This document shows, piece after piece, positions 1 to 64,000 of a stretch of 64,000 nucleotides of DNA. Source of the stretch: Longimicrobiales bacterium. Its GTDB lineage: Bacteria; Gemmatimonadota; Gemmatimonadetes; Longimicrobiales; Gaopeijiaceae. Location of the stretch: positions 2,740,501 to 2,804,500 of the forward strand of contig OX638356.1 of the NCBI GenBank assembly GCA_951813395.1, in the 5' to 3' direction. Position 1 is the stretch's first letter. Every line of letters begins with the position of its first letter. The position numbers and the translations under genes were made by a program. The notes under the pieces were generated by a model, which was given only the letters and a program-made list of their open reading frames with translations, was not told the DNA's origin and did no database searches.

Positions 1-759
1 GCGACGAACAACAACGAGATCATCGACCTCGGCGGCATCGACCAGGGGACGGGATACATTGCGGCCGGCAGCCAGCGCCGCGTACCGGGCTTCCCGGTTG
101 CGTCGTGGTTCCGCCGCAAGGTCGTGAGCGCGACGCTGCAGGGCACGGGGCCCACAGCCCGAGCGGTCGACCCGATGTGCGACGGCGGGGACCCCAACGG
201 GAAAAAGCTTCCCGACGGGACACCGCTGGAGCTGGGCGGGTCACCAGTACCGTGCGCGAACGCTCCGCGCCTGTACCTCGGCCACGTCACGCCCGATATG
301 GAGGGGTCGCTGGGCACCACGCTCACGCTGTTCGACCGGGTGCGCATCTACGCGCTGGTCGACTGGAAGACCGGCTTCACGAAGTTTGACAACAACCTCC
401 GCGCGCGCTGCCAGGTCTTCAACCAGTGCCACGAGAACTTCTTCCCGGAGCAGTACGATCCCGCGCGCATCGCCGAGATCCAGTCCGGCAGCCCGCTCAG
501 GTCCTTCATTTTCAGCGACGGGAGCTTCGCCAAGCTGCGTGAGGTCTCGGCGAGCGTGAACCTGCCCAGCCAGTTCGTCAGCCCCATGGGCGCCTCCCGG
601 GGCACGCTGACGCTCACCGCGCGCAACCTGATGACCTGGACCAACTACACCGGCCTCGATCCCGAGGCGTCGTTCGTCGAGTTCGGGTACACGCTCCTGG
701 AGCAGGACAACACGCCCCAGCTCAATCAGTTGACCGTGACGCTGAACCTGTCGTTCTGA
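1..759 (+). CDS. SusC/RagA-type TonB-dependent outer-membrane porin, C-terminal part
   Basis: The reading frame is open from the first base, so the gene begins upstream of the window and only the last ~252 residues are seen. They show the C-terminal barrel signature of SusC-like receptors: a block reading LTARNLMTWTNYTGLDPE, which in this family sits just before the last strands, and a final strand ending in Phe (VTLNLSF) as expected for BAM-assembled barrels. SusC proteins form the TonB-energised porin on which the SusD lipoprotein acts as lid. The next gene, 16 bp downstream with a strong ribosome site, is that SusD partner. Substrate cannot be told from the sequence. The same NLMTW/LW-TDYTGPDPE block recurs in the second SusC at 42.4-45.5 kb. 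Confidence 0.88.
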   Translation, partial: ATNNNEIIDLGGIDQGTGYIAAGSQRRVPGFPVASWFRRKVVSATLQGTGPTARAVDPMCDGGDPNGKKLPDGTPLELGGSPVPCANAPRLYLGHVTPDMEGSLGTTLTLFDRVRIYALVDWKTGFTKFDNNLRARCQVFNQCHENFFPEQYDPARIAEIQSGSPLRSFIFSDGSFAKLREVSASVNLPSQFVSPMGASRGTLTLTARNLMTWTNYTGLDPEASFVEFGYTLLEQDNTPQLNQLTVTLNLSF

Positions 760-775
760 GACCGGAGGAAGAGAA

Positions 776-2047
776 ATGAATATTCGATCGAGACACGACG
801 GGACATCCCGGTGGGGGACAACGCACCGTTGGCTCGCGGGCGCGGCGCTGTTGCTGGCGCTTCCGCTCGCGGCCTGCGACACATTGCTGGAGATCGACGC
901 ACCCAGCCGGGTCAGGGCCGACGATCTGGCCAATCCCGACAACGCGCCGCTACTGGTCGCCAGCGCGGTCGCGGACTTCGAGTGCGCCTTCAGCGAATGG
1001 GTGGCGGCCGGGGGCCTGATGGGCAACGAACTGGTGGACGGCCAGCTCGCGGCGCGCATGTGGCCCTACGACCGCCGCAGCTTCGAGGAATCGGGCGGGG
1101 TCTACGCGAACTTCACCTGCGCGGACGCCGACCCCGGCGTCTACACGACGCTGTCGACCGCCCGCTGGGCGGCGGACAACGCGCTGGGTGTCTCGCAGGA
1201 GGTCGGCGACGCGGAACTCATTGCCACGTCCGCTGCCTACTCCGGGTACGCGCACCTGCTGCTGGGCGAGGCCATGTGCTCGGCCGCCGTGGACGGGGGG
1301 CCCGAGCTGACGCCGCAGCAGATGTTCGCCCTCGCGGAAGAGAAGTTCAGCATGGCCGCCAGCGAGGGACCGCCTGACATTGCGAACATGGCCATGGTGG
1401 GCCGGGCCCGCGCCCGCCTGAACCAGGGGAACATCTCGGGCGCCGCCTCCGATGCGGCCCAGGTGCCGGCGGGGTTCGTTCGCAACGCGCACTTCAGTTC
1501 CGCGTCCTTCCGCTCCTCGAACAGGATCTGGACGCTCAACAACCGCGACGAGAGGATGAGCGTGGAGCGCGTCTTCTGGAACCTCGACTACATGGGCACG
1601 CCCGATCCGCGCGTGACGGTCGTCGACCAGGGACGCACCGCCGCCTCGGACGACCTGACCCCGCTCTGGACGCAGCAGAAGTACCCCGCCCAGGACAGCC
1701 CGATGCCGATCGCCCGCTACGCGGAGGCGCAGCTGATCATGGCCGAGGCCGCCGGCGGCCAGACGGCAGTGGACATCATCAACCAGCTGCACGCCGGGGC
1801 CGGCTTGCCGATGTTCGAGGGCGGAAGCGACGCCGAGATCCGCGCGCAGCTGATTCAGGAGCGTAACCGCGAACTGTTCCTGGAGGGGCAGCACTTCTAT
1901 ACCAAGATCCGCCTTGGCCTGCCCTTTTCGCCTCCTCCGGGCGAGGTCTTCCAGGAGGGTTCGGGTCCGAAGGGCGGATTCTACGGCAGCACGACCTGCC
2001 TGCCGTTGCCGCTGCTGGAGAAGAACAACAACCCGAACATTCCGTAG
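776..2047 (+). CDS. SusD/RagB-like nutrient-binding outer-membrane lipoprotein
   Basis: 423 residues. An N-terminal hydrophobic stretch ends in the lipobox LPLAAC (Cys34 the predicted lipidated residue), so the mature protein is anchored in the outer membrane. The body is helical with TPR-like segments, and the C-terminal part has the RYAEAQLIMAEA and IQERNRELFLEGQHFY blocks typical of SusD (RagB/SusD family). It should cap the SusC porin encoded immediately upstream and capture oligomers. A GGAGG ribosome site sits at the right distance from ATG 776. The pair probably shares one transcript. SusD proteins of Gemmatimonadota-like bacteria are shorter than classic Bacteroides ones, consistent with this length. 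Confidence 0.85.
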   Translation: MNIRSRHDGTSRWGTTHRWLAGAALLLALPLAACDTLLEIDAPSRVRADDLANPDNAPLLVASAVADFECAFSEWVAAGGLMGNELVDGQLAARMWPYDRRSFEESGGVYANFTCADADPGVYTTLSTARWAADNALGVSQEVGDAELIATSAAYSGYAHLLLGEAMCSAAVDGGPELTPQQMFALAEEKFSMAASEGPPDIANMAMVGRARARLNQGNISGAASDAAQVPAGFVRNAHFSSASFRSSNRIWTLNNRDERMSVERVFWNLDYMGTPDPRVTVVDQGRTAASDDLTPLWTQQKYPAQDSPMPIARYAEAQLIMAEAAGGQTAVDIINQLHAGAGLPMFEGGSDAEIRAQLIQERNRELFLEGQHFYTKIRLGLPFSPPPGEVFQEGSGPKGGFYGSTTCLPLPLLEKNNNPNIP

Positions 2048-2119
2048 GAGGGACTCCGGGCCGACAGCTACGGGCGGCGGCGGGGTTTCACAGCGGACCG
2101 CCGGTCCGCACCTTTCGGC

Positions 2120-5100
2120 ATGTTCGCAAAAGCGGATGGTCCCCGATCGGAGGGCGGGGCGGGCTTGAGGCTCGCCAACCGCCTGCGAAGGCACCTCGAG
2201 GGTGACGTGCGTTTCGATGCGTTGACCCGCGCGCTCTACTCGACCGACGCATCGATCTACCAGATCGAGCCGCTGGGGGTGGTGCTCCCGCGCTCCCTCG
2301 ACGACATCGGAGCGGCGATGTCCATCGCGCGCGAGGAGGGCGTACCGGTGCTTCCCCGGGGCGCGGGCACCTCCCAGTGCGGCCAGGCGATCGGCCGCGC
2401 CCTCGTGATCGACACCTCCCGCCACCTCGACCGGGTTCTCGCGCTCGACCGCGAGGCGCGCACGGTCCAGGTCGAACCCGGCATCGTCCTGGACCAGCTC
2501 AACCGTATGCTCGGCCCCACCGGGCTCTTCTTCCCGGTGGACGTGGCGACCGCCAGCCGGGCCACGCTCGGCGGCATGGCGGGCAACAACAGCGGCGGCG
2601 CGCGCTCGATACGCTACGGGATCATGGCCGACAACCTGATCCGGATCGAGGCCGCACTGGCCGACGGGCGAATCGTGGACTTCGGCCCGCCGGACCCTGG
2701 CCACGACAGCGCCGCCCCGGCCACCGCGCGCCGGCTCACCGACCGCATCCGCGCCATCGCCGCCCGCGAGATCGACGAGCTGGAAGCCCGGGTCCCGAAG
2801 GTCCTTCGCCACGTAGCCGGCTATAACCTGCACCGGCTGCAGCGTCCGAGCGGGTCGATGGCTGAACTGCTCGTGGGTTCCGAGGGCACGCTCGCATTCT
2901 TCCGCAAGCTGACGCTGAAGTTGTCGCGCAGGCCGGCGCACCGCGTCCTCGGCGTGTGCGGCTTTCCGTCGCTGCTCGATGCCCTGGACGCCGTCCAGCA
3001 CATCGTCGAACTGGGTCCGCACGCGGTCGAACTGGTCGACGATACGCTGACCCGTCTGGCGCGACGGAACGCGACGTTCCGTTCCACCGTCGAGACGCTC
3101 ATCCCGCCCCGCGCGCACAGCGTGCTGCTGGTCGAGTTCGCGGGCGATGAGGCCGATCCGCTCCCCGGCAAGCTCGGCCGCCTGGAAGAGGTGGTGCACG
3201 CCACCGGGCCGGGCCGCGAGGTCACCCGCGCCGTGGACCCCGCCGAGCAGGCGGCGATCTGGGGCGTGCGGAGGGCGGCGCTGAACATCGTGATGTCGAT
3301 GAAGGGCGACCGGAAGCCGGTCTCGATCGTCGAAGACTGCGCGATACCGCTCCCCGCGCTGGCCGAATTCGGTGCCGCCGTCGAGGACATCTTCGCGCGC
3401 CACGGCACCGGCAGTACCTGGTACGCGCATGCCTCGGTCGGCCTGCTCCACGTGCGTCCGTCGCTGAACATGAAGGATGTCTCCGACATTGAGGCCTTCC
3501 GCTCGATTGCCGAGGAGGTGTTGCGGCTCGCCGTGCGCCTGCGGGGATCCCACTCGGGCGAGCACGGCGACGGCATCCTGCGCTCCGAATTCATCGAGCC
3601 GATGCTCGGGAGCCGTCTGGCACGGGCGTTTGGCGAAGTGAAGGACGCCTTCGATCCCGGCGGCATGATGAACCCGGGCAAGATCGTGGGCGCACCGCGC
3701 ATGGATGACCGCGTACTGTTCCGCTACGGCCCCGGCTACCGGACCCCGAGCCTGCCGGTCGCAACGAACTGGTCGGCCGACGGCGGTTTCGCCCGTGCCG
3801 TCGAGGCGTGCAACAACAACGGAGCCTGCCGCAAGATGGACCCGGGCGTGATGTGCCCCTCGTACCGCGTTACCCGCGAGGAGGCGGACACCACCCGCGG
3901 CCGCGCCAACGTGCTTCGCCAGGCGCTGACGGGTCAGTTGGGGCCGGAGGGATTGGAGGGGGATGAGGTCGCCGATGTCCTCGAACTCTGTGTCGGCTGC
4001 AAGGCCTGCCAGCGCGAGTGCCCGGCGGGGGTCGACATGGCCAGGATGAAGGCCGAAGTCCTCCACCTGAGACATCGGCGACGCGGTATCCCCCTGCGAG
4101 AGCGCATCATCGCCTCCCTGCCCCGACTTGCGCCGGTCGGAAGCCGGTTCGCCCGGGTGCTCAACCTGCGGAACCGGAGCCGGGCGATGCGATGGCTCGG
4201 TGAACGAGCGCTCGGCATCGCGGCCGCGAACGCGCTGCCGGAGTGGCATGGAAGGCCGTTCCAGGACGGGGAGCTGGCGAGCGCCGGCCCGGTGGGCGCC
4301 GACGCCGGCTCCAGAATGTCGCCTATGGCAGTGGACAAATTGAAACCAGATTATGTCACGACCGACCCTCACAACCCGCATACGACCTCGGACGCATCAC
4401 CTGTCGTCCTCTTTGTGGACACATTCTCCAGATATTTTGACCCCGACGTCGCCCGGGCCGCTCAGTCCGTGCTTCTCGGGCTGGGTCTTCAGCCGATCGC
4501 CTCGACCCCATCGCGGGCCCGTGGCCGACCTCTTTGCTGCGGCAGGACCTACATCAGCGCAGGCATGCTCGACCATGCGCGTGCGGAACTGCAACGCACC
4601 GTCGCGGCACTGGCACCCCTCGCGCGGCGGGGACTGCCCATCGTGGGACTCGAGCCCAGCTGCCTGCTGACGCTGCGGGACGAGGCCCTCCATCTGCTGC
4701 CGGCGAACGAGAACCATCACGCCCGCGTGGTGGCCGACCAGGGGTTCCTGATCGACGAATTCCTGGCGGAGCGCACCAGCGCCGTGTCAGCTTCTGAACC
4801 GCAGTCCACCGTTCATATTCACGGACACTGCCACCAGAAGGCGGCGGGCACCGCGTCGGCCACCGTTGAAGCTCTTGCCGCGTGCGCGGGGGTTCGGGGT
4901 ACGCTGATCGAGTCCAGCTGCTGCGGAATGGCTGGGTCGTTCGGATACACCGCGAAACACCTGCGCACGTCGCGTGCAATGGGCGAGCTGGGCCTCTTCC
5001 CCGCCCTTCGGGCCGCAGCGCCGGAGGACGCGGTGATCGCCAACGGCTTCAGCTGCCGCGCTCAGATCCGCGCGGGAACCGGTCGGCGGGCGCGGCACCT

Positions 5101-5137
5101 TGTGGAGGTGCTTGCTGAACGTCTGAAGGCGGACTGA
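2120..5137 (+). CDS. FAD-linked oxidase with Fe-S and CCG domains (D-lactate/D-2-hydroxyacid dehydrogenase type)
   Basis: 1005 residues, the size of the Dld/GlcD-GlpC fusion proteins (YdiJ-like). In order: PCMH-type FAD-binding domain (about 40-260, with PRGAGTSQCG and GGMAGNNSGGARS), FAD-oxidase C-terminal domain (to about 540, ending in DPGGMMNPGKI), two 4Fe-4S clusters (Cys around 564-576, and CVGCKACQREC near 623), then a heterodisulfide-reductase-like C-terminal part with two CCG motifs (LCCGRT near 806, SCCGMAGSFGY near 933). Such enzymes oxidise D-lactate, D-2-hydroxyglutarate or similar 2-hydroxyacids and pass electrons to the respiratory chain. It lies 72 bp after susD and may be co-transcribed. 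No convincing ribosome site precedes ATG 2120, so the exact start is uncertain. The precise substrate is unknown. Confidence 0.87.
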   Translation: MFAKADGPRSEGGAGLRLANRLRRHLEGDVRFDALTRALYSTDASIYQIEPLGVVLPRSLDDIGAAMSIAREEGVPVLPRGAGTSQCGQAIGRALVIDTSRHLDRVLALDREARTVQVEPGIVLDQLNRMLGPTGLFFPVDVATASRATLGGMAGNNSGGARSIRYGIMADNLIRIEAALADGRIVDFGPPDPGHDSAAPATARRLTDRIRAIAAREIDELEARVPKVLRHVAGYNLHRLQRPSGSMAELLVGSEGTLAFFRKLTLKLSRRPAHRVLGVCGFPSLLDALDAVQHIVELGPHAVELVDDTLTRLARRNATFRSTVETLIPPRAHSVLLVEFAGDEADPLPGKLGRLEEVVHATGPGREVTRAVDPAEQAAIWGVRRAALNIVMSMKGDRKPVSIVEDCAIPLPALAEFGAAVEDIFARHGTGSTWYAHASVGLLHVRPSLNMKDVSDIEAFRSIAEEVLRLAVRLRGSHSGEHGDGILRSEFIEPMLGSRLARAFGEVKDAFDPGGMMNPGKIVGAPRMDDRVLFRYGPGYRTPSLPVATNWSADGGFARAVEACNNNGACRKMDPGVMCPSYRVTREEADTTRGRANVLRQALTGQLGPEGLEGDEVADVLELCVGCKACQRECPAGVDMARMKAEVLHLRHRRRGIPLRERIIASLPRLAPVGSRFARVLNLRNRSRAMRWLGERALGIAAANALPEWHGRPFQDGELASAGPVGADAGSRMSPMAVDKLKPDYVTTDPHNPHTTSDASPVVLFVDTFSRYFDPDVARAAQSVLLGLGLQPIASTPSRARGRPLCCGRTYISAGMLDHARAELQRTVAALAPLARRGLPIVGLEPSCLLTLRDEALHLLPANENHHARVVADQGFLIDEFLAERTSAVSASEPQSTVHIHGHCHQKAAGTASATVEALAACAGVRGTLIESSCCGMAGSFGYTAKHLRTSRAMGELGLFPALRAAAPEDAVIANGFSCRAQIRAGTGRRARHLVEVLAERLKAD

Positions 5138-5213
5138 CCGCGTCCCGGGATTTGCGGTCCGCGGCGGGGCGGGCGGGGCGCGGCGTCCATGGCGCGGCGG
5201 GCCGCCCATTGGA

Positions 5214-5438
5214 GCACCTGTCGCGCGACGGCGAGTTGACGGCCGAAGAGGTGCGGCACCAGCGGCGGGCGTTCTCGGGGTGCGGGTGAGCGCGGAGACG
5301 TCGCGGCGCATGGCGTGCGATGCGTCGCTGGTGCAAATGCTGCACCGGGACGGTCAGGTAGTCAGCGTGGGGCGGAAGACGCGGACGATCCCGCCGCACC
5401 TCAGGCGCGCGCTCGAGGAGCGGGACGGGGGCTGCGGT
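5214..5438 (+). pseudogene. Remnant of an HNH-endonuclease (DUF222/13E12) gene with internal deletion
   Basis: Nearly identical at the DNA level to two separate blocks of the intact HNH gene at 54236-55627. Positions 5214-5278 match 54607-54671 and 5281-5435 match 54978-55132, so about 304 bp are missing between them. 304 is not a multiple of three, so the frame is broken. The match stops just before the zinc/HNH motif, and the sequence after it is unrelated. No start codon or ribosome site belongs to it. It is a dead fragment, either of an independent copy or of a duplicated one. The remaining gap up to 5615 holds only the leader of the next ORF (AAGGAG near 5600). Confidence 0.85.
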
Positions 5439-5615
5439 GGCCAGCATACCCCTTGTGGGTACAAACGGGCTGGCGAGGGTGGCTGTCGCCCCCCTTCGAT
5501 CCATTTTCCGCGTCTGTCGCGAAAGACTAGGTTTCACCATCGCCCGCAGAGAAGCTCGAACCGGGTCGATGACTTCGAAAAGAACATATTGCCCTCGGTA
5601 AGGAGATGAGGTGTC

Positions 5616-7259
5616 ATGAGATGTCGGACGGCCATCGTAGGCACGATTCTCACGGTGGCTCTTTCCTTGATCGCGTCCCCGCTTGCCGCGCAGCAAGTCG
5701 TCGAACTGCCCGCGGAGGACCGCCTCCTCGACAGGCTCGGCAACCTGTACGTGGTGGACAGCCAGGGCGCGCGGATCGTCGTCGTGAACCCGGAGGGAGG
5801 ATTCGTCCGGAAGCTTGGAGGAGTCGGCACGGGTCCCCGCGGCGACGCCAGGGACGCAGGCCCTCCTCCAGGATTGGGTGGTCGGGAGGCAGTGGGTCTG
5901 GCCGCCGCACTGGCCGGAGTTTCCCTCCTCGCCGTGCCGTCGCTCCGCGTCAAGTCGGGCGCAGAGCGATCCGCGACTTTCCCTACGGGCGAGACCGACT
6001 CGGCGGCTCTCGCGACTCTCGCGCCTTGGGCGGATCAGGTGTGGCTGTCCTTGCTCGACCGCGACGGTGCCTACTACGGCCGTCTAGCAGAGGAGGGCAC
6101 CTTCCAGCGGATCAACCCCAAAATGGACCACGAGTACGAGCTGGATGTCCGCTCGGCCCTCTTCGATCCCAGTGAAGACGCACGCTGGGCCGAGCTGCCC
6201 AACGGCATTCGGATTGCTGGGGCCTCGATCAGCCATCCGCACATCCTCAACGTCGTGGACTGGCGCCAGGAGATCCACGTCTCCGGCCCCGTGGACCTGA
6301 TGGCACGCTTCCGCCGAGAGCGATCGCTCACGGCACGGCGCGACTACCCGTGGGTCGGCATGCGCTGGCGCGACGTGCTCGGGACGCCGTGGACCGTGCA
6401 GGTGGGGCTCGGCGTCCACTTCTTCAAGCCGTCCGCAGACGTGGAGGTCGCGCTGGCACGCTCCTGGAGAGACAGGGAAGAGCGGAGCTGGACGCTGGAG
6501 GTGCGCCTCGCAGCGCTCGACGCCTTCAACGAAGCGATCTTCCAGGGCCTGGGAGTGAGGGCGGACGAGGTGGACGCCCACTACGACTATGCGGGGGCTC
6601 CCCTCGCCGCTCGCACGACCCTGAGGGCCGCGGCGTCACGCTGGCGAGCGGAGCTGCACGCGGGATCGAGCCGAAGAAGCGAGGTACAGGTGACCTTTCC
6701 GGCAACCGGTCTGGCTCCGTTCACCCAGGTCGAACAGGTCGCGTTCCTGGGAGCACTCCTCCAGGTCACACCGCTCGAGCGCGTGACGTTAGCGCTGTAC
6801 GGCACCTGGGCGAGGGCGGACACCGAGCGGCGGGCGCCCGCGAGCGGGCTCGACTTCACTCTGCGCGAGCAGACGGTGACCGTGGGCGCCCGCGCACGGA
6901 CCCGCCTGAACCCGCCGTGGGCGGTCGAGACGGAGTTGGCGCGGGTGCGGCGACCCGAATGGCGCTCGCCGGGAGGGGGCGCTCTCCGCGAGCACCGTGA
7001 TCGTGAGGTTTTCGCCCGGGCGGCCCTCGTCCGGTACACGGAGGCGGGATGGACGGGCCGCCTGGCCTACGCCCTTCTGGACCGCGATGCGGGCTCCCAG
7101 GCGCCTTGGCTCACCTCACAGAATCAGCGACTGATCACGGAAGCGGGACACCGGTTCCGGTCGGGTTTCGAGGTGACGGCCGGGCTCCGCTGGGACCTGG
7201 ACCACTTCGTGCGGGAGCCGTTCGACGGCGGTCATCTGCGGCTGTCGGCCGCCTTGTGA
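5616..7259 (+). CDS. Chimeric ORF: 6-bladed-propeller N-terminus joined to a putative outer-membrane beta-barrel
   Basis: 547 residues, with a Sec signal peptide (cleavage likely after LAAQQ). Residues ~25-65 (GNLYVVDSQGARIVVVNPEG) are one blade of an NHL-type 6-bladed propeller, but the rest of that propeller is absent and about 20 residues seem missing before the blade. From about residue 85 the character changes to a hydrophobic segment and then a long run of alternating strands rich in aromatic and charged residues, ending GGHLRLSAAL. This looks like an outer-membrane barrel. I infer that a deletion fused the head of one gene to the body of another. The ORF keeps a signal peptide and could still be exported. 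Its position between an HNH remnant and a CARDB fragment supports a recombination scar. Confidence 0.55.
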   Translation: MRCRTAIVGTILTVALSLIASPLAAQQVVELPAEDRLLDRLGNLYVVDSQGARIVVVNPEGGFVRKLGGVGTGPRGDARDAGPPPGLGGREAVGLAAALAGVSLLAVPSLRVKSGAERSATFPTGETDSAALATLAPWADQVWLSLLDRDGAYYGRLAEEGTFQRINPKMDHEYELDVRSALFDPSEDARWAELPNGIRIAGASISHPHILNVVDWRQEIHVSGPVDLMARFRRERSLTARRDYPWVGMRWRDVLGTPWTVQVGLGVHFFKPSADVEVALARSWRDREERSWTLEVRLAALDAFNEAIFQGLGVRADEVDAHYDYAGAPLAARTTLRAAASRWRAELHAGSSRRSEVQVTFPATGLAPFTQVEQVAFLGALLQVTPLERVTLALYGTWARADTERRAPASGLDFTLREQTVTVGARARTRLNPPWAVETELARVRRPEWRSPGGGALREHRDREVFARAALVRYTEAGWTGRLAYALLDRDAGSQAPWLTSQNQRLITEAGHRFRSGFEVTAGLRWDLDHFVREPFDGGHLRLSAAL

Positions 7260-7288
7260 TGGGCCGCCTCCTTCCGCGCTAGCCGTAA

Positions 7289-7475
7289 TTGATGCAACCC
7301 AATGCTGCTCCGACCACCGTGAGCATAGGGACTTCGCCGGATACGATGATATCCACGGGCGACACCCAGATCGGCACCGGCAACGTACCCGGCATACCGG
7401 CCGACGGCTCACACGAGTTGACCGTCAACTGGATACTGCCCACCAACGTGGTGCTCGGGCTCACCTATTGGGGAG
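7289..7475 (+). pseudogene. CARDB-like adhesion-domain fragment
   Basis: The frame reads TGDTQIGTGNVPGIPADG followed by HELTVNWILPTNVVLGLTYW. This matches the strand pattern of a single CARDB (cell-adhesion related) immunoglobulin-like domain, which normally occurs in tandem within large secreted proteins. There is no signal peptide and no ribosome site for TTG/ATG at 7289/7292, and the frame runs into a dispersed repeat at 7511. I read it as the stump of a lost surface-protein gene. The domain assignment is pattern-based and could be wrong. Confidence 0.35.
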
Positions 7476-7510
7476 CTCGCTCGCCCCGCCCCCTGCTCCG
7501 GCCGGCCCGC

Positions 7511-7555
7511 GTTTCCGCGGCAAATCCAGGGACACAGGCATGTCGGGATGGGACA
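7511..7555 (+). repeat. Dispersed 45-bp repeat, copy A
   Basis: Core GTTTCCGCGGCAAA, then GGGACAC, GCATG and TGGGAC at fixed spacing. The same order and spacing occurs at 57095-57140 (plus) and 53843-53889 (minus). TTCCGCGGCAAA, GGGACAC and GCATG are invariant in all three. This copy lies 73 bp before the ATG of the next gene and 2 kb after the HNH remnant. It is non-coding here. Confidence 0.75.
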
Positions 7556-7628
7556 CCGAGGCCAGATTGACGGCCTCCACCACCCGGGCCATGATCAGGA
7601 GTCGTCCCCCCCGGCAAGGGCTGAACAT

Positions 7629-9014
7629 ATGACTGCATCTGTATGCAAGCACCGCGCGCTCTGGCGCTCCGGCCGCGGCACAACGCGCCAGGCGCCGCGC
7701 CGCCCGCGCCCGCTCGCGACACATCTCAGGCTCCTATTCGGCCTGACCGGCCTGAGTCTGGCCTGCGGCGGGGAATCCGAAGTCGCAACGCCGTCCGGCG
7801 GCGAGGGTTCGGGCGGCGGCAGATCAGGAAGCGAGAGTCCCATAGTGCTTCGCCCCGACAGGATCCTGGACGGGCGGGGTGGCTCGCTCACCGGCCGGGA
7901 AGTCGTCGTGCGCGGGGAGCTGATCACGGCCGTGGCCGAAGCGGGATCCACCGAGGGCGCCCGCGTATACGACCTTCCCGGGACCACGCTGCTCCCCGGG
8001 CTGATCGACACGCACGTTCACCTCGGCTGGCACTTCGATCGCGAGACCGACCGACTCCATTCCGCAGCCTCTACCGACGGCCCGCAGGAACGGGTCCTGT
8101 ACGCGGCCGAAAACGGCTGGAACATGCTCAGGAGCGGGGTCACGACGGTTCAGAGCGTCGGCGGCCCCGAAGACATTCCCGTGCGCGACGCGATCGCGGG
8201 CGGCTCGCTGCCGGGACCCCGCGTGCTGACTTCGATCAGGCCGGTCACGGCGGGCACCGGCGATCCAAATGACATCCGGGCGCACGTGGACGAAGTCGCT
8301 ACAGCCGGGGCCGACGTGATCAAGATCTTCGCCTCGGAGAGCATCCGGGTGGGCGGCGGGCCCACGCTGAGCCAGGAGCAGCTTGACGCCGCTTGCGGAC
8401 GGGCCCGCGAACTGGGGCTTCGCGCTGTCGTGCACGCCCACGGCCCGGAGAGCGCACGCCGCGCCGCGCTGGCCGGATGCGCCCAGATCGAGCACGGCGC
8501 CCTCCTTGACCGCGCAACCCTGCAGCTCCTCGCGGAGCGCGGCCTGTACTACGACCCGCACATTCATCTCATCTTCGACAACTACTTCGCCAACGCGGAG
8601 CGCTATCTGGGGATCGGCAACTACACGGCCGAGGGCTTCGCGCAGATGGACGCGGCGGTCCCGGTCGCGCTGGAGACCTTCCGCGAAGCGTTGACCGTGG
8701 ACGGCCTCGACATCGTCTTCGGCACGGATGCGGTCGCCGGAGCACACGGCCACAACTGGAAGGAGCTCGTGTACCGGGTCGAGGAGGGCGGGCAGGACCC
8801 GATGGCCGCGGTCGTGTCGGCGACGAGCCTGGCGGCCAGGTCGCTGGGTCTCGACGACACGCTGGGCGCGGTCGAGGCCGGCTTCGCCGCGGACCTGATC
8901 GCGGTCGCCGGCGATCCGACGGTGGACATCCGGTCGATCGAGCGGGTCGTCTTCGTCATGCGAGCGGGCCGGGTGTATCGCAACGACCCCGTGACGGGCG
9001 GCTCCCGCCGATGA
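7629..9014 (+). CDS. Lipoprotein amidohydrolase (imidazolonepropionase/Xaa-Pro dipeptidase-like)
   Basis: 461 residues from ATG 7629. A basic leader and hydrophobic stretch end in the lipobox LSLAC (Cys46), followed by a Gly/Ser-rich tether, so the enzyme sits on the cell envelope. The metal-dependent TIM barrel shows the first ligand pair in DTHVHLGWH (~125), His in VVHAHGPES (~266) and IEHGAL (~287), and the catalytic Asp in FGTDAVAG (~363). It ends in the GAVEAGFAADLIAV composite-domain block. Family members hydrolyse amide or lactam bonds in dipeptides and cyclic amides; the substrate is not predictable. It overlaps the next gene by four bases (ATGA). An upstream in-frame start at 7548 would place the repeat and a long non-homologous leader inside the protein and is unlikely. 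Confidence 0.85.
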   Translation: MTASVCKHRALWRSGRGTTRQAPRRPRPLATHLRLLFGLTGLSLACGGESEVATPSGGEGSGGGRSGSESPIVLRPDRILDGRGGSLTGREVVVRGELITAVAEAGSTEGARVYDLPGTTLLPGLIDTHVHLGWHFDRETDRLHSAASTDGPQERVLYAAENGWNMLRSGVTTVQSVGGPEDIPVRDAIAGGSLPGPRVLTSIRPVTAGTGDPNDIRAHVDEVATAGADVIKIFASESIRVGGGPTLSQEQLDAACGRARELGLRAVVHAHGPESARRAALAGCAQIEHGALLDRATLQLLAERGLYYDPHIHLIFDNYFANAERYLGIGNYTAEGFAQMDAAVPVALETFREALTVDGLDIVFGTDAVAGAHGHNWKELVYRVEEGGQDPMAAVVSATSLAARSLGLDDTLGAVEAGFAADLIAVAGDPTVDIRSIERVVFVMRAGRVYRNDPVTGGSRR

Positions 9015-9871
9015 TCCTCCGTCTCGAGCACATCGGGATGGTTGTTCGGGATCTGCACGATGCATGCGCCCGCTTCGAGCACACCCTGGGCCTTCGGGCG
9101 CAGGACTTCCGCGACGATCAGGGCCAGGGCATGCAGCTCGACGCCCGCATCCTCCTCGGCAACGAGTGCTGGCTGCACCTGGTGCAGAACTGGAATCCCG
9201 GGTCAAGAGTCAACCGCTTCCTCCGCGAACGCGGCGAGGGGCTGGAGCATATCGCGCTCGAGACCGACGACATCGAGGCCGACGTCGCGCATCTGCGCGA
9301 GATCGGTGTCGGCGTGTGGGAAGATCGGATCCTGGACGCCAACGACGGTTACGAGGCGTTCGTGTTTCCCGACAAGCTGCCCGGGCTGACCGTCGAGCTG
9401 ATCGAGTCGCACGAGCGCAGCTGGGTCTATCCGCCCGAGGCGGTGGGCAAGCCGGTTAGCACGTCGATGCAGGTTTCGCGGCTGCACCACATCGGCCTCT
9501 GCGTGAACGACCTGGACGATGCGCGCCGGCGTTTCGACCGGTATTTCGGGCTGGCCGCGCGGGACTTCGCCGCGGACGAGGGTCCGGCGATGCGCGAGGC
9601 TCATATCGACTTCGCCAACCGGTGCGCCCTGCGGTTGCTGGAGAGCAGGGATCCCGCGTCGCGGGCAGGCCGGTTCCCGCGGGAGCGGGGCGAGGGGCTG
9701 GAACACATCGCGATGGAAACGGGTAACCTGGAGAGTGACGTGGCCGGGTTGCGAGAGCGCGGCGTCCGCATCCTCGACCACACGATTCACGGGTTCGACG
9801 GGGGGATGGCGGCGTTCGTCCACCCGGACGAGTTGCCGGGGATGGCGGTGGGACTGGTGGAATTGACTTGA
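9011..9871 (+). CDS. Tandem VOC-superfamily protein (glyoxalase/dioxygenase fold)
   Basis: 286 residues made of two homologous VOC modules (about 3-135 and 155-286). They start LEHIGMVVRDL and LHHIGLCVNDL, and both contain RERGEGLEHIA followed by a terminal strand (GLTVELIE, GMAVGLVEL). The His near each start and the Glu at each end are the usual metal ligands. VOC pairs act as dioxygenases, epimerases or lyases on small acids and CoA esters. The nearest general resemblance is methylmalonyl-CoA epimerase or 4-hydroxyphenylpyruvate dioxygenase-like proteins, but length and motifs do not settle it. The start ATG overlaps the preceding stop (ATGA) and the stop overlaps the next start (TTGA), so translation of the three genes is probably coupled. 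Confidence 0.8.
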   Translation: MILRLEHIGMVVRDLHDACARFEHTLGLRAQDFRDDQGQGMQLDARILLGNECWLHLVQNWNPGSRVNRFLRERGEGLEHIALETDDIEADVAHLREIGVGVWEDRILDANDGYEAFVFPDKLPGLTVELIESHERSWVYPPEAVGKPVSTSMQVSRLHHIGLCVNDLDDARRRFDRYFGLAARDFAADEGPAMREAHIDFANRCALRLLESRDPASRAGRFPRERGEGLEHIAMETGNLESDVAGLRERGVRILDHTIHGFDGGMAAFVHPDELPGMAVGLVELT

Positions 9872-11157
9872 CCAGCCTGCAGACCGTCGCCTGGGGAGCG
9901 CGGGTCGCTCTCGGCCTGTTGCTGTGCATTCCGGCGCCGACCCGCACCCAGGAAGCCGACGGCACGATTCCTTGCGTCGACGGGATGGCCGGTGGCCATG
10001 CCTGCGATCGCGTGGACCTCTTGGGGCGTATGTCACGCGAGGAGTTGGGCGCCGTCGACACCGTCAAGCTCAACGACGTGTGGGGTTGGAGGGATCCGCG
10101 GGATGGCCGGGAGTATGCGCTGGTCGGGCGAATGGATGGAGTCGCCTTCGTCGAGGTGACCGATCCGCGCGATCCCGGCTACCTGGGAAGCCTGGCCGCG
10201 ACCGCGGGGAGCCGGATGACCATCTGGCGCGACATCAAGGTGTTCAGGGATCACGCATTCGTGGTGGCGGGCGGCACGGAGGGGCACGGGATGCAGGTGT
10301 TCGACCTGACCCGGCTCCGGGACGTGACCCAGCCACGCGACTTCGCGCCGAGCGCCGTGTACACCGGAGTCGAGTCCGCGATCAATGTGGCCATCAACGA
10401 GGAGACCGGGTTCGCGTACCTGACCGGTTCGACGGGCGAGGAGCCCTGCGGCGGCGGATTGCACATGGTGGACGTCCAGAATCCCGTCGACCCCGTCTTC
10501 GTAGGCTGCTTTGCCCACCCCAACACCGGTCGGCGGGGCACGGGAACCTCGCACGACACCCAGTGCGTGATCTACCACGGGCCCGACGAGGACTACGCCG
10601 GTCGCGAGATCTGCGTGAGTGCGAACGAAACGGCGGTGTCGGTCGCGGACGTGACGGACAAGGACAATCCCTTGGCGGTCGCCGACGCGGCGTATCCCGC
10701 CACGGCCTATGCGCATCAGGGCTGGCTCACGGAGGATCACCGCCATTTCTACATGGGCGATGAACTGGATGAAGTCCTGGGCCTCGTGGACGGCCAGCGC
10801 ACTCTGGTCTGGGACGTGACCGACCTGGACGAACCCATCCTGGTCGCCGAGTACACGGCCCCCAACGACGATCCGGAACACAACCTGTATGTCCGCGGCG
10901 ACCTGCTCTACCTGGCCACCAAACGGTCGGGCCTGCGTGTGCTGGACATCGGTGATCGCTTGAGGCCCGTCGAGGCGGGGTACTTCGACGCGGCTCCTGC
11001 AAGCGACGCGCCTCCGGACGATGCGGCGTCCACTGTTGCGGGTGCTTCCCGTTTCAACGGGGCCTGGAGCGTTTATCCCTTCCTTGAGAGCGGGAACGTG
11101 CTGGTGTCGACCCGGAGCGAAGGGTTGTTCGTGGTCCGTCCGCACGCGCGCCGGTGA
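9868..11157 (+). CDS. LVIVD-repeat, choice-of-anchor B family secreted protein
   Basis: 429 residues from a TTG start whose last bases form the stop of the VOC gene (TTGA). The N-terminus is a signal peptide (GLLLCIPAPTRTQ). The body carries LVIVD-type propeller repeats, seen in YALVGRMDGVAFVEVTDP, DHAFVVAGG, MQVFDLTRLRDV and GLRVLDIGD. It also has the highly conserved central block of the choice-of-anchor-B family, CFAHPNTGRR, SHDTQCVIYHGPDEDYAG and AYAHQGWLTEDHR. The function of the family is unknown; it is a surface or periplasmic beta-propeller. It is a tandem paralogue of the C-terminal half of the next gene. Confidence 0.85.
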   Translation: MTSLQTVAWGARVALGLLLCIPAPTRTQEADGTIPCVDGMAGGHACDRVDLLGRMSREELGAVDTVKLNDVWGWRDPRDGREYALVGRMDGVAFVEVTDPRDPGYLGSLAATAGSRMTIWRDIKVFRDHAFVVAGGTEGHGMQVFDLTRLRDVTQPRDFAPSAVYTGVESAINVAINEETGFAYLTGSTGEEPCGGGLHMVDVQNPVDPVFVGCFAHPNTGRRGTGTSHDTQCVIYHGPDEDYAGREICVSANETAVSVADVTDKDNPLAVADAAYPATAYAHQGWLTEDHRHFYMGDELDEVLGLVDGQRTLVWDVTDLDEPILVAEYTAPNDDPEHNLYVRGDLLYLATKRSGLRVLDIGDRLRPVEAGYFDAAPASDAPPDDAASTVAGASRFNGAWSVYPFLESGNVLVSTRSEGLFVVRPHARR

Positions 11158-11258
11158 CGGCTGCCCGAGGCAGCGGGGATTTCGCCCGCGGCCGCGGACA
11201 GTAGATTCCTTCGTAGTCGGCTGTCGCCGCCATTCGCTCGCCTTCCGGAGGGTTCCAA

Positions 11259-13622
11259 ATGCGTTTTCCGCGATTCGTTTCCGATCTGCTTGCCCGCGCA
11301 CCCTTCCCGGCGGCTCTGCGCGCGTCGGGTGTTCTCGCGCTCGGCGGACTGTGCGCGAACGCGCCGACACCGGTTGCGGCCCAGGCCTTCGGCGGGGCCG
11401 TGCTGGTGGTCGACGGTCAAGTCCTGGTCGGCGAATCCGCGCACGAGCGCGAGCCGGGGACCGTGCGTGGCTACGCCTTCGACGGCGAGTGGACCCAGGT
11501 CTGGTCGCTGCGCGCGCCGGAGCCCGCGGTGCGCGACGGCTTCGGCAGGGCTCTTGCCCGGTCCGGCGACCATTTGCTGGTCGGGGCGGATGGTGGAGAT
11601 GAAGGGCGGATCTACGTGTACAGCCTTGCGGAGGTCCTGACCGGGGATGGGGAGCCGATCCAGACGCTTGCCGGAACGGGTCTGGACAGCTTCGGCGCGT
11701 CGCTGATGGCTTCTGGACGCGAGATGATCTCCGTCGCGACGCGTGAAGGAGGTGGGCGCGTGTTTGCGACGTTTCGTCTGGCCGAGGACGGGATGTGGTC
11801 GCCAGGGGGCACAGTCGAATTGCCCGATGGCGTTGGAGACCGGTTCGACCTGGGCGACAACCTGCTTGCGAGCGCGAGCGCGACGGGCAGAGCGGCCCAT
11901 GTGTTCGAGCGTGACGCATCCGGGTCCTGGGGGCCGCCGACGGAGCTTGCCCCTCCTGACCCCGCCACCGCGGGATTCGTTGTGTTCGGCATATCGGTAG
12001 CCGTGGCCGGCGAGGAGGTCCTTGTCGGCCAGCTGACATTGGGAGACTCGCAGCAACCGGTCGTACACCGTTTTGCCAAAGCCGACGGCGCCTGGACGGC
12101 GATCGGCAAACTGTCGCCCGAGAACGAGGCCGGGCCGGGCTACGGGCAGTCGCTTGCCTCCGATGGAACCGCCTTGTTGGTAGGCGGTGCGTCACGCCTG
12201 TTCGCGTATGCCCGACGGGGCGACGATTGGACCCTGACCGGCGTCTCCGAGGTGTACGATGCCGGTGATGGCACGACCGTGATCGGCAGCCTGGAGTTGG
12301 TGTTCGGAGACAACATCGCCGCCTTCGGCAATCCCGCCGCCGACTTCGGGCTGGGTGCCGCGACCGTGTTCGTCGACAACTCCGGCGAGTGGACGCGCAG
12401 CGCGGTTCTCCAGGTCGACTACGCGCCCCTCCCCGCCATCAACGGTGGCGAAGTCGCCTGCGCCGACGGCGACGCCGCAGGCTATGACTGCGATCACGTG
12501 GACCTGCTCTCGTTCGTCCCGTGGGCAGAGCTGGGCGCGGGAAGGGGCGCGCGCCTGAACGACGTATGGGGCTGGACGGATCCGCTCGACGGGCGCGAGT
12601 ACGCGCTGGTCGGACGCATGGACGGGACCGCGTTCGTCGATGTTACCGACCCCTACAACCCGCGCTACCTGGGCAACCTGGCCAAGACCGAGGGCAGCCG
12701 GGCCAACAGCTGGCGCGACATGAAGGTCTTCAAGGATCATGCCTTCGTCGTTGCGGACGGAGCCGGCCAGCACGGGATGCAGATCTTCGACCTCACCGAA
12801 CTTCGGGACGTCACCGAGCCGCGCGAGTTCGAGGCGACCGCGATGTATGCCGGCATCGCGTCCTCCCACAACATCGCGATCAACGAGGAGACGGGCTTCG
12901 CCTATCTGGTGGGTTCGTCCGACGGCGGCGAGACCTGCGGGGGCGGGTCCCACATGGTCGACATCAACGATCCGGTCAATCCGGTCTTCGCCGGCTGCTT
13001 CGCCCACCCCAACACCGGGCGGCGCAACACCGGCAACTCGCACGACACCCAGTGCGTCATCTACCACGGACCCGATGAGGACTACGCCGGCCGCGAGATC
13101 TGCGTGAACTCCAACGAGACCGCGCTGTCCATAGCCGACGTGACCGACAAGGACAACCCGGTCGCCGTGGCCGCCGCCGACTACCCCAACGTGGCCTACG
13201 CGCATCAGGGCTGGCTCACGGAGGATCACCGCTATTTCTACTCGAACGACGAACTGGACGAGGTGGGGGGCCTGGTCGACGCCACGCGGACGCTGATCTG
13301 GGACCTCGCGGACCTCGACGACCCGCTTCTGCTCAGCGAGTACATGAACCCCACGCGGGCCACGGATCACAACATGTACGTGAAGGGCGACCGGCTCTAC
13401 ATGTCGAACAACCGCGCGGGACTGAGAGTGCTGGACATCAGCGATCCCGAGAACCCGACTGAACTCGGCTACTTCGACACCACGCCCTGGAGCGCGGACG
13501 AGGCCGGCTTCGACGGCACCTGGAGCGTCTACCCGTACTTCGAGAGCGGAAGCGTGCTGCTGTCGAGCCGCCGCGAGGGGCTGTTCATCGTGAGGCCGCG
13601 CGCCCGGCGCCTGATCCCCTGA
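11259..13622 (+). CDS. Choice-of-anchor B LVIVD protein with extra N-terminal FG-GAP-like propeller
   Basis: 787 residues with a Sec signal (cut near VAAQAF). Residues ~45-380 hold repeated units of the kind GDHLLVGADGGDEGRIYVY and FGASLMASG, an FG-GAP/integrin-like seven-bladed propeller. Residues ~390-787 repeat, block for block, the LVIVD protein encoded just upstream (YALVGRMDGTAFVDVTDP, CFAHPNTGRRNTGNSHDTQC, AYAHQGWLTEDHRYF). The gene appears to have arisen by duplication plus fusion with a second propeller. Likely a large extracytoplasmic scaffold or binding protein. ATG 11259 follows a GGAGGG ribosome site. A 101-bp gap before it holds a small CTGCC/GGCAG hairpin but no T-run. Confidence 0.85.
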   Translation: MRFPRFVSDLLARAPFPAALRASGVLALGGLCANAPTPVAAQAFGGAVLVVDGQVLVGESAHEREPGTVRGYAFDGEWTQVWSLRAPEPAVRDGFGRALARSGDHLLVGADGGDEGRIYVYSLAEVLTGDGEPIQTLAGTGLDSFGASLMASGREMISVATREGGGRVFATFRLAEDGMWSPGGTVELPDGVGDRFDLGDNLLASASATGRAAHVFERDASGSWGPPTELAPPDPATAGFVVFGISVAVAGEEVLVGQLTLGDSQQPVVHRFAKADGAWTAIGKLSPENEAGPGYGQSLASDGTALLVGGASRLFAYARRGDDWTLTGVSEVYDAGDGTTVIGSLELVFGDNIAAFGNPAADFGLGAATVFVDNSGEWTRSAVLQVDYAPLPAINGGEVACADGDAAGYDCDHVDLLSFVPWAELGAGRGARLNDVWGWTDPLDGREYALVGRMDGTAFVDVTDPYNPRYLGNLAKTEGSRANSWRDMKVFKDHAFVVADGAGQHGMQIFDLTELRDVTEPREFEATAMYAGIASSHNIAINEETGFAYLVGSSDGGETCGGGSHMVDINDPVNPVFAGCFAHPNTGRRNTGNSHDTQCVIYHGPDEDYAGREICVNSNETALSIADVTDKDNPVAVAAADYPNVAYAHQGWLTEDHRYFYSNDELDEVGGLVDATRTLIWDLADLDDPLLLSEYMNPTRATDHNMYVKGDRLYMSNNRAGLRVLDISDPENPTELGYFDTTPWSADEAGFDGTWSVYPYFESGSVLLSSRREGLFIVRPRARRLIP

Positions 13623-14764
13623 CCTACCACCTCGACGACGGGGTCGCGGTCGAGCGCTTCACCGAACCGTCGCTCAGGGCGTTCGCCGAAACGGTGCTGC
13701 GGGCGCTGGGCGCGACGGAGGAGGAGGCGCGCATCAACGCCGACGGCGTGATCACCGCGTCATTGTGGTGGCATCCCGGACAGGGACAGGGGCTCGAGAA
13801 GCTGTTTCGCTACGCTCGGCGGATGCGAAACGGCGGGATCCGGCCGAATGCCGAGATGTCATGGGTGCGGGAGTCGGCCGCGACGGCCCTGCTCGACGCC
13901 GGCAAGGGACTGGGGTACGTGGCGGCGCGCCGTGCGATGGACCGCGCGATCGAGATCGCGCGCCAAAGCGGCATTGCGATGGTGGCGGTGCGGCACAGCA
14001 ACCACTTCGGGATCGCGGGCTATCACGCCAAGCGCGCGGCCGACGCGGGCCTGATCGGGATCGCCATGACCAACGCGGGCGCGGAAATGGCTCCGTGGGG
14101 CGCCACGCGGCCGGTGCTGGGCACCAACCCCTGGGGAATCGCGGTACCACGCGGGGGGCGCGATCCCATCGTTCTCGACATGGCGCTGACCCAGTCCGGT
14201 AAGGGTATGATGCGGTGGCTGGAACGCGCCGGGCTGGCGATGCCCGATCACTGGGCGCTCACCCCCGACGGCGCCCGCACCACCGACCCCACCGCGGCGA
14301 TGGACGGTCCCATGCTCCCGATCGGCGACTACAAGGGCTACGGGCTCAGCCTCGTCACCGACATCCTCACCGGTGTCTTGACGGGCTCGCTCTTCGGGAG
14401 GCAGGTATTCCAGGATGATCTCGACTACGACGTCGCCCACACGATGATCGCGATCGACACGGACGCGTTCATGCCGAAGCCGCAATTCGATGAGCGGCTG
14501 GAGGCGCTGGTCGCGGAGGTGCTGGCAGCGCCGCCGATCGACCCTGACCGCCCCGTGCAGCTTCCCGGTGCAGCCGAGCAGCGGCGTGCGCGGGAACGGT
14601 CGCGGCGCGGGATCCCGGTCGACCGCAAGACGGTGGCGGGGCTGCGCGAACTCGCCGCCGAGTTGGGGGTGCCGTGGTCGTTCCGTGCGGTACAAGCCAC
14701 CGTGTCACCACGCGGGGATGTGCCGGGCGGTCACCGCGACGAATCGCAACCGATGGAGGAATGA
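13619..14764 (+). CDS. Ldh-family (malate/L-lactate/ureidoglycolate) dehydrogenase, probable CTG start
   Basis: NAD(P)-dependent oxidoreductase of the Ldh_2 family (fold unrelated to classic MDH/LDH), which oxidises malate, L-lactate, ureidoglycolate or sulfolactate. Visible motifs are RHSNHFGIAGYHAKRA (catalytic His region), LGTNPWGIAVP, PIVLDMALTQSGKG and GDYKGYGLSLVTDIL. The first in-frame ATG/GTG/TTG is GTG 13694, which would cut off conserved N-terminal sequence (VERFTEPSLRAFAETVLRALG). The only near-cognate start that keeps it is CTG 13619, which overlaps the upstream stop as CTGA, the same arrangement as the ATGA/TTGA overlaps before it. The 381-residue product fits the family's usual size. 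The 3' end overlaps the next start (ATGA). Family certain, start inferred. Confidence 0.85.
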   Translation: MTYHLDDGVAVERFTEPSLRAFAETVLRALGATEEEARINADGVITASLWWHPGQGQGLEKLFRYARRMRNGGIRPNAEMSWVRESAATALLDAGKGLGYVAARRAMDRAIEIARQSGIAMVAVRHSNHFGIAGYHAKRAADAGLIGIAMTNAGAEMAPWGATRPVLGTNPWGIAVPRGGRDPIVLDMALTQSGKGMMRWLERAGLAMPDHWALTPDGARTTDPTAAMDGPMLPIGDYKGYGLSLVTDILTGVLTGSLFGRQVFQDDLDYDVAHTMIAIDTDAFMPKPQFDERLEALVAEVLAAPPIDPDRPVQLPGAAEQRRARERSRRGIPVDRKTVAGLRELAAELGVPWSFRAVQATVSPRGDVPGGHRDESQPMEE

Positions 14765-15780
14765 TGCCGGACGTGTTCTCGGTTGGGACGGCCAGGGCGG
14801 CCAGCGGTACGCACGCCAGAGGCGCGATCCCGGTGGGTCTCGACCCCTCCGGGCGGATGCGCGAGATCCCGGTCCTGATCTGCCGGGGTGAGGCGGACGG
14901 TCCTGTCCTCTGGATCAATGGAGCGACGCATGGAGATGAGCCCGAGGGCGCGCTGTCCATTTTCAAGCTCTTCGAGGACCTGCGGCCGGACGAGCTGCGC
15001 GGGACGGTGGTCGGCGTTCCGGCCATGAACGTCCCCGCGTTCGAGGCCGGGAAGCGCGGCGATCCGCTGGACACGTTTTCGCACGACATGAACCGGATTT
15101 ATCCCGGCAGCGCCGACGGCTACCCTACCGAGCGGGCGGCGTGGGCGCACTGGGAGGCGATGCGCGACGCCTGCGACCTGCAGATCGCGATCCACTCCGG
15201 CGGCGAGCACTCGTACCTGGCCCACATGATCTTCGCGGCCGACAATCCGCCCAGCCTGGAGCTCGCGGCGGCGATGGGTCCGCAGTGGGACCTGGTGTTT
15301 CGGAGCGGTGTCGGCGGCGCCAACCCGTCGTCGAAGATCGCCGAGCGCGGCAAGGCGGGGATCACCGTCGAACTCGGCGGCAACTGTCGCACGCTGACCG
15401 CGGATTTTCATGCGGTGGCTGAGGATTTGGCGGGAAGCTACGCGAACGTAATGCGGCACTATGGCATGCTCGACGGCCACGCGCGCTACGCGGGGCGCCT
15501 GCGGATGGGCCACCAACGGGCGCTGCTGGCGCCTGCCTCCGGAATGTGGGTCGGAAGCGCGGACGTGCCCTTCGAAACGGAGATTCCCGCCGGGACGCCG
15601 CTGGGGCGCGTTTACGATCTCTACGGCGACGTTCAGGCCGAGGTCGTCGCACCCGCCGACGGGGTCGTGTTCGGGCTGCGCTCCCGTCCGTCCGTGCTGG
15701 CGGGCGAGTGGTGCTGCTTCTTCGGGATTATCGAGGAGGTGCGGGAGAACCGGCCTGCTACGGCAGCGTCGCCGGGCTGA
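14761..15780 (+). CDS. Succinylglutamate desuccinylase/aspartoacylase-family zinc amidohydrolase
   Basis: 339 residues from ATG 14761, which overlaps the previous stop. It belongs to the AstE/AspA family of M14-like zinc carboxypeptidase folds that remove acyl groups from N-acyl amino acids. NGATHGDEPEG gives the first zinc ligands (His, Glu), SHDMNRIYPG is the substrate Arg/Asn block, and LQIAIHSGG supplies the third zinc His. KAGITVELGGN and a C-terminal beta domain (IPAGTPLGRVYDLYGD) follow. It may deacylate N-acylated or cyclic products made by neighbouring amidohydrolases. Its last 23 bp overlap, tail to tail, the hydantoinase gene on the other strand. Confidence 0.82.
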   Translation: MMPDVFSVGTARAASGTHARGAIPVGLDPSGRMREIPVLICRGEADGPVLWINGATHGDEPEGALSIFKLFEDLRPDELRGTVVGVPAMNVPAFEAGKRGDPLDTFSHDMNRIYPGSADGYPTERAAWAHWEAMRDACDLQIAIHSGGEHSYLAHMIFAADNPPSLELAAAMGPQWDLVFRSGVGGANPSSKIAERGKAGITVELGGNCRTLTADFHAVAEDLAGSYANVMRHYGMLDGHARYAGRLRMGHQRALLAPASGMWVGSADVPFETEIPAGTPLGRVYDLYGDVQAEVVAPADGVVFGLRSRPSVLAGEWCCFFGIIEEVRENRPATAASPG

Positions 15781-17191
15781 TCGCGCTGCGGGCCGCCCGC
15801 CTGCCCCTGCCCCGCTCGGCCACCGCCTCGCCCCCGTCCACGATCACTTCGCCGCGTGACAGGGTCCAGGTGGGGAAGCCGCTGACTCGCATCCCCTGAA
15901 ACGGACTGTAGTCCACGGCCGAGTGGAGCGCCGCCGCGTCGATCACGACCTCGGCATCCGGATCGACCACGATCAGGTCGCCGTCCGCGCCCACGTCGAG
16001 CGTGCCCTTGCGCGGATGGAGGCCGAAGATGCGCGCCGGGTTTGTGGCGGCAAGCTCCACGAACCGCTGCGGCGAGATCCGACCGGTCTTGACGCCGTAG
16101 GTGAACAGCAGGGGCAGCCGGGTCTCGATGCCCGGCAGGCCGTTCGGAATGCGGGTGAAGTTGCCGCGCCCCGTCGTCTTCTGGTCGTGGTACCGGAAGG
16201 GCGCGTGATCCGAGGATACCTGCTGAATCGAACCGGCTTCGAGCGCGGTCCACAGCGCATCGCGATGGTCGACGGTTCGCATCGGGGGGCTGCAGACGAA
16301 CTTCGCCACCTCGAACCCGCCCTCGGCGTCGTAGACCGAGTCATCGAGGACGAGGTACTGCGGACAGGTCTCGGCAACCACCGGGGCCCCCGCGGCCCGG
16401 GCCTCGGCGACGTGCCGCGCCGCGCCCGCCGACGTCACGTGCGCAATACACAGGGGCGCGTCGACGAGTCGGGCCAGCATGATGGCCCGCTGCGTCGCCT
16501 CGGCCTCTACCTCCGGCGGCCGGCTGGGGGCATGGAACGCGGGGCCGGTCTTGCCGGCCGCAAGGTGACGCTCGATCAGCCAGGTGACGGCGCAATCGTT
16601 CTCGCAGTGGGCATACACAAGCCCCCCGTTGGCGCCGCCGACCTCCAGCAGCCGCAACAGCCCGGCATCGTCGACGATCTTGTCTCCGTAGGTCATGTAA
16701 ACCTTGAAGGATGGAAACCCATCTTCAATCAGAACAGGTATTTCATCCATCACTTCCTCACGTACGTCCGTAACGATGGTGTGGAAGCTGTAGTCGATGA
16801 TGGCGTCGGGTTCGATCTCGGCGAGACGGCGGTCGCGGGCGTGCAGCATCGACTCGCCGCGGCGCTGGAGGGAGAAGTCGACTATTGCGGTGACGCCCCC
16901 GCACGCGGCCGCGACCGTGCCCGTGTGAAAGTCGTCGGCGGTGGTGATTCCGAGCCGGTCGATGGGATGGGCGAGGTGCGTGTGCGTGTCGATCCCGCCG
17001 GGCATCACCCAGTGGCCGCGCGCGTCGAGGATGCGGGCACCGCGACGCTCGAACGTCTGGTGGTCGAACCCGCCGCCGGACGGCGAATCCGGCACGATCG
17101 CCGCGATGCGCCCCTCCTCGATGAGCACGTCGGCGCGCTCCATGCGGTCGGCGGTGACGATCGTGCCGCCCTTGATGAGGATATCGGTCAT
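15758..17191 (-). CDS. Dihydropyrimidinase/D-hydantoinase
   Basis: 477 residues from ATG 17191, which overlaps the upstream aminotransferase stop (ATGA). Cyclic-amidohydrolase TIM barrel with a binuclear zinc site: DTHTHLAHP (His70, His72), the lysine to be carboxylated in FPSFKVYMTYG (Lys163), YAHCEND, LCIAHVTSAG and the Asp in VSSDHAPF. The enzyme opens hydantoins, dihydropyrimidines or related cyclic ureides to N-carbamoyl acids. As last gene of a six-gene minus-strand operon with aminotransferase, dehydrogenases and a membrane protein, it probably serves breakdown of a cyclised or N-carbamoylated amino acid. Allantoinase or another ureide hydrolase remains possible. Confidence 0.87.
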   Translation of the reverse strand: MTDILIKGGTIVTADRMERADVLIEEGRIAAIVPDSPSGGGFDHQTFERRGARILDARGHWVMPGGIDTHTHLAHPIDRLGITTADDFHTGTVAAACGGVTAIVDFSLQRRGESMLHARDRRLAEIEPDAIIDYSFHTIVTDVREEVMDEIPVLIEDGFPSFKVYMTYGDKIVDDAGLLRLLEVGGANGGLVYAHCENDCAVTWLIERHLAAGKTGPAFHAPSRPPEVEAEATQRAIMLARLVDAPLCIAHVTSAGAARHVAEARAAGAPVVAETCPQYLVLDDSVYDAEGGFEVAKFVCSPPMRTVDHRDALWTALEAGSIQQVSSDHAPFRYHDQKTTGRGNFTRIPNGLPGIETRLPLLFTYGVKTGRISPQRFVELAATNPARIFGLHPRKGTLDVGADGDLIVVDPDAEVVIDAAALHSAVDYSPFQGMRVSGFPTWTLSRGEVIVDGGEAVAERGRGRRAARSAISPATLP

Positions 17192-18366
17192 GGCTCCAGC
17201 TTGTTGGTGAAGTCTTCGATTCGTTCCATCGCCTCGTGGATCCGTGCCTCCGGGGCGAGCAGCGAGACGCGCACCCAGCCGCGCCACCGCTCCCCGAAGG
17301 AGTTCCCCGGGAACATGAGCACGCCCGCTTCGTCGAGCAGCCGGTAGCAGAATGTCTCGGCGTCCATGCCCCAGCGGGAAACATCGGCCCACATGAACAG
17401 CCCTCCCCCGTGCGGGCCGTGTGGAATGCCCGCCCGCGCGAATCCGGCCATCAGGGCGCGGCGCCTGGCCCGGTAGCGCGACTGGAAGGCCGGGCGCGGA
17501 TCGGGGTCCGCGTCGAGCGCGGCGAGCGCAGCGTACTGCGAGAACGACGGGCAGGGGCCCGAGGTCGTGCTCTTGATCGCCTCGACGGCATCGATGAACG
17601 CGGCCGGCCCGATCAGGTAGCCCACCCGGAAGCCCGTCATCGCGTAGGCTTTGGAGAAGCCCGAGAGCACCACGCCCCGGTTGCGGGCGCCCTCGGCGGA
17701 CAGGAAGGAGAGGAAGGGTTCGTCGCCGAACACGACATCCTCGTAGATCTCGTCGGAGAGAACGACAAGGCCGAGCTCGGCGGCGGCCCGCGCGATCGCG
17801 TGCACGCCGGCGGGCGCGACGCAGGAGCCGGTGGGGTTGGAGGGATTGACGAAGACGAGAATCCTTGCACCCCGGGCCCTCTGTCGCAGATCGTCGCCGT
17901 CCAGGTGGAACGGCAGATCTCCGCCCGTGGGAACGGGCACGATCTCGCCGCCCGCGACCCCGATCGCCTGGTCGTACGAGCTGTAGCGCGGGTCCTGGCA
18001 GGCAACCCGGTCACCCGGGTCGACCAGGGCCAGCATGGCCAGGAACAGCCCCTCCTGGGCACCGTTCGTGATGGCGATCTCGGTGGCGGGGTCCACCGCC
18101 ACTCCGCGCTCGCGGGCGTAGCGCGCGGCGATGCCCTCGCGTAGCGACCGCAGGCCTCGCACCGGACCCGGACCGTCGCGGGGTGCTCCGGCCGCGAAGC
18201 GGGCGAGGCCGCCCTCGATGATGGCGGCGGGTGTGTCGAGATCGGGGTCGCCGCGTCCCAGCGAGATGACGTCGGAGCGGGCACGCGCCAGGGCCATCAT
18301 CCGGTAGCGGAGCGAGGTGGCCCGTTCTCCCTTGCGACGGGCGGCGCGGCCGGCGTCGGGTTTCAC
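17188..18366 (-). CDS. PLP-dependent class I/II aminotransferase
   Basis: 392 residues from GTG 18366, which overlaps the stop of the gene before it (GTGA). Fold type I aminotransferase with all hallmarks: ISLGRGDPDLDTP near the start, ITNGAQEGLFLAML, VFVNPSNPTGSCV, LSDEIYEDVVF (PLP-binding Asp and Tyr) and the Schiff-base lysine in [17 protein letters not shown], then WVRVSLLAPE with the substrate-carboxylate Arg. It resembles aspartate/aromatic aminotransferases, and a similar enzyme lies at 26624-27808. The preceding, translationally coupled gene encodes a shortened, lysine-less relative, an unusual pairing. Confidence 0.9.
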   Translation of the reverse strand: MKPDAGRAARRKGERATSLRYRMMALARARSDVISLGRGDPDLDTPAAIIEGGLARFAAGAPRDGPGPVRGLRSLREGIAARYARERGVAVDPATEIAITNGAQEGLFLAMLALVDPGDRVACQDPRYSSYDQAIGVAGGEIVPVPTGGDLPFHLDGDDLRQRARGARILVFVNPSNPTGSCVAPAGVHAIARAAAELGLVVLSDEIYEDVVFGDEPFLSFLSAEGARNRGVVLSGFSKAYAMTGFRVGYLIGPAAFIDAVEAIKSTTSGPCPSFSQYAALAALDADPDPRPAFQSRYRARRRALMAGFARAGIPHGPHGGGLFMWADVSRWGMDAETFCYRLLDEAGVLMFPGNSFGERWRGWVRVSLLAPEARIHEAMERIEDFTNKLEP

Positions 18367-19037
18367 GGCCTCGCTCCCAGAACCCACAGCGCCGCCCTCT
18401 GGGACGGGGCCGGCGAGCAGATGGACGAGGCCTGCTTCCACCTGGTGATACCGGACAGGGTCTCGGGTGCCGCGGCGACGAAGCCGAGACGGAACGGGCG
18501 CATCGCGCCGAGTCCGTCGAGCGAGCCGATGACGATGCCCGATTCATGGCCGGCGGACGCGGACGCGGGCAGGCCGTGCGGATCATCGGCGCGGAACAGA
18601 CGATCTCCGACGACATCGACCCAGGGCGCCGGAGCCGGGCCCGCGACTGGCGGTTCACTCCTGCCGATTCCCGCCCACGCGAGCAGGGCGTCGTGACGGT
18701 TCAAGCGCCCGCCGAGGACCCGAACCTCTACGCCGGAGCCCTGGGCCAACAGCGTCACGAAGAGCGACTCCCCTTCACCGGCCGTGATCAGGACGCCGTC
18801 GGGACCGCGCTCGGGGTACCCGATGCTCGGAAGAGCCAGCCCGACGAGGCGCCGCAGCTCCAGCATGCCCGGGCGGTCCGGATAGTGCGTCTCGCCCGCG
18901 AGCAGGTGGTGGCGCAGGCTGTCGAGCAGGCCCGGCGTCGGGACGGGCGCCGCACTGTCGACCGCACCGAGGCCGCGACACGCGTCCAGCGCCGTGCGAG
19001 CGCGCCAGGACAACCCCGACTCCACCGCCCCCTTCAC
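18363..19037 (-). CDS. Degenerate aminotransferase-like protein (pseudoenzyme?)
   Basis: 224 residues from GTG 19037, overlapping the SDR stop upstream and the true aminotransferase start downstream by four bases each. The N-terminal half resembles the first part of class I aminotransferases (THYPDRPGMLELRRLVGLAL, VLITAGEGESLFVTLLAQG). A later stretch resembles the cofactor-lysine region and the following helix (GSLDGLGAMRPFRLGFVAA, then WKQASSICSPAPSQRAAL). The usual SK(A/x)(F/Y)AM is DGLGAM here, so the Schiff-base lysine is gone, and the NPxNPTG and DE(I/V)Y blocks are missing, making it about 170 residues short. The frame is intact and fully coupled, so it is more likely a translated non-catalytic protein than a recent pseudogene. 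Function unknown. Confidence 0.6.
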   Translation of the reverse strand: MKGAVESGLSWRARTALDACRGLGAVDSAAPVPTPGLLDSLRHHLLAGETHYPDRPGMLELRRLVGLALPSIGYPERGPDGVLITAGEGESLFVTLLAQGSGVEVRVLGGRLNRHDALLAWAGIGRSEPPVAGPAPAPWVDVVGDRLFRADDPHGLPASASAGHESGIVIGSLDGLGAMRPFRLGFVAAAPETLSGITRWKQASSICSPAPSQRAALWVLGARP

Positions 19038-19861
19038 GGCCCGCTCTCCGGCCCGTACTCGGCGACCTCACCCGCGCGGCGAACGACGCCCTCCGGCCCC
19101 CACCTCTCCAGGGCCTGCGTGAGGACATGCGCGTCGAAGCGGCGCCCGGTCACCTCACCACGCAACCCGGCCAGAAACACGAAGGCGGGCGCCAGCTGCG
19201 CGGGATCCTCCCAGCGCGCCCGGGTCGCAGCGTCTTGCCGCTCCGCGTAGCGGCGCGTGAGCGAAGTCGGCTTGAGGTGGATCCCCGGCGTGACCGCGTT
19301 CACGCTCACCTGGGTCCCGGCCAATTCAAGAGCGAGACAGCGCGTGAACGCTTCAATCCCGAACTTCGACGCGCAGTACGCCGTCTGCGCCGCGAATCCC
19401 TCGACCCCTGCCCGGGACGACACGTTCACCACCGAGCCGCCGTTCTCCTGCAGCATCGGGAGCAGGTCGCGCGTCAGGAAGACCGGCGCTTCCAGATTCA
19501 CGCGCATCGTGCGGTCCCAGTGCGCCCGGTCAAGCGCCTCGATCGGCCGCCGCTCGAGCACGCCGGCGTTGTTGACAATGACACGCAGGTTGTCGGCTTC
19601 GCGAGCGACTCGCCGCACCAGGCGGTCGCGTCCATTCCGGCGCGACAGGTCGGCCACGCAGACCCCCGCCCGCCCGCCCGCCGCACGGATCCGCGCGGCG
19701 GTCCACTCGAGTTCTTCCGCCACCTCCGCCGCCAGCAATACTCGCGCACCCGCCGCCGCAAGTGCGGCCGCGACGCCGCTCCCCAGTCCGCGCCCGGCGC
19801 CCGTGACGAGCACGTCAACGCCCTTGACGCTTTCAACGCGGTTAGGTTGGACCGGATGCAT
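19034..19861 (-). CDS. Short-chain dehydrogenase/reductase (SDR)
   Basis: 275 residues. Classical SDR Rossmann fold: cofactor loop VTGAGRGLGSGVA, VADLSRR, NNAG motif in VIVNNAGVLERRP, catalytic Ser in VVNVSSRAG, and YCASK (Tyr-xxx-Lys) followed by VSVNAVTPGIHL. It oxidises or reduces an alcohol/ketone with NAD(P). It sits between the DUF819 membrane protein (16-bp gap) and the aminotransferase-like gene (4-bp overlap) in the minus operon. It could supply or consume a keto acid for the aminotransferase; the substrate is not predictable. Confidence 0.88.
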   Translation of the reverse strand: MHPVQPNRVESVKGVDVLVTGAGRGLGSGVAAALAAAGARVLLAAEVAEELEWTAARIRAAGGRAGVCVADLSRRNGRDRLVRRVAREADNLRVIVNNAGVLERRPIEALDRAHWDRTMRVNLEAPVFLTRDLLPMLQENGGSVVNVSSRAGVEGFAAQTAYCASKFGIEAFTRCLALELAGTQVSVNAVTPGIHLKPTSLTRRYAERQDAATRARWEDPAQLAPAFVFLAGLRGEVTGRRFDAHVLTQALERWGPEGVVRRAGEVAEYGPESGP

Positions 19862-19877
19862 CGCCTCGCTGCCAGCC

Positions 19878-21107
19878 TCAGCCCAGCAATGCGCTCACGA
19901 ATCGGGCGCACGCGAAGCCCAGGTAGTTCCCCAGTGCATACCCGAAGATCCCGACGATCACCGCAGGCGCCACCAGCCTGTGCCACTTCATCGCCATGCC
20001 GATCGCAAGCGCCGATCCCGGCCCGCCGATCGCCGCCTGGCTTGCGATGGAGACCGTGGGAAGGTCGATGCGGAACAGCCACCCCAGCCCGTACGCGAGG
20101 GCGACGTGGATGCCGATGATCGCAATCATGAAGCTGAAGATGGGCACGCCGGCGTCGACCACCGTCGCAAGATCGGAGGCCGCCCCCAGCGCGATGAAGA
20201 AGATGTGCAGCGCGAAGTAGGAGAGCACTTCGGCGCCCCGCAGCCGCCTGACCCACGGCAGTTGAGCCACGATGAGCGCGATGGTGGTAAGCCACAGCAC
20301 TTCCGGCACTTCGCTCAGGAACTTGACCAGTGCGTACAGCGGCGCAGTATCCGGCATGGTGGCGAGTGGCTGGCCAAAGGCATTGCTGACGAGGCGCGCC
20401 ACCCACAGGGCCGCGAGAGGGAGCGCACCCAGAACGGCGAAGTCGGTGATGCTGATGTCCGTATCGGTCCAGCGGCGACGCAAGGCCTCTTCGTCGGGCA
20501 CCTGTTCGTCGTCTCCGCCGGGGCCCCCGGACGGAACAGAAGCCCGGCCCGGACCACAGCGGCGCAGGAACATTGCGGCCAGCACCCCCGCCAGCCACAC
20601 CTGCAGCAGGAGATAGGGCACCGTGGACAGGTTGTCGGCCAGGGCCGCTGCGGCGAAGGTGCTCGGCTCGACCTCAAGCCCCTGGCCCACGGCTGCGAAG
20701 TTCATACCGCCGCCCGCGAAGGCCGCCGAGAACGCCCCGGCCAGTTTCCATGTCTCGGGACCGACCCATCCCGCCATGGTCGCGCCCGCCACCGCACCCC
20801 CGACAAGGCTGCCCCCGCAGGCCACGAGATAGGCGACCAGCAGCGGCCGCCCCGCATGGGCAAGCTCCTTCATGTGCGTCCCCATGATCACGAGCACGAT
20901 CGCGTAGGGGATCGCGAACGTGAACACGCCCTCGTGCACCGGCCCCGTGTGCTCGATCACGCCCACGTTTGCCAACGTGATTCCGAGCAGCGTGCACACC
21001 ACCGCGGAGCTGATCTTCCTGATCGGCTCGTAGCGCTCCTCGAGCCAGCGCGCAAACGCCACCACGGCCAGCATGAACGCCAGGACCAGTACGGGTTCTC
21101 GTATCAT
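19878..21107 (-). CDS. DUF819 (YjcL-like) multipass membrane protein
   Basis: 409 residues with about ten hydrophobic segments and a charged loop in the middle (DDEQVPDEEALRRRWTDTD). The two glycine-rich repeats AAFAGGGMNFAAVGQGL and SQAAIGGPGSALAIGMA, with GIFGYALGNYLGF near the end, identify the DUF819 family of putative secondary transporters or permeases. Its place between a 2-hydroxyacid dehydrogenase (4-bp overlap) and an SDR in a catabolic operon suggests uptake or export of the organic acid or amino acid handled by that operon. No member has a firmly established substrate, so the transport role is inference. Confidence 0.82.
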   Translation of the reverse strand: MIREPVLVLAFMLAVVAFARWLEERYEPIRKISSAVVCTLLGITLANVGVIEHTGPVHEGVFTFAIPYAIVLVIMGTHMKELAHAGRPLLVAYLVACGGSLVGGAVAGATMAGWVGPETWKLAGAFSAAFAGGGMNFAAVGQGLEVEPSTFAAAALADNLSTVPYLLLQVWLAGVLAAMFLRRCGPGRASVPSGGPGGDDEQVPDEEALRRRWTDTDISITDFAVLGALPLAALWVARLVSNAFGQPLATMPDTAPLYALVKFLSEVPEVLWLTTIALIVAQLPWVRRLRGAEVLSYFALHIFFIALGAASDLATVVDAGVPIFSFMIAIIGIHVALAYGLGWLFRIDLPTVSIASQAAIGGPGSALAIGMAMKWHRLVAPAVIVGIFGYALGNYLGFACARFVSALLG

Positions 21108-22141
21108 GACGTTCTCGTGGCAGCGGCCAGGTTCGTGACGATGTCCCGCGCCATTCCGGCCTGTCCCCCGCCGGTGCCGCCGCCCACGTGTGGCGAGAGA
21201 AGCACGTTGGGGGCGTCGAGCAGCGGGTTGCCCTCCGGCAGCGGCTCGTCGACGAACACGTCCAGTCCGGCGCCCGCAATCCGCCCGTCCCCGAGCGCGT
21301 CGACCAGCGCGGCCTCGTCGACCAGGCCGCCGCGGGCGGTGTTGATCAGGATCGCGTCGGTCCTCATGAGGCGTAGCGCGTCAGCGTCGATCATCTCCTC
21401 GGTGTGTTCCGTGTGCGGAGCATGAAGGCTGACCACATCGCTTTTCGCGAGCAGCTCCTCGAAGGGGAGGTAGCGCACGCCCGCCATGGCCTCGTATTCG
21501 CGCGGCAGCCGCGAGCGCTTGCAGTAGACCACGTTCATGTCGAACGCCTGGGCGCGGCGGGCGACTTCGAGGCCGATACCGCCCAATCCCACGAGGCCGA
21601 GGACCCTGCCGTGAAGCTGGTGGACGTCCGGATAGCCCAGCCAGTTGAAGGCGATCTTCCGTTCGGTCGTCCGGACCGGCTCGACGCCCAGGGACCTGTA
21701 GGCGGCATCGCGCGTCCCGAGATGGCCCGGGACGAGCTTCCGATAGAGGCCCAGCATGAGCGCGATGGTCTGTTCGGCGACCGCGATCGCACCGCGGTGC
21801 GGCAGGACCGACACGGGAACGTCCGCGGCCGCCGCGGCTTCCATGTCCACCGCCCAGGGCGCCCGCCCCTGCACCTGAATCAGCCGGAGCCGGGGCACGG
21901 CCTTGATGAGCTCGCCCCCGATCCGGCGCGTGGCGGTCAACAGCGCATCCGCGCCCGCGGCCGCGTGCACGAGCTCCGCGCCATCCAGCTCGTCTCCCCA
22001 GACGAATTGGATGCCGGCTTCGTCCGCCGTGCGTTGAAAGAGGGCGCGGATCCAGTCCGCCAGAGGCTCGATGTGGAGGGCTCGCAATGGGGTAACGACG
22101 GGTTGAAGTGGACTGAAACGGCGACGGAAGTTATAACCCAT
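21104..22141 (-). CDS. D-2-hydroxyacid dehydrogenase
   Basis: NAD-dependent enzyme of the D-isomer-specific 2-hydroxyacid dehydrogenase family, interconverting 2-keto and D-2-hydroxy acids. Seen: Rossmann motif LVGLGGIGLEVARRA, SLHAPHT, catalytic Arg in INTARGGLVDE, Glu in VFVDEPLPEGNPLL and the His in LLSPHVGGGT. ATG 22141 gives 345 residues, but the first ~18 have no counterpart in the family. TTG 22087 (before RALHIEPLADW) would match better, and ATG 22141 overlaps the divergent ATG at 22140. Neither has a clear ribosome site. First gene of the six-gene minus operon. Confidence 0.86.
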   Translation of the reverse strand: MGYNFRRRFSPLQPVVTPLRALHIEPLADWIRALFQRTADEAGIQFVWGDELDGAELVHAAAGADALLTATRRIGGELIKAVPRLRLIQVQGRAPWAVDMEAAAAADVPVSVLPHRGAIAVAEQTIALMLGLYRKLVPGHLGTRDAAYRSLGVEPVRTTERKIAFNWLGYPDVHQLHGRVLGLVGLGGIGLEVARRAQAFDMNVVYCKRSRLPREYEAMAGVRYLPFEELLAKSDVVSLHAPHTEHTEEMIDADALRLMRTDAILINTARGGLVDEAALVDALGDGRIAGAGLDVFVDEPLPEGNPLLDAPNVLLSPHVGGGTGGGQAGMARDIVTNLAAATRTS

Positions 22142-22427
22142 GACAATGGACCGCCGACAGTTCACCGCATCCGCCGCCACCGGCGCAGGCGCCATGGCCC
22201 TGCTGTGGCAGCAAGCCTGCACAGAGGTTGCGGACACCGGCGAGGTCTCCGCCGAAACCGCTCGCACGCTCCTCGATCATCAGGGGCCGCGCGGCATCTA
22301 CGAAACCGCCGAGGAGCTGGACCGCCTCAGGGCCGCGCTCGCCAACATGATCAACGTGCAGCGCCAGTTGCGCGAGTTTCCCCTGGACCCGGACGAGCCA
22401 CCCCTCACCGTGTTCTGGAGGGGCTGA
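22140..22427 (+). CDS. Tat signal and N-terminal part of an amidase, cut off by an in-frame TGA
   Basis: 95 residues beginning MTMDRRQFTASAATGAG, a twin-arginine signal, followed by a helical segment (ELDRLRAALANMINVQRQLREFPLDPDEPP) of the kind that precedes the catalytic domain in Tat-exported amidases. It stops at TGA 22425-22427. The very next in-frame codons continue into the amidase catalytic domain, which has its own GTG start two codons later. Homology therefore suggests one original gene. Either a stop mutation or sequencing error separates the two parts, or they are now two coupled polypeptides. On its own this piece has no enzymatic motif. Confidence 0.6.
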   Translation: MTMDRRQFTASAATGAGAMALLWQQACTEVADTGEVSAETARTLLDHQGPRGIYETAEELDRLRAALANMINVQRQLREFPLDPDEPPLTVFWRG

Positions 22428-23805
22428 CAGGTGCAGGAAGACATCCTCTTCCTCACGGTGAGGGAACTCGCCGACCTCCTGGAGAGCGGCGCGGTCACCT
22501 CCGTCGACCTCACGCAGGCCTACCTTGACCGTGCGGACGCGCTCGACGTCCCCCCGTTCGACCTGCCCAGCGAGCCGCGCACGGATCACGACGGCAAGCT
22601 CGCCACCATGGTCACGATCGCGCGCGACCACGCGCTCGATGCCGCCGAGCGCGCCGACGCCGAACTCGCCGCGGGGCGCCGCCGCGGCATCCTGCACGGG
22701 ATTCCCTACGGCGTGAAGGACCTGCTCGACACGCGCGGCATCCGCACCACGTGGGGATCGGGGATCTTCCGGGACCGCGTCCCGGACCGGAACGCCGCCG
22801 TGATCGACCGGCTGGAAGACGCCGGCGCGGTCATGATGGCCAAGATGTCTCTGGGCGAGTTCGCCGGCGGCAACACCAGTTCCGCGCTCAATCCGTGGAA
22901 GCTCGACCGCACCAGCTTCGGGTCGTCGAGCGGCACGGTGTCGGCGGCGGTGGCGGGGCTGATCGGCTTCGGCATCGGCACCGAGACGGGCGGCTCGATC
23001 GTCTTCCCGGCCTCCGCCGTCGGCGCGTCCGGTCTGCGCCCCACGTTCGGCCGCGTGAGCCGCTTCGGCTGCATGGCGCTGTCGTGGAGCCTGGACAAGA
23101 TCGGCCCCGTCGGCCGCTCGGCCGAGGACTGCGGGCACGTCCTGCAGGAGATCGCGGCGCACGATCCGCGCGACAACGCCACCGTCGACCGCCCCTTCGC
23201 CTTCCGCCCGGACCCGGGCCCGATGCGCGGCCGCCGCCTGGGCGTCCACCGGGCCGAGTTCGAGCTGTCGGGTTCCGAAGACACCCGCCGCGTCTTCCAG
23301 GAGGCGCTCGACGTCTTCGCGCAGATGGGGGTCGAGGTCGAGGACATCGAACTGCCGTTGCGGCCCACGGGCGCCCTCTTCACGACCATCGTCACGGTCG
23401 AGAGCGGCACCAACTTCAAGTCGCTCTTCGACGACGGCCGCGCCGCCGGGATGTTCTCGTTCAACGAGGACCGGCGCGCCGGCTGGATGGCCGGCCGCAT
23501 GATGCCCGCCGCCGACTACCTGACCGCCCAGCGGATCCGCAACCAGCTGGTGCGGGAAGCCGACGAGATCCTGTCGCGCTACGACGCGGTGATCGCCCCC
23601 ACGTGGCCCAACGGCGCCGCGATGCGGGAGGTGCGCGACGGCTGGCCGATTCCTGCGCGCAACGAGTGGGAGCCGCCCGGGGAGGTCAGCGCGCGCACCC
23701 CCCGGCTCAACTACATCGCCAACCTGGTCGGGCACCCCGGCCTGGCGATTCCGTGCGGCTTCGACGAGGACGGCCTGCCGCTGTCGCTGCAGATCGTGGG
23801 CTCGC

Positions 23806-25517
<1,712 letters not shown>

Positions 25518-25521
<4 letters not shown>

Positions 25522-26627
25522 CGGGCCGGTGCCCGCGGCGGCGCGAAGCGGTCCCGCAGCTCGGCGATCGCCACCCATCGCCCGCTCTCCAGCGACTCCA
25601 TGCAGCCATGCACCAGGAGGAGGGTCTCCAGGTGATCGCCGGCTGTAGTCACAGGATCGGACTCCCCGTGAATGGCCCCCAGGAACTCGGCGAGAAGCGC
25701 CCGTGTGTCGTCCACGAACGGCACACAGGGCTCGAGCGGCTCGGCGACCGGCGTCTCGGCGTCGGCATCGCTCTTGAAGTTGGGCCCGCGCAGCCCCAGC
25801 CCGCGATCGAAGTCCACGCGCACGAGATCCTCGAACTGCTCGCGCTGAATGAGTGCGCCGCGCTCGAAATCGCTGCGCCAGCGGAAGTCCATCCGGTTCC
25901 ACGCCGCCGTCCAGGTGCCCAGATAGTTCGCGCGCACCCCGTTCTCGAAGCGGAAAAGGACCGACACGCAGCAGTCGCCCTCGTAGGTGCTCCACGATGG
26001 CCGCCACGTGTCGCACACCAGCGAATCGACCTCCGCGCCGTAGCAATGCCGCAGCAGGTCGAAGTGGTGGATGCTCTGCTCCAGCAGCATGGGGTGCGCC
26101 ATCGACATGACGTAGTCGTTCAGGTCGTCCCTGTTGCCGTCGCGCTGTCTGTTGTAGGTGAAGTGCGCATGACTCAACGCGCCCAGCTCCCCGGTGCGCA
26201 CGGTGCGCCGGATCCGCTGCGACGAGGGGAGGTAGCGGAAGTTCATCCCGACGAGGAGGTGGCGCCCGGCCGCGTCCGCCCGCGCGATCAGGTCGGCGAC
26301 TTCGCCGAGGTCCTCCGAGAGCGGCTTCTCGCACAGCACGTGGAGGCCGTGGGCCAGGGCGCGGCTGACGAGGCCGTGATGGGTGGCGGGCGGGGTCGCG
26401 ATGACGACGGCGTCCGCCCGGGCTTCGGAGCCGACCAGCCCTGCGGCGAAATCGGGCGCGACGAGGGCCCCCGGGGCGTGATCGTCGCGGGCGCGCCGGG
26501 CCCGTGCTTCGTCGTGGTCCATGATCCCGGCCAGCGTCGCGTCGGGGGCTTCGGCGATGACGCGCGCCCACATGGTCCCGCGTACGCCGGCGCCGACGAG
26601 GAGGATGCGGATGGGGTCCCGGCTCAC
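25518..26627 (-). CDS. Gfo/Idh/MocA-family oxidoreductase
   Basis: 369 residues from GTG 26627 (GTGA overlap). N-terminal Rossmann domain with [17 protein letters not shown] and [14 protein letters not shown], then the conserved lysine in [17 protein letters not shown] and GMNFRYLPS, followed by the alpha/beta substrate domain with [13 protein letters not shown]. Family members oxidise or reduce sugars, inositols, amino sugars or related polyols with NAD(P). It lies inside the peptide-transporter operon between the aminotransferase and the ATPase, so it probably acts on an imported amino-sugar-like or amino-acid-like ligand. Confidence 0.88.
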
Positions 26628-27808
26628 GACGGCGCAGCCGTTCGCGCCCCGCGCACCCGTGCGACAAAGCGCGCCATCCGCGTCAGCGCCTCCTCCATGG
26701 ACTCGAACGCCGACAGCAGCGTGATCCGGATGTGGCGGTTCGCCGGGTCGGCGAACATCGTGCCGGGAAAGACCATGACCTGTTCCCGGCGCAGCAGTTC
26801 GAGACAGAAGGTCTCGGCGTCCAGCCCCGTGCTGGAGATGTTCGCGTAGACGTACATCCCGCCGCCGGGGCGTCCGTACGAGATGCCCATCTCGTCGAGG
26901 CGGCGGAGCACGAGAGCGAGCCGCCGCTCATACTCGGCCAGCATCGAGGCGACCGCCGCGTCACCCGTCTCGAGGGCCGCCAGCGCCCCGCGCTGCAGGG
27001 CCGGCGGCGTGCAGATGCTCAGCGTGTGCTTGATCTCGACGGCCGACTCCATCATCCAGGCGGGCGCCGCGAGATAGCCCACGCGCCACCCGGTCATCGC
27101 GTACGCCTTGGAGAAGCCGTTCACGGTGACGGTGCGTTCGAGCATTCCGTCGAGGGCGCCCATGCTCACGTGTTCGGCGCCGCCTAAGATCAGCTTCTCG
27201 TAGATCTCGTCGGAAATGACCAGGAGGTCGTGCTCCACGGCCAGCCGGGCGATGCGCTCAAGTTCCCCGCGCGGGGTCAGTCCGCCGGTGGGGTTGTTCG
27301 GGTTCGCGATCACCAGGAGCTTCGAGCGCTCGGTGAGGACCTCGCGAATGGCGTCGGCCCTGAGCGCGTAGTCGTCCCCTTCGAGCGTCGGCACGTCCAC
27401 GATCCGGCCGCCCGCCAGCTTGACCATGTAGTCGAAGGCGTTGAAGCGCGGGGCCTGGAGGACGACCTCATCACCGGGATCGACCAGGGCCAGGATCGAG
27501 ATCAGGAGCGCTTCCTGGGCGCCGTTGGTGACGATGACCTGGTCGGCCGAATACTTAACATTATTGTTAAGTTTCAGCTGAAACGCGATCGCTTCGCGGA
27601 GTTCCGGGAGTCCCGGAGGCGGGCTGTAGTGGGTGTAGCCGCCGATCAGGGCGTCCGCGCCCGCCGCGACGATGGCGGGCGGCGTCTCGAAGTCCGGGTC
27701 GCCCCGGCCCAGCGCGATGATGTCGTCGAGCCCGCCGGCCAGTTCGAGCATGCGGGTGCGAAAGCTCGACTTCACGCTGACCGCGCGCGCGGCGAGGTGG
27801 GCGCTCAT
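26624..27808 (-). CDS. PLP-dependent class I/II aminotransferase
   Basis: 394 residues from ATG 27808, whose A is the last base of the previous stop (TGATG). All fold-type-I aminotransferase blocks are present: [58 protein letters not shown], the Schiff-base lysine in [17 protein letters not shown], and [10 protein letters not shown] near the end. It is closely similar to the enzyme at 17188-18366 in motif sequence. It probably transaminates a product released from the transported ligand. A short AT-rich patch (TTAACAATAATGTTAAG on the coding strand, near 27560) interrupts otherwise G+C-rich codon use. Confidence 0.9.
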
Positions 27809-29055
27809 CACACCCCCGGCCGCGAGTACAGGCAGCACCCGCGCACGAACGTCATCCGCACCCGCTCCAGGTCGCCCAGATCCTCCAGCGGGTTGCCGTC
27901 CACCACGATCACGTCCCCCTCCTTCCCCGCCTCCAGCGTGCCGATCCGGTCGTCCAGCCGGTTCATGATCGCGGCCTCCCGTGTCGCGCTCATGATCGCG
28001 GCGTGATTGTCGGCCACCACCCCCACCTCGATCATGAACTCCATCTCCGGGACCACCACGCCATGCCGCACCGCGGGACTCCCCGCGTCGGTCCCGAACA
28101 CGATGCGCACCCCGGCCCGTGCCGCCCGCAACAGGCCGTCGTAGCGGCTCCTGTCGGCGACCGCGTGCTGCCGCTCCCGGATCTTCCATTCGGGGATGTC
28201 GTACGTGCGCGCGACCTCGGGCTTCGACTGGATCACGACGGGCGAGAAGGTGGTGACGATCGGCACGCCCTTCTCCACCAGCTTGCCGATGGTCCGGTCC
28301 GACATGCTGCCGCCGTGTTCCACCGTGTCGACGCCAAAGTCCACGGCCCGCTCGATCGCCGCGTCGAAGGTGGCATGCGCGGTGATGGGCAGTCCGCTCC
28401 GGTGCGTCTCGTCGACGATGGCCTCGAGCTCCGCGTCGGTGAACTCCAGGAGGTCGTGGCACATCATGATCTTGATCAGGTCGGCGCCGTCCTTCACCTG
28501 ATCCCGCACCGCGCGCCGCATCTCGTCGGCGCCGGTGGCCTCGCGGCAGCACCAGTAGGTGTGGCCGCCCGTCTGCACTATCGCCTCGGCGCAGATCAGC
28601 AGGCGCGGACCCGCGAACACCCCCTGCTCCACGGCCTGCTTCGCGAACGCCCCGCTCCGGTTCATCCCCAGGTCGCGCACCAGCGTGATCCCGGCCCGCA
28701 GGTTCGCGAGCATGTTGGCCGCCGCCTTGTACGCGCTGATCTCGGGCGCGTCGTGCATGGACTGGGCGGCAAGGTCGTGGATGCCGTCCCATGCCAGGTG
28801 GGCGTGGCTGTTGATCAGGCCCGCCAGGATCGTTCCGCCCGCCGCGACGACCGCCCGACCCTCCCCCGCCGGGGCCCCCGCACCCCACGCCCCGACCGAC
28901 ACGATCCGCCCACCCGCCAGCGTGACGTGGCCGTCCTCGATCACCTCGTCCCCCACCCCCGTGATTACCCGGCCGCGGAGCGTGACCGATGCGGGTTCGC
29001 GCGGAGCCAGGTCCTGCAGGACCGGCTGAAACTTCCAGGCTGGTGCTTCGGGCAT
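27808..29055 (-). CDS. Amidohydrolase-family metal hydrolase
   Basis: 415 residues without a signal peptide, so cytoplasmic. Metal-dependent TIM barrel: first ligands in NSHAHLAWDG, bridging lysine in LIKIMMCHD, His in PITAHATFDAA and TVEHGGSM, catalytic Asp in IVFGTDAGSPAV, then the composite-domain end IGTLEAGKEGDVIVVDGNPL. It resembles the imidazolonepropionase-like/Xaa-Pro dipeptidase group. It sits 15 bp after the glycosidase-like gene and one base before the aminotransferase, suggesting it frees an amine- or carboxyl-bearing group from an imported compound which the aminotransferase then processes. Confidence 0.86.
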   Translation of the reverse strand: MPEAPAWKFQPVLQDLAPREPASVTLRGRVITGVGDEVIEDGHVTLAGGRIVSVGAWGAGAPAGEGRAVVAAGGTILAGLINSHAHLAWDGIHDLAAQSMHDAPEISAYKAAANMLANLRAGITLVRDLGMNRSGAFAKQAVEQGVFAGPRLLICAEAIVQTGGHTYWCCREATGADEMRRAVRDQVKDGADLIKIMMCHDLLEFTDAELEAIVDETHRSGLPITAHATFDAAIERAVDFGVDTVEHGGSMSDRTIGKLVEKGVPIVTTFSPVVIQSKPEVARTYDIPEWKIRERQHAVADRSRYDGLLRAARAGVRIVFGTDAGSPAVRHGVVVPEMEFMIEVGVVADNHAAIMSATREAAIMNRLDDRIGTLEAGKEGDVIVVDGNPLEDLGDLERVRMTFVRGCCLYSRPGV

Positions 29056-29070
29056 GCGAGTCTCCCTGCG

Positions 29071-30477
29071 TCAGATTCCGAGTTCCGCGAGCGCCCGGGC
29101 GCCGCCGTCGAGGTTGGTCAGGCGCATGCTCGCGTAGTTGGGCGAGTAGATCACGCCCGCCGCCCCCGCCCCATACGCCGCGTGCACGCTCTCGTACACG
29201 ATCTCCGGGGTGCACATCGCCTGGTCCGGGGTGGCGCGGGGCGCATCGACGCCGATCCCCATCAGCACGGGCAACTCGCCGTCCAGCGCTTCAATCGTCG
29301 CCCGGCACTGGCCGCCGACATACGTGGATGGGCGCATTCCCGCACCCATGAGCTCGTCCCACGGCGCCTCGTCGAGCCCCAGAATACGGTACATGATCGG
29401 CGTCATCCCGGCCGGGTCGAGGTCGCGCAGCAGCGTCGCGTGCAGCTGCTCCATCTCGCCCCGGTAGATCCCGCCGGACTGGTGCTGGTAGGTGATCGGC
29501 TTGACCCAGTCGGCATGATCCTTCGTCTCGGCCCACGGCCACTGCGCCTTGCGCAGCGGGTTGAAGTGATTGCGGTTCCACACGTTGAGCCCGAATTCGA
29601 GCGCCGGATCGCACCACTTGACGAGCCCGTACAGTTCGCGGTCCAGGTCCTTGTTGCGCCTGACCCAGTGCCGTTCGAGCAGCAGAAACTCGGGGTTCTC
29701 AAGAAGTGTGCGGAGCCCCGTGATCAGCGCGCCGTCCGCAAAGCGCTCGCCTGCCCGCGCGCGTCGGAAGTAGTTGTGGAGGAGGCCTGACGCCCGCCGC
29801 ACGGCTTCCGCGTCGATACCGCCGGCTCCCATGCTCGCCAAGCAGTGCCTGCAGAAGCACCCCGGAGCCATCCCGGCGACCAGCTGGTCGAGTGGGCTCC
29901 GCCTCTCGTTGCACCACATGATGCCGTCGATATCGTAGCTCCGGCAGTGGTCCTCGATGAGCGCGTGCCACCAGGTCCGGTAGTCCGGGTTCTCCAGGCA
30001 GGGCGCCCCGCCGATCCGGCCCAGGTAGTCCACCTCCATGTACTGGACCAGGTTGGGGATCTGCACGGTGTTGGCCGATCCGTGGCCCGCGTACTTGAAG
30101 AGCGGCTCCATGAGCTCCGGGATCACCTTCATCCCCCGCGCCCGGGCCCCGGGAATGACCATTTCCAGTATGTCGCGGTCCCGCATCCCCTCGTCCGGGG
30201 CGCGGAAGCCGGTGATCGAGGTGTTGCGGTAGAACTCGGGGTGGTCCGCCAGGTACGCGCCCCCCTGCACCTCCAGCGGCTCGGGCACCCCGTGGTCGGG
30301 CCACCCGTCGATCTTCCACGAGATGCTGCGCCCGATCTTGAGCCCCAGCCAGCTGACCGTGCCCAGCAGGATCGCGTTCACGCCCACGCGCTGCTGCAGG
30401 GTGTCGAGCACGGCGTCGACCCCCTCGTCCACGAAGCTGGCGGGCCCAATCTGCACCCCAACGAACCTGTCGCTCAT
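29071..30477 (-). CDS. Putative glycoside-hydrolase-like TIM-barrel protein
   Basis: 468 residues, no signal peptide. It starts FVGVQIGPASFVDEG and then shows a barrel with RGMKVIPELMEPLFKYAG, NPDYRTWWHALIEDHCRSYD and DGIMWCNERRSPLDQL (acidic residues where glycosidase catalytic carboxylates would be). It also has a cysteine pair (CFCRHCLAS) that many GHL-type hypothetical glycosidases carry, and YEGGAAGVIYSP-like closing strands (AAGVIYSPNYASMRL). The resemblance is to uncharacterised glycosyl-hydrolase-like proteins, and no classified GH family is evident. It begins two bases from the DppC-like permease stop, so it belongs to the transporter operon and probably acts on an imported glycoconjugate. 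Confidence 0.6.
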   Translation of the reverse strand: MSDRFVGVQIGPASFVDEGVDAVLDTLQQRVGVNAILLGTVSWLGLKIGRSISWKIDGWPDHGVPEPLEVQGGAYLADHPEFYRNTSITGFRAPDEGMRDRDILEMVIPGARARGMKVIPELMEPLFKYAGHGSANTVQIPNLVQYMEVDYLGRIGGAPCLENPDYRTWWHALIEDHCRSYDIDGIMWCNERRSPLDQLVAGMAPGCFCRHCLASMGAGGIDAEAVRRASGLLHNYFRRARAGERFADGALITGLRTLLENPEFLLLERHWVRRNKDLDRELYGLVKWCDPALEFGLNVWNRNHFNPLRKAQWPWAETKDHADWVKPITYQHQSGGIYRGEMEQLHATLLRDLDPAGMTPIMYRILGLDEAPWDELMGAGMRPSTYVGGQCRATIEALDGELPVLMGIGVDAPRATPDQAMCTPEIVYESVHAAYGAGAAGVIYSPNYASMRLTNLDGGARALAELGI

Positions 30478-30478
30478 C

Positions 30479-31303
30479 TCACCTCGCTTTCAGCCTCGGA
30501 TCCAGCATTTCCTGCAGGCTGTCGCCCAGAAGATTGGTGGCCATCACCACCGTGAATATGGCGAGTCCGGGGAAGGTCGAAATCCACCAGGCCCGTCCGA
30601 GCACGTCGCGCCCCACCGCAACCATGAGCCCCCACTCCGGCGTCGGCGGCTGCGCGCCCAGCCCGAGAAAGCTCAAGCCGGCGCCGACCGAAATGGCGTG
30701 CCCGAACTCGAGTGTGGAGAGCACGAGCAGCGGAATCGCCGTGTTGGGGAGCACGTGCCGGAGCATGATGCGGATGTCCCGCACCCCGATCAGCCGGGCC
30801 GCCTCGATGTAGGCCTGCTCGCGAACCGTAAGCACCGTGCTGCGCACCAGGCGCGCGTAGCGCGGTATCGTGGAGACGCCGACCGCGATCATGACGTTCG
30901 TGATGCTGGGCCCGAGCGCGGCGATCACGACGAGGGCGAGCAGGATGCCGGGGAAGGCGAGCATGGCGTCGACAACGCGCATGAGCACGGCATCGGCGGG
31001 GCCGCGGTAGTAGCCGGACACGAGACCCATCGCGGAACCGAGTGCCGCCCCGATGGCCACGCTGATGAACCCCAGCACGAGTGACACGCGCGCGGCCTGG
31101 ATGACACGGCTGAACACGTCCCGCCCGAGCCGGTCGGTCCCGAACCAGAACTCGGCCGAGGGGGCTTCGCGGGCGCCGGAGACGGTGGCCAGCGGGTCGT
31201 GGGGCGTGGCCGCGGGCGCCAGGAGCGCGATCAGGACCCAGCCCGCGAGGATCACCGCACCGACGATGAAGCCGGGAGACGGCCTGCGGCCCGCGATCCT
31301 CAT
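30479..31303 (-). CDS. Peptide-type ABC transporter permease (DppC-like)
   Basis: 274 residues with five to six transmembrane segments. It shows the DppC/OppC N-terminal motif FWFGTDRLGRDVFSRVI, the cytoplasmic coupling (EAA-like) loop YIEAARLIGVRDIRIMLRHVLPN and the tail GWGLM-type WGLMVAVGRDVLG before a last membrane helix. ATG 31303 overlaps the DppB-like stop (ATGA). With the DppB-like partner it forms the inner-membrane channel of the importer served by the fused ATPase at 23806-25521. Confidence 0.93.
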   Translation of the reverse strand: MRIAGRRPSPGFIVGAVILAGWVLIALLAPAATPHDPLATVSGAREAPSAEFWFGTDRLGRDVFSRVIQAARVSLVLGFISVAIGAALGSAMGLVSGYYRGPADAVLMRVVDAMLAFPGILLALVVIAALGPSITNVMIAVGVSTIPRYARLVRSTVLTVREQAYIEAARLIGVRDIRIMLRHVLPNTAIPLLVLSTLEFGHAISVGAGLSFLGLGAQPPTPEWGLMVAVGRDVLGRAWWISTFPGLAIFTVVMATNLLGDSLQEMLDPRLKAR

Positions 31304-32244
31304 GCGGGCACCTCGTCGCGGATGCGCGGATCGAGCCAGGCCGCAAGGAGGTCCACGAGCAGGTTTACGATGACGTACATGGCGGCCATGAACAGCACGA
31401 TCCCCTGTACCAGCGGATAGTCCTTCCAGAGGATCGCGCTCACGACGAGGCGGCCCAGCCCGGGCCGGCTGAAGACGGTCTCGGTGACGACGGCCCCGGC
31501 GAGCATCGCACCGAACTGGAGGCCGAGCATCGTGAGAACCGGGATCAGGGCGTTCCGGAGCGCATGGCGCAGGTAGACAATGCGTTTGGGGAGACCCTTC
31601 GCCCAGGCCGTGCGGATGTAGTCCTCGACCAGGACCTCGCGCAGGGAGGCGCGGGTCAGGCGCGCGATGACGCCGGCCGACACGAGTCCCAGCGACAGGC
31701 TGGGAAGGACGAGCGACCGCACGCCTTCGGAGCCCGCCGGTGGAAACCAGGACAGCTGAAACGAAAAGACCAGGATCAGCAGCAGGCCGAGCCAGAACAG
31801 GGGCAGCGATACACCGGCGTAGGCAAGCACACGGCTGAAGCCGTCGATCCACGACCCCTGTTTGAGCGCGGCGAGGACCCCGGTGGCGACCCCGATGATC
31901 ACGGCGAAGAGGATGCCGCCGAGGCTCAGGGCCAGCGTGGAGCCGAGTCGGTCGAGAATGAGGTCGAGGACGGGTGCGCGGAGCCGGACGGAGGTGCCGA
32001 AGTCACCGATGACGGCGCCGCGGAGAAAGCGCCCGTACTGCACGGGAAGCGGGTCGTTCAGCCCCATCTCCTCGCGCAGCTGCTCCTGCCGTTCGGGTGT
32101 GACGGACCCGCTCTCGGCCCCGGAGAGCATGAGCTGTACGGGGTCGCCGGGAAGGGCGTGCATGATGGAGAACACCGCCACCGAAACGAGAAGCAGGACG
32201 ACGCCGAGCTGGGCGAAGCGGCGCGCGAGGTAGGTGGCGAGCAT
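31300..32244 (-). CDS. Peptide-type ABC transporter permease (DppB-like)
   Basis: 314 residues from ATG 32244, the family-typical start MLATYLARRFAQLGVVLLL. DppB/OppB features: FSIMHALPGDPVQLML, GLNDPLPVQYGRFL, GDFGTSVRLRAPV, and the coupling loop YIRTAWAKGLPKRIVYLRHALRNALIPV, ending in DPRIRDEVPA. A longer frame exists upstream but has no homology. First gene of the seven-gene operon permease-permease-glycosidase-amidohydrolase-aminotransferase-oxidoreductase-ATPase. The 151 bp before it separate it from the divergent carbonic anhydrase and must hold both promoters. Confidence 0.93.
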   Translation of the reverse strand: MLATYLARRFAQLGVVLLLVSVAVFSIMHALPGDPVQLMLSGAESGSVTPERQEQLREEMGLNDPLPVQYGRFLRGAVIGDFGTSVRLRAPVLDLILDRLGSTLALSLGGILFAVIIGVATGVLAALKQGSWIDGFSRVLAYAGVSLPLFWLGLLLILVFSFQLSWFPPAGSEGVRSLVLPSLSLGLVSAGVIARLTRASLREVLVEDYIRTAWAKGLPKRIVYLRHALRNALIPVLTMLGLQFGAMLAGAVVTETVFSRPGLGRLVVSAILWKDYPLVQGIVLFMAAMYVIVNLLVDLLAAWLDPRIRDEVPA

Positions 32245-32395
32245 GGGGGCGGCTGCTACCGGTCGGCTTTCCTTCGCCGGTCGATTCGGTGTGGCATGTC
32301 GGAAGTCTAGGTTGAAGCGAACTCGCCGCGCCATTGACGGGGCGCCTGAAACGGACAAAGGATTCCCCACACCACGTCAAAACCGGGAGGAGCTC

Positions 32396-33178
32396 ATGCC
32401 GCAGGAACACCCATTCACCAAAGTACCCGCCGGTGGCCTCGTCATGGTCGGCGCCGTCGTCCTGGGCGGCCTGCTGCAGGCCTGCCAGCCGGGGGAAGAC
32501 CAGGACTACACGGACTGGGCCTACGAGGGCGCGACCGGCACGGACCGCTGGGGCGAACTCGACCCGTCCTTCGAAGCGTGCGCCAGCGGCATGCAGCAGT
32601 CACCGGTGGACCTGACCGGCGCCGTACCGGTCGAAGGAGACGGCCTCGACGTCCAGTGGCAACCCGCCGAGGGACGCGTGGTGGACAACGGGCACACGAT
32701 ACAGGTCGACGTGCCGGAAGCAGGCGGGATCGTCCTGGAGGGGCGGTCGTTCTCGCTGCTGCAGTTCCACTTCCACCTGCCCAGCGAGCACACGGCCGAA
32801 GGGGAGGCCTCTCCGATGGAGGTGCACTTTGTTCACCAGGCGGAGGAAGGGGACCTCGCCGTGATCGGGGTCTTCATGGATGCCGGCGAAGCCGACCCGG
32901 TCGTCCAGGGCATCTGGGACGCGATCCCGGATCCCGGCGAGTCGCCCGAAGCGATTGCGGATCTCGATCCGCGCGGGTTCCTGCCGGAGGGATCGGGTCA
33001 CCTGAGGTACGCCGGCTCGCTCACCACGCCGCCGTGCTCGGAAATCGTCAGCTGGGTGGTGATGACCGAATCGATTTCGGTTTCCCAGGCCCAGGTGGAC
33101 GCCTTCGCCGCCCGCTATGCCATGAACGCACGCCCGGTTCAGCCGCTCAACGGACGCTCCATCGAGGCGCGGCAGTGA
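32396..33178 (+). CDS. Alpha-type carbonic anhydrase, lipoprotein
   Basis: 260 residues from ATG 32396 behind a GGGAGGAG ribosome site. The signal ends in LLQAC (Cys30), a probable lipobox, so the enzyme is periplasmic and membrane-anchored. Zinc ligands are in LLQFHFHLPSEH (His125, His127) and MEVHFVHQ (His144). The gatekeeper Thr lies in GSLTTPPCSE, and Cys62 with the Cys of TPPCSE can form the usual disulfide of bacterial alpha-carbonic anhydrases. It interconverts CO2 and bicarbonate. It is oriented against its surroundings and lies between the transporter's binding-protein gene and its permease genes, ending eight bases from the convergent binding-protein stop. Confidence 0.93.
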   Translation: MPQEHPFTKVPAGGLVMVGAVVLGGLLQACQPGEDQDYTDWAYEGATGTDRWGELDPSFEACASGMQQSPVDLTGAVPVEGDGLDVQWQPAEGRVVDNGHTIQVDVPEAGGIVLEGRSFSLLQFHFHLPSEHTAEGEASPMEVHFVHQAEEGDLAVIGVFMDAGEADPVVQGIWDAIPDPGESPEAIADLDPRGFLPEGSGHLRYAGSLTTPPCSEIVSWVVMTESISVSQAQVDAFAARYAMNARPVQPLNGRSIEARQ

Positions 33179-33185
33179 CCTTCTG

Positions 33186-34799
33186 CTACTCGCGCACCAA
33201 CTCCACGTTGTGCACGAAGTAGAACTGTCCCTCCGACGCCAGCTGGAATCCCCGCACCTCGTCTGACACCGCGTAGAAGATCGGCTCGCTCAGCGTCGGC
33301 AGCATCAGCGCGTTGTCCATGACGATGCGCTGGGCCTGCCGCGCCAGTTCGCACCGCGCCTCCGGGTCGGGAATCACCCTCAGCCCGCTTACGATACCGT
33401 CCAGTTCCGCGTCCACGAACCCCGTCCAGGCCCACCCGCCGACCACATCATGGGCCGAGTTCCAGAGCATGTCCATCAACAGCGGGTCCGGGCTGCGCTG
33501 CCGCTCGTAGATGAGGTCGAAGTCGCGGGCGTTCACCCGCTCCAGCTGCACCGGGCCGGGAACGATCTCGATCACCAGGTCGATCCCGAGCGGACGCCAC
33601 TGCGCCTGCACCGCCTCGCCCATTTCCTCGCGGTCGAGGATGGTCCAGCGGACCCGGAGCGGCGTCCCGTCTTCCACGCCGGGAACTTCGTACGCCTCCC
33701 GAACGCCGTCGCCGTCGCGGTCGGTGTAGCCGGCTTGCTCCAGAAGCCGGATCGCCGTCCCGGGGTCGTGGGGGTAGTCGTCGGAGCCCCCCTCCCGGTA
33801 GCAACGGTGAACCGTGTTGAGCGGGCCGTCCGACACCAGATAGTGTCCATCGTACAGCAGGTCGTTGATGGCCTGCTGGTCGGTGCCGTACAGCAGCGCC
33901 CGCCGGACCCGGAGGTCGCTGAACGGCGGGCGGCGCGTGTTCATGACCATCTGGAGACCGGTCCCGGCCTGGTAGCCGGTGAGCAGCGAGTAGCCCTCGG
34001 CGTCCCGGTAATCGTCGATGTACGCGGTGGGCAGATTCATGGCGATGTGGGCGTTGCCGGTCCGGACGACGTTGCCCAGCACCGCTTCCTCGCCGATGAA
34101 GCGGATGGTGACGCGTTCGACCTTCGCAGGGCCGGAATCGCTGCTGATCGAGTTCCAGCCGCCGTAGCCGTCCCAGCGCCGCACTGTGACGTGGTCGTTG
34201 GGGACCCACTCCTCCAGCAGGAAGGGACCCGCGCCCACCAGGTGGCGGTCGAACGCCTCGATGCCCCACTGCTCCGCCGCCGCCGGGGACCAGATCGGGA
34301 CGCGCCGGAAGGCGTCGAGGACGGTGACCCACGGGGCCCCGTAGTGAAGCGTGACGGTGGTGTCGTCGACGATCTCCACGCGCTCGACCGGGCCGACGTG
34401 CGCCGCCATCTCGCCCGACCGCGTGGCCGGGTCGAGGATGCGCTCGACGTTGTATCGAACGGCCTCCGCGTTGAAGGGCGTGCCGTCCTGGAAGACGACG
34501 CCGCTCCGCAGGGTGAACGTCCACTCGTCGGCCACCTCGTTGGACGACCAGCCCGTCGCGAGAGCCGGGTGGAACCCGCCGTCCGGGCCGATGATCAACA
34601 GTGGATCGGCGATCATGTAGTCGATGAGCCACGCCGTCTGGTACGGCTCGATGTGGCCGTCGAGCGACGCGGGCTCGCGCGAGGCGGGCCAGGCGATGAT
34701 GAGCTCGTCGGCGACGTCGCCCGGACCGTCCGGGGAGCCGCAACCGACGAGAAACGGCAGGGACAGGGCGAGTATGCGCGCAGGAATGGGTGCACTCAT
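33186..34799 (-). CDS. Peptide-type ABC transporter solute-binding lipoprotein (family 5)
   Basis: 537 residues. Lipobox FLVGC (Cys20). Family-5 (DppA/OppA) features: IIAWPASREPASLDGH, YMIADPLLIIGPDGGFHPALATGW, WTFTLRSGVVFQDGTPFNAEAVRYNVERI, then DLRVRRALLYGTDQQAINDLLYDG. It binds peptides or peptide-like ligands in the periplasm and delivers them to the permeases. ATG 34799 overlaps the thiI stop (ATGA), so it is translationally coupled to tRNA-modification gene thiI, while its cognate permeases are on the far side of the carbonic anhydrase gene. Pairing with that transporter is by proximity and family only. Confidence 0.9.
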   Translation of the reverse strand: MSAPIPARILALSLPFLVGCGSPDGPGDVADELIIAWPASREPASLDGHIEPYQTAWLIDYMIADPLLIIGPDGGFHPALATGWSSNEVADEWTFTLRSGVVFQDGTPFNAEAVRYNVERILDPATRSGEMAAHVGPVERVEIVDDTTVTLHYGAPWVTVLDAFRRVPIWSPAAAEQWGIEAFDRHLVGAGPFLLEEWVPNDHVTVRRWDGYGGWNSISSDSGPAKVERVTIRFIGEEAVLGNVVRTGNAHIAMNLPTAYIDDYRDAEGYSLLTGYQAGTGLQMVMNTRRPPFSDLRVRRALLYGTDQQAINDLLYDGHYLVSDGPLNTVHRCYREGGSDDYPHDPGTAIRLLEQAGYTDRDGDGVREAYEVPGVEDGTPLRVRWTILDREEMGEAVQAQWRPLGIDLVIEIVPGPVQLERVNARDFDLIYERQRSPDPLLMDMLWNSAHDVVGGWAWTGFVDAELDGIVSGLRVIPDPEARCELARQAQRIVMDNALMLPTLSEPIFYAVSDEVRGFQLASEGQFYFVHNVELVRE

Positions 34800-36280
34800 C
34801 CCCGCAGCGCCTTCGTTCCATCCTTCAATGCATAAGCCTCGTAACCCACTGTCTGTAAAAGATTTGCAAATTGTCCCGACTGAATGCCGTTGTCGCAGAA
34901 CAAGACATACTTAACATCTTTGTTTAGTATTTTGACCAGGTCGGGGAAATCGGCTGGCAGGACCCGCCTGGAGCCGGGATGACGCCACCCGTCGTCCTGC
35001 TGAGGGGGGCGGCAGTCGATCACGCGGGCTCCCTTCGGGAGGACATCGAGCCACAGGTAGTCGCGTTGCAGGTCCGAGTCGGCGAGCTTCCGCACGTCCA
35101 GCACACTGCGCGCGGCCACGGCGCGGTCGACCAGGCCGGGATCGAGCGGCGCCTCCTCTCGATCCACCGCCAGCACCTTCGCCGCCGTGACCGGCTTCCC
35201 CGCGAGAATCGCGCAATACTCCTTGACGCGCGCGGAGAGAGCTGCCGTTCCGATCCGCTCCGCGATGCGAATGATCTCCTGCTTGTCGAAGCCCACGAGC
35301 GGCCGCAGCACCGGAAGGGACGCGGCGGCCTCGATCGCGCGCAGGTTGCGCAGCGTCTGGGACGACACCTGGCCCAGCGACTCGCCCGTGACCAGGGCGT
35401 CCGCGCCGATCTCCGCGGCGACGCCTCCGGCGGCCCGGTACATGAGCCGCTTGAGCACGACCTGCCAGTAGCGGGGGGTGACCTGGGCCTGGAGCCGGCC
35501 GACCGCCTCGCCGAAGTCGACCACATGAATGCGGGGGCGGTCGCCGTAGCTCCAGCGGTCGGCGAGCACCCTGGTGACCTGGATCACGGAGCGCTCGAAG
35601 GCGGGTCCGGCCAGGTTGCAGAAGACGTAGTCGAGAGCGACGCCGCGCTTGAGCAGGAGCCACGCCGCAACGGCCGAATCGAAGCCGCCCGAGATGAGAC
35701 ACACCGCCCTGCCCTGCACCCCGAGCGGGAGGCCGCCGGCTCCGTCCGTGCGGCCGCGGAAGAGGTAGGCGCGCTGATCGCGCACCTCCACGTGCACGGT
35801 GACTTCGGGGGTGGTCAGGTCGACGGTACCGTAGGGGTTGAGGGCGGCACCCAGTTCCACCGCGACATCGCGCGATGAGAAGGAGTGGCGGCCGGTGCGG
35901 CGGGGTGCGACGGCGTAGCGGCGGCCGGTGACGGCGTCACGGTAGAGGTCGTGCCCGACGCGAACGATCTCGCTCAGGTCGGCGTCGGTCACCGCGTCGA
36001 CTTTTGAGTAGGAGCTGAGGCCGAAGACGCGGGTCGCTGCTGCCATGGCCTCGCCGGCTGCCGATGCCCCACCCGGCTGTGCCAGCGTGATGAACAGGCG
36101 GCTCCAGCGGTCGCGGATCCGGGGATTGGCGCCGGTGGTGCGGAGGGCGTCGTTCAGGTTGCGGACCAGCTGCTTGTGGAAGCGGCGGCGCGTGCGGTTG
36201 GACTTGCTCGCGACTTCCGCGGCGATGCGGACCAGGTAGTGGGCGTCTCGCGAGCCGGGTACGGGCCTGTCAGCGCGCAT
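34796..36280 (-). CDS. thiI: tRNA 4-thiouridine synthase ThiI with C-terminal rhodanese
   Basis: 494 residues, the long rhodanese-fused form. THUMP/ferredoxin-like RNA-binding region (about 10-185), PP-loop AMP-binding motif CLISGGFDSAVAAW (197-202), the conserved Cys356 in VKEYCAIL, and a rhodanese-like C-terminal domain with the persulfide cysteine Cys462 in YVLFCDNGIQSGQ. Cys356 and Cys462 correspond to the pair forming the catalytic disulfide in E. coli ThiI. It transfers sulfur to U8 of tRNA, and the rhodanese domain also feeds thiazole synthesis in some bacteria. Its start overlaps the AbiEii toxin gene by 11 bp and its stop overlaps the peptide-binding-protein start, an unusual neighbourhood. 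Confidence 0.93.
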   Translation of the reverse strand: MRADRPVPGSRDAHYLVRIAAEVASKSNRTRRRFHKQLVRNLNDALRTTGANPRIRDRWSRLFITLAQPGGASAAGEAMAAATRVFGLSSYSKVDAVTDADLSEIVRVGHDLYRDAVTGRRYAVAPRRTGRHSFSSRDVAVELGAALNPYGTVDLTTPEVTVHVEVRDQRAYLFRGRTDGAGGLPLGVQGRAVCLISGGFDSAVAAWLLLKRGVALDYVFCNLAGPAFERSVIQVTRVLADRWSYGDRPRIHVVDFGEAVGRLQAQVTPRYWQVVLKRLMYRAAGGVAAEIGADALVTGESLGQVSSQTLRNLRAIEAAASLPVLRPLVGFDKQEIIRIAERIGTAALSARVKEYCAILAGKPVTAAKVLAVDREEAPLDPGLVDRAVAARSVLDVRKLADSDLQRDYLWLDVLPKGARVIDCRPPQQDDGWRHPGSRRVLPADFPDLVKILNKDVKYVLFCDNGIQSGQFANLLQTVGYEAYALKDGTKALRG

Positions 36281-37286
36281 TGGCCCTCGCCTCGATTCCG
36301 GCGCACCGGTTCAATATGTCCTCGAAGCTCTCGGCATCCTCCAGCAGCATCCCGGACCCCTGCATCTGACGATAGTCTTCGGCCAGGATGTCGCGTAGCG
36401 GCTGATCCGGGATCAGTTGAAGGTGGCCGGAGACGGCCGCCATGTAGTCGATCCAGTCCCCGTCGACGCCCCGTTCCCTGAAGAAGATCGCCTTGTGGCG
36501 CGCGACGGCGCGGGCCAACTCGCGGTCCGCCAGGGCATTTTCGACGTGGCCCCCGTCGTCGAGGCGCACCAGGTCGTGCCAGTGGCGGGAGAGACGCGCT
36601 CCGCGGTGGCGCGCGCGGCGGCAGAAGACGTGTATGGCCGTGGCCTTCTCCCAGAAGGTGCGCTCGAGCAGCATGACGGACGGACTTGCCGTGGGGAAGC
36701 TGATGTCGGGGACAAACCTGGCCGCGTCGCATTTCACGAGCCGCTGTTCGCGAGGTTCACCGGTCGACCGGGCGCCGAACTCAACGATGACCTCGGGCCG
36801 GACGAATCCGTAGTCGTCAAACAACGGATCATAGCGCAGGTAGACACGGTCCCCTTCCGCGCGGAGCCTGGCAGGCCATCCGTCCGTCGTCATGCCCTCG
36901 GCGAGCGCCGGCAGGGCCTCGTCCCTTGCCCATTCAACCAGGCGCGGCCGGATCTTCCGCGTCCAGCGCTGCTCCTGGCTGCGGGTCGGCGGAAGCGCCT
37001 CCCGGCCGGCATCACCCACCAACTCGGGCGCAAAACGCCGGATGTCGTAGGTGACATCGACGTCCTCGGAGAACCTTCGGATGGCTCGATAGGCCTTCGA
37101 GAGCGATGTGCCGCCCTTGAACACGAGGTCCGCTCCGAAATGTGCGCCGAAAAGGACAGACAGGGTCTGGACCACCCAGATGTCCTTTTCGAGCAGCTCT
37201 GGAGGATGCCCTGTAGCTCCGACGACGGAATCAAGCAGTTCACGGCGGTCGGGCACGGGCAGCCTCTGAAAGTCCAGGCTATCCAT
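36270..37286 (-). CDS. AbiEii-type nucleotidyltransferase toxin (type IV toxin-antitoxin)
   Basis: 338 residues from ATG 37286, overlapping the antitoxin stop by eight bases. The nucleotidyltransferase signature is LVFKGGTSLSKAYRAIRRFS then EDVDV (GGTS 58-61, Asp75/Asp77 as metal ligands), with a later strand PEVIVEFGARS and the helical block ERTFWEKATAIHVFC. AbiEii/MenT proteins are toxins that transfer nucleotides; characterised MenT relatives modify tRNA acceptor ends. They are held in check by the AbiEi antitoxin encoded upstream, and AbiE systems also act in phage abortive infection. The direct overlap with thiI, another tRNA-acting gene, is notable. Confidence 0.87.
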   Translation of the reverse strand: MDSLDFQRLPVPDRRELLDSVVGATGHPPELLEKDIWVVQTLSVLFGAHFGADLVFKGGTSLSKAYRAIRRFSEDVDVTYDIRRFAPELVGDAGREALPPTRSQEQRWTRKIRPRLVEWARDEALPALAEGMTTDGWPARLRAEGDRVYLRYDPLFDDYGFVRPEVIVEFGARSTGEPREQRLVKCDAARFVPDISFPTASPSVMLLERTFWEKATAIHVFCRRARHRGARLSRHWHDLVRLDDGGHVENALADRELARAVARHKAIFFRERGVDGDWIDYMAAVSGHLQLIPDQPLRDILAEDYRQMQGSGMLLEDAESFEDILNRCAGIEARANAR

Positions 37287-37875
37287 GAGCCACCAGCCCG
37301 CTGACGGGCCCAGCCATCCAGGACGGCAATATGGCTCGTGTAGCCGCAAGTTCAGCCAGGTCCGCTTCGGAGAGCGTACGCTTGATGACCTTGAGGCTCT
37401 CTTCGATTTCGTGGGGGCCGAGCCAGGCCATTGCCCGAACTGCCAAGCCAGCTGGCCGCCCTGGCGCCACGAGTTGCCAGCGGGGGGCGTGAAGGAGTTC
37501 GAGCACCAACGCATACAGCCGCAGCTTCCGACTCGGGCCTGACGTCAGATACACCATTCGTATGGGCACCTGCATCGTCAGTCGGAGCAGATTCGCCGCG
37601 GCCCCCCCGGACGGCACGATCGTGTCGCCCCAAAGGGCTGAAAGCGCCGCGATGACTTTGGGCGGAGAAGGTGGCCGCAACCCGAACCGGGTCTCGATCG
37701 GCCGCATGTACACCCCCCGGCAAACTCGCAGCAGTCGGCCCCTGCGAGCCAATCGCGACAACGCCTGATCCACCGCCGCACGGTTCCCCAGGTGAAGCAG
37801 CGTACCAGGGCAGATCGGCGCCGCCTCGGGCAGCGCATCCGCGAGTTCCATGATGCGTTTTGGCAGGCTGGTCAT
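37279..37875 (-). CDS. AbiEi-family antitoxin (DUF6088-like)
   Basis: 198 residues from ATG 37875, which has a GGAAGAG ribosome site; a TTG at 37902 is an alternative. N-terminal winged-helix part (ALPEAAPICPGTLLHLGNRA, VDQALSRLARRGRLLRVCRG, GVYMRP) as in AbiEi/DUF6088 transcriptional antitoxins, followed by a C-terminal domain with VPIRMVYLTSGPSRKLRL. It should repress its own promoter and neutralise the AbiEii toxin encoded directly downstream. A TTGCCA-17 bp-TATCAT promoter and an inverted repeat lie just upstream at 37906-37949. Confidence 0.82.
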   Translation of the reverse strand: MTSLPKRIMELADALPEAAPICPGTLLHLGNRAAVDQALSRLARRGRLLRVCRGVYMRPIETRFGLRPPSPPKVIAALSALWGDTIVPSGGAAANLLRLTMQVPIRMVYLTSGPSRKLRLYALVLELLHAPRWQLVAPGRPAGLAVRAMAWLGPHEIEESLKVIKRTLSEADLAELAATRAILPSWMAGPVSGLVAHG

Positions 37876-37905
37876 CTTCTGCTCTTCCAGGAACGGTCCC
37901 AACGA

Positions 37906-37949
37906 TTTGTCAGAAACTCAATGATAATCCTGACACATTCCGATGGCAA
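37906..37949 (-). promoter_or_regulatory. Promoter and operator-like inverted repeat of the abiE operon
   Basis: On the minus strand TTGCCA (37944-37949) and TATCAT (37921-37926) are 17 bp apart, a good sigma-70-type promoter pointing at the antitoxin gene. An inverted repeat, TTTGTCAG at 37906-37913 and CTGACACA at 37930-37937 (7 of 8 arm bases pair), overlaps the -10 region. AbiEi antitoxins repress by binding inverted repeats in their own promoter, so this is the likely operator. Predicted leader length is about 40 nt. Confidence 0.55.
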
Positions 37950-37980
37950 TGCGGTGCAGGTCCTTGCCTTCCCACTCAAC

Positions 37981-38973
37981 TCAATTCCAGGACATACCCC
38001 GAAGCTTCTTCACATCGAGATTCCCGCCGCTGAGCACGCACACCGTCTTCGTCCCCGCGGGCGCGTCCACCAGCCCCTGCAGGAGCGCACCGACCGGCGA
38101 CGCGGCCGCGCCCTCGGTCACCACCTTGGCCCGCGCCATCAGCCAGAGCACGGCCTCGAAGATCTGCTCGTCGGGGAGGGTCACGATCTCGTCCACGAAG
38201 CGCGACACCACGGAACAGGTGTTCCCGCCCACCCGTTTCACGACGAGCCCGTCGATGACGCAGTCGACGGTGTCCAGCGTCACGCGCGACCCCTGTGCCA
38301 CGCTGCGCTTCATGGCGGGCGCCCCGGACGATTCGACGCCGATCACGCGGATCCCCGGGTTGAACGATTTCACCGCCATGGAGATCCCCGAGATCAGGCC
38401 GCCGCCCCCGATCGGCACCACCACCAGCTCCACCTCGGGGAACTGTTCCATGATCTCGAGCCCGAGCGTGCCCTGCCCCGCGATCAGGTCGGGATCGTCG
38501 AACGGATGGATGTAGGTGTAGCCCTCCGCCGCGACCAGTTCCAGCGCCTTCTCGTTGGCCTCGTCCCATATGCTGCCGTGCAGGACGACCCGTGCACCGT
38601 AGCCTTCCGTGGCGGCGACCTTCGCCGGCGTCGCGTTCTCCGCCATGCACACCACGGCATTCACGCCATAGTGCTGCGCCGCGATCGCCACGCCCTGCGC
38701 GTGATTCCCCGCCGACGAGCAGATCACCCCCCGCGCCCGTTCCTCGTCGGTCAGCCGGGCGATCTTGTTGAGCGGCCCGCGCACCTTGTAGGAGCCACCG
38801 CGCTGGAAGAGCTCGGCCTTGAGGCGCACGTCGAGACCGCACGCTTGGCTGAGCGACCGGCTGGTGAGCAGCGGGGTCTTGTAGACATGGGGCCCGACGT
38901 TCCTGTAGGCCGCCTCGAAGTCTTCCCGGGTGAGGGTCAGGCCCGGTATGCCGGGGCGCGTGCCGGCGCTCAC
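37981..38973 (-). CDS. Threonine/serine dehydratase (PLP fold type II)
   Basis: 330 residues from GTG 38973 (GTGA overlap with the aldo/keto reductase). Catabolic threonine dehydratase-like enzyme: Schiff-base lysine in LFQRGGSYKVRGPLNKIA, VICSSAGNHAQGVAIAA, glycine loop VVVPIGGGGLISGIS, VIGVESSGAPAM, and the Ser/Cys PLP-nitrogen region in VCVLSGGNLD. It deaminates threonine or serine to 2-oxobutyrate or pyruvate. There is no C-terminal ACT regulatory domain, so it is the short, catabolic form. Serine racemase or hydroxyaspartate dehydratase activity is possible in this family. Confidence 0.88.
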   Translation of the reverse strand: MSAGTRPGIPGLTLTREDFEAAYRNVGPHVYKTPLLTSRSLSQACGLDVRLKAELFQRGGSYKVRGPLNKIARLTDEERARGVICSSAGNHAQGVAIAAQHYGVNAVVCMAENATPAKVAATEGYGARVVLHGSIWDEANEKALELVAAEGYTYIHPFDDPDLIAGQGTLGLEIMEQFPEVELVVVPIGGGGLISGISMAVKSFNPGIRVIGVESSGAPAMKRSVAQGSRVTLDTVDCVIDGLVVKRVGGNTCSVVSRFVDEIVTLPDEQIFEAVLWLMARAKVVTEGAAASPVGALLQGLVDAPAGTKTVCVLSGGNLDVKKLRGMSWN

Positions 38974-39986
38974 GAGCTGATCCCCGGCAGGCGGAGCGGG
39001 CCGCCGAGCCAGCCGCGCACCGCGTGGGGCCGGTAGGGGGCCTCGAGTTCGGCGCATTCCTCCTCGGTGAGGTCCAGGTCGACGGACGCGGCCGCCGCGT
39101 CCATCTGCCCGACCTTCGTGAAGCCGACGATCGGTGCCGCGACGGCCGGCCGCGAGAGCAGCCACGCGAGCGCCACCTGCACCGGTTCGACGCCGCGCCG
39201 CTCGGCAACCCGCACGGTCGCGTCGACGATATCCCAGTCCGAGTCGTGGTCGTACAGCTCGTCGGCCAGAGGGGCGTCGTGTTCGTCCCGCGCCGAGGCG
39301 TCGTGCATCCCCCGGGAGCGCTTGCCCGTGAGCAGGCCGCGCGCCAGGGGCGACCAGGGAATGACGCCCAACCCCTGATCCACACACAAAGGCATCATCT
39401 CACGTTCTTCTTCCCGGTAGACCAGGTTGTAGTGATTCTGCATGGAGATGAACCGCGCCCAGCCGTTTCGCTCGGACACCGAGAGCATCTTCATCAGCTC
39501 CCAGGCGAACATCGAACTGGTGCCCAGGTAGAGGACCTTGCCGTCCTGAACCAGGCGGTCGAGCGCGGCCAGTGTCTCTTCGACAGGCGTGTTCGGGTCG
39601 GCGCGGTGGATCTGGTAGAGGTCGATCCGGTCCAGGCCCAGCCGCCGCAGCGAAGCCTCGCACGACTGGATGATATGCTTCGCCGAGAGGCCGCCGCGAT
39701 TCGGCCCGGTGCCCATCCGCATCCGGCACTTGGTCGCCACCACCGCCTCGTCCCGGACGGCGAACTCGCGGACCGCCCTGCCGGTGATCTCTTCGCTCAC
39801 GCCGAGCGAATACACGTCGGCGGTGTCGAAGAAGTTGACGCCGAGTTCGACGGCGCGCCGGAAGAAGGGCATGGCCTCGTCCTCTTCGAGCATCCAGGGG
39901 CGCCATTTGCGGCTGCCGAAGCTCATGCAGCCGAGCGCGATGCGCGAGACGACCAGGCCGCTGTTTCCTAGGAGGGAGTATTGCAA
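38970..39986 (-). CDS. Aldo/keto reductase
   Basis: 338 residues from TTG 39986, which gives the family-typical start MQYSLLGNSGLVVSRIALGC. GTG 40055 would add 23 unmatched residues. Aldo/keto reductase barrel with the catalytic tetrad in NFFDTADVYSLG (Asp, Tyr), VVATKCRM (Lys) and LYQIHRADPNTP (His). It has the NADPH-side motifs GTSSMFAWELM and VIPWSPLARGLLTG. It resembles the YajO/Tas-like subgroup. It reduces an aldehyde or ketone, substrate unknown. Coupled to threonine dehydratase downstream. Confidence 0.88.
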   Translation of the reverse strand: MQYSLLGNSGLVVSRIALGCMSFGSRKWRPWMLEEDEAMPFFRRAVELGVNFFDTADVYSLGVSEEITGRAVREFAVRDEAVVATKCRMRMGTGPNRGGLSAKHIIQSCEASLRRLGLDRIDLYQIHRADPNTPVEETLAALDRLVQDGKVLYLGTSSMFAWELMKMLSVSERNGWARFISMQNHYNLVYREEEREMMPLCVDQGLGVIPWSPLARGLLTGKRSRGMHDASARDEHDAPLADELYDHDSDWDIVDATVRVAERRGVEPVQVALAWLLSRPAVAAPIVGFTKVGQMDAAAASVDLDLTEEECAELEAPYRPHAVRGWLGGPLRLPGISS

Positions 39987-40080
39987 GGGGGGTGGGCTCC
40001 GGGGTTTGGGAGTTCCGAGGAGTGGACTATACCGCAGGGCAGGGCCGGGGCGCACCCCTGGTGGTCCGCTGACCGCTCAG

Positions 40081-40524
40081 TCAGAACAACCGGGGATCCC
40101 AGCCGACATCCACGACATCCGCAACACGGACCCGACCGAAATCCGCGTGAAGCGGGTTCAGGAGCACATTTCGTCCCCACGGCTGCGCGACATGGGAGGG
40201 GACCTGAAGGGCCAGCGATCGCCGCGATTCAACCCAGTCGCGCCCGATGTCCCTGGAAGCCGTCAGGTCGGACCAATCCGGTTGGTCGGCCTCGTCAAGG
40301 ACCCGTACGGCGCAACCACCCGGCAGCACAATGCGGGATGCCACATGTCCCTTCGGGATGTGACTCGCCTCCACATGTGCGAGAACCTCGAGCAACGTGC
40401 CTTCGTACGCGGGCGAGGTGTAGACGATCGGCACGCCGCGCGGGTTCCATCGCCCGCCTCTTGCTCCGGCCCCGAACCCGCTGAGGGCATCGAAGCGACG
40501 GTCGTGAATCCGGTAGACGTCCAA
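40081..40524 (-). CDS. RES-domain toxin
   Basis: 147 residues from TTG 40524, 24 bp after the antitoxin stop. RES family signature near the start: VYRIHDRRFDALSGFGAGAR, GGRWNPRGVPIVYTS, EGTLLEVLAHVEA. The conserved Arg, Tyr, Glu and Ser of this fold are present. RES toxins are ADP-ribosyltransferase-like enzymes that destroy or modify NAD+, and they pair with Xre/MbcA/ParS antitoxins. The upstream gene is such an antitoxin, so the pair is a type II toxin-antitoxin system. Confidence 0.87.
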   Translation of the reverse strand: MDVYRIHDRRFDALSGFGAGARGGRWNPRGVPIVYTSPAYEGTLLEVLAHVEASHIPKGHVASRIVLPGGCAVRVLDEADQPDWSDLTASRDIGRDWVESRRSLALQVPSHVAQPWGRNVLLNPLHADFGRVRVADVVDVGWDPRLF

Positions 40525-40548
40525 GGAAGGTGTCTTCGCCCCGGCCTG

Positions 40549-40983
40549 TTACACGGGAAGGCCGTAATGGAGGCCCCACAGGATGTCTTCCACGTGCCTC
40601 GCACCGACCTCCGACAGGGCCATCTCGATGGGAATGGCGCCTCCGAGCATCCGGTGCGGGTGGGTCAGAAACGTCGCCGCCCCCGGCTCTTCGCCCCACA
40701 CGTACACGGCAAGCGCCATCACCGCCGCCACGCGCAGCACCACTTCGCTCTCTTCTCTGTTCAGCCGATTCCGTCGTTGGCGGGTTGCCCGTGAAACGAT
40801 CCCGTTCACGAAGTCGGACGGCCGCTGCACCCCGAACCGCTTCAACTCCCCCTGCAGCACCTTGACGGCGTCCACAGGAAGGCCGGACTCCGCGGCCAGA
40901 CGCAGCCGTTCGAGTTGGGCGGGCTCGCCATAGACCGGGCGGGCCTCGCGAACCAGCCGTGCCGGAAGATCGGATTCGTTCAT
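40549..40983 (-). CDS. MbcA/ParS/Xre-type antitoxin (DUF2384)
   Basis: 144 residues from ATG 40983, chosen because GGAG lies five bases upstream; ATG 40998 would sit inside the operator. The C-terminal 50 residues show the DUF2384 toxin-binding domain (FLTHPHRMLGGAIPIEMALS, GARHVEDILWGLHYGLPV). The N-terminal helices should provide dimerisation and DNA binding. It neutralises the RES toxin and, with it, represses the shared promoter. A double palindromic operator is visible at 40978-41011. Confidence 0.87.
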   Translation of the reverse strand: MNESDLPARLVREARPVYGEPAQLERLRLAAESGLPVDAVKVLQGELKRFGVQRPSDFVNGIVSRATRQRRNRLNREESEVVLRVAAVMALAVYVWGEEPGAATFLTHPHRMLGGAIPIEMALSEVGARHVEDILWGLHYGLPV

Positions 40984-41011
40984 ATGAACTCCATACATGT
41001 ATCATATGAAC
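40978..41011 (-). promoter_or_regulatory. Double palindromic operator of the RES/ParS operon
   Basis: A perfect 12-bp palindrome GTTCATATGAAC (40978-40989) and a second, imperfect copy TATCATATGAAC (41000-41011) are spaced 22 bp apart, two helical turns. Between them lies another perfect palindrome, ATACATGTAT (40993-41002). The patch is strikingly AT-rich in a G+C-rich genome. TATGAT on the minus strand (41001-41006) could be the -10 box. The proximal site covers the start codon of the antitoxin. Confidence 0.65.
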
Positions 41012-41020
41012 ATAATCAGC

Positions 41021-41065
41021 GCGCCCCGACCGCGCCAGGTTGATGCACCTGGCGGGCCGGGGCGC
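41021..41065 (-). terminator. Long G+C-rich hairpin after the susCD operon
   Basis: Arms 41021-41040 and 41047-41065 pair over 18-19 bases with a 6-nt loop (TGATGC); one G/A mismatch and one bulge are the only defects. It lies between the susD stop (41103) and the toxin-antitoxin operator, where transcription of susCD must end. On the minus strand it is followed by a weakly U-rich tail (TGATTATGTT). It is a plausible intrinsic terminator or 3'-end stabiliser. Confidence 0.5.
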
Positions 41066-41102
41066 TGCCCCTGCGTCGCAGAGAGGGCTCCTCGACGCCC
41101 TC

Positions 41103-42392
41103 TTACGGGTTCCTGTCCATGCAGACAAACCCCTCCGGATTCGACTGCTCCGACAGCGTCAGGATGAACACCACGTCGGTTCCATAGCTCTGCGGCCCCT
41201 TGTAGTGGCCCACCGGGTGGGTGTCGTTCTGCGACCGCCCGTACTGGCGCAGAAGCCGCCGCAGGTCGCCCATGCGATGACCCGTGGCGAAGAGCCAGAA
41301 CGCGCGCTCGCGGAACACGAGATCCACCCTTGCGTCGGGTGTTCCCGGATCCATGAGCGGCTCCAGGGGCGGATCGATCGCGACGGCTCGCAGGTCGTTG
41401 AGGATCGACAGCCACCGGCCGCCGCCGGACTTCAGGTCCGCCTCGGCTTCGATGAGCCGCGCCTCGATCCCGGACGCCAGCGTGATCGGGTGATACCGAT
41501 CCGTGAACCCGGTGAAGTAGTAGTGGTCCGTCTCGCCGTCCCTGCCAACGCCAAGGAGCTCGGTCGGCACGCGCGGATCATTTGCGCTGACGAAGTCGAG
41601 CCCGTTGGTCCCTTCACCGTCCGAGACGGTGATGGCGCCCCATACGTCCGTCAGACTGTTCGTGTTGAAGATGGGATTCTGGAGCCCGGACCCGGCAGCA
41701 CTCAGCTCGGCCAGATAGACGTAGTCGGTTGGCACGCCCGAGACCGCCGCGGCCGCCTCGCTGAAACGGCCCAGGTTCGTGAGCGCCCGGCCGCGGGCAA
41801 CGCGAACGAGGTTCATGATGCGGGCGTCCGAGGCCGCGTATTCGAGCGCGACGTCAAGCTCCGCCACGGCCCGCATGGTCGCGCTGTCGCTGGTGATCGG
41901 TCCGCCGTAGACCGGCTTCAGGTCGACCACCTCGCTGAGGGGGGTCCCGTTGCAGTTGACCTCTCCCAGGAGCAGTGCCGCGAGGCCGCGCACGGCGTAG
42001 AGCTGCGCGATCGCGGCTCGCTCGTCCGGCGCGTGTTCGAGGTACAGGTCGATTCCCAGTTGAGCGAAGGTTCGCCCCCGGCCCAGAAGGACCGGCCCCC
42101 ACTCGGTGTAGGTCACGGCCTGCTCCCGGTAGTCGACGGCGGCAAAGGCGTTGAAGGAGTCGGACAGGTAGAACTCGTCCGAAAACCGTCCGGTGGTGGA
42201 GGTCATGGTGGCGAATTGTCCGTACAGGTTGTCGAGCGCGGCAGCGCCGAACGCCGCCGCACCCTCGGCGTTGTCGACATCCTGCGGCTGCACGACATCG
42301 GGCGCATGGACATTGGTCAGTGTGTCGCAACCGACCATGAGCACTCCGGCGACGGCTACGAGGAAGCACGGTTTTTTCTTGCACTCGAACAT
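41103..42392 (-). CDS. SusD/RagB-like nutrient-binding lipoprotein
   Basis: 429 residues. Lipobox LMVGC (Cys22) followed by DTLTNVHAPDVVQPQ, the usual start of mature SusD-like proteins. It also has helical repeats (AQLYAVRGLAALLLGEVNCN), YHPITLASGIEARLIEAEADL and the C-terminal DLVFRERAFWLFATGHRMGDLRRLLR block, which are diagnostic. ATG 42392 has a perfect GGAGG five bases upstream. It partners the SusC porin encoded 13 bp upstream. A second SusC/D set of the same type occupies the left end of the window. Confidence 0.87.
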   Translation of the reverse strand: MFECKKKPCFLVAVAGVLMVGCDTLTNVHAPDVVQPQDVDNAEGAAAFGAAALDNLYGQFATMTSTTGRFSDEFYLSDSFNAFAAVDYREQAVTYTEWGPVLLGRGRTFAQLGIDLYLEHAPDERAAIAQLYAVRGLAALLLGEVNCNGTPLSEVVDLKPVYGGPITSDSATMRAVAELDVALEYAASDARIMNLVRVARGRALTNLGRFSEAAAAVSGVPTDYVYLAELSAAGSGLQNPIFNTNSLTDVWGAITVSDGEGTNGLDFVSANDPRVPTELLGVGRDGETDHYYFTGFTDRYHPITLASGIEARLIEAEADLKSGGGRWLSILNDLRAVAIDPPLEPLMDPGTPDARVDLVFRERAFWLFATGHRMGDLRRLLRQYGRSQNDTHPVGHYKGPQSYGTDVVFILTLSEQSNPEGFVCMDRNP

Positions 42393-42405
42393 GGTTGCCT
42401 CCTTT

Positions 42406-45400
42406 CTAGAAGTTGAGCTTCACGCGCACGATGATGTAGCGTGCCGGTGGTGCCGTCGGGTTGTCGTAACCCAGGTCCCAGCGGGTTCCGAAGTTGCCGC
42501 TCAGAGACGGGTTCGCCGTCACCTCCGGGTCGGGACCGGTATAGTCCGTCCAGAGCATCAGGTTTCTGGCGCTGAGCGATACCGTCGCACTGCTGGCTCC
42601 GAGCCCGAGCGGCTGGAGGGCGCCCGGCTGGAAGGTGTACGACACCAACGCCTCCGCCCACCGCGTGAAGGTCCCGTCTTCCTGGTATCCCGCGTAGGTC
42701 AGCCCGGGCTTGGTGAAGGCGATGTACTGCGCCTGCAAATGCAGCGGGGCTTCCGGATCGTTCCGCGCCCGGCAGCTGCCGAAGTTGCACTTGTTGAGCT
42801 CGCTGAAGTTCGTCTGCACCCAGCCTCCCCGGTACACGAACAGCGAACTCACGTGAAGTCTGCCGCCCAACAGCGAGAATGTCGGCGTGAAGTTGAGCAT
42901 CCTGGTCGGGTTCGTATTGCCGATGAAGATGATCGAATCGCCGACCTGCACCTCGTCGGCCTGCAGGACGCCGTCGCCGTTGTCGTCGTTCCAGCCGAGC
43001 ACCGGACGATCCCACTGTCCGTAGAGCGGATAGCCCTCGACGAACTTGATGAAGCGATCTTCCGGTGGACGCAGTCCTTCGGCGAGTTCGAGGAGCTTGT
43101 TGGAGTTCACCGAGCCGTTGACGTTCATGCTGAATCTGACGCCTCCCATTTCGAAGACGTCGGCTTGCACGTCGGCCTCGATTCCCATGTTCCGCACCGA
43201 ACCCACATTGTCCAGCTGCCCGGTGCCGGTAATGCCGACCGATCGGGGCATGGCCCGCCGAACCAGGGCGTCCACGCTCTTGCGATAGTACGCGGTGGCT
43301 TCCAGCTGAACCCGGCTGTCGAGCAGCTCGAGGTCGAACCCGGACTCGTATTCGGTCACCCGCTCCGGCCCGAGATTGGGGTTGCCGAGCGCGAACAGAC
43401 TCGCTCCGGTCCTCGACTGGCCATTCACGAAGACGCTGGCGAAGCGGACGTCCGCCAGGGCGTCGGTTGCCTGCGGCTGGACGCCGGAGGCTCCGTATGC
43501 GAAACGGTATCGCAGACTGTTGATAAACGAGCCCCGGGGGAAGAAACCTTCCTCCGATATCAGCCAGGAGAAACCTCCCTTGGGGTACCAGGCGGTCTTG
43601 AAATCCCTGCCGAAGTTGCTGGCCCCGTCGGCCCGAATCGCGGCGGTGAGGAAAAGACGACCGGCCAGGTCGAAGTTCTGTTCGACGTAGGTACCCGCAA
43701 TCACCGACTGGACGTTGGACTCCGACGCCATGTAGTTGGCGGCGCCGTTGACCGTCTGCGCTCCAGGGGGCAGATCGGTGCCGCGCGCCTGTGCCACCCC
43801 CTGGTGGCGGCGGTTGTACTGAACCCCGAACGAAGTCCTCGATTTGACCGACGGATTGATGTCGAATTCCGAGGTGGACCCCAGGTCGATGGTGTAGAGG
43901 GCGATATCCGAGCGAATGTGGTTCCGGAAACCCGTGCTGAGAGCTCCGGAGGTGTCCTCACCCCGCCGCAGCAGGTTATCGGAGAACTGAGCCGAATGGT
44001 CGAGACCGATCGTGCCCCGGAACGTCAGCCACGGTCGCGGTATCCAGTTCCCGTTGATGCCGGTGGTGAAGCGGGTGATGTTGGATCCGCTCCGGGTGGA
44101 AAACAGGTCACCCGGGCGGTCTCCAAGCCACCACCCTTCATTGTCGTCGTTGTATCCGGGTCCCCAGCTGCCTCTCCAGAAGACGCCGTTGCTCGGGATC
44201 TGGCTTTGCTGGAGGGTCACCCCTGTGGAGAAGTTGATGTCCGCGGTCTCGTTGAGGCGCGCCGTGACGTTTCCGCGCATGCTCAATCGCCTGAGATAGT
44301 TCGGGCGCCTCTGCCAGCTGGGTATCTCGACACCTCCCCGCTCCGCCTGTTTGCGCTGAATCTCGGACTCGGAGAGCTGCAGGTACCCGGTTTCGTTCTC
44401 GAGTTCGGTGCCCAGGAAGTAGCGAAAGCGCTCCACCCCGCCAGACACCTGAATCCCCAGTTGCTCCCGGTGTCCGATCCCGAGAGGGGCGGCAGGGGAG
44501 TCACGGAATGCGCTCCAGGTCGTCAGGCTGTCCAACATGCAGCCACCCGCCACGCGGACGCGGTTTTCGCAGCGTATGGACGCGCCGTCGGCGTTTCGGC
44601 CCCACGCGAAGTACCCCTGGTGCACGTCGGCGGCCTGCTGGATCATGCCGCCTTCCGTGTAGACGCTCCACCTGGCTTCCCCGGGGCGGCCTCGCTTGGT
44701 GCGGATGATGATCACGCCGTTGGCCCCGTCCGTTCCGTACAGCGTCGCGGCCGACGGGCCCTTTACGATATCGATGGACTCGATCTCCTCGGGGTTCAGG
44801 TCGGTGACCGCGCCCGCGGTCCAGCCGGAGCTGAATTGCCTGGGGCCGATCTGGCTGCCACCGCCCGTGGAGTTCTCTACGCGCACCCCGTCGACGATCA
44901 TGAGGGGCGAGTTGTCCTGGGACAGGCTGTTGAAGCCGCGGATGCGGATGCGGGCCGCCGAGCCGGTCATGCCCGCGTTGCTGAAGGTCATCACGCCGGG
45001 AACCCGGCCCTGGAGAAGGTCGGTCACGTTCGTGATGGGCGCGCTGGTGACGATGGAGTCGGCGCCGATGGTCGCGATCACGTTCGCAATGCTCAGCTTC
45101 TGCTGCTCACCCGTAGCCGTCACGACGATTCCGCTGAGGCCCACCGGGGCGGTGTTCAGAGTGAAGTCCAGGCTGACGGCGGAGCCTTCCGCCACCGTGA
45201 CCTCCAGGGAAGCGTCGGAATAGCCGAGGCGCTGCACGGTCACGGTGCGAAGACCGGCCGACACGCCCGTCAGCAGGTAGCGTCCCTGGGTGGTGGTCGT
45301 GACCGAGATCCTGGTGCCCTCCACCGTCACCTGAGCCAGTTCGACCGGCGCCCCCGTTTCGGCGTCGGTCACCTGGCCCGTGATTGTCCCGCCCTGGGCC

Positions 45401-45489
45401 TGCGCATCCATCGGCGCGGCACCCAGAGCGACGATCGGGGTGAATGTGAGAAGGATGGCGAAACTGCAGTTCAGACGTGGCTTGCCCAT
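42406..45489 (-). CDS. SusC/RagA-type TonB-linked outer-membrane porin
   Basis: 1027 residues from ATG 45489 (GGAGG five bases upstream; a GTG two codons earlier is less likely). Signal peptide, then a carboxypeptidase-regulatory-like domain (GGTITGQVTDAETGAPVELA) and SusC motif. The plug domain has VTDLLQGRVPGVMTFSNAG, IRIRGFNSLSQDNSPLMIVDGVRV and IESIDIVKGPSAATLYGTDG. A C-terminal barrel ends VRVKLNF. It imports oligomers with TonB energy, with SusD as lid. Substrate unknown. No adjacent hydrolase or sensor gene reveals the ligand; the flanking BtuF-like gene runs in the same direction upstream but is separated by 300 bp. Confidence 0.93.
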   Translation of the reverse strand: MGKPRLNCSFAILLTFTPIVALGAAPMDAQAQGGTITGQVTDAETGAPVELAQVTVEGTRISVTTTTQGRYLLTGVSAGLRTVTVQRLGYSDASLEVTVAEGSAVSLDFTLNTAPVGLSGIVVTATGEQQKLSIANVIATIGADSIVTSAPITNVTDLLQGRVPGVMTFSNAGMTGSAARIRIRGFNSLSQDNSPLMIVDGVRVENSTGGGSQIGPRQFSSGWTAGAVTDLNPEEIESIDIVKGPSAATLYGTDGANGVIIIRTKRGRPGEARWSVYTEGGMIQQAADVHQGYFAWGRNADGASIRCENRVRVAGGCMLDSLTTWSAFRDSPAAPLGIGHREQLGIQVSGGVERFRYFLGTELENETGYLQLSESEIQRKQAERGGVEIPSWQRRPNYLRRLSMRGNVTARLNETADINFSTGVTLQQSQIPSNGVFWRGSWGPGYNDDNEGWWLGDRPGDLFSTRSGSNITRFTTGINGNWIPRPWLTFRGTIGLDHSAQFSDNLLRRGEDTSGALSTGFRNHIRSDIALYTIDLGSTSEFDINPSVKSRTSFGVQYNRRHQGVAQARGTDLPPGAQTVNGAANYMASESNVQSVIAGTYVEQNFDLAGRLFLTAAIRADGASNFGRDFKTAWYPKGGFSWLISEEGFFPRGSFINSLRYRFAYGASGVQPQATDALADVRFASVFVNGQSRTGASLFALGNPNLGPERVTEYESGFDLELLDSRVQLEATAYYRKSVDALVRRAMPRSVGITGTGQLDNVGSVRNMGIEADVQADVFEMGGVRFSMNVNGSVNSNKLLELAEGLRPPEDRFIKFVEGYPLYGQWDRPVLGWNDDNGDGVLQADEVQVGDSIIFIGNTNPTRMLNFTPTFSLLGGRLHVSSLFVYRGGWVQTNFSELNKCNFGSCRARNDPEAPLHLQAQYIAFTKPGLTYAGYQEDGTFTRWAEALVSYTFQPGALQPLGLGASSATVSLSARNLMLWTDYTGPDPEVTANPSLSGNFGTRWDLGYDNPTAPPARYIIVRVKLNF

Positions 45490-45789
45490 GAGCACCTCCG
45501 GAAAGAGAGTGGGCAGACAGCGGATCCGGCTGATCCGGATTCCGGCCGCAAAAGACGAGGATCAGGGGAAGATGCAAGCGCTGGACGCACGTCGGGTACG
45601 GAGTCAACCGACCGCAACCGCTCCTGGCCTTCCATCCTGGGTCCTCCAGTGCCGCAGACCGACTGAACAACGTCGTGCGGCGGATCCAGCTCACCCGGTC
45701 AGTGATTACAGACCTGGGTACTGGTTTCAATACAGTATGAGGGAAGGAGTCCGGTCGCAACCAGAAAAATGGGCCGACCGAAGCGCTTG
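45490..45789. other. 300-bp intergenic region upstream of susC
   Basis: No credible coding sequence. It contains the susC ribosome site, a run of GATCCGG repeats (about 45512-45535, weak hairpin) and a possible promoter at 45703-45730. Otherwise I see nothing definite in it. Confidence 0.5.
45703..45730 (-). promoter_or_regulatory. Candidate promoter of the susCD operon
   Basis: On the minus strand TTGAAA (45725-45730) and TAATCA (45703-45708) are separated by 16 bp, within an unusually AT-rich stretch. It would give a leader of about 205 nt before susC. Pattern match only. Confidence 0.3.
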
Positions 45790-46584
45790 CTACCCCCGCC
45801 ACCCCCCGATGATCCTGGCCACCGCCTCCACCCCGTCGGTCAGCGCGGCCGGACCCGGCTGCAGGATCAACGGCGACTTGACCTCGTACAGGTGCCCGTC
45901 CGCCACGGCGGGGATATCCCCCCACCCCTCGCGCGCCGCCACCCTCTCGGGCCGGAACTTGCGGCCGCACCACGACCCGATGATCACGTCGGGGGCGCGG
46001 CGCACCACCTCGCCCGGGTCGGCGATGATCCGGTCCTTCGCGAGGCCGCACTCGCGAAACTCCGGAAAGCAGTCCTCGCCCCCCGCCAGCTCGATCAGCT
46101 CCGACACCCAGCGGATCCCCGAGATCAGCGGGTCGTACCACTCCTCGAAGTAGACGCGCGGGCGGCGTGGCGCCGCGGCGGCCCGCTCAGCCGCGCGCTC
46201 GGCCACCCGGTCCAGACCCGCCTGCAGCTCTTCCACCAGGCGCTCGCCCTTCTCCGGACACCCCACCAGCCCGGCGATCGCCCGGACCGTCCGCAGGATC
46301 TCCGCCACTGACCGGTGGTTGAAGATGTGGACTTCCAACCCACACCGGATCAGGTCGGCGGCAATGTCCGCCTGAATGTCCGAGAAGCCGAACACCAGGT
46401 CCGGCTCGAGCGCGAGAATCCGGTCGATCTTCGCCGACGTGAACGCCGAGACCTTCGGCTTCTCCTTGCGCGCACGGGCGGGGCGCACGGTAAACCCGGA
46501 GATGCCCACGATCCGCCGGTCCTCGCCCAGCCGGTAGAGGATCTCGGTCGGCTCCTCGGTCAGGCAGACAATCCGGTCGTACAT
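45790..46584 (-). CDS. BtuF/FecB-like periplasmic-binding-fold protein without signal peptide
   Basis: 264 residues from ATG 46584. Class III binding-protein fold (cobalamin/siderophore type): RIVCLTEEPTEILYRLGE, RIVGISGFTVRP, LEPDLVFGFSDIQADIAADL, the long central helix, then PRVYFEEWYDPLISGIRWV and APDVIIGSWCGRKF. The domain starts within three residues of the N-terminus, so no signal peptide or lipobox is present and the protein should be cytoplasmic as annotated. There are no btuC/D genes nearby. It could be a cobalamin-binding protein that lost its leader, or an intracellular member of the family. Confidence 0.75.
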   Translation of the reverse strand: MYDRIVCLTEEPTEILYRLGEDRRIVGISGFTVRPARARKEKPKVSAFTSAKIDRILALEPDLVFGFSDIQADIAADLIRCGLEVHIFNHRSVAEILRTVRAIAGLVGCPEKGERLVEELQAGLDRVAERAAERAAAAPRRPRVYFEEWYDPLISGIRWVSELIELAGGEDCFPEFRECGLAKDRIIADPGEVVRRAPDVIIGSWCGRKFRPERVAAREGWGDIPAVADGHLYEVKSPLILQPGPAALTDGVEAVARIIGGWRG

Positions 46585-46678
46585 GGCGGGAAGTTAGCGG
46601 GTTTGCGCCGCGGCGCGCCCGCCGTGATGCTTGGACGCACGCACACGATGGGTCACGACGCATTCTCCGGGAGTTCCC

Positions 46679-49462
46679 ATGCACGCTCGCCTGCACCGCA
46701 CCGCCTTCCTCGCGGCCGCCGTCCTGCTCTCCGTTCCCGCCCCCGCCTCCCCCCAGGACCGCCCCCCGGTCATGCCCGACGACTACGGCCGGTGGGAGAG
46801 CCTCGGCGCGGACGCCCTCTCTCCTCATGGCGACTGGATCGCGTACGTGGTCACCCGCGTGGACGAGACCTCGGAGCTTCGCGTCCGCAAGCTGGCCGAG
46901 GACTCCACCCGCGTCTTCGCATGGGGCTCGGCGCCCGCCTTCTCGGCCGACGGCCGCTGGCTGGTCTGGACCGTCGGCCTGCCCCCGGAGGAACGCGAGA
47001 ACAGCAACGAACCCGTGCGCGAGAAGGCGTCCGTGATGGACTTGCAAACCGGCGAGGCCCGCGAATTTGAAGCCGTCTCGGAAGGCCGTTTCGACGCCTC
47101 CGGCCGCTTCATTGCGCTCCACGGCTACGCGCCCGAGGAGCCGGCCGGCAAGGGCGCCGACGTGCGCATCGTCGATTTGGCCGCCGGCGCCGAGACCACC
47201 TTCGGCAACGTGGGCGAGATGGCGTGGAGCCCCACGGGATCGATGCTGGCGCTCGCGGTCGCCACCGGCACCGACGTGGGCAACGGCGTGCAGATCTTCG
47301 ACGCCGCCACCGGCGCCCTCCGCTCCGCCGACGCGTCCGGGTCCGCGTACCGGAGCCTGCGCTGGCGCGACGACTCCCACGACCTCGCGGCACTCCGGTC
47401 CCGCGACCCCGCCTCGGCCGACGGCACCGCGTTTGACGTGCTCGCCTGGCGCGACCTCGGCCGCGGCGTCGACACGATGGTCCTCGGGGCCGGGACAGCG
47501 GGCGTTCCCGACACCCTCGAGGTCGTCCGCCACCGAGCGCCCGCCTGGTCGGACGACGGCAGCATGATCTCGGTGGGGCTCCGGCCTGTGGAGGAGGAGG
47601 ACGAAGAGGAGGACGAAGACCCCGAACCGGACGCGGAGGACGCGCAGGGCTCCCCGGAAGAGGAACCCGATCTGCCCGATCTGCAACTCTGGCACACGAA
47701 GGACGTGCGCCTCTTCCCGGAACAGAAAGTCGCCGAGGCCCGCGATGGCAGCCGCACGCTGCTGGCGGTCTGGCACGTCGACGACGACCGCGTGGTGGTG
47801 CTCGGCTCGGACCTCATGGCGAGCGCGCAGTTGCTTCACGGGTGGGAGACCGCGCTGGAGGACGACGCCGATCCCTACCCCTGGGGCGCGATGTTCGGCC
47901 GTCCCTACCACGATGTCCGGGCGGTCGACGTGGACACCGGCGAGCGGCGCCAGCTCCTCGGCCGCGTCCGCTACGAGTGGCCCAGCCCGGGCGGCGCGTG
48001 GCTTCTGAGGTGGGACGGCTCCGCGTATCACACGCTCAACCTCCGCACCGGAACCGAGCATGACGTAACGTCAGGGTTAGCGGAAAACTTCGCCAACACC
48101 GACTACGACACGCCCACCGACGTCACCCCGCCGCACGGCTTCGGTCCCGGCGCCTGGCTGGAGGACGACGAGGCTGTCCTGCTGTACGGCAAGCACGACA
48201 TCTGGCGGGTCGCGCCCGACGGCTCGGGAGGCCAGCGGGTGACCCGCGGCGCCGAGACGGGCATCACCCACCGCGTCGCACGCGTCGCCGACGACGATGA
48301 CGAGCCCGGCCTCGACCCCGATTCACGCCCCTACCTCACCCTCTACAACGAGAAGACCGAGCAGCGCGGCTACGCCCGCCTCGCGGACGGCTGGGCGGAC
48401 GCGCGCGACCGCGACGCCGTCGAGACCCTGATCCTGGACGACGCCTACCTGTCCGGCCTGGTCCGCGCCGACAGCGCCGACGTCCTCCTCTACCGCGCGA
48501 TGTCCTTCACCGACCCGCCCGACCTGTTCGTTGCGGGCCCCGACCTGGCGAATCCCGTCCAGGCGACGGCCATCAACCCCTTCATCGACGAGGTGGCGTG
48601 GGGCCGGGCGGAGCTGGTCGACTTCGTCAGCGAATCAGGCCGCGACCTCCAGTTCGTACTTCTTCTTCCCGCGAACCACGAGGAGGGACGCGCGGTGCCC
48701 ACGATCGTGTACACCTACGAGATGCTCTCCCCCCAAATGCATTTCTTCCGCGTCCCCAGCGAGCGCGACTACTACAACTACACGGCCTGGACCCAGCACG
48801 GGTACGCGGTGCTGCTGCCCGACATCGTGTACCGGGCGCGGGACCCCGGCATCAGCGCGCTGGAATCGGTGCGCGCCGCGGTGGCGAAGGCCGTCGAGAT
48901 GGGCGTGACGGATCCGGAGGCGGTCGGTCTGATCGGGCACTCGTGGGGCGGCTACCAGGCGACGTTCCTGCCCACGCGGACCGACATTTTCGCGGCTTCG
49001 GTGGCGGGCGCGCCGCTGACCGATTTCGTCAGCTTCATGGGCCAGCTGCACTGGAACCCGGGGATCGCAGAGCTGAGCCACTGGGAGACCGGGCAGGCGC
49101 GGATGGAGGTGCCGTTCTGGGAGGATCCGGAGGCACACCGGCGGAATTCGCCGATCCACGAGGTGCATAACATGAACACCCCCCTGCTGATGGCCTTCGG
49201 CGACGAGGACGGGGTCGTGGACTGGGATCAGGGGACCGAGTTCTTCAACTTCGCCCGGCGAGCGGAGAAACAGATGGTGCTGCTGGTTTACGAAGGCGAG
49301 GATCACGGTTTCCGGCAGGAGGCCAACCAGAAGGACTACCACCGCCGCATCCTGGAGTGGTTCGGGCACTACCTGAAGGGCGAACCGGCCCCGTCGTGGA
49401 TTACCGACGGTGTGGCGCTCGGGGCCCTGGAGGTGGAAAAGAAGCGGGTGGCCGCCCGTTAG
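46679..49462 (+). CDS. S9-family prolyl-oligopeptidase-like secreted peptidase
   Basis: 927 residues from ATG 46679. Sec signal ending in PAPASPQ. N-terminal beta-propeller (about 30-620, with a 30-residue acidic insertion VEEEDEEEDEDPEPDAED near 305), then the alpha/beta-hydrolase domain. Nucleophile Ser in GLIGHSWGGYQATFL, Asp in FGDEDGVVDWDQG and His in EGEDHGFRQEANQ. Such enzymes cleave short peptides (dipeptidyl/acylaminoacyl peptidase type) in the periplasm or outside. It would produce substrates for the peptide importers in this window. It is convergent with, and one base from, the next gene's end. Confidence 0.9.
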   Translation: MHARLHRTAFLAAAVLLSVPAPASPQDRPPVMPDDYGRWESLGADALSPHGDWIAYVVTRVDETSELRVRKLAEDSTRVFAWGSAPAFSADGRWLVWTVGLPPEERENSNEPVREKASVMDLQTGEAREFEAVSEGRFDASGRFIALHGYAPEEPAGKGADVRIVDLAAGAETTFGNVGEMAWSPTGSMLALAVATGTDVGNGVQIFDAATGALRSADASGSAYRSLRWRDDSHDLAALRSRDPASADGTAFDVLAWRDLGRGVDTMVLGAGTAGVPDTLEVVRHRAPAWSDDGSMISVGLRPVEEEDEEEDEDPEPDAEDAQGSPEEEPDLPDLQLWHTKDVRLFPEQKVAEARDGSRTLLAVWHVDDDRVVVLGSDLMASAQLLHGWETALEDDADPYPWGAMFGRPYHDVRAVDVDTGERRQLLGRVRYEWPSPGGAWLLRWDGSAYHTLNLRTGTEHDVTSGLAENFANTDYDTPTDVTPPHGFGPGAWLEDDEAVLLYGKHDIWRVAPDGSGGQRVTRGAETGITHRVARVADDDDEPGLDPDSRPYLTLYNEKTEQRGYARLADGWADARDRDAVETLILDDAYLSGLVRADSADVLLYRAMSFTDPPDLFVAGPDLANPVQATAINPFIDEVAWGRAELVDFVSESGRDLQFVLLLPANHEEGRAVPTIVYTYEMLSPQMHFFRVPSERDYYNYTAWTQHGYAVLLPDIVYRARDPGISALESVRAAVAKAVEMGVTDPEAVGLIGHSWGGYQATFLPTRTDIFAASVAGAPLTDFVSFMGQLHWNPGIAELSHWETGQARMEVPFWEDPEAHRRNSPIHEVHNMNTPLLMAFGDEDGVVDWDQGTEFFNFARRAEKQMVLLVYEGEDHGFRQEANQKDYHRRILEWFGHYLKGEPAPSWITDGVALGALEVEKKRVAAR

Positions 49463-49463
49463 G

Positions 49464-51125
49464 TCAACTCAGCGCGTTCTTCCGGTGCCCGGGCATGGCG
49501 GCGACGACCACCTGACCCGTCTGCTCGTCCCAGAAGTAGTAGATGCGGAGACAGCGGCGGGGGTCGCGCGTGTTGGCGCCCCGCTTGATGTGCCAGTTCA
49601 CGGCATGGCGGCGTCCGTCCCGGAAGTGCTCGAAGCTGTCGCGTCCGCACGGCACGTTGAAGGCGCCGTCTATCCCCGTGATCCGTCCCCGCAACCCGGA
49701 GTTGCCGCCGTTGAGCCTGCCGGTCCGGTACTCGTCCGCCAGCCAATGGACGCATCGGGCCGCCAGACCCACATCCGCGAAGTGGGCGCCGTCCAGTTCG
49801 CGCCGCGCCGCTCCGGTCAGAACGAGGCGGCCGCGCAGGCTCTCGTCGCACCAGCCGGCGAATTCGGACCAGGTTGTCGGGAATGGAACGCTGGCGTCCG
49901 GATCTCCCCCCAGCACCCGGACCAGGCCGGCGAGCTGTTCGGCCCGCTTGCGTGCCTCGTCGCGCTCCCGTTCGATCGTGTCGACCCGCTTTTTCACCCG
50001 CTCGTACCGCCTTGCGTTGGCGGTCGCGGTCTCCCTCGCCGCCCTGAGACGGCGCGAGGGCCGCGGCGATCCGGGAGCGGGCATGGGCGGCGGCTCGCGA
50101 ACGACCGCGACCTGTTCCGGCCCACCCCAGATCGATCTGCGCAGAAACGACACCAGTCCTCCCCGACGACCGGCGACGCTGGCGGCCTCGCGCTCCAGCG
50201 CCGCGTAGCCGGGGGCTTGATCGTCGCTTTCAACCTTCCCGCTCGCCTCGGCCGACACGCGCAGGAACCGCCCGCTGGCGCGCGCAATACCTCCGTCCTG
50301 GTTCAACCGGTCCCACAGGATCAGGGGATGGTCGGTCTTTGACGAGTCCGTGCCGAAACCCGGCAGGTAGAGCCGCCACGCGCCATTGAACACCGACAGG
50401 TGCCGGGCAACGCGCTCGGTCAGCCGAAAGGTCATTGCGGGCGGAAGCACCCACACAACGGCCAGTCCGGTGACGGCTCGCGCCAGGGCATGCGCGTGTG
50501 TCTCGACGGCGGAACGATCGGCCGCATCGGAGGGCAGCGTGAGGACTGCAAAGGGCACCTGGCGGTCGGGATCCAGCAGCAACGTCACAAACCCCCTCAT
50601 CGTCTGCTCCGACTCCACCATGACCGGCTCGCAGGCGAGTCTGCGCCCGCTCTGCCGCAGGGGAATCCGGGCCGCCAGTTCCGCGAGCAGCTCCGCGGGG
50701 TACTCCTTCTCCACGTCTCGCGGGACAATCGACCGGTCCACGACGCGGATGCAGATCACGACCGGCCGCGCGGCCGTGCCCGAGACGACGATTTCGGAGG
50801 CGACCTCGCGGTCCGGCGCGGGACTTCGCTCGATCATCACCGCCCACTGGTCGCTGTCCCCGTCGCGAACCCTGACACCCTTGCACACCGCGTTGCCCGT
50901 CCGGAGCGAAAAGCCCCGGTGCCGCCTCGCCTTGCGTGGAAGGTCCTCCTGCAGCTTGCCCCGCAGCCATTCCAGCACGATGTCGCGGCAAGAGCGCATC
51001 GGTTCTCGACCGGCGTGCGGGGCGACCGAGGCGCGAACGCGCAGTTCGTGAAAGCCACCCTCCGACTGTCTGCCGGTCCCCTGCCGCTGTAGTTCGTCGA
51101 ACGACTTCACGCGCTGGCGTGACAT
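49464..51125 (-). CDS. Uncharacterised 553-aa protein: alpha/beta N-terminus, coiled coil, possible RelE-like C-terminus
   Basis: I do not recognise the family as a whole. From ATG 51125 (GGAGG six bases upstream): residues ~40-270 are mixed alpha/beta with ARPVVICIRVVDRS, RQVPFAVLTLPSD, LAVVWVLPP and HLSVFNGAWRLYLPGF. A charged helix, probably coiled coil, follows (ARRYERVKKRVDTIERERDE, ~370-400). The last ~85 residues (LRGRITGIDGAFN, FEHFRDGRRHAVNWHIKRG, CLRIYYFWDEQTGQVVVAAM, PGH) follow the strand order of a RelE/HigB-like small toxin fold. No signal peptide. It lies in an accessory stretch close to HNH and IS110 genes. A defence or toxin role is speculative. Confidence 0.6.
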   Translation of the reverse strand: MSRQRVKSFDELQRQGTGRQSEGGFHELRVRASVAPHAGREPMRSCRDIVLEWLRGKLQEDLPRKARRHRGFSLRTGNAVCKGVRVRDGDSDQWAVMIERSPAPDREVASEIVVSGTAARPVVICIRVVDRSIVPRDVEKEYPAELLAELAARIPLRQSGRRLACEPVMVESEQTMRGFVTLLLDPDRQVPFAVLTLPSDAADRSAVETHAHALARAVTGLAVVWVLPPAMTFRLTERVARHLSVFNGAWRLYLPGFGTDSSKTDHPLILWDRLNQDGGIARASGRFLRVSAEASGKVESDDQAPGYAALEREAASVAGRRGGLVSFLRRSIWGGPEQVAVVREPPPMPAPGSPRPSRRLRAARETATANARRYERVKKRVDTIERERDEARKRAEQLAGLVRVLGGDPDASVPFPTTWSEFAGWCDESLRGRLVLTGAARRELDGAHFADVGLAARCVHWLADEYRTGRLNGGNSGLRGRITGIDGAFNVPCGRDSFEHFRDGRRHAVNWHIKRGANTRDPRRCLRIYYFWDEQTGQVVVAAMPGHRKNALS

Positions 51126-51316
51126 CACGATCCTCCCCTTCCCTTCTCCCCGCCGTGACTCTGAACAAGTCCCACAATCTCAGCCCATGCGCCTCCAGCG
51201 CAAGCGGCACGGATCATCGAACCTACTCCGTGGGCTGCCCGCTCAACTCCCGCCTCATCACGTGGCGCCGCCACCCGGCGCGGCCCACCCGCGCTCCAGG
51301 GTGACCGGCCGGAAGA

Positions 51317-52186
51317 TCATGCCGCCGCCAGCAGGCCGATTCCGAGGAACACCGTGACCGCGCCCACGGTCCGCACGCCGCCGAAGCGCTCGCCAAGGAG
51401 AAGCCATCCGGCCAGGGCGGCAAACACGATGCCGATTTCGCGGGCGGCACCGGCATAGGCGACCGGGGCGATGCGGAAGGCGCGCAGCACCAGGGAATAG
51501 GCGGCGAGGGTCGCTACCGCGATCGCCACCGTGGGGAGCCAGTCGGTGCGCAACACTGAAAACACATGTCTGCCACGGCGCAGTGCGAGCAGGGGGATCA
51601 GGGCGGTTCCGGCCAGCGCGAACACCACGACAAGGTACGGAATCGGCGTCCAGTGCCGTATCGCCGCGCCGTCGATGGCCGTGTAGACCGACACGAGCAG
51701 TGCCACGAGGAAGGCGGAGCCGGTGCCGCGCGTGTGCGTACGAAGCGCCTGCCAACCGCGCTCTCCGTCCCGTCCGGCCCACAGCGGCGCGCCGCCCAGC
51801 ACCACGAGGCCAACCAGGATCAACCCGATCCCCGCGATGCCGACCGCGCTGGGCCGTTCGCCGAGAAAGAGGATCGCCCAGAGGGTCAGCATGGCCGGCG
51901 CAGTGCCACGCGCGACCGGGTAGACCAGCGAGAACGCGCCACGGTCGTAGGCGCGCGCAAGGCAGGTGTAGTACCCCACCAGCACGGCGGCGCTCGCGGC
52001 CGCGTAGGGCCATACCTGTGCGGGGGGAGGCCCGGCCTGGATGAGCGCCGGCAGGAAGATGACCGCGCCGATCAGCAGTCCCCACGACGTGACAAGCAGG
52101 CGCTCGCTGGTGCGCTTGAGGATGAGGTTCCACGATGCGTGCAGGAATCCGGCCCCCAGCACCAGGGCCAGCGCGGTCAGGGACAT
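51317..52186 (-). CDS. EamA/DMT-superfamily transporter
   Basis: 289 residues, ten hydrophobic segments in two EamA repeats (ALVLGAGFLHASWNLILKR and YPVARGTAPAMLTLWAILFL in the first half; RIAPVAYAGAAREIGIVFAA then WLLLGERFGGVRTVGAVTVF in the second). Drug/metabolite transporters of this kind export amino acids or small metabolites. It lies 42 bp after the S10 carboxypeptidase gene in the same direction and may dispose of liberated amino acids. The 191 bp between it and the unknown gene downstream of its stop hold no recognised gene. Confidence 0.88.
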   Translation of the reverse strand: MSLTALALVLGAGFLHASWNLILKRTSERLLVTSWGLLIGAVIFLPALIQAGPPPAQVWPYAAASAAVLVGYYTCLARAYDRGAFSLVYPVARGTAPAMLTLWAILFLGERPSAVGIAGIGLILVGLVVLGGAPLWAGRDGERGWQALRTHTRGTGSAFLVALLVSVYTAIDGAAIRHWTPIPYLVVVFALAGTALIPLLALRRGRHVFSVLRTDWLPTVAIAVATLAAYSLVLRAFRIAPVAYAGAAREIGIVFAALAGWLLLGERFGGVRTVGAVTVFLGIGLLAAA

Positions 52187-52228
52187 GAGGTGGCTGGATC
52201 GGCCGGGCCGCGGCCAGGTCGGGCCAGC

Positions 52229-53761
52229 CTACTGCGACACGGGCGCCGAACGCCCGGAGGTGCGAAGGATGAACGCGTCCAGCGTCTCCTTCCACTGCGG
52301 CAGAAGCGACTGCTCGACGTACATCATGTGACCCGCGGCGAAATCGGCCCGTTCGATGTTGTCCCTGAGGTCCGGCGGCAGACCCATGTGATCCACCGTC
52401 CACACCGCCGCGAAGTACGGCGTCGCGAGGTCGTAAATGCCATTGATCAGCAGGACTTCGAGGCTGGGGTTGCGCTTCATGGCGGTGGCCAGATCCGGCG
52501 CGACGTTGGGTGTGCCGCCGCCGCGCACGAAGCCCCCGCCGCCGCCCAGACGCCCCCAGTTCCAGTTGCGGGTGCCGCCGCTCGGCACGTACTCGCGGTC
52601 GCCGTCGTAGCCCAGCTCGTCGCGCACGTAGCTGTTGAAGGCGGAGGTGTACGCCGAACTGATCGCCGTCGACTGGGGATCGTGCGACGGCCGTCCGCCG
52701 AGCACGTCGCCGGCCGGCCCCGTGAAGCGCGCATCCAGGCGTCCGACGATGCGTCCCTCGTCGCGCAGCAGCTCCGCCTCGAAGGCGGGCGCGGTCACGC
52801 GCAGATCCGATTTGTCGATGAAGTCGTGACTGAGTCCCGTGTAGCGGTGCATCTGGTCGATCACTCGTGCGCGGGTGTCGGCGTCCAGCGTCCCGCCCGC
52901 CAGCAGCGCGGTCGCGTACTCGGTCAGCGACCACGCCTCCACCTCGGCCATGAACGCCTCCAGGTCGGGCGGGTTCGGGCCAGGCAGCGCGTCGAGGTAG
53001 CGCGCAGTGATCGCGTAGGAGGGCAGGTTCACGATGTAGGGCAGGTCGTCCCCGGCCGCGAACTGGATCGTGTTGAACTGGAGCACGGCCGAGACCAGCA
53101 CGATCCCGTTCAGATCGATGTTGCCGCCCTGCAGGTGTCGCGCCAGCACGGCCGCGCGGGTCGTGCCGTAGCTCTCGCCAAGGAGGTAGCGCGGCGAGTT
53201 CCACCGCTCGTATTCGCTCAGGAAGCGCCGGATGAACTGCGTGAGCGAGCGCGCGTCCTCGTCGATGCCCCAGTAGTCGGAGCCGGGAGTGTCGCCGAGC
53301 AGCTGGCTGAAACCGGTCCCGATCGGGTCGACCATGACGATGTCCGCGACATCCAGGATCGTGTAGTCGTTGTCCTCGAGCGGATAGGGCGGCGCACCCT
53401 GCGGGCCGACCTCGGGCGTGACTACCCGGCGCGGACCCATGATCCCCATGTGGAGCCAGAAGGACGCCGAGCCCGGACCGCCGTTGAATGAGAAGACGAG
53501 CGGCCGGTCCCGCGATGGCGCCCCGTTGGTGCGGAAGTAGGCGGTGTAGAAGAGCTCGGCCGCCGCCTCGCCGTCGTCGTCGGTCAGGGTGGTGGAGGCC
53601 ACGACCGCATCGTACTCGACGGTCTCGCCACCGACCATGATCGAATGGCGGGTCTCCCAGCGGGAGGAAGCGGCGGCGTCCCCGCCGTCCTGAGCAAGGA
53701 GAGGTGAGGCGAGGAGGGCGGCGGATGCCACGAGAGTGAGGGCAGACGTCGTCGAGGTCAA
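52229..53761 (-). CDS. S10-family serine carboxypeptidase, secreted
   Basis: 510 residues from TTG 53761, supported by AGGAG seven bases upstream and by the signal peptide starting right there (MTSTTSALTLVASAALLASP, LLAQD). Peptidase S10 motifs: SFNGGPGSASFWLHMG (oxyanion region), VDPIGTGFS, nucleophile Ser197 in YLLGESYGTTRAAV, Asp in INGIYDLATPYF and His in AAGHMMYVEQ. It removes C-terminal residues from peptides outside the cytoplasm. A longer frame upstream would include the dispersed repeat and is not credible. Neighbour of a DMT exporter. Confidence 0.9.
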   Translation of the reverse strand: MTSTTSALTLVASAALLASPLLAQDGGDAAASSRWETRHSIMVGGETVEYDAVVASTTLTDDDGEAAAELFYTAYFRTNGAPSRDRPLVFSFNGGPGSASFWLHMGIMGPRRVVTPEVGPQGAPPYPLEDNDYTILDVADIVMVDPIGTGFSQLLGDTPGSDYWGIDEDARSLTQFIRRFLSEYERWNSPRYLLGESYGTTRAAVLARHLQGGNIDLNGIVLVSAVLQFNTIQFAAGDDLPYIVNLPSYAITARYLDALPGPNPPDLEAFMAEVEAWSLTEYATALLAGGTLDADTRARVIDQMHRYTGLSHDFIDKSDLRVTAPAFEAELLRDEGRIVGRLDARFTGPAGDVLGGRPSHDPQSTAISSAYTSAFNSYVRDELGYDGDREYVPSGGTRNWNWGRLGGGGGFVRGGGTPNVAPDLATAMKRNPSLEVLLINGIYDLATPYFAAVWTVDHMGLPPDLRDNIERADFAAGHMMYVEQSLLPQWKETLDAFILRTSGRSAPVSQ

Positions 53762-53842
53762 AACTGGTGCTCCTGTCAGAGGCGAATTGGCGCGAGGGAA
53801 AGCTGGGCGGAACAGCGGTGTCTCGCCAGTGGGGGGCGGGGT

Positions 53843-53889
53843 GGGCGCCCAATCGAGCATGCCGGTGTCCCGCGTTTTGCCGCGGAAAC
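53843..53889 (-). repeat. Dispersed 45-bp repeat, copy C (inverted)
   Basis: Read on the minus strand from 53889: GTTTCCGCGGCAAAAC, GGGACAC, GCATG, TGGG with the same spacing as copies A (7511) and B (57095). It points away from the HNH gene, as B does on the other side. It lies in the 474-bp gap between the S10 peptidase start (53761) and the HNH gene (54236). The rest of that gap holds the CTGTCCCA cluster and an AT-rich HNH promoter region around 54150 (GGTAGTTAACTTACTGG). Confidence 0.75.
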
Positions 53890-53946
53890 GTGGGGGGGGC
53901 CGACCCGCCGGACCACCAGCCCGCCGGCCGGTTCTCAAGCCAACGC

Positions 53947-53990
53947 CTGTCCCAAAACGCCGGAACGCTGTCCCATCCAGCTATGGACAG
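53947..53990. promoter_or_regulatory. CTGTCCCA repeat cluster, possible operator
   Basis: CTGTCCCA occurs at 53947-53954 and again at 53968-53975, 21 bp apart (two helical turns), and its inverse GGACAG follows at 53985-53990. The spacer contains the near-palindrome ACGCCGGAACGC. The cluster lies between two divergent genes (S10 peptidase and HNH). Protein-binding function is inferred from periodic spacing only. Confidence 0.35.
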
Positions 53991-54235
53991 GTTCTGAAAA
54001 CGCGGTCTCGGAGAGGTCCCGGACCTCGGCCACAGTGGCCGCCAGGGGCCGCAGGAAGCCCCGGGCGGGACGATCGGCGGTGCGGGACCCATTCGAGCCG
54101 TCCCGAGGCGAGTTTTCGCGTCCTGGGCCGATACAGAGGGCCGAAAAACGGTAGTTAACTTACTGGTGCGCGGAACGAAGCACGACTCCCGCCGCACCTA
54201 ACCCTTTGCCGGACTGCTACTTGAGGAGGATTGAA

Positions 54236-55627
54236 ATGACCATCGCCCAGCTTGGCGAGCGCATCGTCGCACTCGCCGCACGGATCAACATCGCCACCTA
54301 CGAGATGCTCACCCTCATCGCCGAGTTCGACCGCCGCGAGGGGTGGGCCGACGCCTTCAACTCGTGCGCCGAGTGGCTCGCCTGGAGCACCGGCCGCACG
54401 ATCGGCACCTGCCGCGAGAACGTGCGCGTCGCCCATGCGCTACAGGACCTGCCGAAGACCTCGGCCGAGATGCAGGCCGGGCGGCTGTCCTACACCAAGG
54501 TGCGGGCGATCACCCGGGTGGCCACGAAGGCAACGGAAGGTGAACTGCTCGAATTGGCCGACAAGGGCTCGGCCGCCGAGCTCGAGCGGATGGTGCGGGG
54601 ATGGCGGCACCTGTCGCGCGACGGCGAGTTGACGGCCGAAGAGGTGCGGCATCAGCGGCGGGCGTTCTCGGTGGTGATCGATGCCGACGGGACGTACGTA
54701 GTGCGCGGAAGGCTCGAGCCCGAGGCCGGGGCCGTGCTGATGCGGGCGATCGAGGCCGCAACGGACGCGCTGTACCGGGGCGAGGACCCCGGGGCGCGGC
54801 CGACGAGCCGCCAGCGCAGGGCCGATGCGGCGGGACTGGTGGCCGAGCGGGCGCTGGCGGCGGGGCTGAAGGCGGCGCACAGCGGGACGCGGGCCGAGCG
54901 GTACCAGGTGACGGTGCATGCCGAGATGGCCACGCTGGAGGAGCACGGCGAGGGTGGCCGGTCGGAGGTCGACGGGGTGCGGGTGAGCGCGGAGACGTCG
55001 CGGCGCATGGCGTGCGATGCGTCGCTGGTGCAAATGCTGCACCGGGAGGGGAAGGTAGTCAGCGTGGGGCGGAAGACGCGCACGATCCCGCCGCACATCC
55101 GCCGGGCGCTCGAGGAGCGGGACCGGGGCTGCCGGTATCCGGGCTGCGGGGGCCGGTTCACGGAGGCGCATCATGTCAGGCACTGGGCCGACGGCGGCGA
55201 GACGAGTCTGGCGAACACGGTGCTGCTCTGCCGGCGGCACCACCGGCTCGTGCACGAAGGGCGGGTGCGGATGGCGCTGGACGCGAAGGGTCAGGCGGTG
55301 TTCTTCACGCGTGGTGGCAAGATGCTGGGGAGCGTGCCGCCGCCGGTGAACGAGCCGGCGCTGACGCCCGCCCTGCCCCCCGCCCCACCGCTTCGGCCCG
55401 GGCAGATGTACAACGGCGCGGCGCGGCTCGCGGCCGGCGCCATCCCGTGGGAGATCGAGGCCGCGGCGAGGGAGGCCGTCGAGGCGGCGCTGGCGGGGAA
55501 CTCGGCTCTGGAGGCTGGCGGCCCGACCACGCCCGCCCCACCGCCCGCGTTTCCTATGAAACCTATCGGTCTTGGATCAAGTGTAACCCATGATACAGGA
55601 ACGGGTTGTGGTATTGGCGACCTCTGA
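54236..55627 (+). CDS. HNH endonuclease with DUF222 (13E12 repeat family)
   Basis: 463 residues from ATG 54236 behind GAGGAGG. Residues 1-290 are the helical DUF222 domain (NIATYEMLTLIAEFDRREGW, SCAEWLAWSTGRTIGTCREN, GRLSYTKVRAITRVAT). Residues ~295-345 hold a complete HNH nuclease: CRYPGCGGRFTEAHHVRHWA, NTVLLCRRHHRLVHEG, with two zinc-type Cys. A Pro-rich tail follows. The last ~23 codons after 55557 lie in the end of the IS110 element, so the original C-terminus has been replaced. Proteins of this family are encoded by repetitive elements such as REP13E12 of Mycobacterium. A second, broken copy is at 5214-5438. The role is unknown; a mobile or selfish unit is suspected. Confidence 0.87.
   Translation: MTIAQLGERIVALAARINIATYEMLTLIAEFDRREGWADAFNSCAEWLAWSTGRTIGTCRENVRVAHALQDLPKTSAEMQAGRLSYTKVRAITRVATKATEGELLELADKGSAAELERMVRGWRHLSRDGELTAEEVRHQRRAFSVVIDADGTYVVRGRLEPEAGAVLMRAIEAATDALYRGEDPGARPTSRQRRADAAGLVAERALAAGLKAAHSGTRAERYQVTVHAEMATLEEHGEGGRSEVDGVRVSAETSRRMACDASLVQMLHREGKVVSVGRKTRTIPPHIRRALEERDRGCRYPGCGGRFTEAHHVRHWADGGETSLANTVLLCRRHHRLVHEGRVRMALDAKGQAVFFTRGGKMLGSVPPPVNEPALTPALPPAPPLRPGQMYNGAARLAAGAIPWEIEAAAREAVEAALAGNSALEAGGPTTPAPPPAFPMKPIGLGSSVTHDTGTGCGIGDL
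55550..55557 (+). repeat. Left copy of 8-bp direct repeat TTTCCTAT flanking IS110
   Basis: TTTCCTAT here and again at 56925-56932, 1375 bp apart, on either side of the transposase gene. Removing one copy and the interval rejoins the flanks as CGCGT-TTCCTAT-ACGCG, a small perfect hairpin, which suggests an original palindromic target site. An 8-bp match could be chance. Confidence 0.45.
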
Positions 55628-56932
55628 GAGCAGATTCACGCCGCGGCTGCAGCTTCCACCGTGTATCCGAGCTTGTGGAGTTGGCGCATGTGATAGCGGC
55701 GGCGGCGCTCCTTGTCGCGCCGGAGGAAGAAATCGTCGCCCAGATCTTCGTGCGACGCACCCGTCGAGAGCATGTGCCAGAGTGCCACCAGAATGGCGTG
55801 TTGCACGACCGAGATGGCCTTTCGGGGGCCGCCTCGAGCCTTATGGCGATGGTAGAGCGCCGAGTAATAGCTGCCCCGGGTCCGTGCCGCCGACCACGCC
55901 ACCTGTCCAAGCGTCGCGCGCAGCCAGGCATTGCCCTTGCCGGTGGACACGGACTTGCGCTTTCCGGCGCTCTCGTGGTTGCCCGGACAGACCCGGGCCC
56001 AGGAAGCCAGGTGCCCGGCTGTCGGGAAGCACGTCATGTCCGGCCCGATCTCGGCCAGAATCGTCTGGGCGGCACGCTGCGCGATACCCGGCATGCTCTC
56101 GATGATGTCAACAGCCCGTGAAAAAGGGCGCGTACGCTCCTCGATGCGGGCGTCGAGTTCGTCGATGTGCTGCGACAGCTCGTCGATCAGCCGGAGATGC
56201 CGGCCCAGCATGAAGCGGTAGTGTTCCGTCATCCGGCCGGCGGTAGCTTCGGCCAGCTCCTTGCGCTTCTTCTTCAGCGACCCCTGTGCCAGCCGGGCGA
56301 GCGCTTCCGGGGCTTCGACGCCTGCCGCCAGAGCATCCAGGATCCCCCGCCCCGTCTTCCCCATGATGTCCGTCACGACCGAGCCCAGCTTGATGTTGGC
56401 CATCTCGAGCGTCTTCGCCACCCGGTTGATCTGGCGGCTCCGCTCGCCGATCAGCGACTTTCGCAGACGGGTCAGGTCTCGGAGATCGCGGATCTCCGGC
56501 GGCGGAACGAAGCTCCCTCTGAGCAGGCCGCACTCCAGCAGCCGCGCGACCCACTCGCAATCACGGACATCCGTCTTCCTCCCCGGAACGTGCTTGATGT
56601 GGCGGGCGTTGACGAGCAACAGCTCGAAGTCGTCCTCAAGCACGACGTAGACCGGCCTCCAGTACACGCCCGTCGACTCCATCGCCACATGGGTCACGCC
56701 GTTGCCCCGAAGCCACTCCCGGAGCGCCTCCAGTCCCGCCAGCGTCGTCGCGAACGTGCGGACAGCCTTGTGCCGGCCGGCCACCTCCCTGCCCGGCGTA
56801 CGAACGCACGCCACCACGGTCTTCTTGTGCACGTCGAGGCCCGCGCACCGTTCGATCATGACATCCATTCCCGCCTCCTTTCACGGGCTCCAGTGGATCG
56901 GGGAGGGCGTTCATGGTTGTCGAATTTCCTAT
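55558..56932 (-). mobile_element. IS110-family insertion sequence
   Basis: About 1375 bp if bounded by the TTTCCTAT repeats. It carries one intact DEDD transposase gene on the minus strand and lacks terminal inverted repeats, as usual for IS110. These bounds leave only about 64 bp before the transposase start, short for the bridge RNA that IS110 elements encode in a non-coding end. The true right end may therefore lie further right (up to ~57094). It has replaced the end of the HNH gene. Confidence 0.65.
55636..56868 (-). CDS. IS110-family DEDD transposase
   Basis: 410 residues, full length and uninterrupted. N-terminal RuvC-like domain with the acidic residues Asp12 (CAGLDVHKKTV), Glu64 (VAMESTGVYWRPVY), Asp100 and Asp103 (GRKTDVRDCEWVARLL). 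Central coiled coil (LSQHIDELDARIEERTRPF), and C-terminal transposase-20 domain with PGIAQRAAQTILAEIG, FPTAGHLASWARVCPGNHES (candidate nucleophile Ser300) and GKGNAWLRATLGQVAW. IS110 recombinases insert their element at targets chosen by a bridge RNA. All catalytic residues are present, so the element may still be active. Confidence 0.93.
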   Translation of the reverse strand: MDVMIERCAGLDVHKKTVVACVRTPGREVAGRHKAVRTFATTLAGLEALREWLRGNGVTHVAMESTGVYWRPVYVVLEDDFELLLVNARHIKHVPGRKTDVRDCEWVARLLECGLLRGSFVPPPEIRDLRDLTRLRKSLIGERSRQINRVAKTLEMANIKLGSVVTDIMGKTGRGILDALAAGVEAPEALARLAQGSLKKKRKELAEATAGRMTEHYRFMLGRHLRLIDELSQHIDELDARIEERTRPFSRAVDIIESMPGIAQRAAQTILAEIGPDMTCFPTAGHLASWARVCPGNHESAGKRKSVSTGKGNAWLRATLGQVAWSAARTRGSYYSALYHRHKARGGPRKAISVVQHAILVALWHMLSTGASHEDLGDDFFLRRDKERRRRYHMRQLHKLGYTVEAAAAA

Positions 56933-57094
56933 ACGCGATTGCGGCCGCTCGGGCCGGTCAGCACTACGGGGTCCCTCGGAACGCCCAGGTCAGGTTCCGC
57001 GTCGGGCTTTCAATGCACCAGAAACGCTTACGACCTCTGTCCCCAGACTCCAGCTTAGTTTCCAGACTATGGGGTGGCCAGAAGAGCCATGGAG
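56869..57094. other. Non-coding region upstream of the transposase, possible bridge-RNA region
   Basis: 226 bp with no credible gene, between the transposase start and repeat copy B. The transposase has GGAGGCGGG just upstream on the minus strand. CCAGACT is present twice (about 57046 and 57062). IS110 bridge RNAs are encoded in such a 5' non-coding end. I could not identify the guide loops by eye. The rest of the gap, 57141-57221, shows nothing. Confidence 0.35.
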
Positions 57095-57140
57095 GTTCCG
57101 CGGCAAAAGCAGGGACACTCGCATGTCGCTATGGGACGGC
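57095..57140 (+). repeat. Dispersed 45-bp repeat, copy B
   Basis: GGTTCCGCGGCAAAAGCAGG, then GACAC, GCATGTCG and ATGGGAC, aligned base for base with copies A and C except at variable positions. Together with inverted copy C (53843-53889) it brackets the HNH/IS110 segment. Confidence 0.75.
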
Positions 57141-57221
57141 GCGAGGGGATGGGGCGGCCGGAACCGGAGAAGGGGACCAACGGAACGCGGACGCGAGCCG
57201 CCTGATGCGGGGCGCGGGGCG

Positions 57222-57605
57222 CTACCGGTTCTGTCGATCCCGCAGATTCAGAGTGACCGACAGCACCAGCGCCGCCAGCGCCGCGCCGATGACCAGGCCG
57301 TCGACGAACCCCGTGTCCCAGGCCACGCCTGTGAGCCCGTCCAGGTAGTATTTCACCCACGACGCCGGGAGGCCGGTTTCCCCCAATGTCCGCTTGACCT
57401 GCCAGTGCCAGTCGGTCAGCGGGCAATATCCCCACCCGTACGCGATCCCGAGGCCGAACCAGGAAAGGAGGGTGGCGGAGATGGTGAGCAGGTGGAGCCG
57501 CCGCGTCCTTCGCCAGATCCAGCCGAGCGTGTTGAAGACGATGAGCGCGGTGTGAAAGACCACGAAAAGGACATCGAACAATTGGTAGAGCGCCAGATCG
57601 GTCAT
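57222..57605 (-). CDS. DUF2784-like small membrane protein
   Basis: 127 residues from ATG 57605 (GTG 57659 would add 18 residues). About four transmembrane helices (LYQLFDVLFVVFHTALIVFN, LLTISATLLSWFGLGIAYGW, GLVIGAALAALVLSVTLNL). The characteristic motif GYCPLTDWHWQVKRTLGETG lies between helices 2 and 3, with W-x-K-YYLDGL after it, which identifies the DUF2784 family. Function unknown. It stands alone between the HNH/IS110 segment and a divergent large enzyme gene. Confidence 0.75.
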   Translation of the reverse strand: MTDLALYQLFDVLFVVFHTALIVFNTLGWIWRRTRRLHLLTISATLLSWFGLGIAYGWGYCPLTDWHWQVKRTLGETGLPASWVKYYLDGLTGVAWDTGFVDGLVIGAALAALVLSVTLNLRDRQNR

Positions 57606-57912
57606 GGTCGCTTCGATGTATGGCGTGAAGAATCGGCCGACAGGATTCGTCACGGTCACTGGATGGAGTTCAAGTTATGCCAATAGACATCCGCCACGGG
57701 CGCCGCTACCTGCTCTGCCACTGGCCGGATGTTGCCGCAATCAGGGACGTAAAGGGCGATTCACCATCGTAAACGGGGTAAGTCCCCGCGCGGCCGGCGC
57801 GCGTCCCGCAACACTATTCGCCTCGTAGCGACTTCCAGCCCCATATTACGCCGCGACCCACCACTCCCGCGAATCGACCGCACCCGCGCAAAAACAGGAA
57901 GGCTGTGCCATC

Positions 57913-60900
57913 ATGCGGACCCTCCTCCTCGCCGCCGCACTCCTCACCCCCGCCGCACTCCTCGCCCAGGAGTCCGACGGCGACGGGGACACCGCCCTCC
58001 CCCTCCCCGCCGACCGCGCCCTCGCGATCGACATGACCGTCGGTTCGTGGATCTCGCTGGACGTCAGCCCGGACGGCACGACCATCGTCTTCGACCACCT
58101 CGGCAACCTCTTCACGGTGCCGGTCACCGGCGGCGACGCCACGCAGCTCACCTCCGGCATGGCCTTCGACGCCCAGCCGCGGTTCTCGCCCGACGGCTCG
58201 CGCATCGTCTTCACATCGGACCGCAGCGGCGGCCAGAACGTCTGGGTCATGTCAATGGATGGATCGGACACCATCCAGGTGACCAAGGGGGCGTCCAACC
58301 GGACCGAGTCGCCCGACTGGTCGCCCGACGGCAACTACATCGTGTCGTCGAAGGGGGGCTTCCGCGGCGGCGGCCTGCCGAAGCTCTGGCTGCACCACGT
58401 GGACGGGGGCTCGGGCGTGCAGCTCGTCGACGAGCCCGAAAACCTGAAGACCATCGGGGCCGCCTTCGACCCCACCGGCCGCTACATCTGGCACGCGCGG
58501 CGCACCGGCGACTGGACGTACAACGCGCAGCTGCCGCAGTACCAGCTCGCCGCGTACGACCGCGAGACCGGCGAGACCTACACCCGCACCTCGCGCTTCG
58601 GTTCGGGGGTCCGTCCCACGCTGTCCCCCGACGGCCGCTGGCTTGTCTACGGCACGCGCCACGATGCCCGCACGGCGCTGCGGATTCGCGACCTCGAGTC
58701 CGGCGACGAACGCTGGCTCGCCCACCCCGTGCAGCACGACGACCAGGAGTCGCGCGCGACCCTCGACGTGCTTCCCGGGATGTCGTTCACCCCGGATTCG
58801 CGCTACCTCGTGGCCAGCTACGGCGGCAGGATCTGGAAGCTGGACGTCGAGCAGGGCGGCGCGGAGGAGATCCCGTTCAGGGTTCAGTACGACCTCGCGC
58901 TCGGCCCCGTCGTCGACTTCGACTACCCGATCGAGGACACGCCCACCTTCACCGTCCGGCAGATCCGCGACGCCGTCCCCTCGCCCGACGGCTCCCGGAT
59001 CGCGTTCACCGCGCTGGACCGCCTCTGGGTGGCGGGCGCCAACGGCTCCGACCCCCGCCGCCTCACCGGCGCGGAGCACTCGGAGCACTACCCCGCGTGG
59101 TCCCCCGACGGCGACTGGGTCGTCTACGCGACCTGGGACGGCGAGGGCGGCCACCTGTTCAAGACGCGCGCGGACGGAGACGGGACCCCGGTGCGCCTGA
59201 CCACGATGGCGGCCGTGTACGTGACGCCGGCCTGGTCGCCGGACGGGGACCGGATCGTGGCGCTGAGAGGCTACGCGCGCGACTTCCGGGAGTCGGCCGG
59301 CGGCTTCGGGTCGGGCGCGCCGGCGCCCGCCGAGATCGTGTGGGTGGGCAGCGGCGACGGACCGGGTGCCGCCAGCGTGATCGCCCCCGTGGACGGGCGC
59401 GGCTGGCCCCACTTCGCCGAAGGGGTGAGCCGGAGCGGCAGCGGGCCCTCCGCCGACCGCATCTACCTGCAGCGCGGCCCCGACGTCCTGGTATCCATTC
59501 GCTGGGACGGGACCGACGAGCGCCGGCACGTGCGCGTGCGCGGGCCCACCCCGCCCGGGTCCCAGAACGCGCTCACGCCGTCTGTGCTGCGGATGGCGCC
59601 GCGCGGCGACCAGGTCATGGCCCTGATCGAAGGGCAGATCTACACGGCGACCGTCCCCGTGGTGGGCGGCGACGCGCCCCTGATCAACGTCGGCAACCCG
59701 GACAACGCCGCCGTTCCGGCCCGCCGACTCACCGACATGGGAGGCGAATTTCCCGCCTGGGCGGCAAGCGGCCGGGCCGTGCACTGGTCGCTCGGCCGTG
59801 CGTTCTTCACCTACGACCTGGATGCGGCGGAGGCGTTCGAGGAGGCGCGCGAGGCGGAGGAGGCCGCAGCGGAGGGCGAGGAAGAGGAGGGTGAGAGCGA
59901 AGAGGACGAAGCCGGCTACGAGCCCGCCGAGGTCTGGATCGACATCGAAGCGGCACGGGATATCCCCGGCGGCACCGCCCTGCTGACCGGTGCGCGCGTC
60001 GTGACGGTCGCCGGCGCGGGCGTGATCGAGCAGGGCGACATCCTGGTGCGCGACAACCGCATCGTTGCCGTCGGGCCGTCCGGCTCCCTGGATCCGCCCG
60101 CCGACGCCCGCGTGATCGATCTCGGGGGCAAGACCATCGTGCCGGGCTTCGTCGACACGCACGCCCACATGAGGCCCGCGCGCAACCTCCACCGCTCCGA
60201 CGTGTGGCCCTACCTCGCCAACCTGGCCTACGGCGTCACCACCACGCGCGACCCCCAGACCGGCACCACCGACGTTCTCAGCTACGCCGACCGCGTCCGC
60301 ACCGGCGAGCTGGTCGGCCCGCGCGTCTATTCCACCGGACCCGGCGTCTTCTGGCAGCACATGATCGACTCCGAGGACAAGGCGAGGGACATCCTGTCCA
60401 GGTACTCGAGCTACTTCGACACCAAGACGATCAAGATGTACGTCGCCGGGAATCGGCAGTCACGCCAGTGGATCATCATGGCGGCCCGCGAACTGGGCCT
60501 CATGCCCACCACCGAGGGGTCGCTCAACATCCGCCAGAACCTCAACGAGACGATCGACGGCTACCCGGGCCTGGAGCACTCGATCCCCATCTACCCGGTG
60601 TACGACGACTACGTGCAGCTCTTCAAGGCACAGGGCCGCGCCTACTCGCCGACGCTGCTCGTTTCCTACGGCGGGCCCTGGGCCGAGAACTACTTCTACA
60701 GCCGCGAAAACCCGCACGACGACACCAAACTCCGCCGGTTCGTGCCCCACTCGGTCGTCGACGCCGCAACGCGCCGCCGCGGCCAGTGGTTCCGCGACGA
60801 GGAGCACGTGTTTGCCGACCACGCCCGCTTCGTGAAGGACCTCGTGGAGGCGGGCGGGCGCGCCGGGGTGGGCAGCCACGGCCAGTTGCAGGGGCTGGGA

Positions 60901-61236
60901 TACCACTGGGAGCTGTGGGCGATGGCGGCCGGCGGCATCGGCGAACTCGACGCGCTCCGCATGGCGACGATCATGGGCGCGGAAGCGATCGGCCTCGACC
61001 AGGATCTGGGCACGATCGAGGCCGGGAAGCTGGCCGACCTGGTTGTCCTTGACGCGAACCCGCTGGACGACATCCGCAACACGAACCGCATTCACATGGT
61101 GATGGTGAACGGGCGCCTGTACGACGCCGACACCCTGGCCGAGATTCATCCGGGGAACCGCGAGATCGCGCCGATGTGGTGGTGGGACGACGAGCCGGGC
61201 GAGCTGCCCGGCGTGGCAAACGCAACCGGAAACTGA
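57913..61236 (+). CDS. TolB-like propeller fused to a metal-dependent amidohydrolase, secreted
   Basis: 1107 residues with a Sec signal (LLTPAALLAQ). Residues ~30-650 hold repeated PD40 blades (PRFSPDGSRIVFTSDRSGG, PDWSPDGNYIVSS, PAWSPDGDWVVYATWDG). A 26-residue acidic linker (EEAREAEEAAAEGEEEEG near 655) joins them to an amidohydrolase barrel: VDTHAHMRPARNLH, TKTIKMYVAGNRQSRQW (bridging Lys), MPTTEG, LEHSIPIYPVYDDY, GGRAGVGSHGQLQGLG, and the composite-domain end GTIEAGKLADLVVLDANPLD. Fusions of this plan are thought to act on peptides or cyclic amides outside the cytoplasm. The GVGSHGQ block replaces the usual TD-G-P catalytic motif, so the metal site may differ. Upstream 57606-57912 (307 bp) has no gene. 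Confidence 0.85.
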   Translation: MRTLLLAAALLTPAALLAQESDGDGDTALPLPADRALAIDMTVGSWISLDVSPDGTTIVFDHLGNLFTVPVTGGDATQLTSGMAFDAQPRFSPDGSRIVFTSDRSGGQNVWVMSMDGSDTIQVTKGASNRTESPDWSPDGNYIVSSKGGFRGGGLPKLWLHHVDGGSGVQLVDEPENLKTIGAAFDPTGRYIWHARRTGDWTYNAQLPQYQLAAYDRETGETYTRTSRFGSGVRPTLSPDGRWLVYGTRHDARTALRIRDLESGDERWLAHPVQHDDQESRATLDVLPGMSFTPDSRYLVASYGGRIWKLDVEQGGAEEIPFRVQYDLALGPVVDFDYPIEDTPTFTVRQIRDAVPSPDGSRIAFTALDRLWVAGANGSDPRRLTGAEHSEHYPAWSPDGDWVVYATWDGEGGHLFKTRADGDGTPVRLTTMAAVYVTPAWSPDGDRIVALRGYARDFRESAGGFGSGAPAPAEIVWVGSGDGPGAASVIAPVDGRGWPHFAEGVSRSGSGPSADRIYLQRGPDVLVSIRWDGTDERRHVRVRGPTPPGSQNALTPSVLRMAPRGDQVMALIEGQIYTATVPVVGGDAPLINVGNPDNAAVPARRLTDMGGEFPAWAASGRAVHWSLGRAFFTYDLDAAEAFEEAREAEEAAAEGEEEEGESEEDEAGYEPAEVWIDIEAARDIPGGTALLTGARVVTVAGAGVIEQGDILVRDNRIVAVGPSGSLDPPADARVIDLGGKTIVPGFVDTHAHMRPARNLHRSDVWPYLANLAYGVTTTRDPQTGTTDVLSYADRVRTGELVGPRVYSTGPGVFWQHMIDSEDKARDILSRYSSYFDTKTIKMYVAGNRQSRQWIIMAARELGLMPTTEGSLNIRQNLNETIDGYPGLEHSIPIYPVYDDYVQLFKAQGRAYSPTLLVSYGGPWAENYFYSRENPHDDTKLRRFVPHSVVDAATRRRGQWFRDEEHVFADHARFVKDLVEAGGRAGVGSHGQLQGLGYHWELWAMAAGGIGELDALRMATIMGAEAIGLDQDLGTIEAGKLADLVVLDANPLDDIRNTNRIHMVMVNGRLYDADTLAEIHPGNREIAPMWWWDDEPGELPGVANATGN

Positions 61237-61260
61237 GCGCGGAATTCCAGGAGGTCAGGC

Positions 61261-62511
61261 ATGTGCGATCTGTGCGCCAACGGGCTGTCGCGACGAACCT
61301 TCATCTCGGCGGCCGCAGTTTCAGCCCTCTCGCCGAGCCTGCTCCGCGCGCTGGCCCTCGGGTCAGCCGAACGCCCGTGGCTGGAGCTCGCGATGGAGGC
61401 CTGGCGGTGGGTCGAAGCCGCCCGCATCGACACGCCCGACGGCGCCACCTGGCCCGCCGACCCGACGGATCCGGAGTCCGTGGGTTACACACTGTATACA
61501 CACTCCCCCGGCGTCATCCCGTTCGCGCTGGAACTCCACTACGCGACCGGCGACGAGCGGTACCTGAACGCAGCGGTTCAGGGCGCGACGCACCTGGCTG
61601 CCAGGGTGGACGAAGTCCAGGACGCCGGCCTCTACACGGGGCTCGCCGGCAGCGACGCGATCGAATCCAACGACATCATCAGCGGAACCGCAGGGACAGG
61701 TCTTGCGCTCCTCCACCTCGGCCGCGCACTCCGCTACGACAACGCGCTGGAGACTGCGGAGGGGGCGGGAAGGCGGCTCCTCCAACGCGCCGTCGAGACC
61801 CCGACCGGCCTCCGCTGGGACATGTGGCCCGGCTACGCCCGCGAGATGCCCAACTTCTCACACGGCACCGCCGGCATCGCATACTTCCTGGCCACCCTGC
61901 ACCGGGCCACCGGAGAGCGCGCGTTCCTGGACGCGGGGCTTGCGGGCGCGCGCTATCTCACCTCGCAGGCCACGCTGGACAACACCGGGTACCGCATCTT
62001 CCACTCCCGCCCCGGCGGCGAAGACCTCTACTACCTCTCGTGGTGCCACGGCCCCGTCGGCACCAACCGCCTCTTCCACCAGCTCGGCGAGATCACCGGC
62101 GACCCCGAGTGGCACGACTGGGTTGCGCGCGGTGCACGCGGCGTCATGGACACGGGCATCCCGGAGACGCGCACCCCCGGGTTCTGGGATAACATCAGCC
62201 AGTGCTGCGGCACGGCGGGCGCGGCGGAGCACTTCCTGACCCTGCACCGCACCACCGGCAACGCCGGGTACAAGGCCTTCGTCGACCGTCTGAACACCGA
62301 CCTCGTCCAGCGCGCTTCGACCGCCGGCACACCCGCCGGCGCCGGCCGCAAGTGGACCCAGGCCGAGCACCGCGTGCAACCCGAACTGCTCGTTGCTCAG
62401 ACGGGGCACATGCAGGGCGCGGCCGGGGTCGGGAAGTACTTCCTGCACATGGACGCCATGGAGGAACGGGGCGAGGGGCCGCGGGTGGTGTTCCCGGACG
62501 ATCCATGGTGA
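61261..62511 (+). CDS. Tat-exported LanC-like protein with Cys-Cys zinc motif
   Basis: 416 residues from ATG 61261 (CAGGAGG upstream). The N-terminus MCDLCANGLSRRTFISAAAV holds a CxxC and a twin-arginine signal. The rest is an alpha/alpha toroid with LanC motifs: SGTAGTGLALLHLG, FSHGTAGIAYFLATL, SWCHGPVGTNRLFHQL (Cys262) and NISQCCGTAGAAEHFL (Cys315-Cys316). LanC cyclases add Cys thiols to dehydro-amino acids and bind zinc through Cys, Cys, His. Here the third ligand position is Cys, as in ProcM-type lanthipeptide synthetases. No precursor peptide or dehydratase is seen. It may be a LanC-like protein with another role. Overlaps the next gene by seven bases. Confidence 0.8.
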   Translation: MCDLCANGLSRRTFISAAAVSALSPSLLRALALGSAERPWLELAMEAWRWVEAARIDTPDGATWPADPTDPESVGYTLYTHSPGVIPFALELHYATGDERYLNAAVQGATHLAARVDEVQDAGLYTGLAGSDAIESNDIISGTAGTGLALLHLGRALRYDNALETAEGAGRRLLQRAVETPTGLRWDMWPGYAREMPNFSHGTAGIAYFLATLHRATGERAFLDAGLAGARYLTSQATLDNTGYRIFHSRPGGEDLYYLSWCHGPVGTNRLFHQLGEITGDPEWHDWVARGARGVMDTGIPETRTPGFWDNISQCCGTAGAAEHFLTLHRTTGNAGYKAFVDRLNTDLVQRASTAGTPAGAGRKWTQAEHRVQPELLVAQTGHMQGAAGVGKYFLHMDAMEERGEGPRVVFPDDPW

Positions 62512-64000
62512 CACCCCGCGTGGCCCGCCCGGCACCGCCGAAAGCCCCAGTGAACTCAACCAGCCCCGAACGCGCGCGGATTCTCGAACTGGAGGCGGCA
62601 GCGCGGTCGCTGGATCCCGATTCGGCCGGGCGCGACCGGCTCATGCGCGCGGCTCACGGCTACGCCCAGCGCCTTTTGAACGCTCTCCCGGAGATGCCCG
62701 CGTACAACCACGACAAGTCGGCGGTCCAGGAACTCCGGAAGCTGGATCCGGGACAGGGGGCTCATCCCATCGGACAGCTCATCGACCGGTTCGAGCGGTC
62801 CGTCGTGCGGCCCGGACTCCTGCCATCCCACCAGGGGCACCTGGGCTATATCCCCGGCGGCGGACTCTACGCCTCGTCGCTGGCCGACTACCTCGCCGCG
62901 GTAACGAACGAGTACGCCGGCGTCCGCTTTGTGGGGCCCGGATCCGTCGAGATGGAGGACCTGGTCCTCGACTGGATGGCACGTCTCGTCGGATACCCCC
63001 CCACCGCCGACGGGAACCTCGCCTCGGGCGGGTCCATCGCGAGCCTCACCGCCATCGTCGCGGCCCGCGAGGCCGCGGGGCTGCGCGCCCGCGACTTCGA
63101 GCGCGCCGTGGTGTACGCCACACCCCACATCCACCAGTGCGTGCACAAGGCGATCCGCGTCGCCGGCATGGGCGAGACCGTGCGCCGCGACGTCGCCGTG
63201 GACGACGGCTTCCGGCTGTGTCCCAACTCGCTCTCCACACTCGTCGCGGCCGACCGCGCCCGGGGACTTCGCCCGTGGCTCGTCCTTGGCTCGGCGGGCA
63301 CCGCCGATACCGGCGCGATCGATCCGCTGGACCGGATCGCCGACATCGCCGAGCGCGAGGACCTGTGGTTCCACGTCGACGCGGCGTACGGCGGCTTCTT
63401 CGCGCTGCTCCCGGAGTTCCGGCCCGCGCTGGCCGGAATGGAACGTTCCGATTCGGTGGTCCTCGACCCCCACAAGGGAATGTTCCTGCCATACGGCACG
63501 GGAGCGGTATTGGTGCAGAACCGCGACGCGCTGCGGGACGCCCACGCCTACTACGCCAGCTACCTGCAGGACACGGTCGAGTCGGAAGGGGGAGGCCGCT
63601 CGCCAGCCGCCGTGTCGCCAGAGCTGACCAAGCACTTTCGGGCGCTCCGCGTCTGGCTGCCGCTGCTGCTGTACGGTGAGGAGTCCTTCCGGGCGTGTCT
63701 GCGCGAGAAGCTCGAGCTGACGAAGTACTTCCAGCGCGAGGTCGAGTCCCTTGGGTTCGAGATGGGACCGAGTCCGGATCTGACCGTGGTGACGTTCCGG
63801 TGGGTCCCGGAGTCGGGCAGCGCGAACGCCTTCAACCAGGCCCTCGTCGAGGAGACCCACCTCGATGGCCGGGTCTTCATGTCCTCCACGACGGTCGGCG
63901 GCAGGTTCATGCTCCGGATGGCGGCGCTGGCGTTTCGCACGCACCTGGACACCATCGACCTGGCGCTTGACGTGCTGCGGGAGGCCGTGTACAGGCTGGA
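62505..64000 (+). CDS. PLP-dependent group II decarboxylase (aromatic/tyrosine-type), runs off the window
   Basis: Open to the last base, at least 498 residues from ATG 62505 (the LanC-like stop lies inside this start region). Group II amino-acid decarboxylase: GHLGYIPGGGLYASSLADYL, VGPGSVEMEDLVLDWMARLV, NLASGGSIASLTAIVAAREA, PLP-phosphate and ring contacts in LVLGSAGTADTGAID and LWFHVDAAYGGFFAL, and the Schiff-base lysine in VVLDPHKGMFLPYGTGAVLV (near residue 324). It decarboxylates an aromatic or acidic amino acid, or acts as an aldehyde synthase of the same fold. No signal peptide, so cytoplasmic, in contrast to the Tat-exported LanC-like protein it is coupled to. Nearly full length; only the extreme C-terminus is missing. 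Confidence 0.9.
   Translation, partial: MVTPRVARPAPPKAPVNSTSPERARILELEAAARSLDPDSAGRDRLMRAAHGYAQRLLNALPEMPAYNHDKSAVQELRKLDPGQGAHPIGQLIDRFERSVVRPGLLPSHQGHLGYIPGGGLYASSLADYLAAVTNEYAGVRFVGPGSVEMEDLVLDWMARLVGYPPTADGNLASGGSIASLTAIVAAREAAGLRARDFERAVVYATPHIHQCVHKAIRVAGMGETVRRDVAVDDGFRLCPNSLSTLVAADRARGLRPWLVLGSAGTADTGAIDPLDRIADIAEREDLWFHVDAAYGGFFALLPEFRPALAGMERSDSVVLDPHKGMFLPYGTGAVLVQNRDALRDAHAYYASYLQDTVESEGGGRSPAAVSPELTKHFRALRVWLPLLLYGEESFRACLREKLELTKYFQREVESLGFEMGPSPDLTVVTFRWVPESGSANAFNQALVEETHLDGRVFMSSTTVGGRFMLRMAALAFRTHLDTIDLALDVLREAVYRL

Follow-up and report, generated by a model that had tools for sequence, protein, structure and literature searches.

A conserved Gemmatimonadota operon with an aminotransferase that may be divided between two genes

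Serine palmitoyltransferase, of the alpha-oxoamine synthase family, is among the described systems closest to the locus presented here. Its LCB1 and LCB2 subunits (SPTLC1/SPTLC2) are eukaryotic and membrane-bound. PMC3794620 describes LCB1 as without the lysine and LCB2 as carrying it, with a single active site proposed per heterodimer. In class I aminotransferase homodimers (1j32, 1dju and T. thermophilus AspAT) the equivalents of Lys258 and Tyr70 are found on one chain. According to PMC6612543, a single monomer of AspAT places its Tyr70 and Arg266 equivalents in different active sites, and activity is ~170-fold lower when both are mutated.

The window analysed here, the whole stretch of 64,000 nucleotides from a Longimicrobiales bacterium, encodes a full-length class I aminotransferase (AT) next to a relative of 224 residues (ATshort). 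As in LCB1/LCB2, the two proteins are homologous and only one of them (AT) has the PLP lysine; unlike LCB1/LCB2, the pair is bacterial and belongs to the AspAT-type aminotransferases, and the lysine-less ATshort, in contrast to LCB1, is cut to about half size. AT aligns with the class I homodimers along most of the chain (215.8 bits to 1j32) and ATshort matches their large domain, whereas Lys258 and Tyr70 are here on separate proteins. The best NCBIfam model for AT is GntC, the guanitoxin PLP cyclodehydratase (NF041364), at 264.6 bits far under the cut-off of 415, and a guanitoxin-type identity was rejected. Hydantoin utilisation operons, which combine a hydantoinase with a carbamoylase and a racemase, have a D-hydantoinase-family enzyme in common with the locus but differ from it by its AstE-type deacylase and by the absence of a carbamoylase among the locus proteins scanned.

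Layout and conservation of the locus

The six-gene minus-strand operon proposed in the preliminary description is present at 15758-22141 as six ORFs, and coordinates and junction sequences bear out its 4-bp overlaps at four junctions (D2HDH/DUF819, SDR/ATshort, ATshort/AT and AT/HYD), the DUF819 to SDR junction being a 16-bp gap. The aspartoacylase-like gene does converge on it (AstE, plus strand, ends at 15780; HYD, minus strand, at 15758), as does Ldh2, which lies on the plus strand with a 4-bp overlap to AstE. Pfam and NCBIfam assigned the operon products to hydantoinase/dihydropyrimidinase, class I aminotransferase, SDR, DUF819 and D-2-hydroxyacid dehydrogenase. The features are as follows:

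13694..14764, plus strand: Ldh2, malate/L-lactate/sulfolactate/ureidoglycolate-type dehydrogenase (PF02615, 354.9 bits; start codon uncertain)
14761..15780, plus strand: AstE, succinylglutamate desuccinylase/aspartoacylase-family deacylase (PF24827, 91.8 bits; start picked by eye)
15758..17191, minus strand: HYD, D-hydantoinase/dihydropyrimidinase-family amidohydrolase (TIGR02033, 529.5 bits, cut-off 393.25)
17188..18366, minus strand: AT, full-length class I aminotransferase, proposed catalytic subunit (PF00155, 217 bits, cut-off 19.7)
18363..19037, minus strand: ATshort, truncated 224-aa class I aminotransferase relative, proposed non-catalytic partner subunit
19034..19861, minus strand: SDR-family oxidoreductase (PF00106, 173.6 bits)
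19878..21107, minus strand: DUF819 membrane protein, CPA/AT transporter clan (PF05684, 206 bits, over the gathering cut-off of 27)
21104..22141, minus strand: D2HDH, D-2-hydroxyacid dehydrogenase, operon gene 1 (PF02826, 191.2 bits)
22140..22427, plus strand: 95-aa protein immediately 5' of the amidase, N-terminus Tat/lipobox-like by eye
22431..23900, plus strand: amidase-signature amidase, divergent from the operon (PF01425, 266.5 bits)
26624..27811, minus strand: AT2, AT paralogue that carries the Lys as well as the THY loop and is presumably an ordinary homodimer; a comparison protein in a neighbouring operon, outside the six-gene one

D2HDH, if taken to start at 22141, overlaps the divergent gene at its ATG (22140); since most relatives match in tblastn only from residue 11-19 (one from residue 4), the true start probably lies downstream.

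Within one Gemmatimonadota family the gene order D2HDH-DUF819-SDR-ATshort-AT-HYD is found repeatedly, converging on AstE-Ldh2. Twenty-two named loci, all under MAG titles, were retrieved using WKQASSIC and GETHYP[DA]R as peptide patterns; 16 of them hold all six genes in order and the remaining six reach contig ends. As the cluster was thus found again in related genomes, the objection that its neighbourhood might not recur falls. Gene order is conserved beyond chance, and other species share it even where protein identity has fallen to 39-77% (L070, L072, L073). The conserved block is larger than the operon, adding Ldh2 and AstE on one side and the divergent small protein and amidase (22140-23900) on the other; homologues of the 95-aa protein (54-96% identical, without a Pfam match in one relative) precede the amidase in relatives, where amidase identity is 70-95%. 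Gene order rather than the 4-bp overlaps is the conserved feature: in the 28 further loci with both genes, 5-64 bp separate the aligned portions of ATshort and AT. One genome (G005) has a possible break in the operon directly upstream of ATshort. A coherent, repeatedly conserved metabolic unit is supported.

Predicted pathway and transport

The cluster probably breaks down ring-shaped nitrogen compounds. HYD exceeds the curated cut-off of TIGR02033 and has the D-hydantoinase 1k1d as its best PDB match, from which ring opening is predicted only. In the pathway that we tentatively propose, by a weaker line of inference, HYD would open a hydantoin- or dihydropyrimidine-like ring, AstE (or the amidase) would remove an N-acyl or N-carbamoyl group, transamination of the amino acid by AT-ATshort would yield a 2-oxo acid, the 2-oxo/2-hydroxy acid would be the substrate of D2HDH and Ldh2, and DUF819 would move one of the pathway carboxylates. 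The complete hydantoin route envisaged earlier is unproven, as none of the nine locus proteins scanned (Pfam, NCBIfam) is a carbamoylase and carbamoylase-family genes occur in the organism's own genome only away from the locus (one TIGR01879 member, and three CN_hydrolases). HYD and AstE are also paired without the operon in G027 (L170). The literature searched yielded nothing on a hydantoinase in Gemmatimonadota with a sponge context.

A purine/allantoin-type ureide pathway, with HYD as allantoinase-like enzyme, D2HDH as glyoxylate reductase and Ldh2 as ureidoglycolate dehydrogenase, would be compatible with an AT-ATshort heterodimer. It draws on the NCS2 xanthine-type permease found at the locus in relatives, on the AT2-type operon of G027, which adjoins a PuuE allantoinase relative and a ureidoglycolate lyase, and on the best NCBIfam model of D2HDH (glyoxylate reductase, 191.8 bits, under the cut-off of 455). 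HYD, however, passes the dihydropyrimidinase cut-off and fails that of allantoinase (TIGR03178, 254.1 versus 357.85 bits), Ldh2 reaches 161.1 bits against an AllD cut-off of 496.2, and a single one of the 59 genomes, not the window's own, has a PuuE that passes its cut-off; for these reasons the purine/allantoin pathway was demoted to a rival that we consider rather unlikely. Ectoine degradation, suggested by a DoeB-like AstE, was tried and rejected (TIGR02994, DoeB/EutE N-acetyldiaminobutanoate deacetylase, 89.6 bits versus a cut-off of 402.7).

AstE relatives also occur on named plasmids. Among five of the 566 matching records three lie near oligopeptide or ectoine-type transporters; L178 has a transporter block with an adjoining amidohydrolase gene, and L176 has no such context. 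None of these five records, for which the gene table is incomplete, has a hydantoinase annotated.

DUF819 orthologues were recovered from 11 of 97 relatives (62-94% identity), in all 11 between D2HDH and SDR. According to PMC8396727, the clan of DUF819 consists of carriers for ions and for carboxylates/amino acids. Ten other DUF819 loci share the PF05684 family with the locus but hold no relative of HYD at E 1e-5 within the stretch fetched; two of them are near aconitase X genes and one is near a D2HDH gene. Named plasmids gave no DUF819 match, and the structure prediction (pLDDT 42.7, 18 similar sequences) was left unused. In the preliminary description DUF819 imports a cyclic ureide whose ring is then opened, with transamination and reduction leading to a D-2-hydroxy acid. 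This route, likewise compatible with the heterodimer, agrees with the conserved gene content and order, but we find it distinctly unlikely in view of the absence of a carbamoylase among the nine proteins scanned, the carriers that make up the DUF819 clan and the ten loci without a HYD relative; the role of ureide importer itself is not supported, since NCS2 and TRAP transporters are inserted at the locus in several relatives and none of those ten loci has a HYD relative in the stretch fetched.

AT and its lysine-less neighbour

Where two aminotransferases had been described, the product of 18363-19037 proved to be only half a protein, lacking both the PLP lysine and the C-terminal domain. ATshort had no Pfam match at E 0.001 (the PF00155 gathering cut-off was not reached) and was tied to class I aminotransferase chains by remote profile matches (best E 8.3e-11). 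Residues were counted on distinct sequences, because L053-L074 share contigs with loci from the genome searches. The Lys258 position of ATshort holds Lys in 0 of 23 (Gly in 20, Ser in 3), and the THYP loop, whose Tyr is the equivalent of AspAT Tyr70, is present in all 23. Motif invariance among the 22 named loci is partly built in, as WKQASSIC and GETHYP[DA]R served to find them; the ten motif-independent sequences (the window and nine reached via DUF819) all have THYP and all are without the lysine.

AT keeps all eight other residues checked (phosphate-loop Asn and Gly, and the equivalents of N194, D222, Y225, K258, R266 and R386) in 22/22 distinct sequences. Its loop, of length 8 to 18, contains Tyr in none of the 22, and AT is thus without the same-chain Tyr70 equivalent of a self-sufficient homodimer. 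The organism's own genome has 19 PF00155 matches, eight of which were excluded from this comparison (L108, L113-L115, L117 and L118 with <15 bits, L116 with no row and L111 with the loop not aligned); among the 10 other members readable at the loop, Tyr stands in the same column in nine and is shifted by one column in L109, leaving AT as the only one without it. Of 59 genomes in which up to 47 candidates were scored, the 11 with AT are also the 11 with ATshort, and the two genes are adjacent on the same strand in all 29 loci with both (22 distinct AT sequences).

Selection on ATshort is uneven, with dN/dS of 0.10 and 0.11 in two retained blocks and 0.44 in the middle; whole-gene values rise to 0.47-0.77 in three close pairs and exceed those of AT in all 11 comparable pairs. 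Across 21 ATshort sequences, 20 of which the two search motifs had retrieved, 57 columns are invariant, and reading frame and position are preserved in three genera. An AlphaFold2 model of medium confidence (pLDDT 75.9, pTM 0.73; the variable middle is poorly modelled) superposes on AspAT large domains with Z 11.5 and rmsd 3.2 over 136 aligned residues. In a tree of 13 background proteins, 10 AT and 10 ATshort, ATshort takes a long branch apart from AT and beside AT2, the latter grouping with a support of only 42; on this tree a recent tandem duplication of AT was not adopted as its origin.

We read the operon as a conserved catabolic unit, and propose that its central aminotransferase is divided between two genes. 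AT would contribute the PLP lysine and the same-subunit residues, and ATshort would be a degenerate truncated paralogue in which the large-domain interface is retained, and with it the Tyr that, in homodimers of the AspAT type, serves the partner chain's PLP phosphate. Because ATshort keeps the cross-subunit Tyr and AT the lysine, the two would be expected to form an obligate heterodimer in which a single active site works; such a heterodimer, analogous to LCB1/LCB2 of serine palmitoyltransferase, is the simplest explanation, and we consider a catabolic operon with an aminotransferase so divided quite probable. The sequences show the loss of the lysine and the retention of Tyr in ATshort, the reciprocal loss of Tyr from AT, the co-occurrence and adjacency of the two genes, and purifying selection; from these we infer a physical heterodimer and catalysis by it. 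It also seems probable that the truncated subunit solely donates the cross-interface Tyr loop to AT, a half-site enzyme having become fixed in a single bacterial family through complementary degeneration. An aminotransferase with its active site split over a catalytic and a dead partner was not found in the literature searched, mostly without subscription journals.

Pseudo-subunits are frequently regulatory, and ATshort could instead be a regulatory or scaffolding subunit on AT or another operon enzyme that does not complete the active site, with its long variable middle as a possible regulatory insert; this leaves unexplained why the Tyr70 loop is retained in ATshort and lost in AT, and we hold it to be quite improbable. 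Still less credible is a decaying pseudogene or duplication leftover beside an AT that might function alone, as a homodimer without Tyr70: truncation, lysine loss, the long branch and dN/dS above that of AT agree with decay, but the ORF and its position are maintained in three genera, both retained blocks have dN/dS about 0.1, the invariant columns persist (even if mostly in motif-retrieved sequences) and the loop that an AT homodimer would need is lost from AT in 22/22.

Implications of the proposed heterodimer

If AT and ATshort do form the proposed heterodimer, they would represent a naturally evolved sharing of an active site by two genes in the aminotransferase family, a split-site arrangement known from sphingolipid synthesis. 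For annotation this would be a warning, as the adjacent 'aminotransferase' ATshort would not be an enzyme and AT, assayed alone, may appear dead. For the always-linked DUF819 orthologue group, the candidate substrates are 2-oxo/2-hydroxy acids and N-acyl or N-carbamoyl amino acids.

Operon layout and recurrence

The six-gene operon of the preliminary description is present as described, with 4-bp overlaps at four of its five junctions and a 16-bp gap at the remaining one, and the conserved block extends beyond it on both flanks:

13694 onwards, plus strand: Ldh2 and AstE, with a 4-bp mutual overlap, convergent on HYD
15758-22141, minus strand: D2HDH, DUF819, SDR, ATshort (18363-19037), AT (17188-18366), HYD
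22140-23900, divergent from D2HDH: 95-aa protein (Tat/lipobox-like start, by eye) and amidase-signature amidase

Five operon genes have a solid family: D2HDH, DUF819, SDR, AT (class I aminotransferase) and HYD (D-hydantoinase/dihydropyrimidinase). The D2HDH start first assigned overlaps the ATG of the divergent 95-aa gene and is probably too far upstream. The frame of Ldh2 (13694) is open upstream, yet ATG, GTG and TTG are absent there; its Pfam match begins at profile position 14, and translation may in fact begin at a rarer codon.

The expected recurrence of the neighbourhood in related genomes was confirmed by searches with DUF819 and, among species genomes, with ATshort. DUF819 orthologues (at least 62% identity) occurred in 11 of 97 relatives (98 genomes including its own), and in all 11 stretches fetched around them D2HDH, DUF819 and SDR were consecutive; HYD was also present in eight, the other three ending at contig ends. 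The ATshort search (peptide patterns plus tblastn over 84,980 species genomes) recovered 22 named loci, all bearing MAG titles (16 Gemmatimonadetes or Gemmatimonadota, 4 ‘Gammaproteobacteria’, 1 BD2-11 and 1 Longimicrobiales). At L060 and L061 the ‘Gammaproteobacteria’ title is probably a mislabel, because these two loci share the coordinates of the hits in G405 and G315, genomes placed in the window's own family. The six core genes stood in order at 16 of the 22 loci; L058, L059, L061, L069, L071 and L073 are incomplete and run into a contig end. At L059 (genome G005) about 1.1 kb upstream of ATshort (L059:1-1107) is unrelated where SDR was expected, the ATshort start is altered, and D2HDH-DUF819-SDR sit at the end of another contig; the unrelated sequence reflects an insertion or else a join made in assembly. 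Among 395 sampled genomes of the phylum (7 candidates scored per genome) ATshort was found in 20, which belong to three genera of a single family; a further, 21st hit is weak and covers 55 residues only.

Several relatives (among L035-L040 and L060-L068) carry a 1-Cys peroxiredoxin gene between AT and HYD; several loci of the same set have an NCS2 xanthine-type permease and a TRAP transporter (DctPQM) between D2HDH and the amidase, in some accompanied by a PaaK-like ligase.

The pathway and the DUF819 substrate

HYD scored over the dihydropyrimidinase cut-off and below that of allantoinase. In genome G027, with no ATshort, no AT at orthologue level and a DUF819 of only 38%, HYD (67%) and AstE (74%) stand alone as a convergent pair (L170:9376-11774, G027:C5), which suggests that they form the pathway core. 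Because they persist as a pair there, we infer that AstE is the leading candidate for the reaction that follows ring opening; members of its family are not known to cleave off a carbamoyl group. Outside the locus, the window's own genome encodes a single TIGR01879 carbamoylase-family member (392 bits) along with three CN_hydrolases. D2HDH and Ldh2 belong to enzyme types that act on D- and L-2-hydroxy acids.

The reading of the locus as a ureide or purine pathway stays alive, since the AT2-type operon of G027 adjoins a ureidoglycolate lyase and a PuuE allantoinase relative (362.6 bits, missing the cut-off of 424.6); PuuE exceeded its cut-off in one of 59 genomes. The corresponding operon, which neighbours the six-gene one (window 23806-36280 and L154; read mostly by eye), holds an oligopeptide-type ABC transporter, a Gfo/Idh-type oxidoreductase, AT2 (a paralogue of AT), an amidohydrolase, and a 468-aa protein that is conserved but belongs to no clear family. 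All 11 AT-bearing genomes among the 59 searched gave an AT2-type match.

The preliminary description had read DUF819 as the importer of the route, which would give it a substrate hypothesis. At 10 other DUF819 loci no relative of HYD, AT or SDR was found at E 1e-5 within the stretch fetched; a D2HDH relative occurred at one, an NCS2 relative at one, and two adjoin aconitase X genes. DUF819 is assigned to the CPA/AT transporter clan in PMC8396727. Taken with the clan placement, these contexts mean that the neighbourhood narrows the candidates and does not itself give the substrate. At L047 and L051 a more distant DUF819 has aconitase X genes and a gene for a PALP-family enzyme as neighbours, possibly a hydroxyproline-type context.

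Reciprocal losses in AT and ATshort

AT and ATshort were adjacent and on the same strand at all 29 loci with both (22 distinct AT sequences). Of 59 genomes, 11 encode AT (E below 1e-200) and the same 11 encode ATshort, with no ATshort match at E 1e-20 in the remaining 48.

ATshort (224 residues) had no Pfam match at E 0.001; its profile remotely matched class I aminotransferases (best 2z61, E 8.3e-11). An AlphaFold2 model built from 21 sequences (pLDDT 75.9, pTM 0.73) matched AspAT-type large domains; its residues 58-206 fell on positions 70-265 of 5bj3_A, a mutant AspAT from Thermus thermophilus (Z 11.5, rmsd 3.2, 136 aligned), and the Foldseek hits listed were also aminotransferase-fold proteins. 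ATshort has no C-terminal domain; NPxNPTG and DEIYE are likewise absent or unrecognisable.

Residue numbers (70, 194, 222, 225, 258, 266, 386) follow the AspAT convention and were assigned by motif alignment. In ATshort SxSKAY is replaced by SLDG, SLHG or SLSS. The PLP lysine position of the 23 distinct sequences holds Gly (20) or Ser (3); the Arg266 position holds Arg (11), Ser (9) or Asp (3). THYP is kept in 23 of 23, a count partly built in because the named loci were selected with the patterns WKQASSIC and GETHYP[DA]R; in ten ATshort chosen without a motif (the window's own and nine via DUF819) THYP and WKQASSIC were all present and the lysine absent. AT retains the phosphate-loop Asn and Gly, N194, D222, Y225, K258, R266 and R386 in 22 of 22 distinct sequences, and its loop, 8 to 18 residues long, lacks Tyr in all 22. 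Ten other PF00155 members of the genome were readable at the loop (eight further matches, too weak or unaligned there, were left out): Tyr occupies the same column in L100, L101, L103-L107, L110 and L112, and lies one column away in L109. AT2 (26624-27811, minus strand) carries both THY and Lys. By this alignment, AT has lost a residue that ATshort keeps, and ATshort the lysine that AT keeps.

According to PMC6612543, each monomer of an AspAT-type homodimer contributes its Tyr70 and Arg266 equivalents to separate active sites, where both residues contact the PLP phosphate, and the Plasmodium enzyme loses activity about 170-fold when the two are mutated (see also PMC6715241). The most economical explanation is that AT and ATshort form an obligate heterodimer with one working site, an association that we infer from sequence. 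The AT loop would then face the dead site and be free to decay, and the ATshort loop would face the live site and be fixed. A purely regulatory ATshort would leave the reciprocal loss without explanation.

Summed over 11 pairs, dN/dS of ATshort was 0.10 in the THYP block, 0.11 in the C-terminal block and 0.44 in the middle; both retained blocks are therefore under strong purifying selection, a pattern that makes a pseudogene unlikely. Whole-gene values were 0.16-0.77 for ATshort (one pair with saturated dS giving none; three close pairs at 0.47-0.77) against 0.04-0.20 for AT.

We found no report of such an aminotransferase in the open-licence literature searched. For the LCB1/LCB2 pair of serine palmitoyltransferase, in which the lysine is missing from LCB1, a single active site has been proposed (PMC3794620); the proposed AT-ATshort heterodimer would work likewise, and we do not claim that it belongs to that family.

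Follow-up and report, generated by a model that had tools for sequence, protein, structure and literature searches.

Fold-type-I aminotransferases are homodimers with two shared active sites, and in ordinary class I members of known structure (1j32, 1gd9, 1o4s, 1bjw) the interface tyrosine, Tyr70, and the lysine are carried by the same chain. The locus described here, in a 64,000-nucleotide stretch of a Longimicrobiales genome (contig OX638356.1; hereafter the window), raises the question of what a short aminotransferase-like protein devoid of this lysine might do beside an aminotransferase that keeps it. The first-pass annotation of the window had proposed a pseudoenzyme subunit or a regulator of the paired enzyme. 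Our analysis supports that reading and favours a subunit over a separate regulator because of the conservation of the short gene, its co-occurrence with the neighbouring enzyme, the purifying selection acting on it and, most of all, the fact that this enzyme has lost the very trans tyrosine that the short protein keeps. On comparative sequence evidence, we consider it quite probable that the product of the short gene and the neighbouring enzyme, AT1, make up an obligate heterodimeric class I aminotransferase, with the short protein as its catalytically dead subunit and AT1 as the active one.

The short gene is a genuine open reading frame (18363..19037, GTG start, 224 residues) on the minus strand, which the annotation had left unstated. 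Transcription runs from a D-isomer 2-hydroxyacid dehydrogenase (21104..22267) through a DUF819 membrane protein (19878..21107) and an SDR family oxidoreductase (19034..19861) to the short gene, and on to AT1 (17188..18366, 392 residues) and a D-hydantoinase/dihydropyrimidinase (15758..17191; TIGR02033, 529.5 bits against a cut-off of 393), all on the minus strand. The four-base overlaps reported earlier between the short gene and both the SDR gene and AT1 can be read directly in the window sequence, as can one between AT1 and the hydantoinase gene; GTGA is common to the short gene and AT1, and ATGA marks the overlap of the hydantoinase gene with the AT1 stop. The same four-base overlap between short-gene stop and AT1 start recurs in 20 of the 21 other loci with both genes (the exception is L034), and the neighbourhood from dehydrogenase to hydantoinase is kept in all three genera that carry the short gene.

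A truncated aminotransferase relative kept by selection

The product of the short gene is related to class I aminotransferases but is truncated and has no lysine; its homology to them is seen only by NCBIfam profiles, a PDB profile search and the fold. No Pfam family, PF00155 included, matches the protein at E up to 1, while NCBIfam profiles register weak aminotransferase similarity in two segments (best GntC, E 4.5e-11). Identity to all aminotransferase groups is about 19–21%. A tree built from shared columns unites the short genes in a single long-branched clade in the vicinity of AT1, a second aminotransferase (AT2) and related enzymes, without singling out a parent among them; as long branches meet there, we do not rely on it. 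GntC, the L-enduracididine-forming PLP enzyme (NF041364; structure 8fft), is the best-scoring named family for both the short protein and AT1; we rejected it as a label, the scores being 42.3 and 264.9 bits, respectively, against a cut-off of 415. AlphaFold2, given an alignment of the short protein's own orthologues only, returned a model (pLDDT 75.5, pTM 0.74) in which residues 34–206 fit the aminotransferase large domain by Foldseek and VIA-align (1j32 residues 45–268, Z 10.2, 157 residues, rmsd 3.8); as modelled, the protein has the large-domain fold of fold-type-I PLP enzymes.

What the protein has lost is mainly the cis half of an active site. As the annotation had reported, the Schiff-base lysine is missing, the position reading SLDG with Gly175 (codon 18513..18515) in its place; the orthologues read carry Gly or Ser here, and a lysine in none of the 23. 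The absence of the NPxNPTG block was likewise borne out, and the DE-Y block is unrecognisable in the alignment. Gone or variable are the G38 motif, N194, P195, K258 and the C-terminal domain with R386, the position of R266 holds R, S or D, and some 90 residues that would follow the interface loop, including the Arg386 domain, are absent.

The same annotation held that the N-terminal and cofactor-region helices of class I enzymes were retained. We refine this: the retained part is mainly a pair of trans-interface elements, GETHYPDRPGM and WKQASSICSPAPSQR, rather than the cofactor pocket. The first reads GETHYP[DAE]RPGM in all short proteins and places a tyrosine in register with Tyr70 in 23 of 23; in the window its HYPDRPGM portion spans residues 51–58 (18864..18887), with the invariant Tyr52 as the Tyr70* equivalent by both the orthologue and the aminotransferase alignments. 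The second, WKQASSIC[SA]P[AS]PSQR across the short proteins, corresponds to the second interface (trans) loop at residues 200–217 (WKQASSICSPAPSQRAAL, 18387..18440; 15 of 18 positions invariant) and aligns to a segment that we take to line the opposite active site in aminotransferase dimers. An invariant EGE motif and further conserved positions in the vestigial site would suit a protein that keeps its fold and moonlights as a sensor for an amino acid or another ligand. Such a role is highly improbable for a protein that has no lysine, that has exchanged its phosphate-binding positions for Glu and Gly, and that has acquired no further domain, DNA-binding or otherwise.

All 23 orthologues that we read, of 223–289 residues, lack the small domain as well as the lysine and NPxNPTG, and they share 59 invariant positions. 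These are dense in residues 35–62 (16 of 28), 80–98 (9 of 19), 165–189 (10 of 25) and 200–224 (17 of 25), with 4 of 66 falling in residues 99–164. Selection on the short gene, which the annotation had proposed as a check, follows the same map: by the NG86 method applied pairwise and summed over eleven pairs, the gene as a whole has a dN/dS of 0.29, with 0.10 in residues 35–98, 0.43 in the linker (99–164) and 0.13 in residues 165–224. Single pairs mostly give 0.14–0.32, two of them (L031/L033 and L031/L035, dS about 0.1) yielding noisy values of 0.72 and 0.53; AT1 is under tighter constraint (0.06–0.21). The short gene is thus kept by selection and is not decaying. Its low identity to any full-length aminotransferase and its long deletions might have been those of a decaying or frame-damaged duplicate, an explanation that has virtually no chance of being right and that we reject, given that 23 orthologues from three genera share one architecture, that dN/dS is near 0.1 in the conserved blocks and that internal stops are absent from every copy.

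We searched 84,980 species genomes with one sequence as the query, which might overlook distant relatives beyond Gemmatimonadota, and recovered 22 further short-gene loci, so the observation goes well beyond chance. The loci lie in Gemmatimonadota MAGs except for four labelled Gammaproteobacteria (L038, L039, L042 and L044), and this label is probably wrong, because by coordinates they are the genomes G396, G300, G252 and G128, assigned to the window's own family by the genome search. Within that family 24 of 121 genomes, in three genera, carry the short gene (10 of 23 in the window's own genus), and none was found outside those genera among 395 genomes sampled across the phylum. Full-length, lysine-bearing orthologues, which the annotation had named as the sign of simple decay, appeared neither in the species-genome scan nor among the 395. 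A search for the pair in other genomes, also suggested there, found the two genes together: AT1 (E below 1e-220) occurs in 23 of the 121 family genomes, and the short gene occurs in the same 23 and in G163, where the 82,670-base contig (L051) ends about 140 bases past the short gene (match up to 82,528). The aminotransferases ranking next after AT1 are distinct paralogues with about 40% identity. DUF819 shows the same pattern in the genus (10 of 23), so the cluster seems to be present or absent as a whole.

The interface tyrosine of the partner enzyme

AT1 has the credentials of a working enzyme. It scores 217 bits against PF00155 (cut-off 19.7; E 4.7e-64), which identifies it as a class I/II aminotransferase, and its cis residues are intact: the Gly of GRGDPD, NPSNPTG, DEIY, K239, R247 and the C-terminal Arg. 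It resembles ordinary class I aminotransferases in its fold and in all of these residues, as the short protein does in its large-domain core. Where AT1 departs from them is at the interface tyrosine. In aspartate aminotransferase Tyr70 is among the ligands of the cofactor phosphate (PMC6715241), and a review describes the corresponding class I residue (its Y65), conserved in about 90%, as touching the phosphate of the PLP bound by the opposite subunit (PMC9309667).

We aligned AT1, the short proteins, the aminotransferases of the same genome with their relatives and four solved aminotransferases, and then added 29 aminotransferases from the order. The Tyr70 position is Tyr in 66 of 66 aminotransferases other than AT1, a count not to be read as universal because, apart from the four solved structures (1j32, 1gd9, 1o4s, 1bjw), the sample comes mostly from one bacterial order and the review figure is about 90%. 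In AT1 the class I interface tyrosine is absent from 22 of 22 sequences, and no tyrosine occurs anywhere in that loop (residues ~60–71; 18154..18189 in the window, minus strand); L048 and L050 have one in the helix preceding the loop, away from the Tyr70 position. Between GRGDPD and [VI]RGL the AT1 sequences have anywhere from 26 to 36 residues, and this is the only internal site of length change in AT1, barring one single-residue position elsewhere. In the AT1 model (pLDDT 72.5) the loop, residues 62–69, is one low-confidence stretch beside seven others. Among the aligned sequences, the losses are therefore complementary: the trans tyrosine is gone from AT1 and invariant in the short proteins, and the cis residues the other way round. 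One further member of the alignment, a class I aminotransferase-like gene of the same genome (contig 1, ~2896244–2897287), keeps the lysine and has Asn at the Asp222 position, Met at that of Tyr225 and Ile at that of Asn194.

These observations bear on whether the short protein need be a structural partner at all. AT1 might instead be an active homodimer in which Tyr70 has been replaced, with the short protein acting as a regulator or chaperone transiently at the dimer interface, for instance by blocking or stabilising the apo-enzyme; AT1 keeps all its cis residues, an invariant Tyr21 in the N-terminal helix and its own interface loop, likewise conserved (KxTTSGxCPxFSQ). We regard this as unlikely, for neither the length nor the sequence of the AT1 tyrosine loop seems to be under constraint, both trans elements are nearly invariant in the short protein, and a mere regulator would need no conserved residues lining an active site.

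The partner could also be a different one. Carriers of the short gene have AT2 (26624..27790, minus strand), an enzyme with all catalytic residues and 40% identity to AT1, within the same region, and the interface loop of AT2 resembles the SICSPAPSQR of the short protein, so that the short protein might pair with AT2, or belong to a non-PLP complex of its own, its position before AT1 reflecting operon order only. By the alignment, however, AT2 has its own Tyr70, and relatives of AT2 are present in genomes without the short gene, where AT1 never is; we give this explanation little credence.

The proposed heterodimer and its precedents

We suggest that AT1 and the short protein form a natural obligate heterodimer whose shared site is divided residue by residue, AT1 having lost the trans tyrosine and the truncated pseudo-subunit keeping the trans half only, an arrangement that is probable on present evidence. 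AT1 would give the cis half, with the lysine, the PLP pocket and the small domain, and the short protein would dock in the place that, in an ordinary homodimer, belongs to the second subunit; because it has no small domain, it would have to bind by the large-domain interface only. Its Tyr52 and its 200–217 loop (WKQASSIC) would complete the AT1 site, whereas the reciprocal site around Gly175 would be dead and vestigial, leaving one working site per heterodimer. Such an arrangement would account for the variability of the tyrosine loop in AT1 and for the loss of the small domain from the short protein. Physical association, a need for the short protein in catalysis and the single site are what we infer from sequence. 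Several features weigh against the heterodimer: the invariant Tyr21 of AT1 might replace Tyr70 in a homodimer, the interface loop of AT1 is conserved although in a heterodimer it would face the dead site, the short protein would have to bind without a small domain, and the two low-divergence pairs gave the higher, noisy dN/dS values.

The closest working precedent, by analogy, would be serine palmitoyltransferase (LCB1/LCB2, or SPTLC1/SPTLC2), a eukaryotic, membrane-bound alpha-oxoamine synthase of fold-type I in which a subunit with the PLP lysine is joined by a homologous dead one, LCB1 being a full-length homologue. The present locus likewise has a homologous lysine-less subunit paired with an active one, a pairing visible in genes and residues. 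A single active site per heterodimer is the working hypothesis for LCB1/LCB2 (PMC3794620). In contrast, the pair here is a bacterial class I aminotransferase, with a subunit cut to 223–289 residues and devoid of the small domain. Bacterial glycine decarboxylase is also of fold-type I and is likewise built from homologous subunits, GcvPA and GcvPB, only one of which has the PLP lysine. The two are listed as subunits of that enzyme (PMC6522883). It differs in family and reaction, and both of its subunits keep full domains.

For ACC synthase, as cited in PMC5258695, complementation between mutants indicated that both subunits build each site (Tarun and Theologis 1998), so a half-dead subunit can, on that account, serve in trans. 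The AT1/short-protein locus looks like a natural version of that experiment, which, as cited, used full-length enzymes, either mutated in the laboratory or combined as heterodimers of isoforms, and no evolved obligate pair. A 2022 review states that little is known of heteromultimers from monomers of different aminotransferases (PMC9309667), and we found no description of a heterodimeric or pseudo-aminotransferase, or of such a split-enzyme arrangement, in openly licensed papers, which is not proof of absence. If the proposal is correct, the pair would be a natural example of two duplicates that have decayed in complementary ways around a common active site, one of them being reduced to what its partner requires, and would offer a short template for the splitting of PLP enzymes. 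At the level of residues it predicts that Tyr52 of the short protein serves the site of AT1 Lys239.

Surroundings of the cluster

A gene for an Ldh2-type dehydrogenase and one for an AstE/AspA-type hydrolase are convergent to the cluster, and an amidase gene is divergent from it. Because a hydantoinase, an amidase, a deacylase-type hydrolase and dehydrogenases adjoin, we would venture, as a weak guess, that the substrate route is the breakdown of a cyclic ureide or amide to an amino acid and on to a 2-oxo acid. In the relatives L130, L031, L038 and L045 some 800–900 bases separate the AT1 and hydantoinase matches, room for an extra gene without a counterpart in the window. AT2 adjoins an M24 peptidase-like gene (27808–29055), and the M24–AT2–29071 block also occurs in genera without the short gene. 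Directly before the amidase gene (22431–23900, plus strand) lies a gene for 95 residues with a twin-arginine-like start, MTMDRRQFTASAATGAGAMALL (22140–22427, plus strand), and these two genes are conserved together across all three genera.
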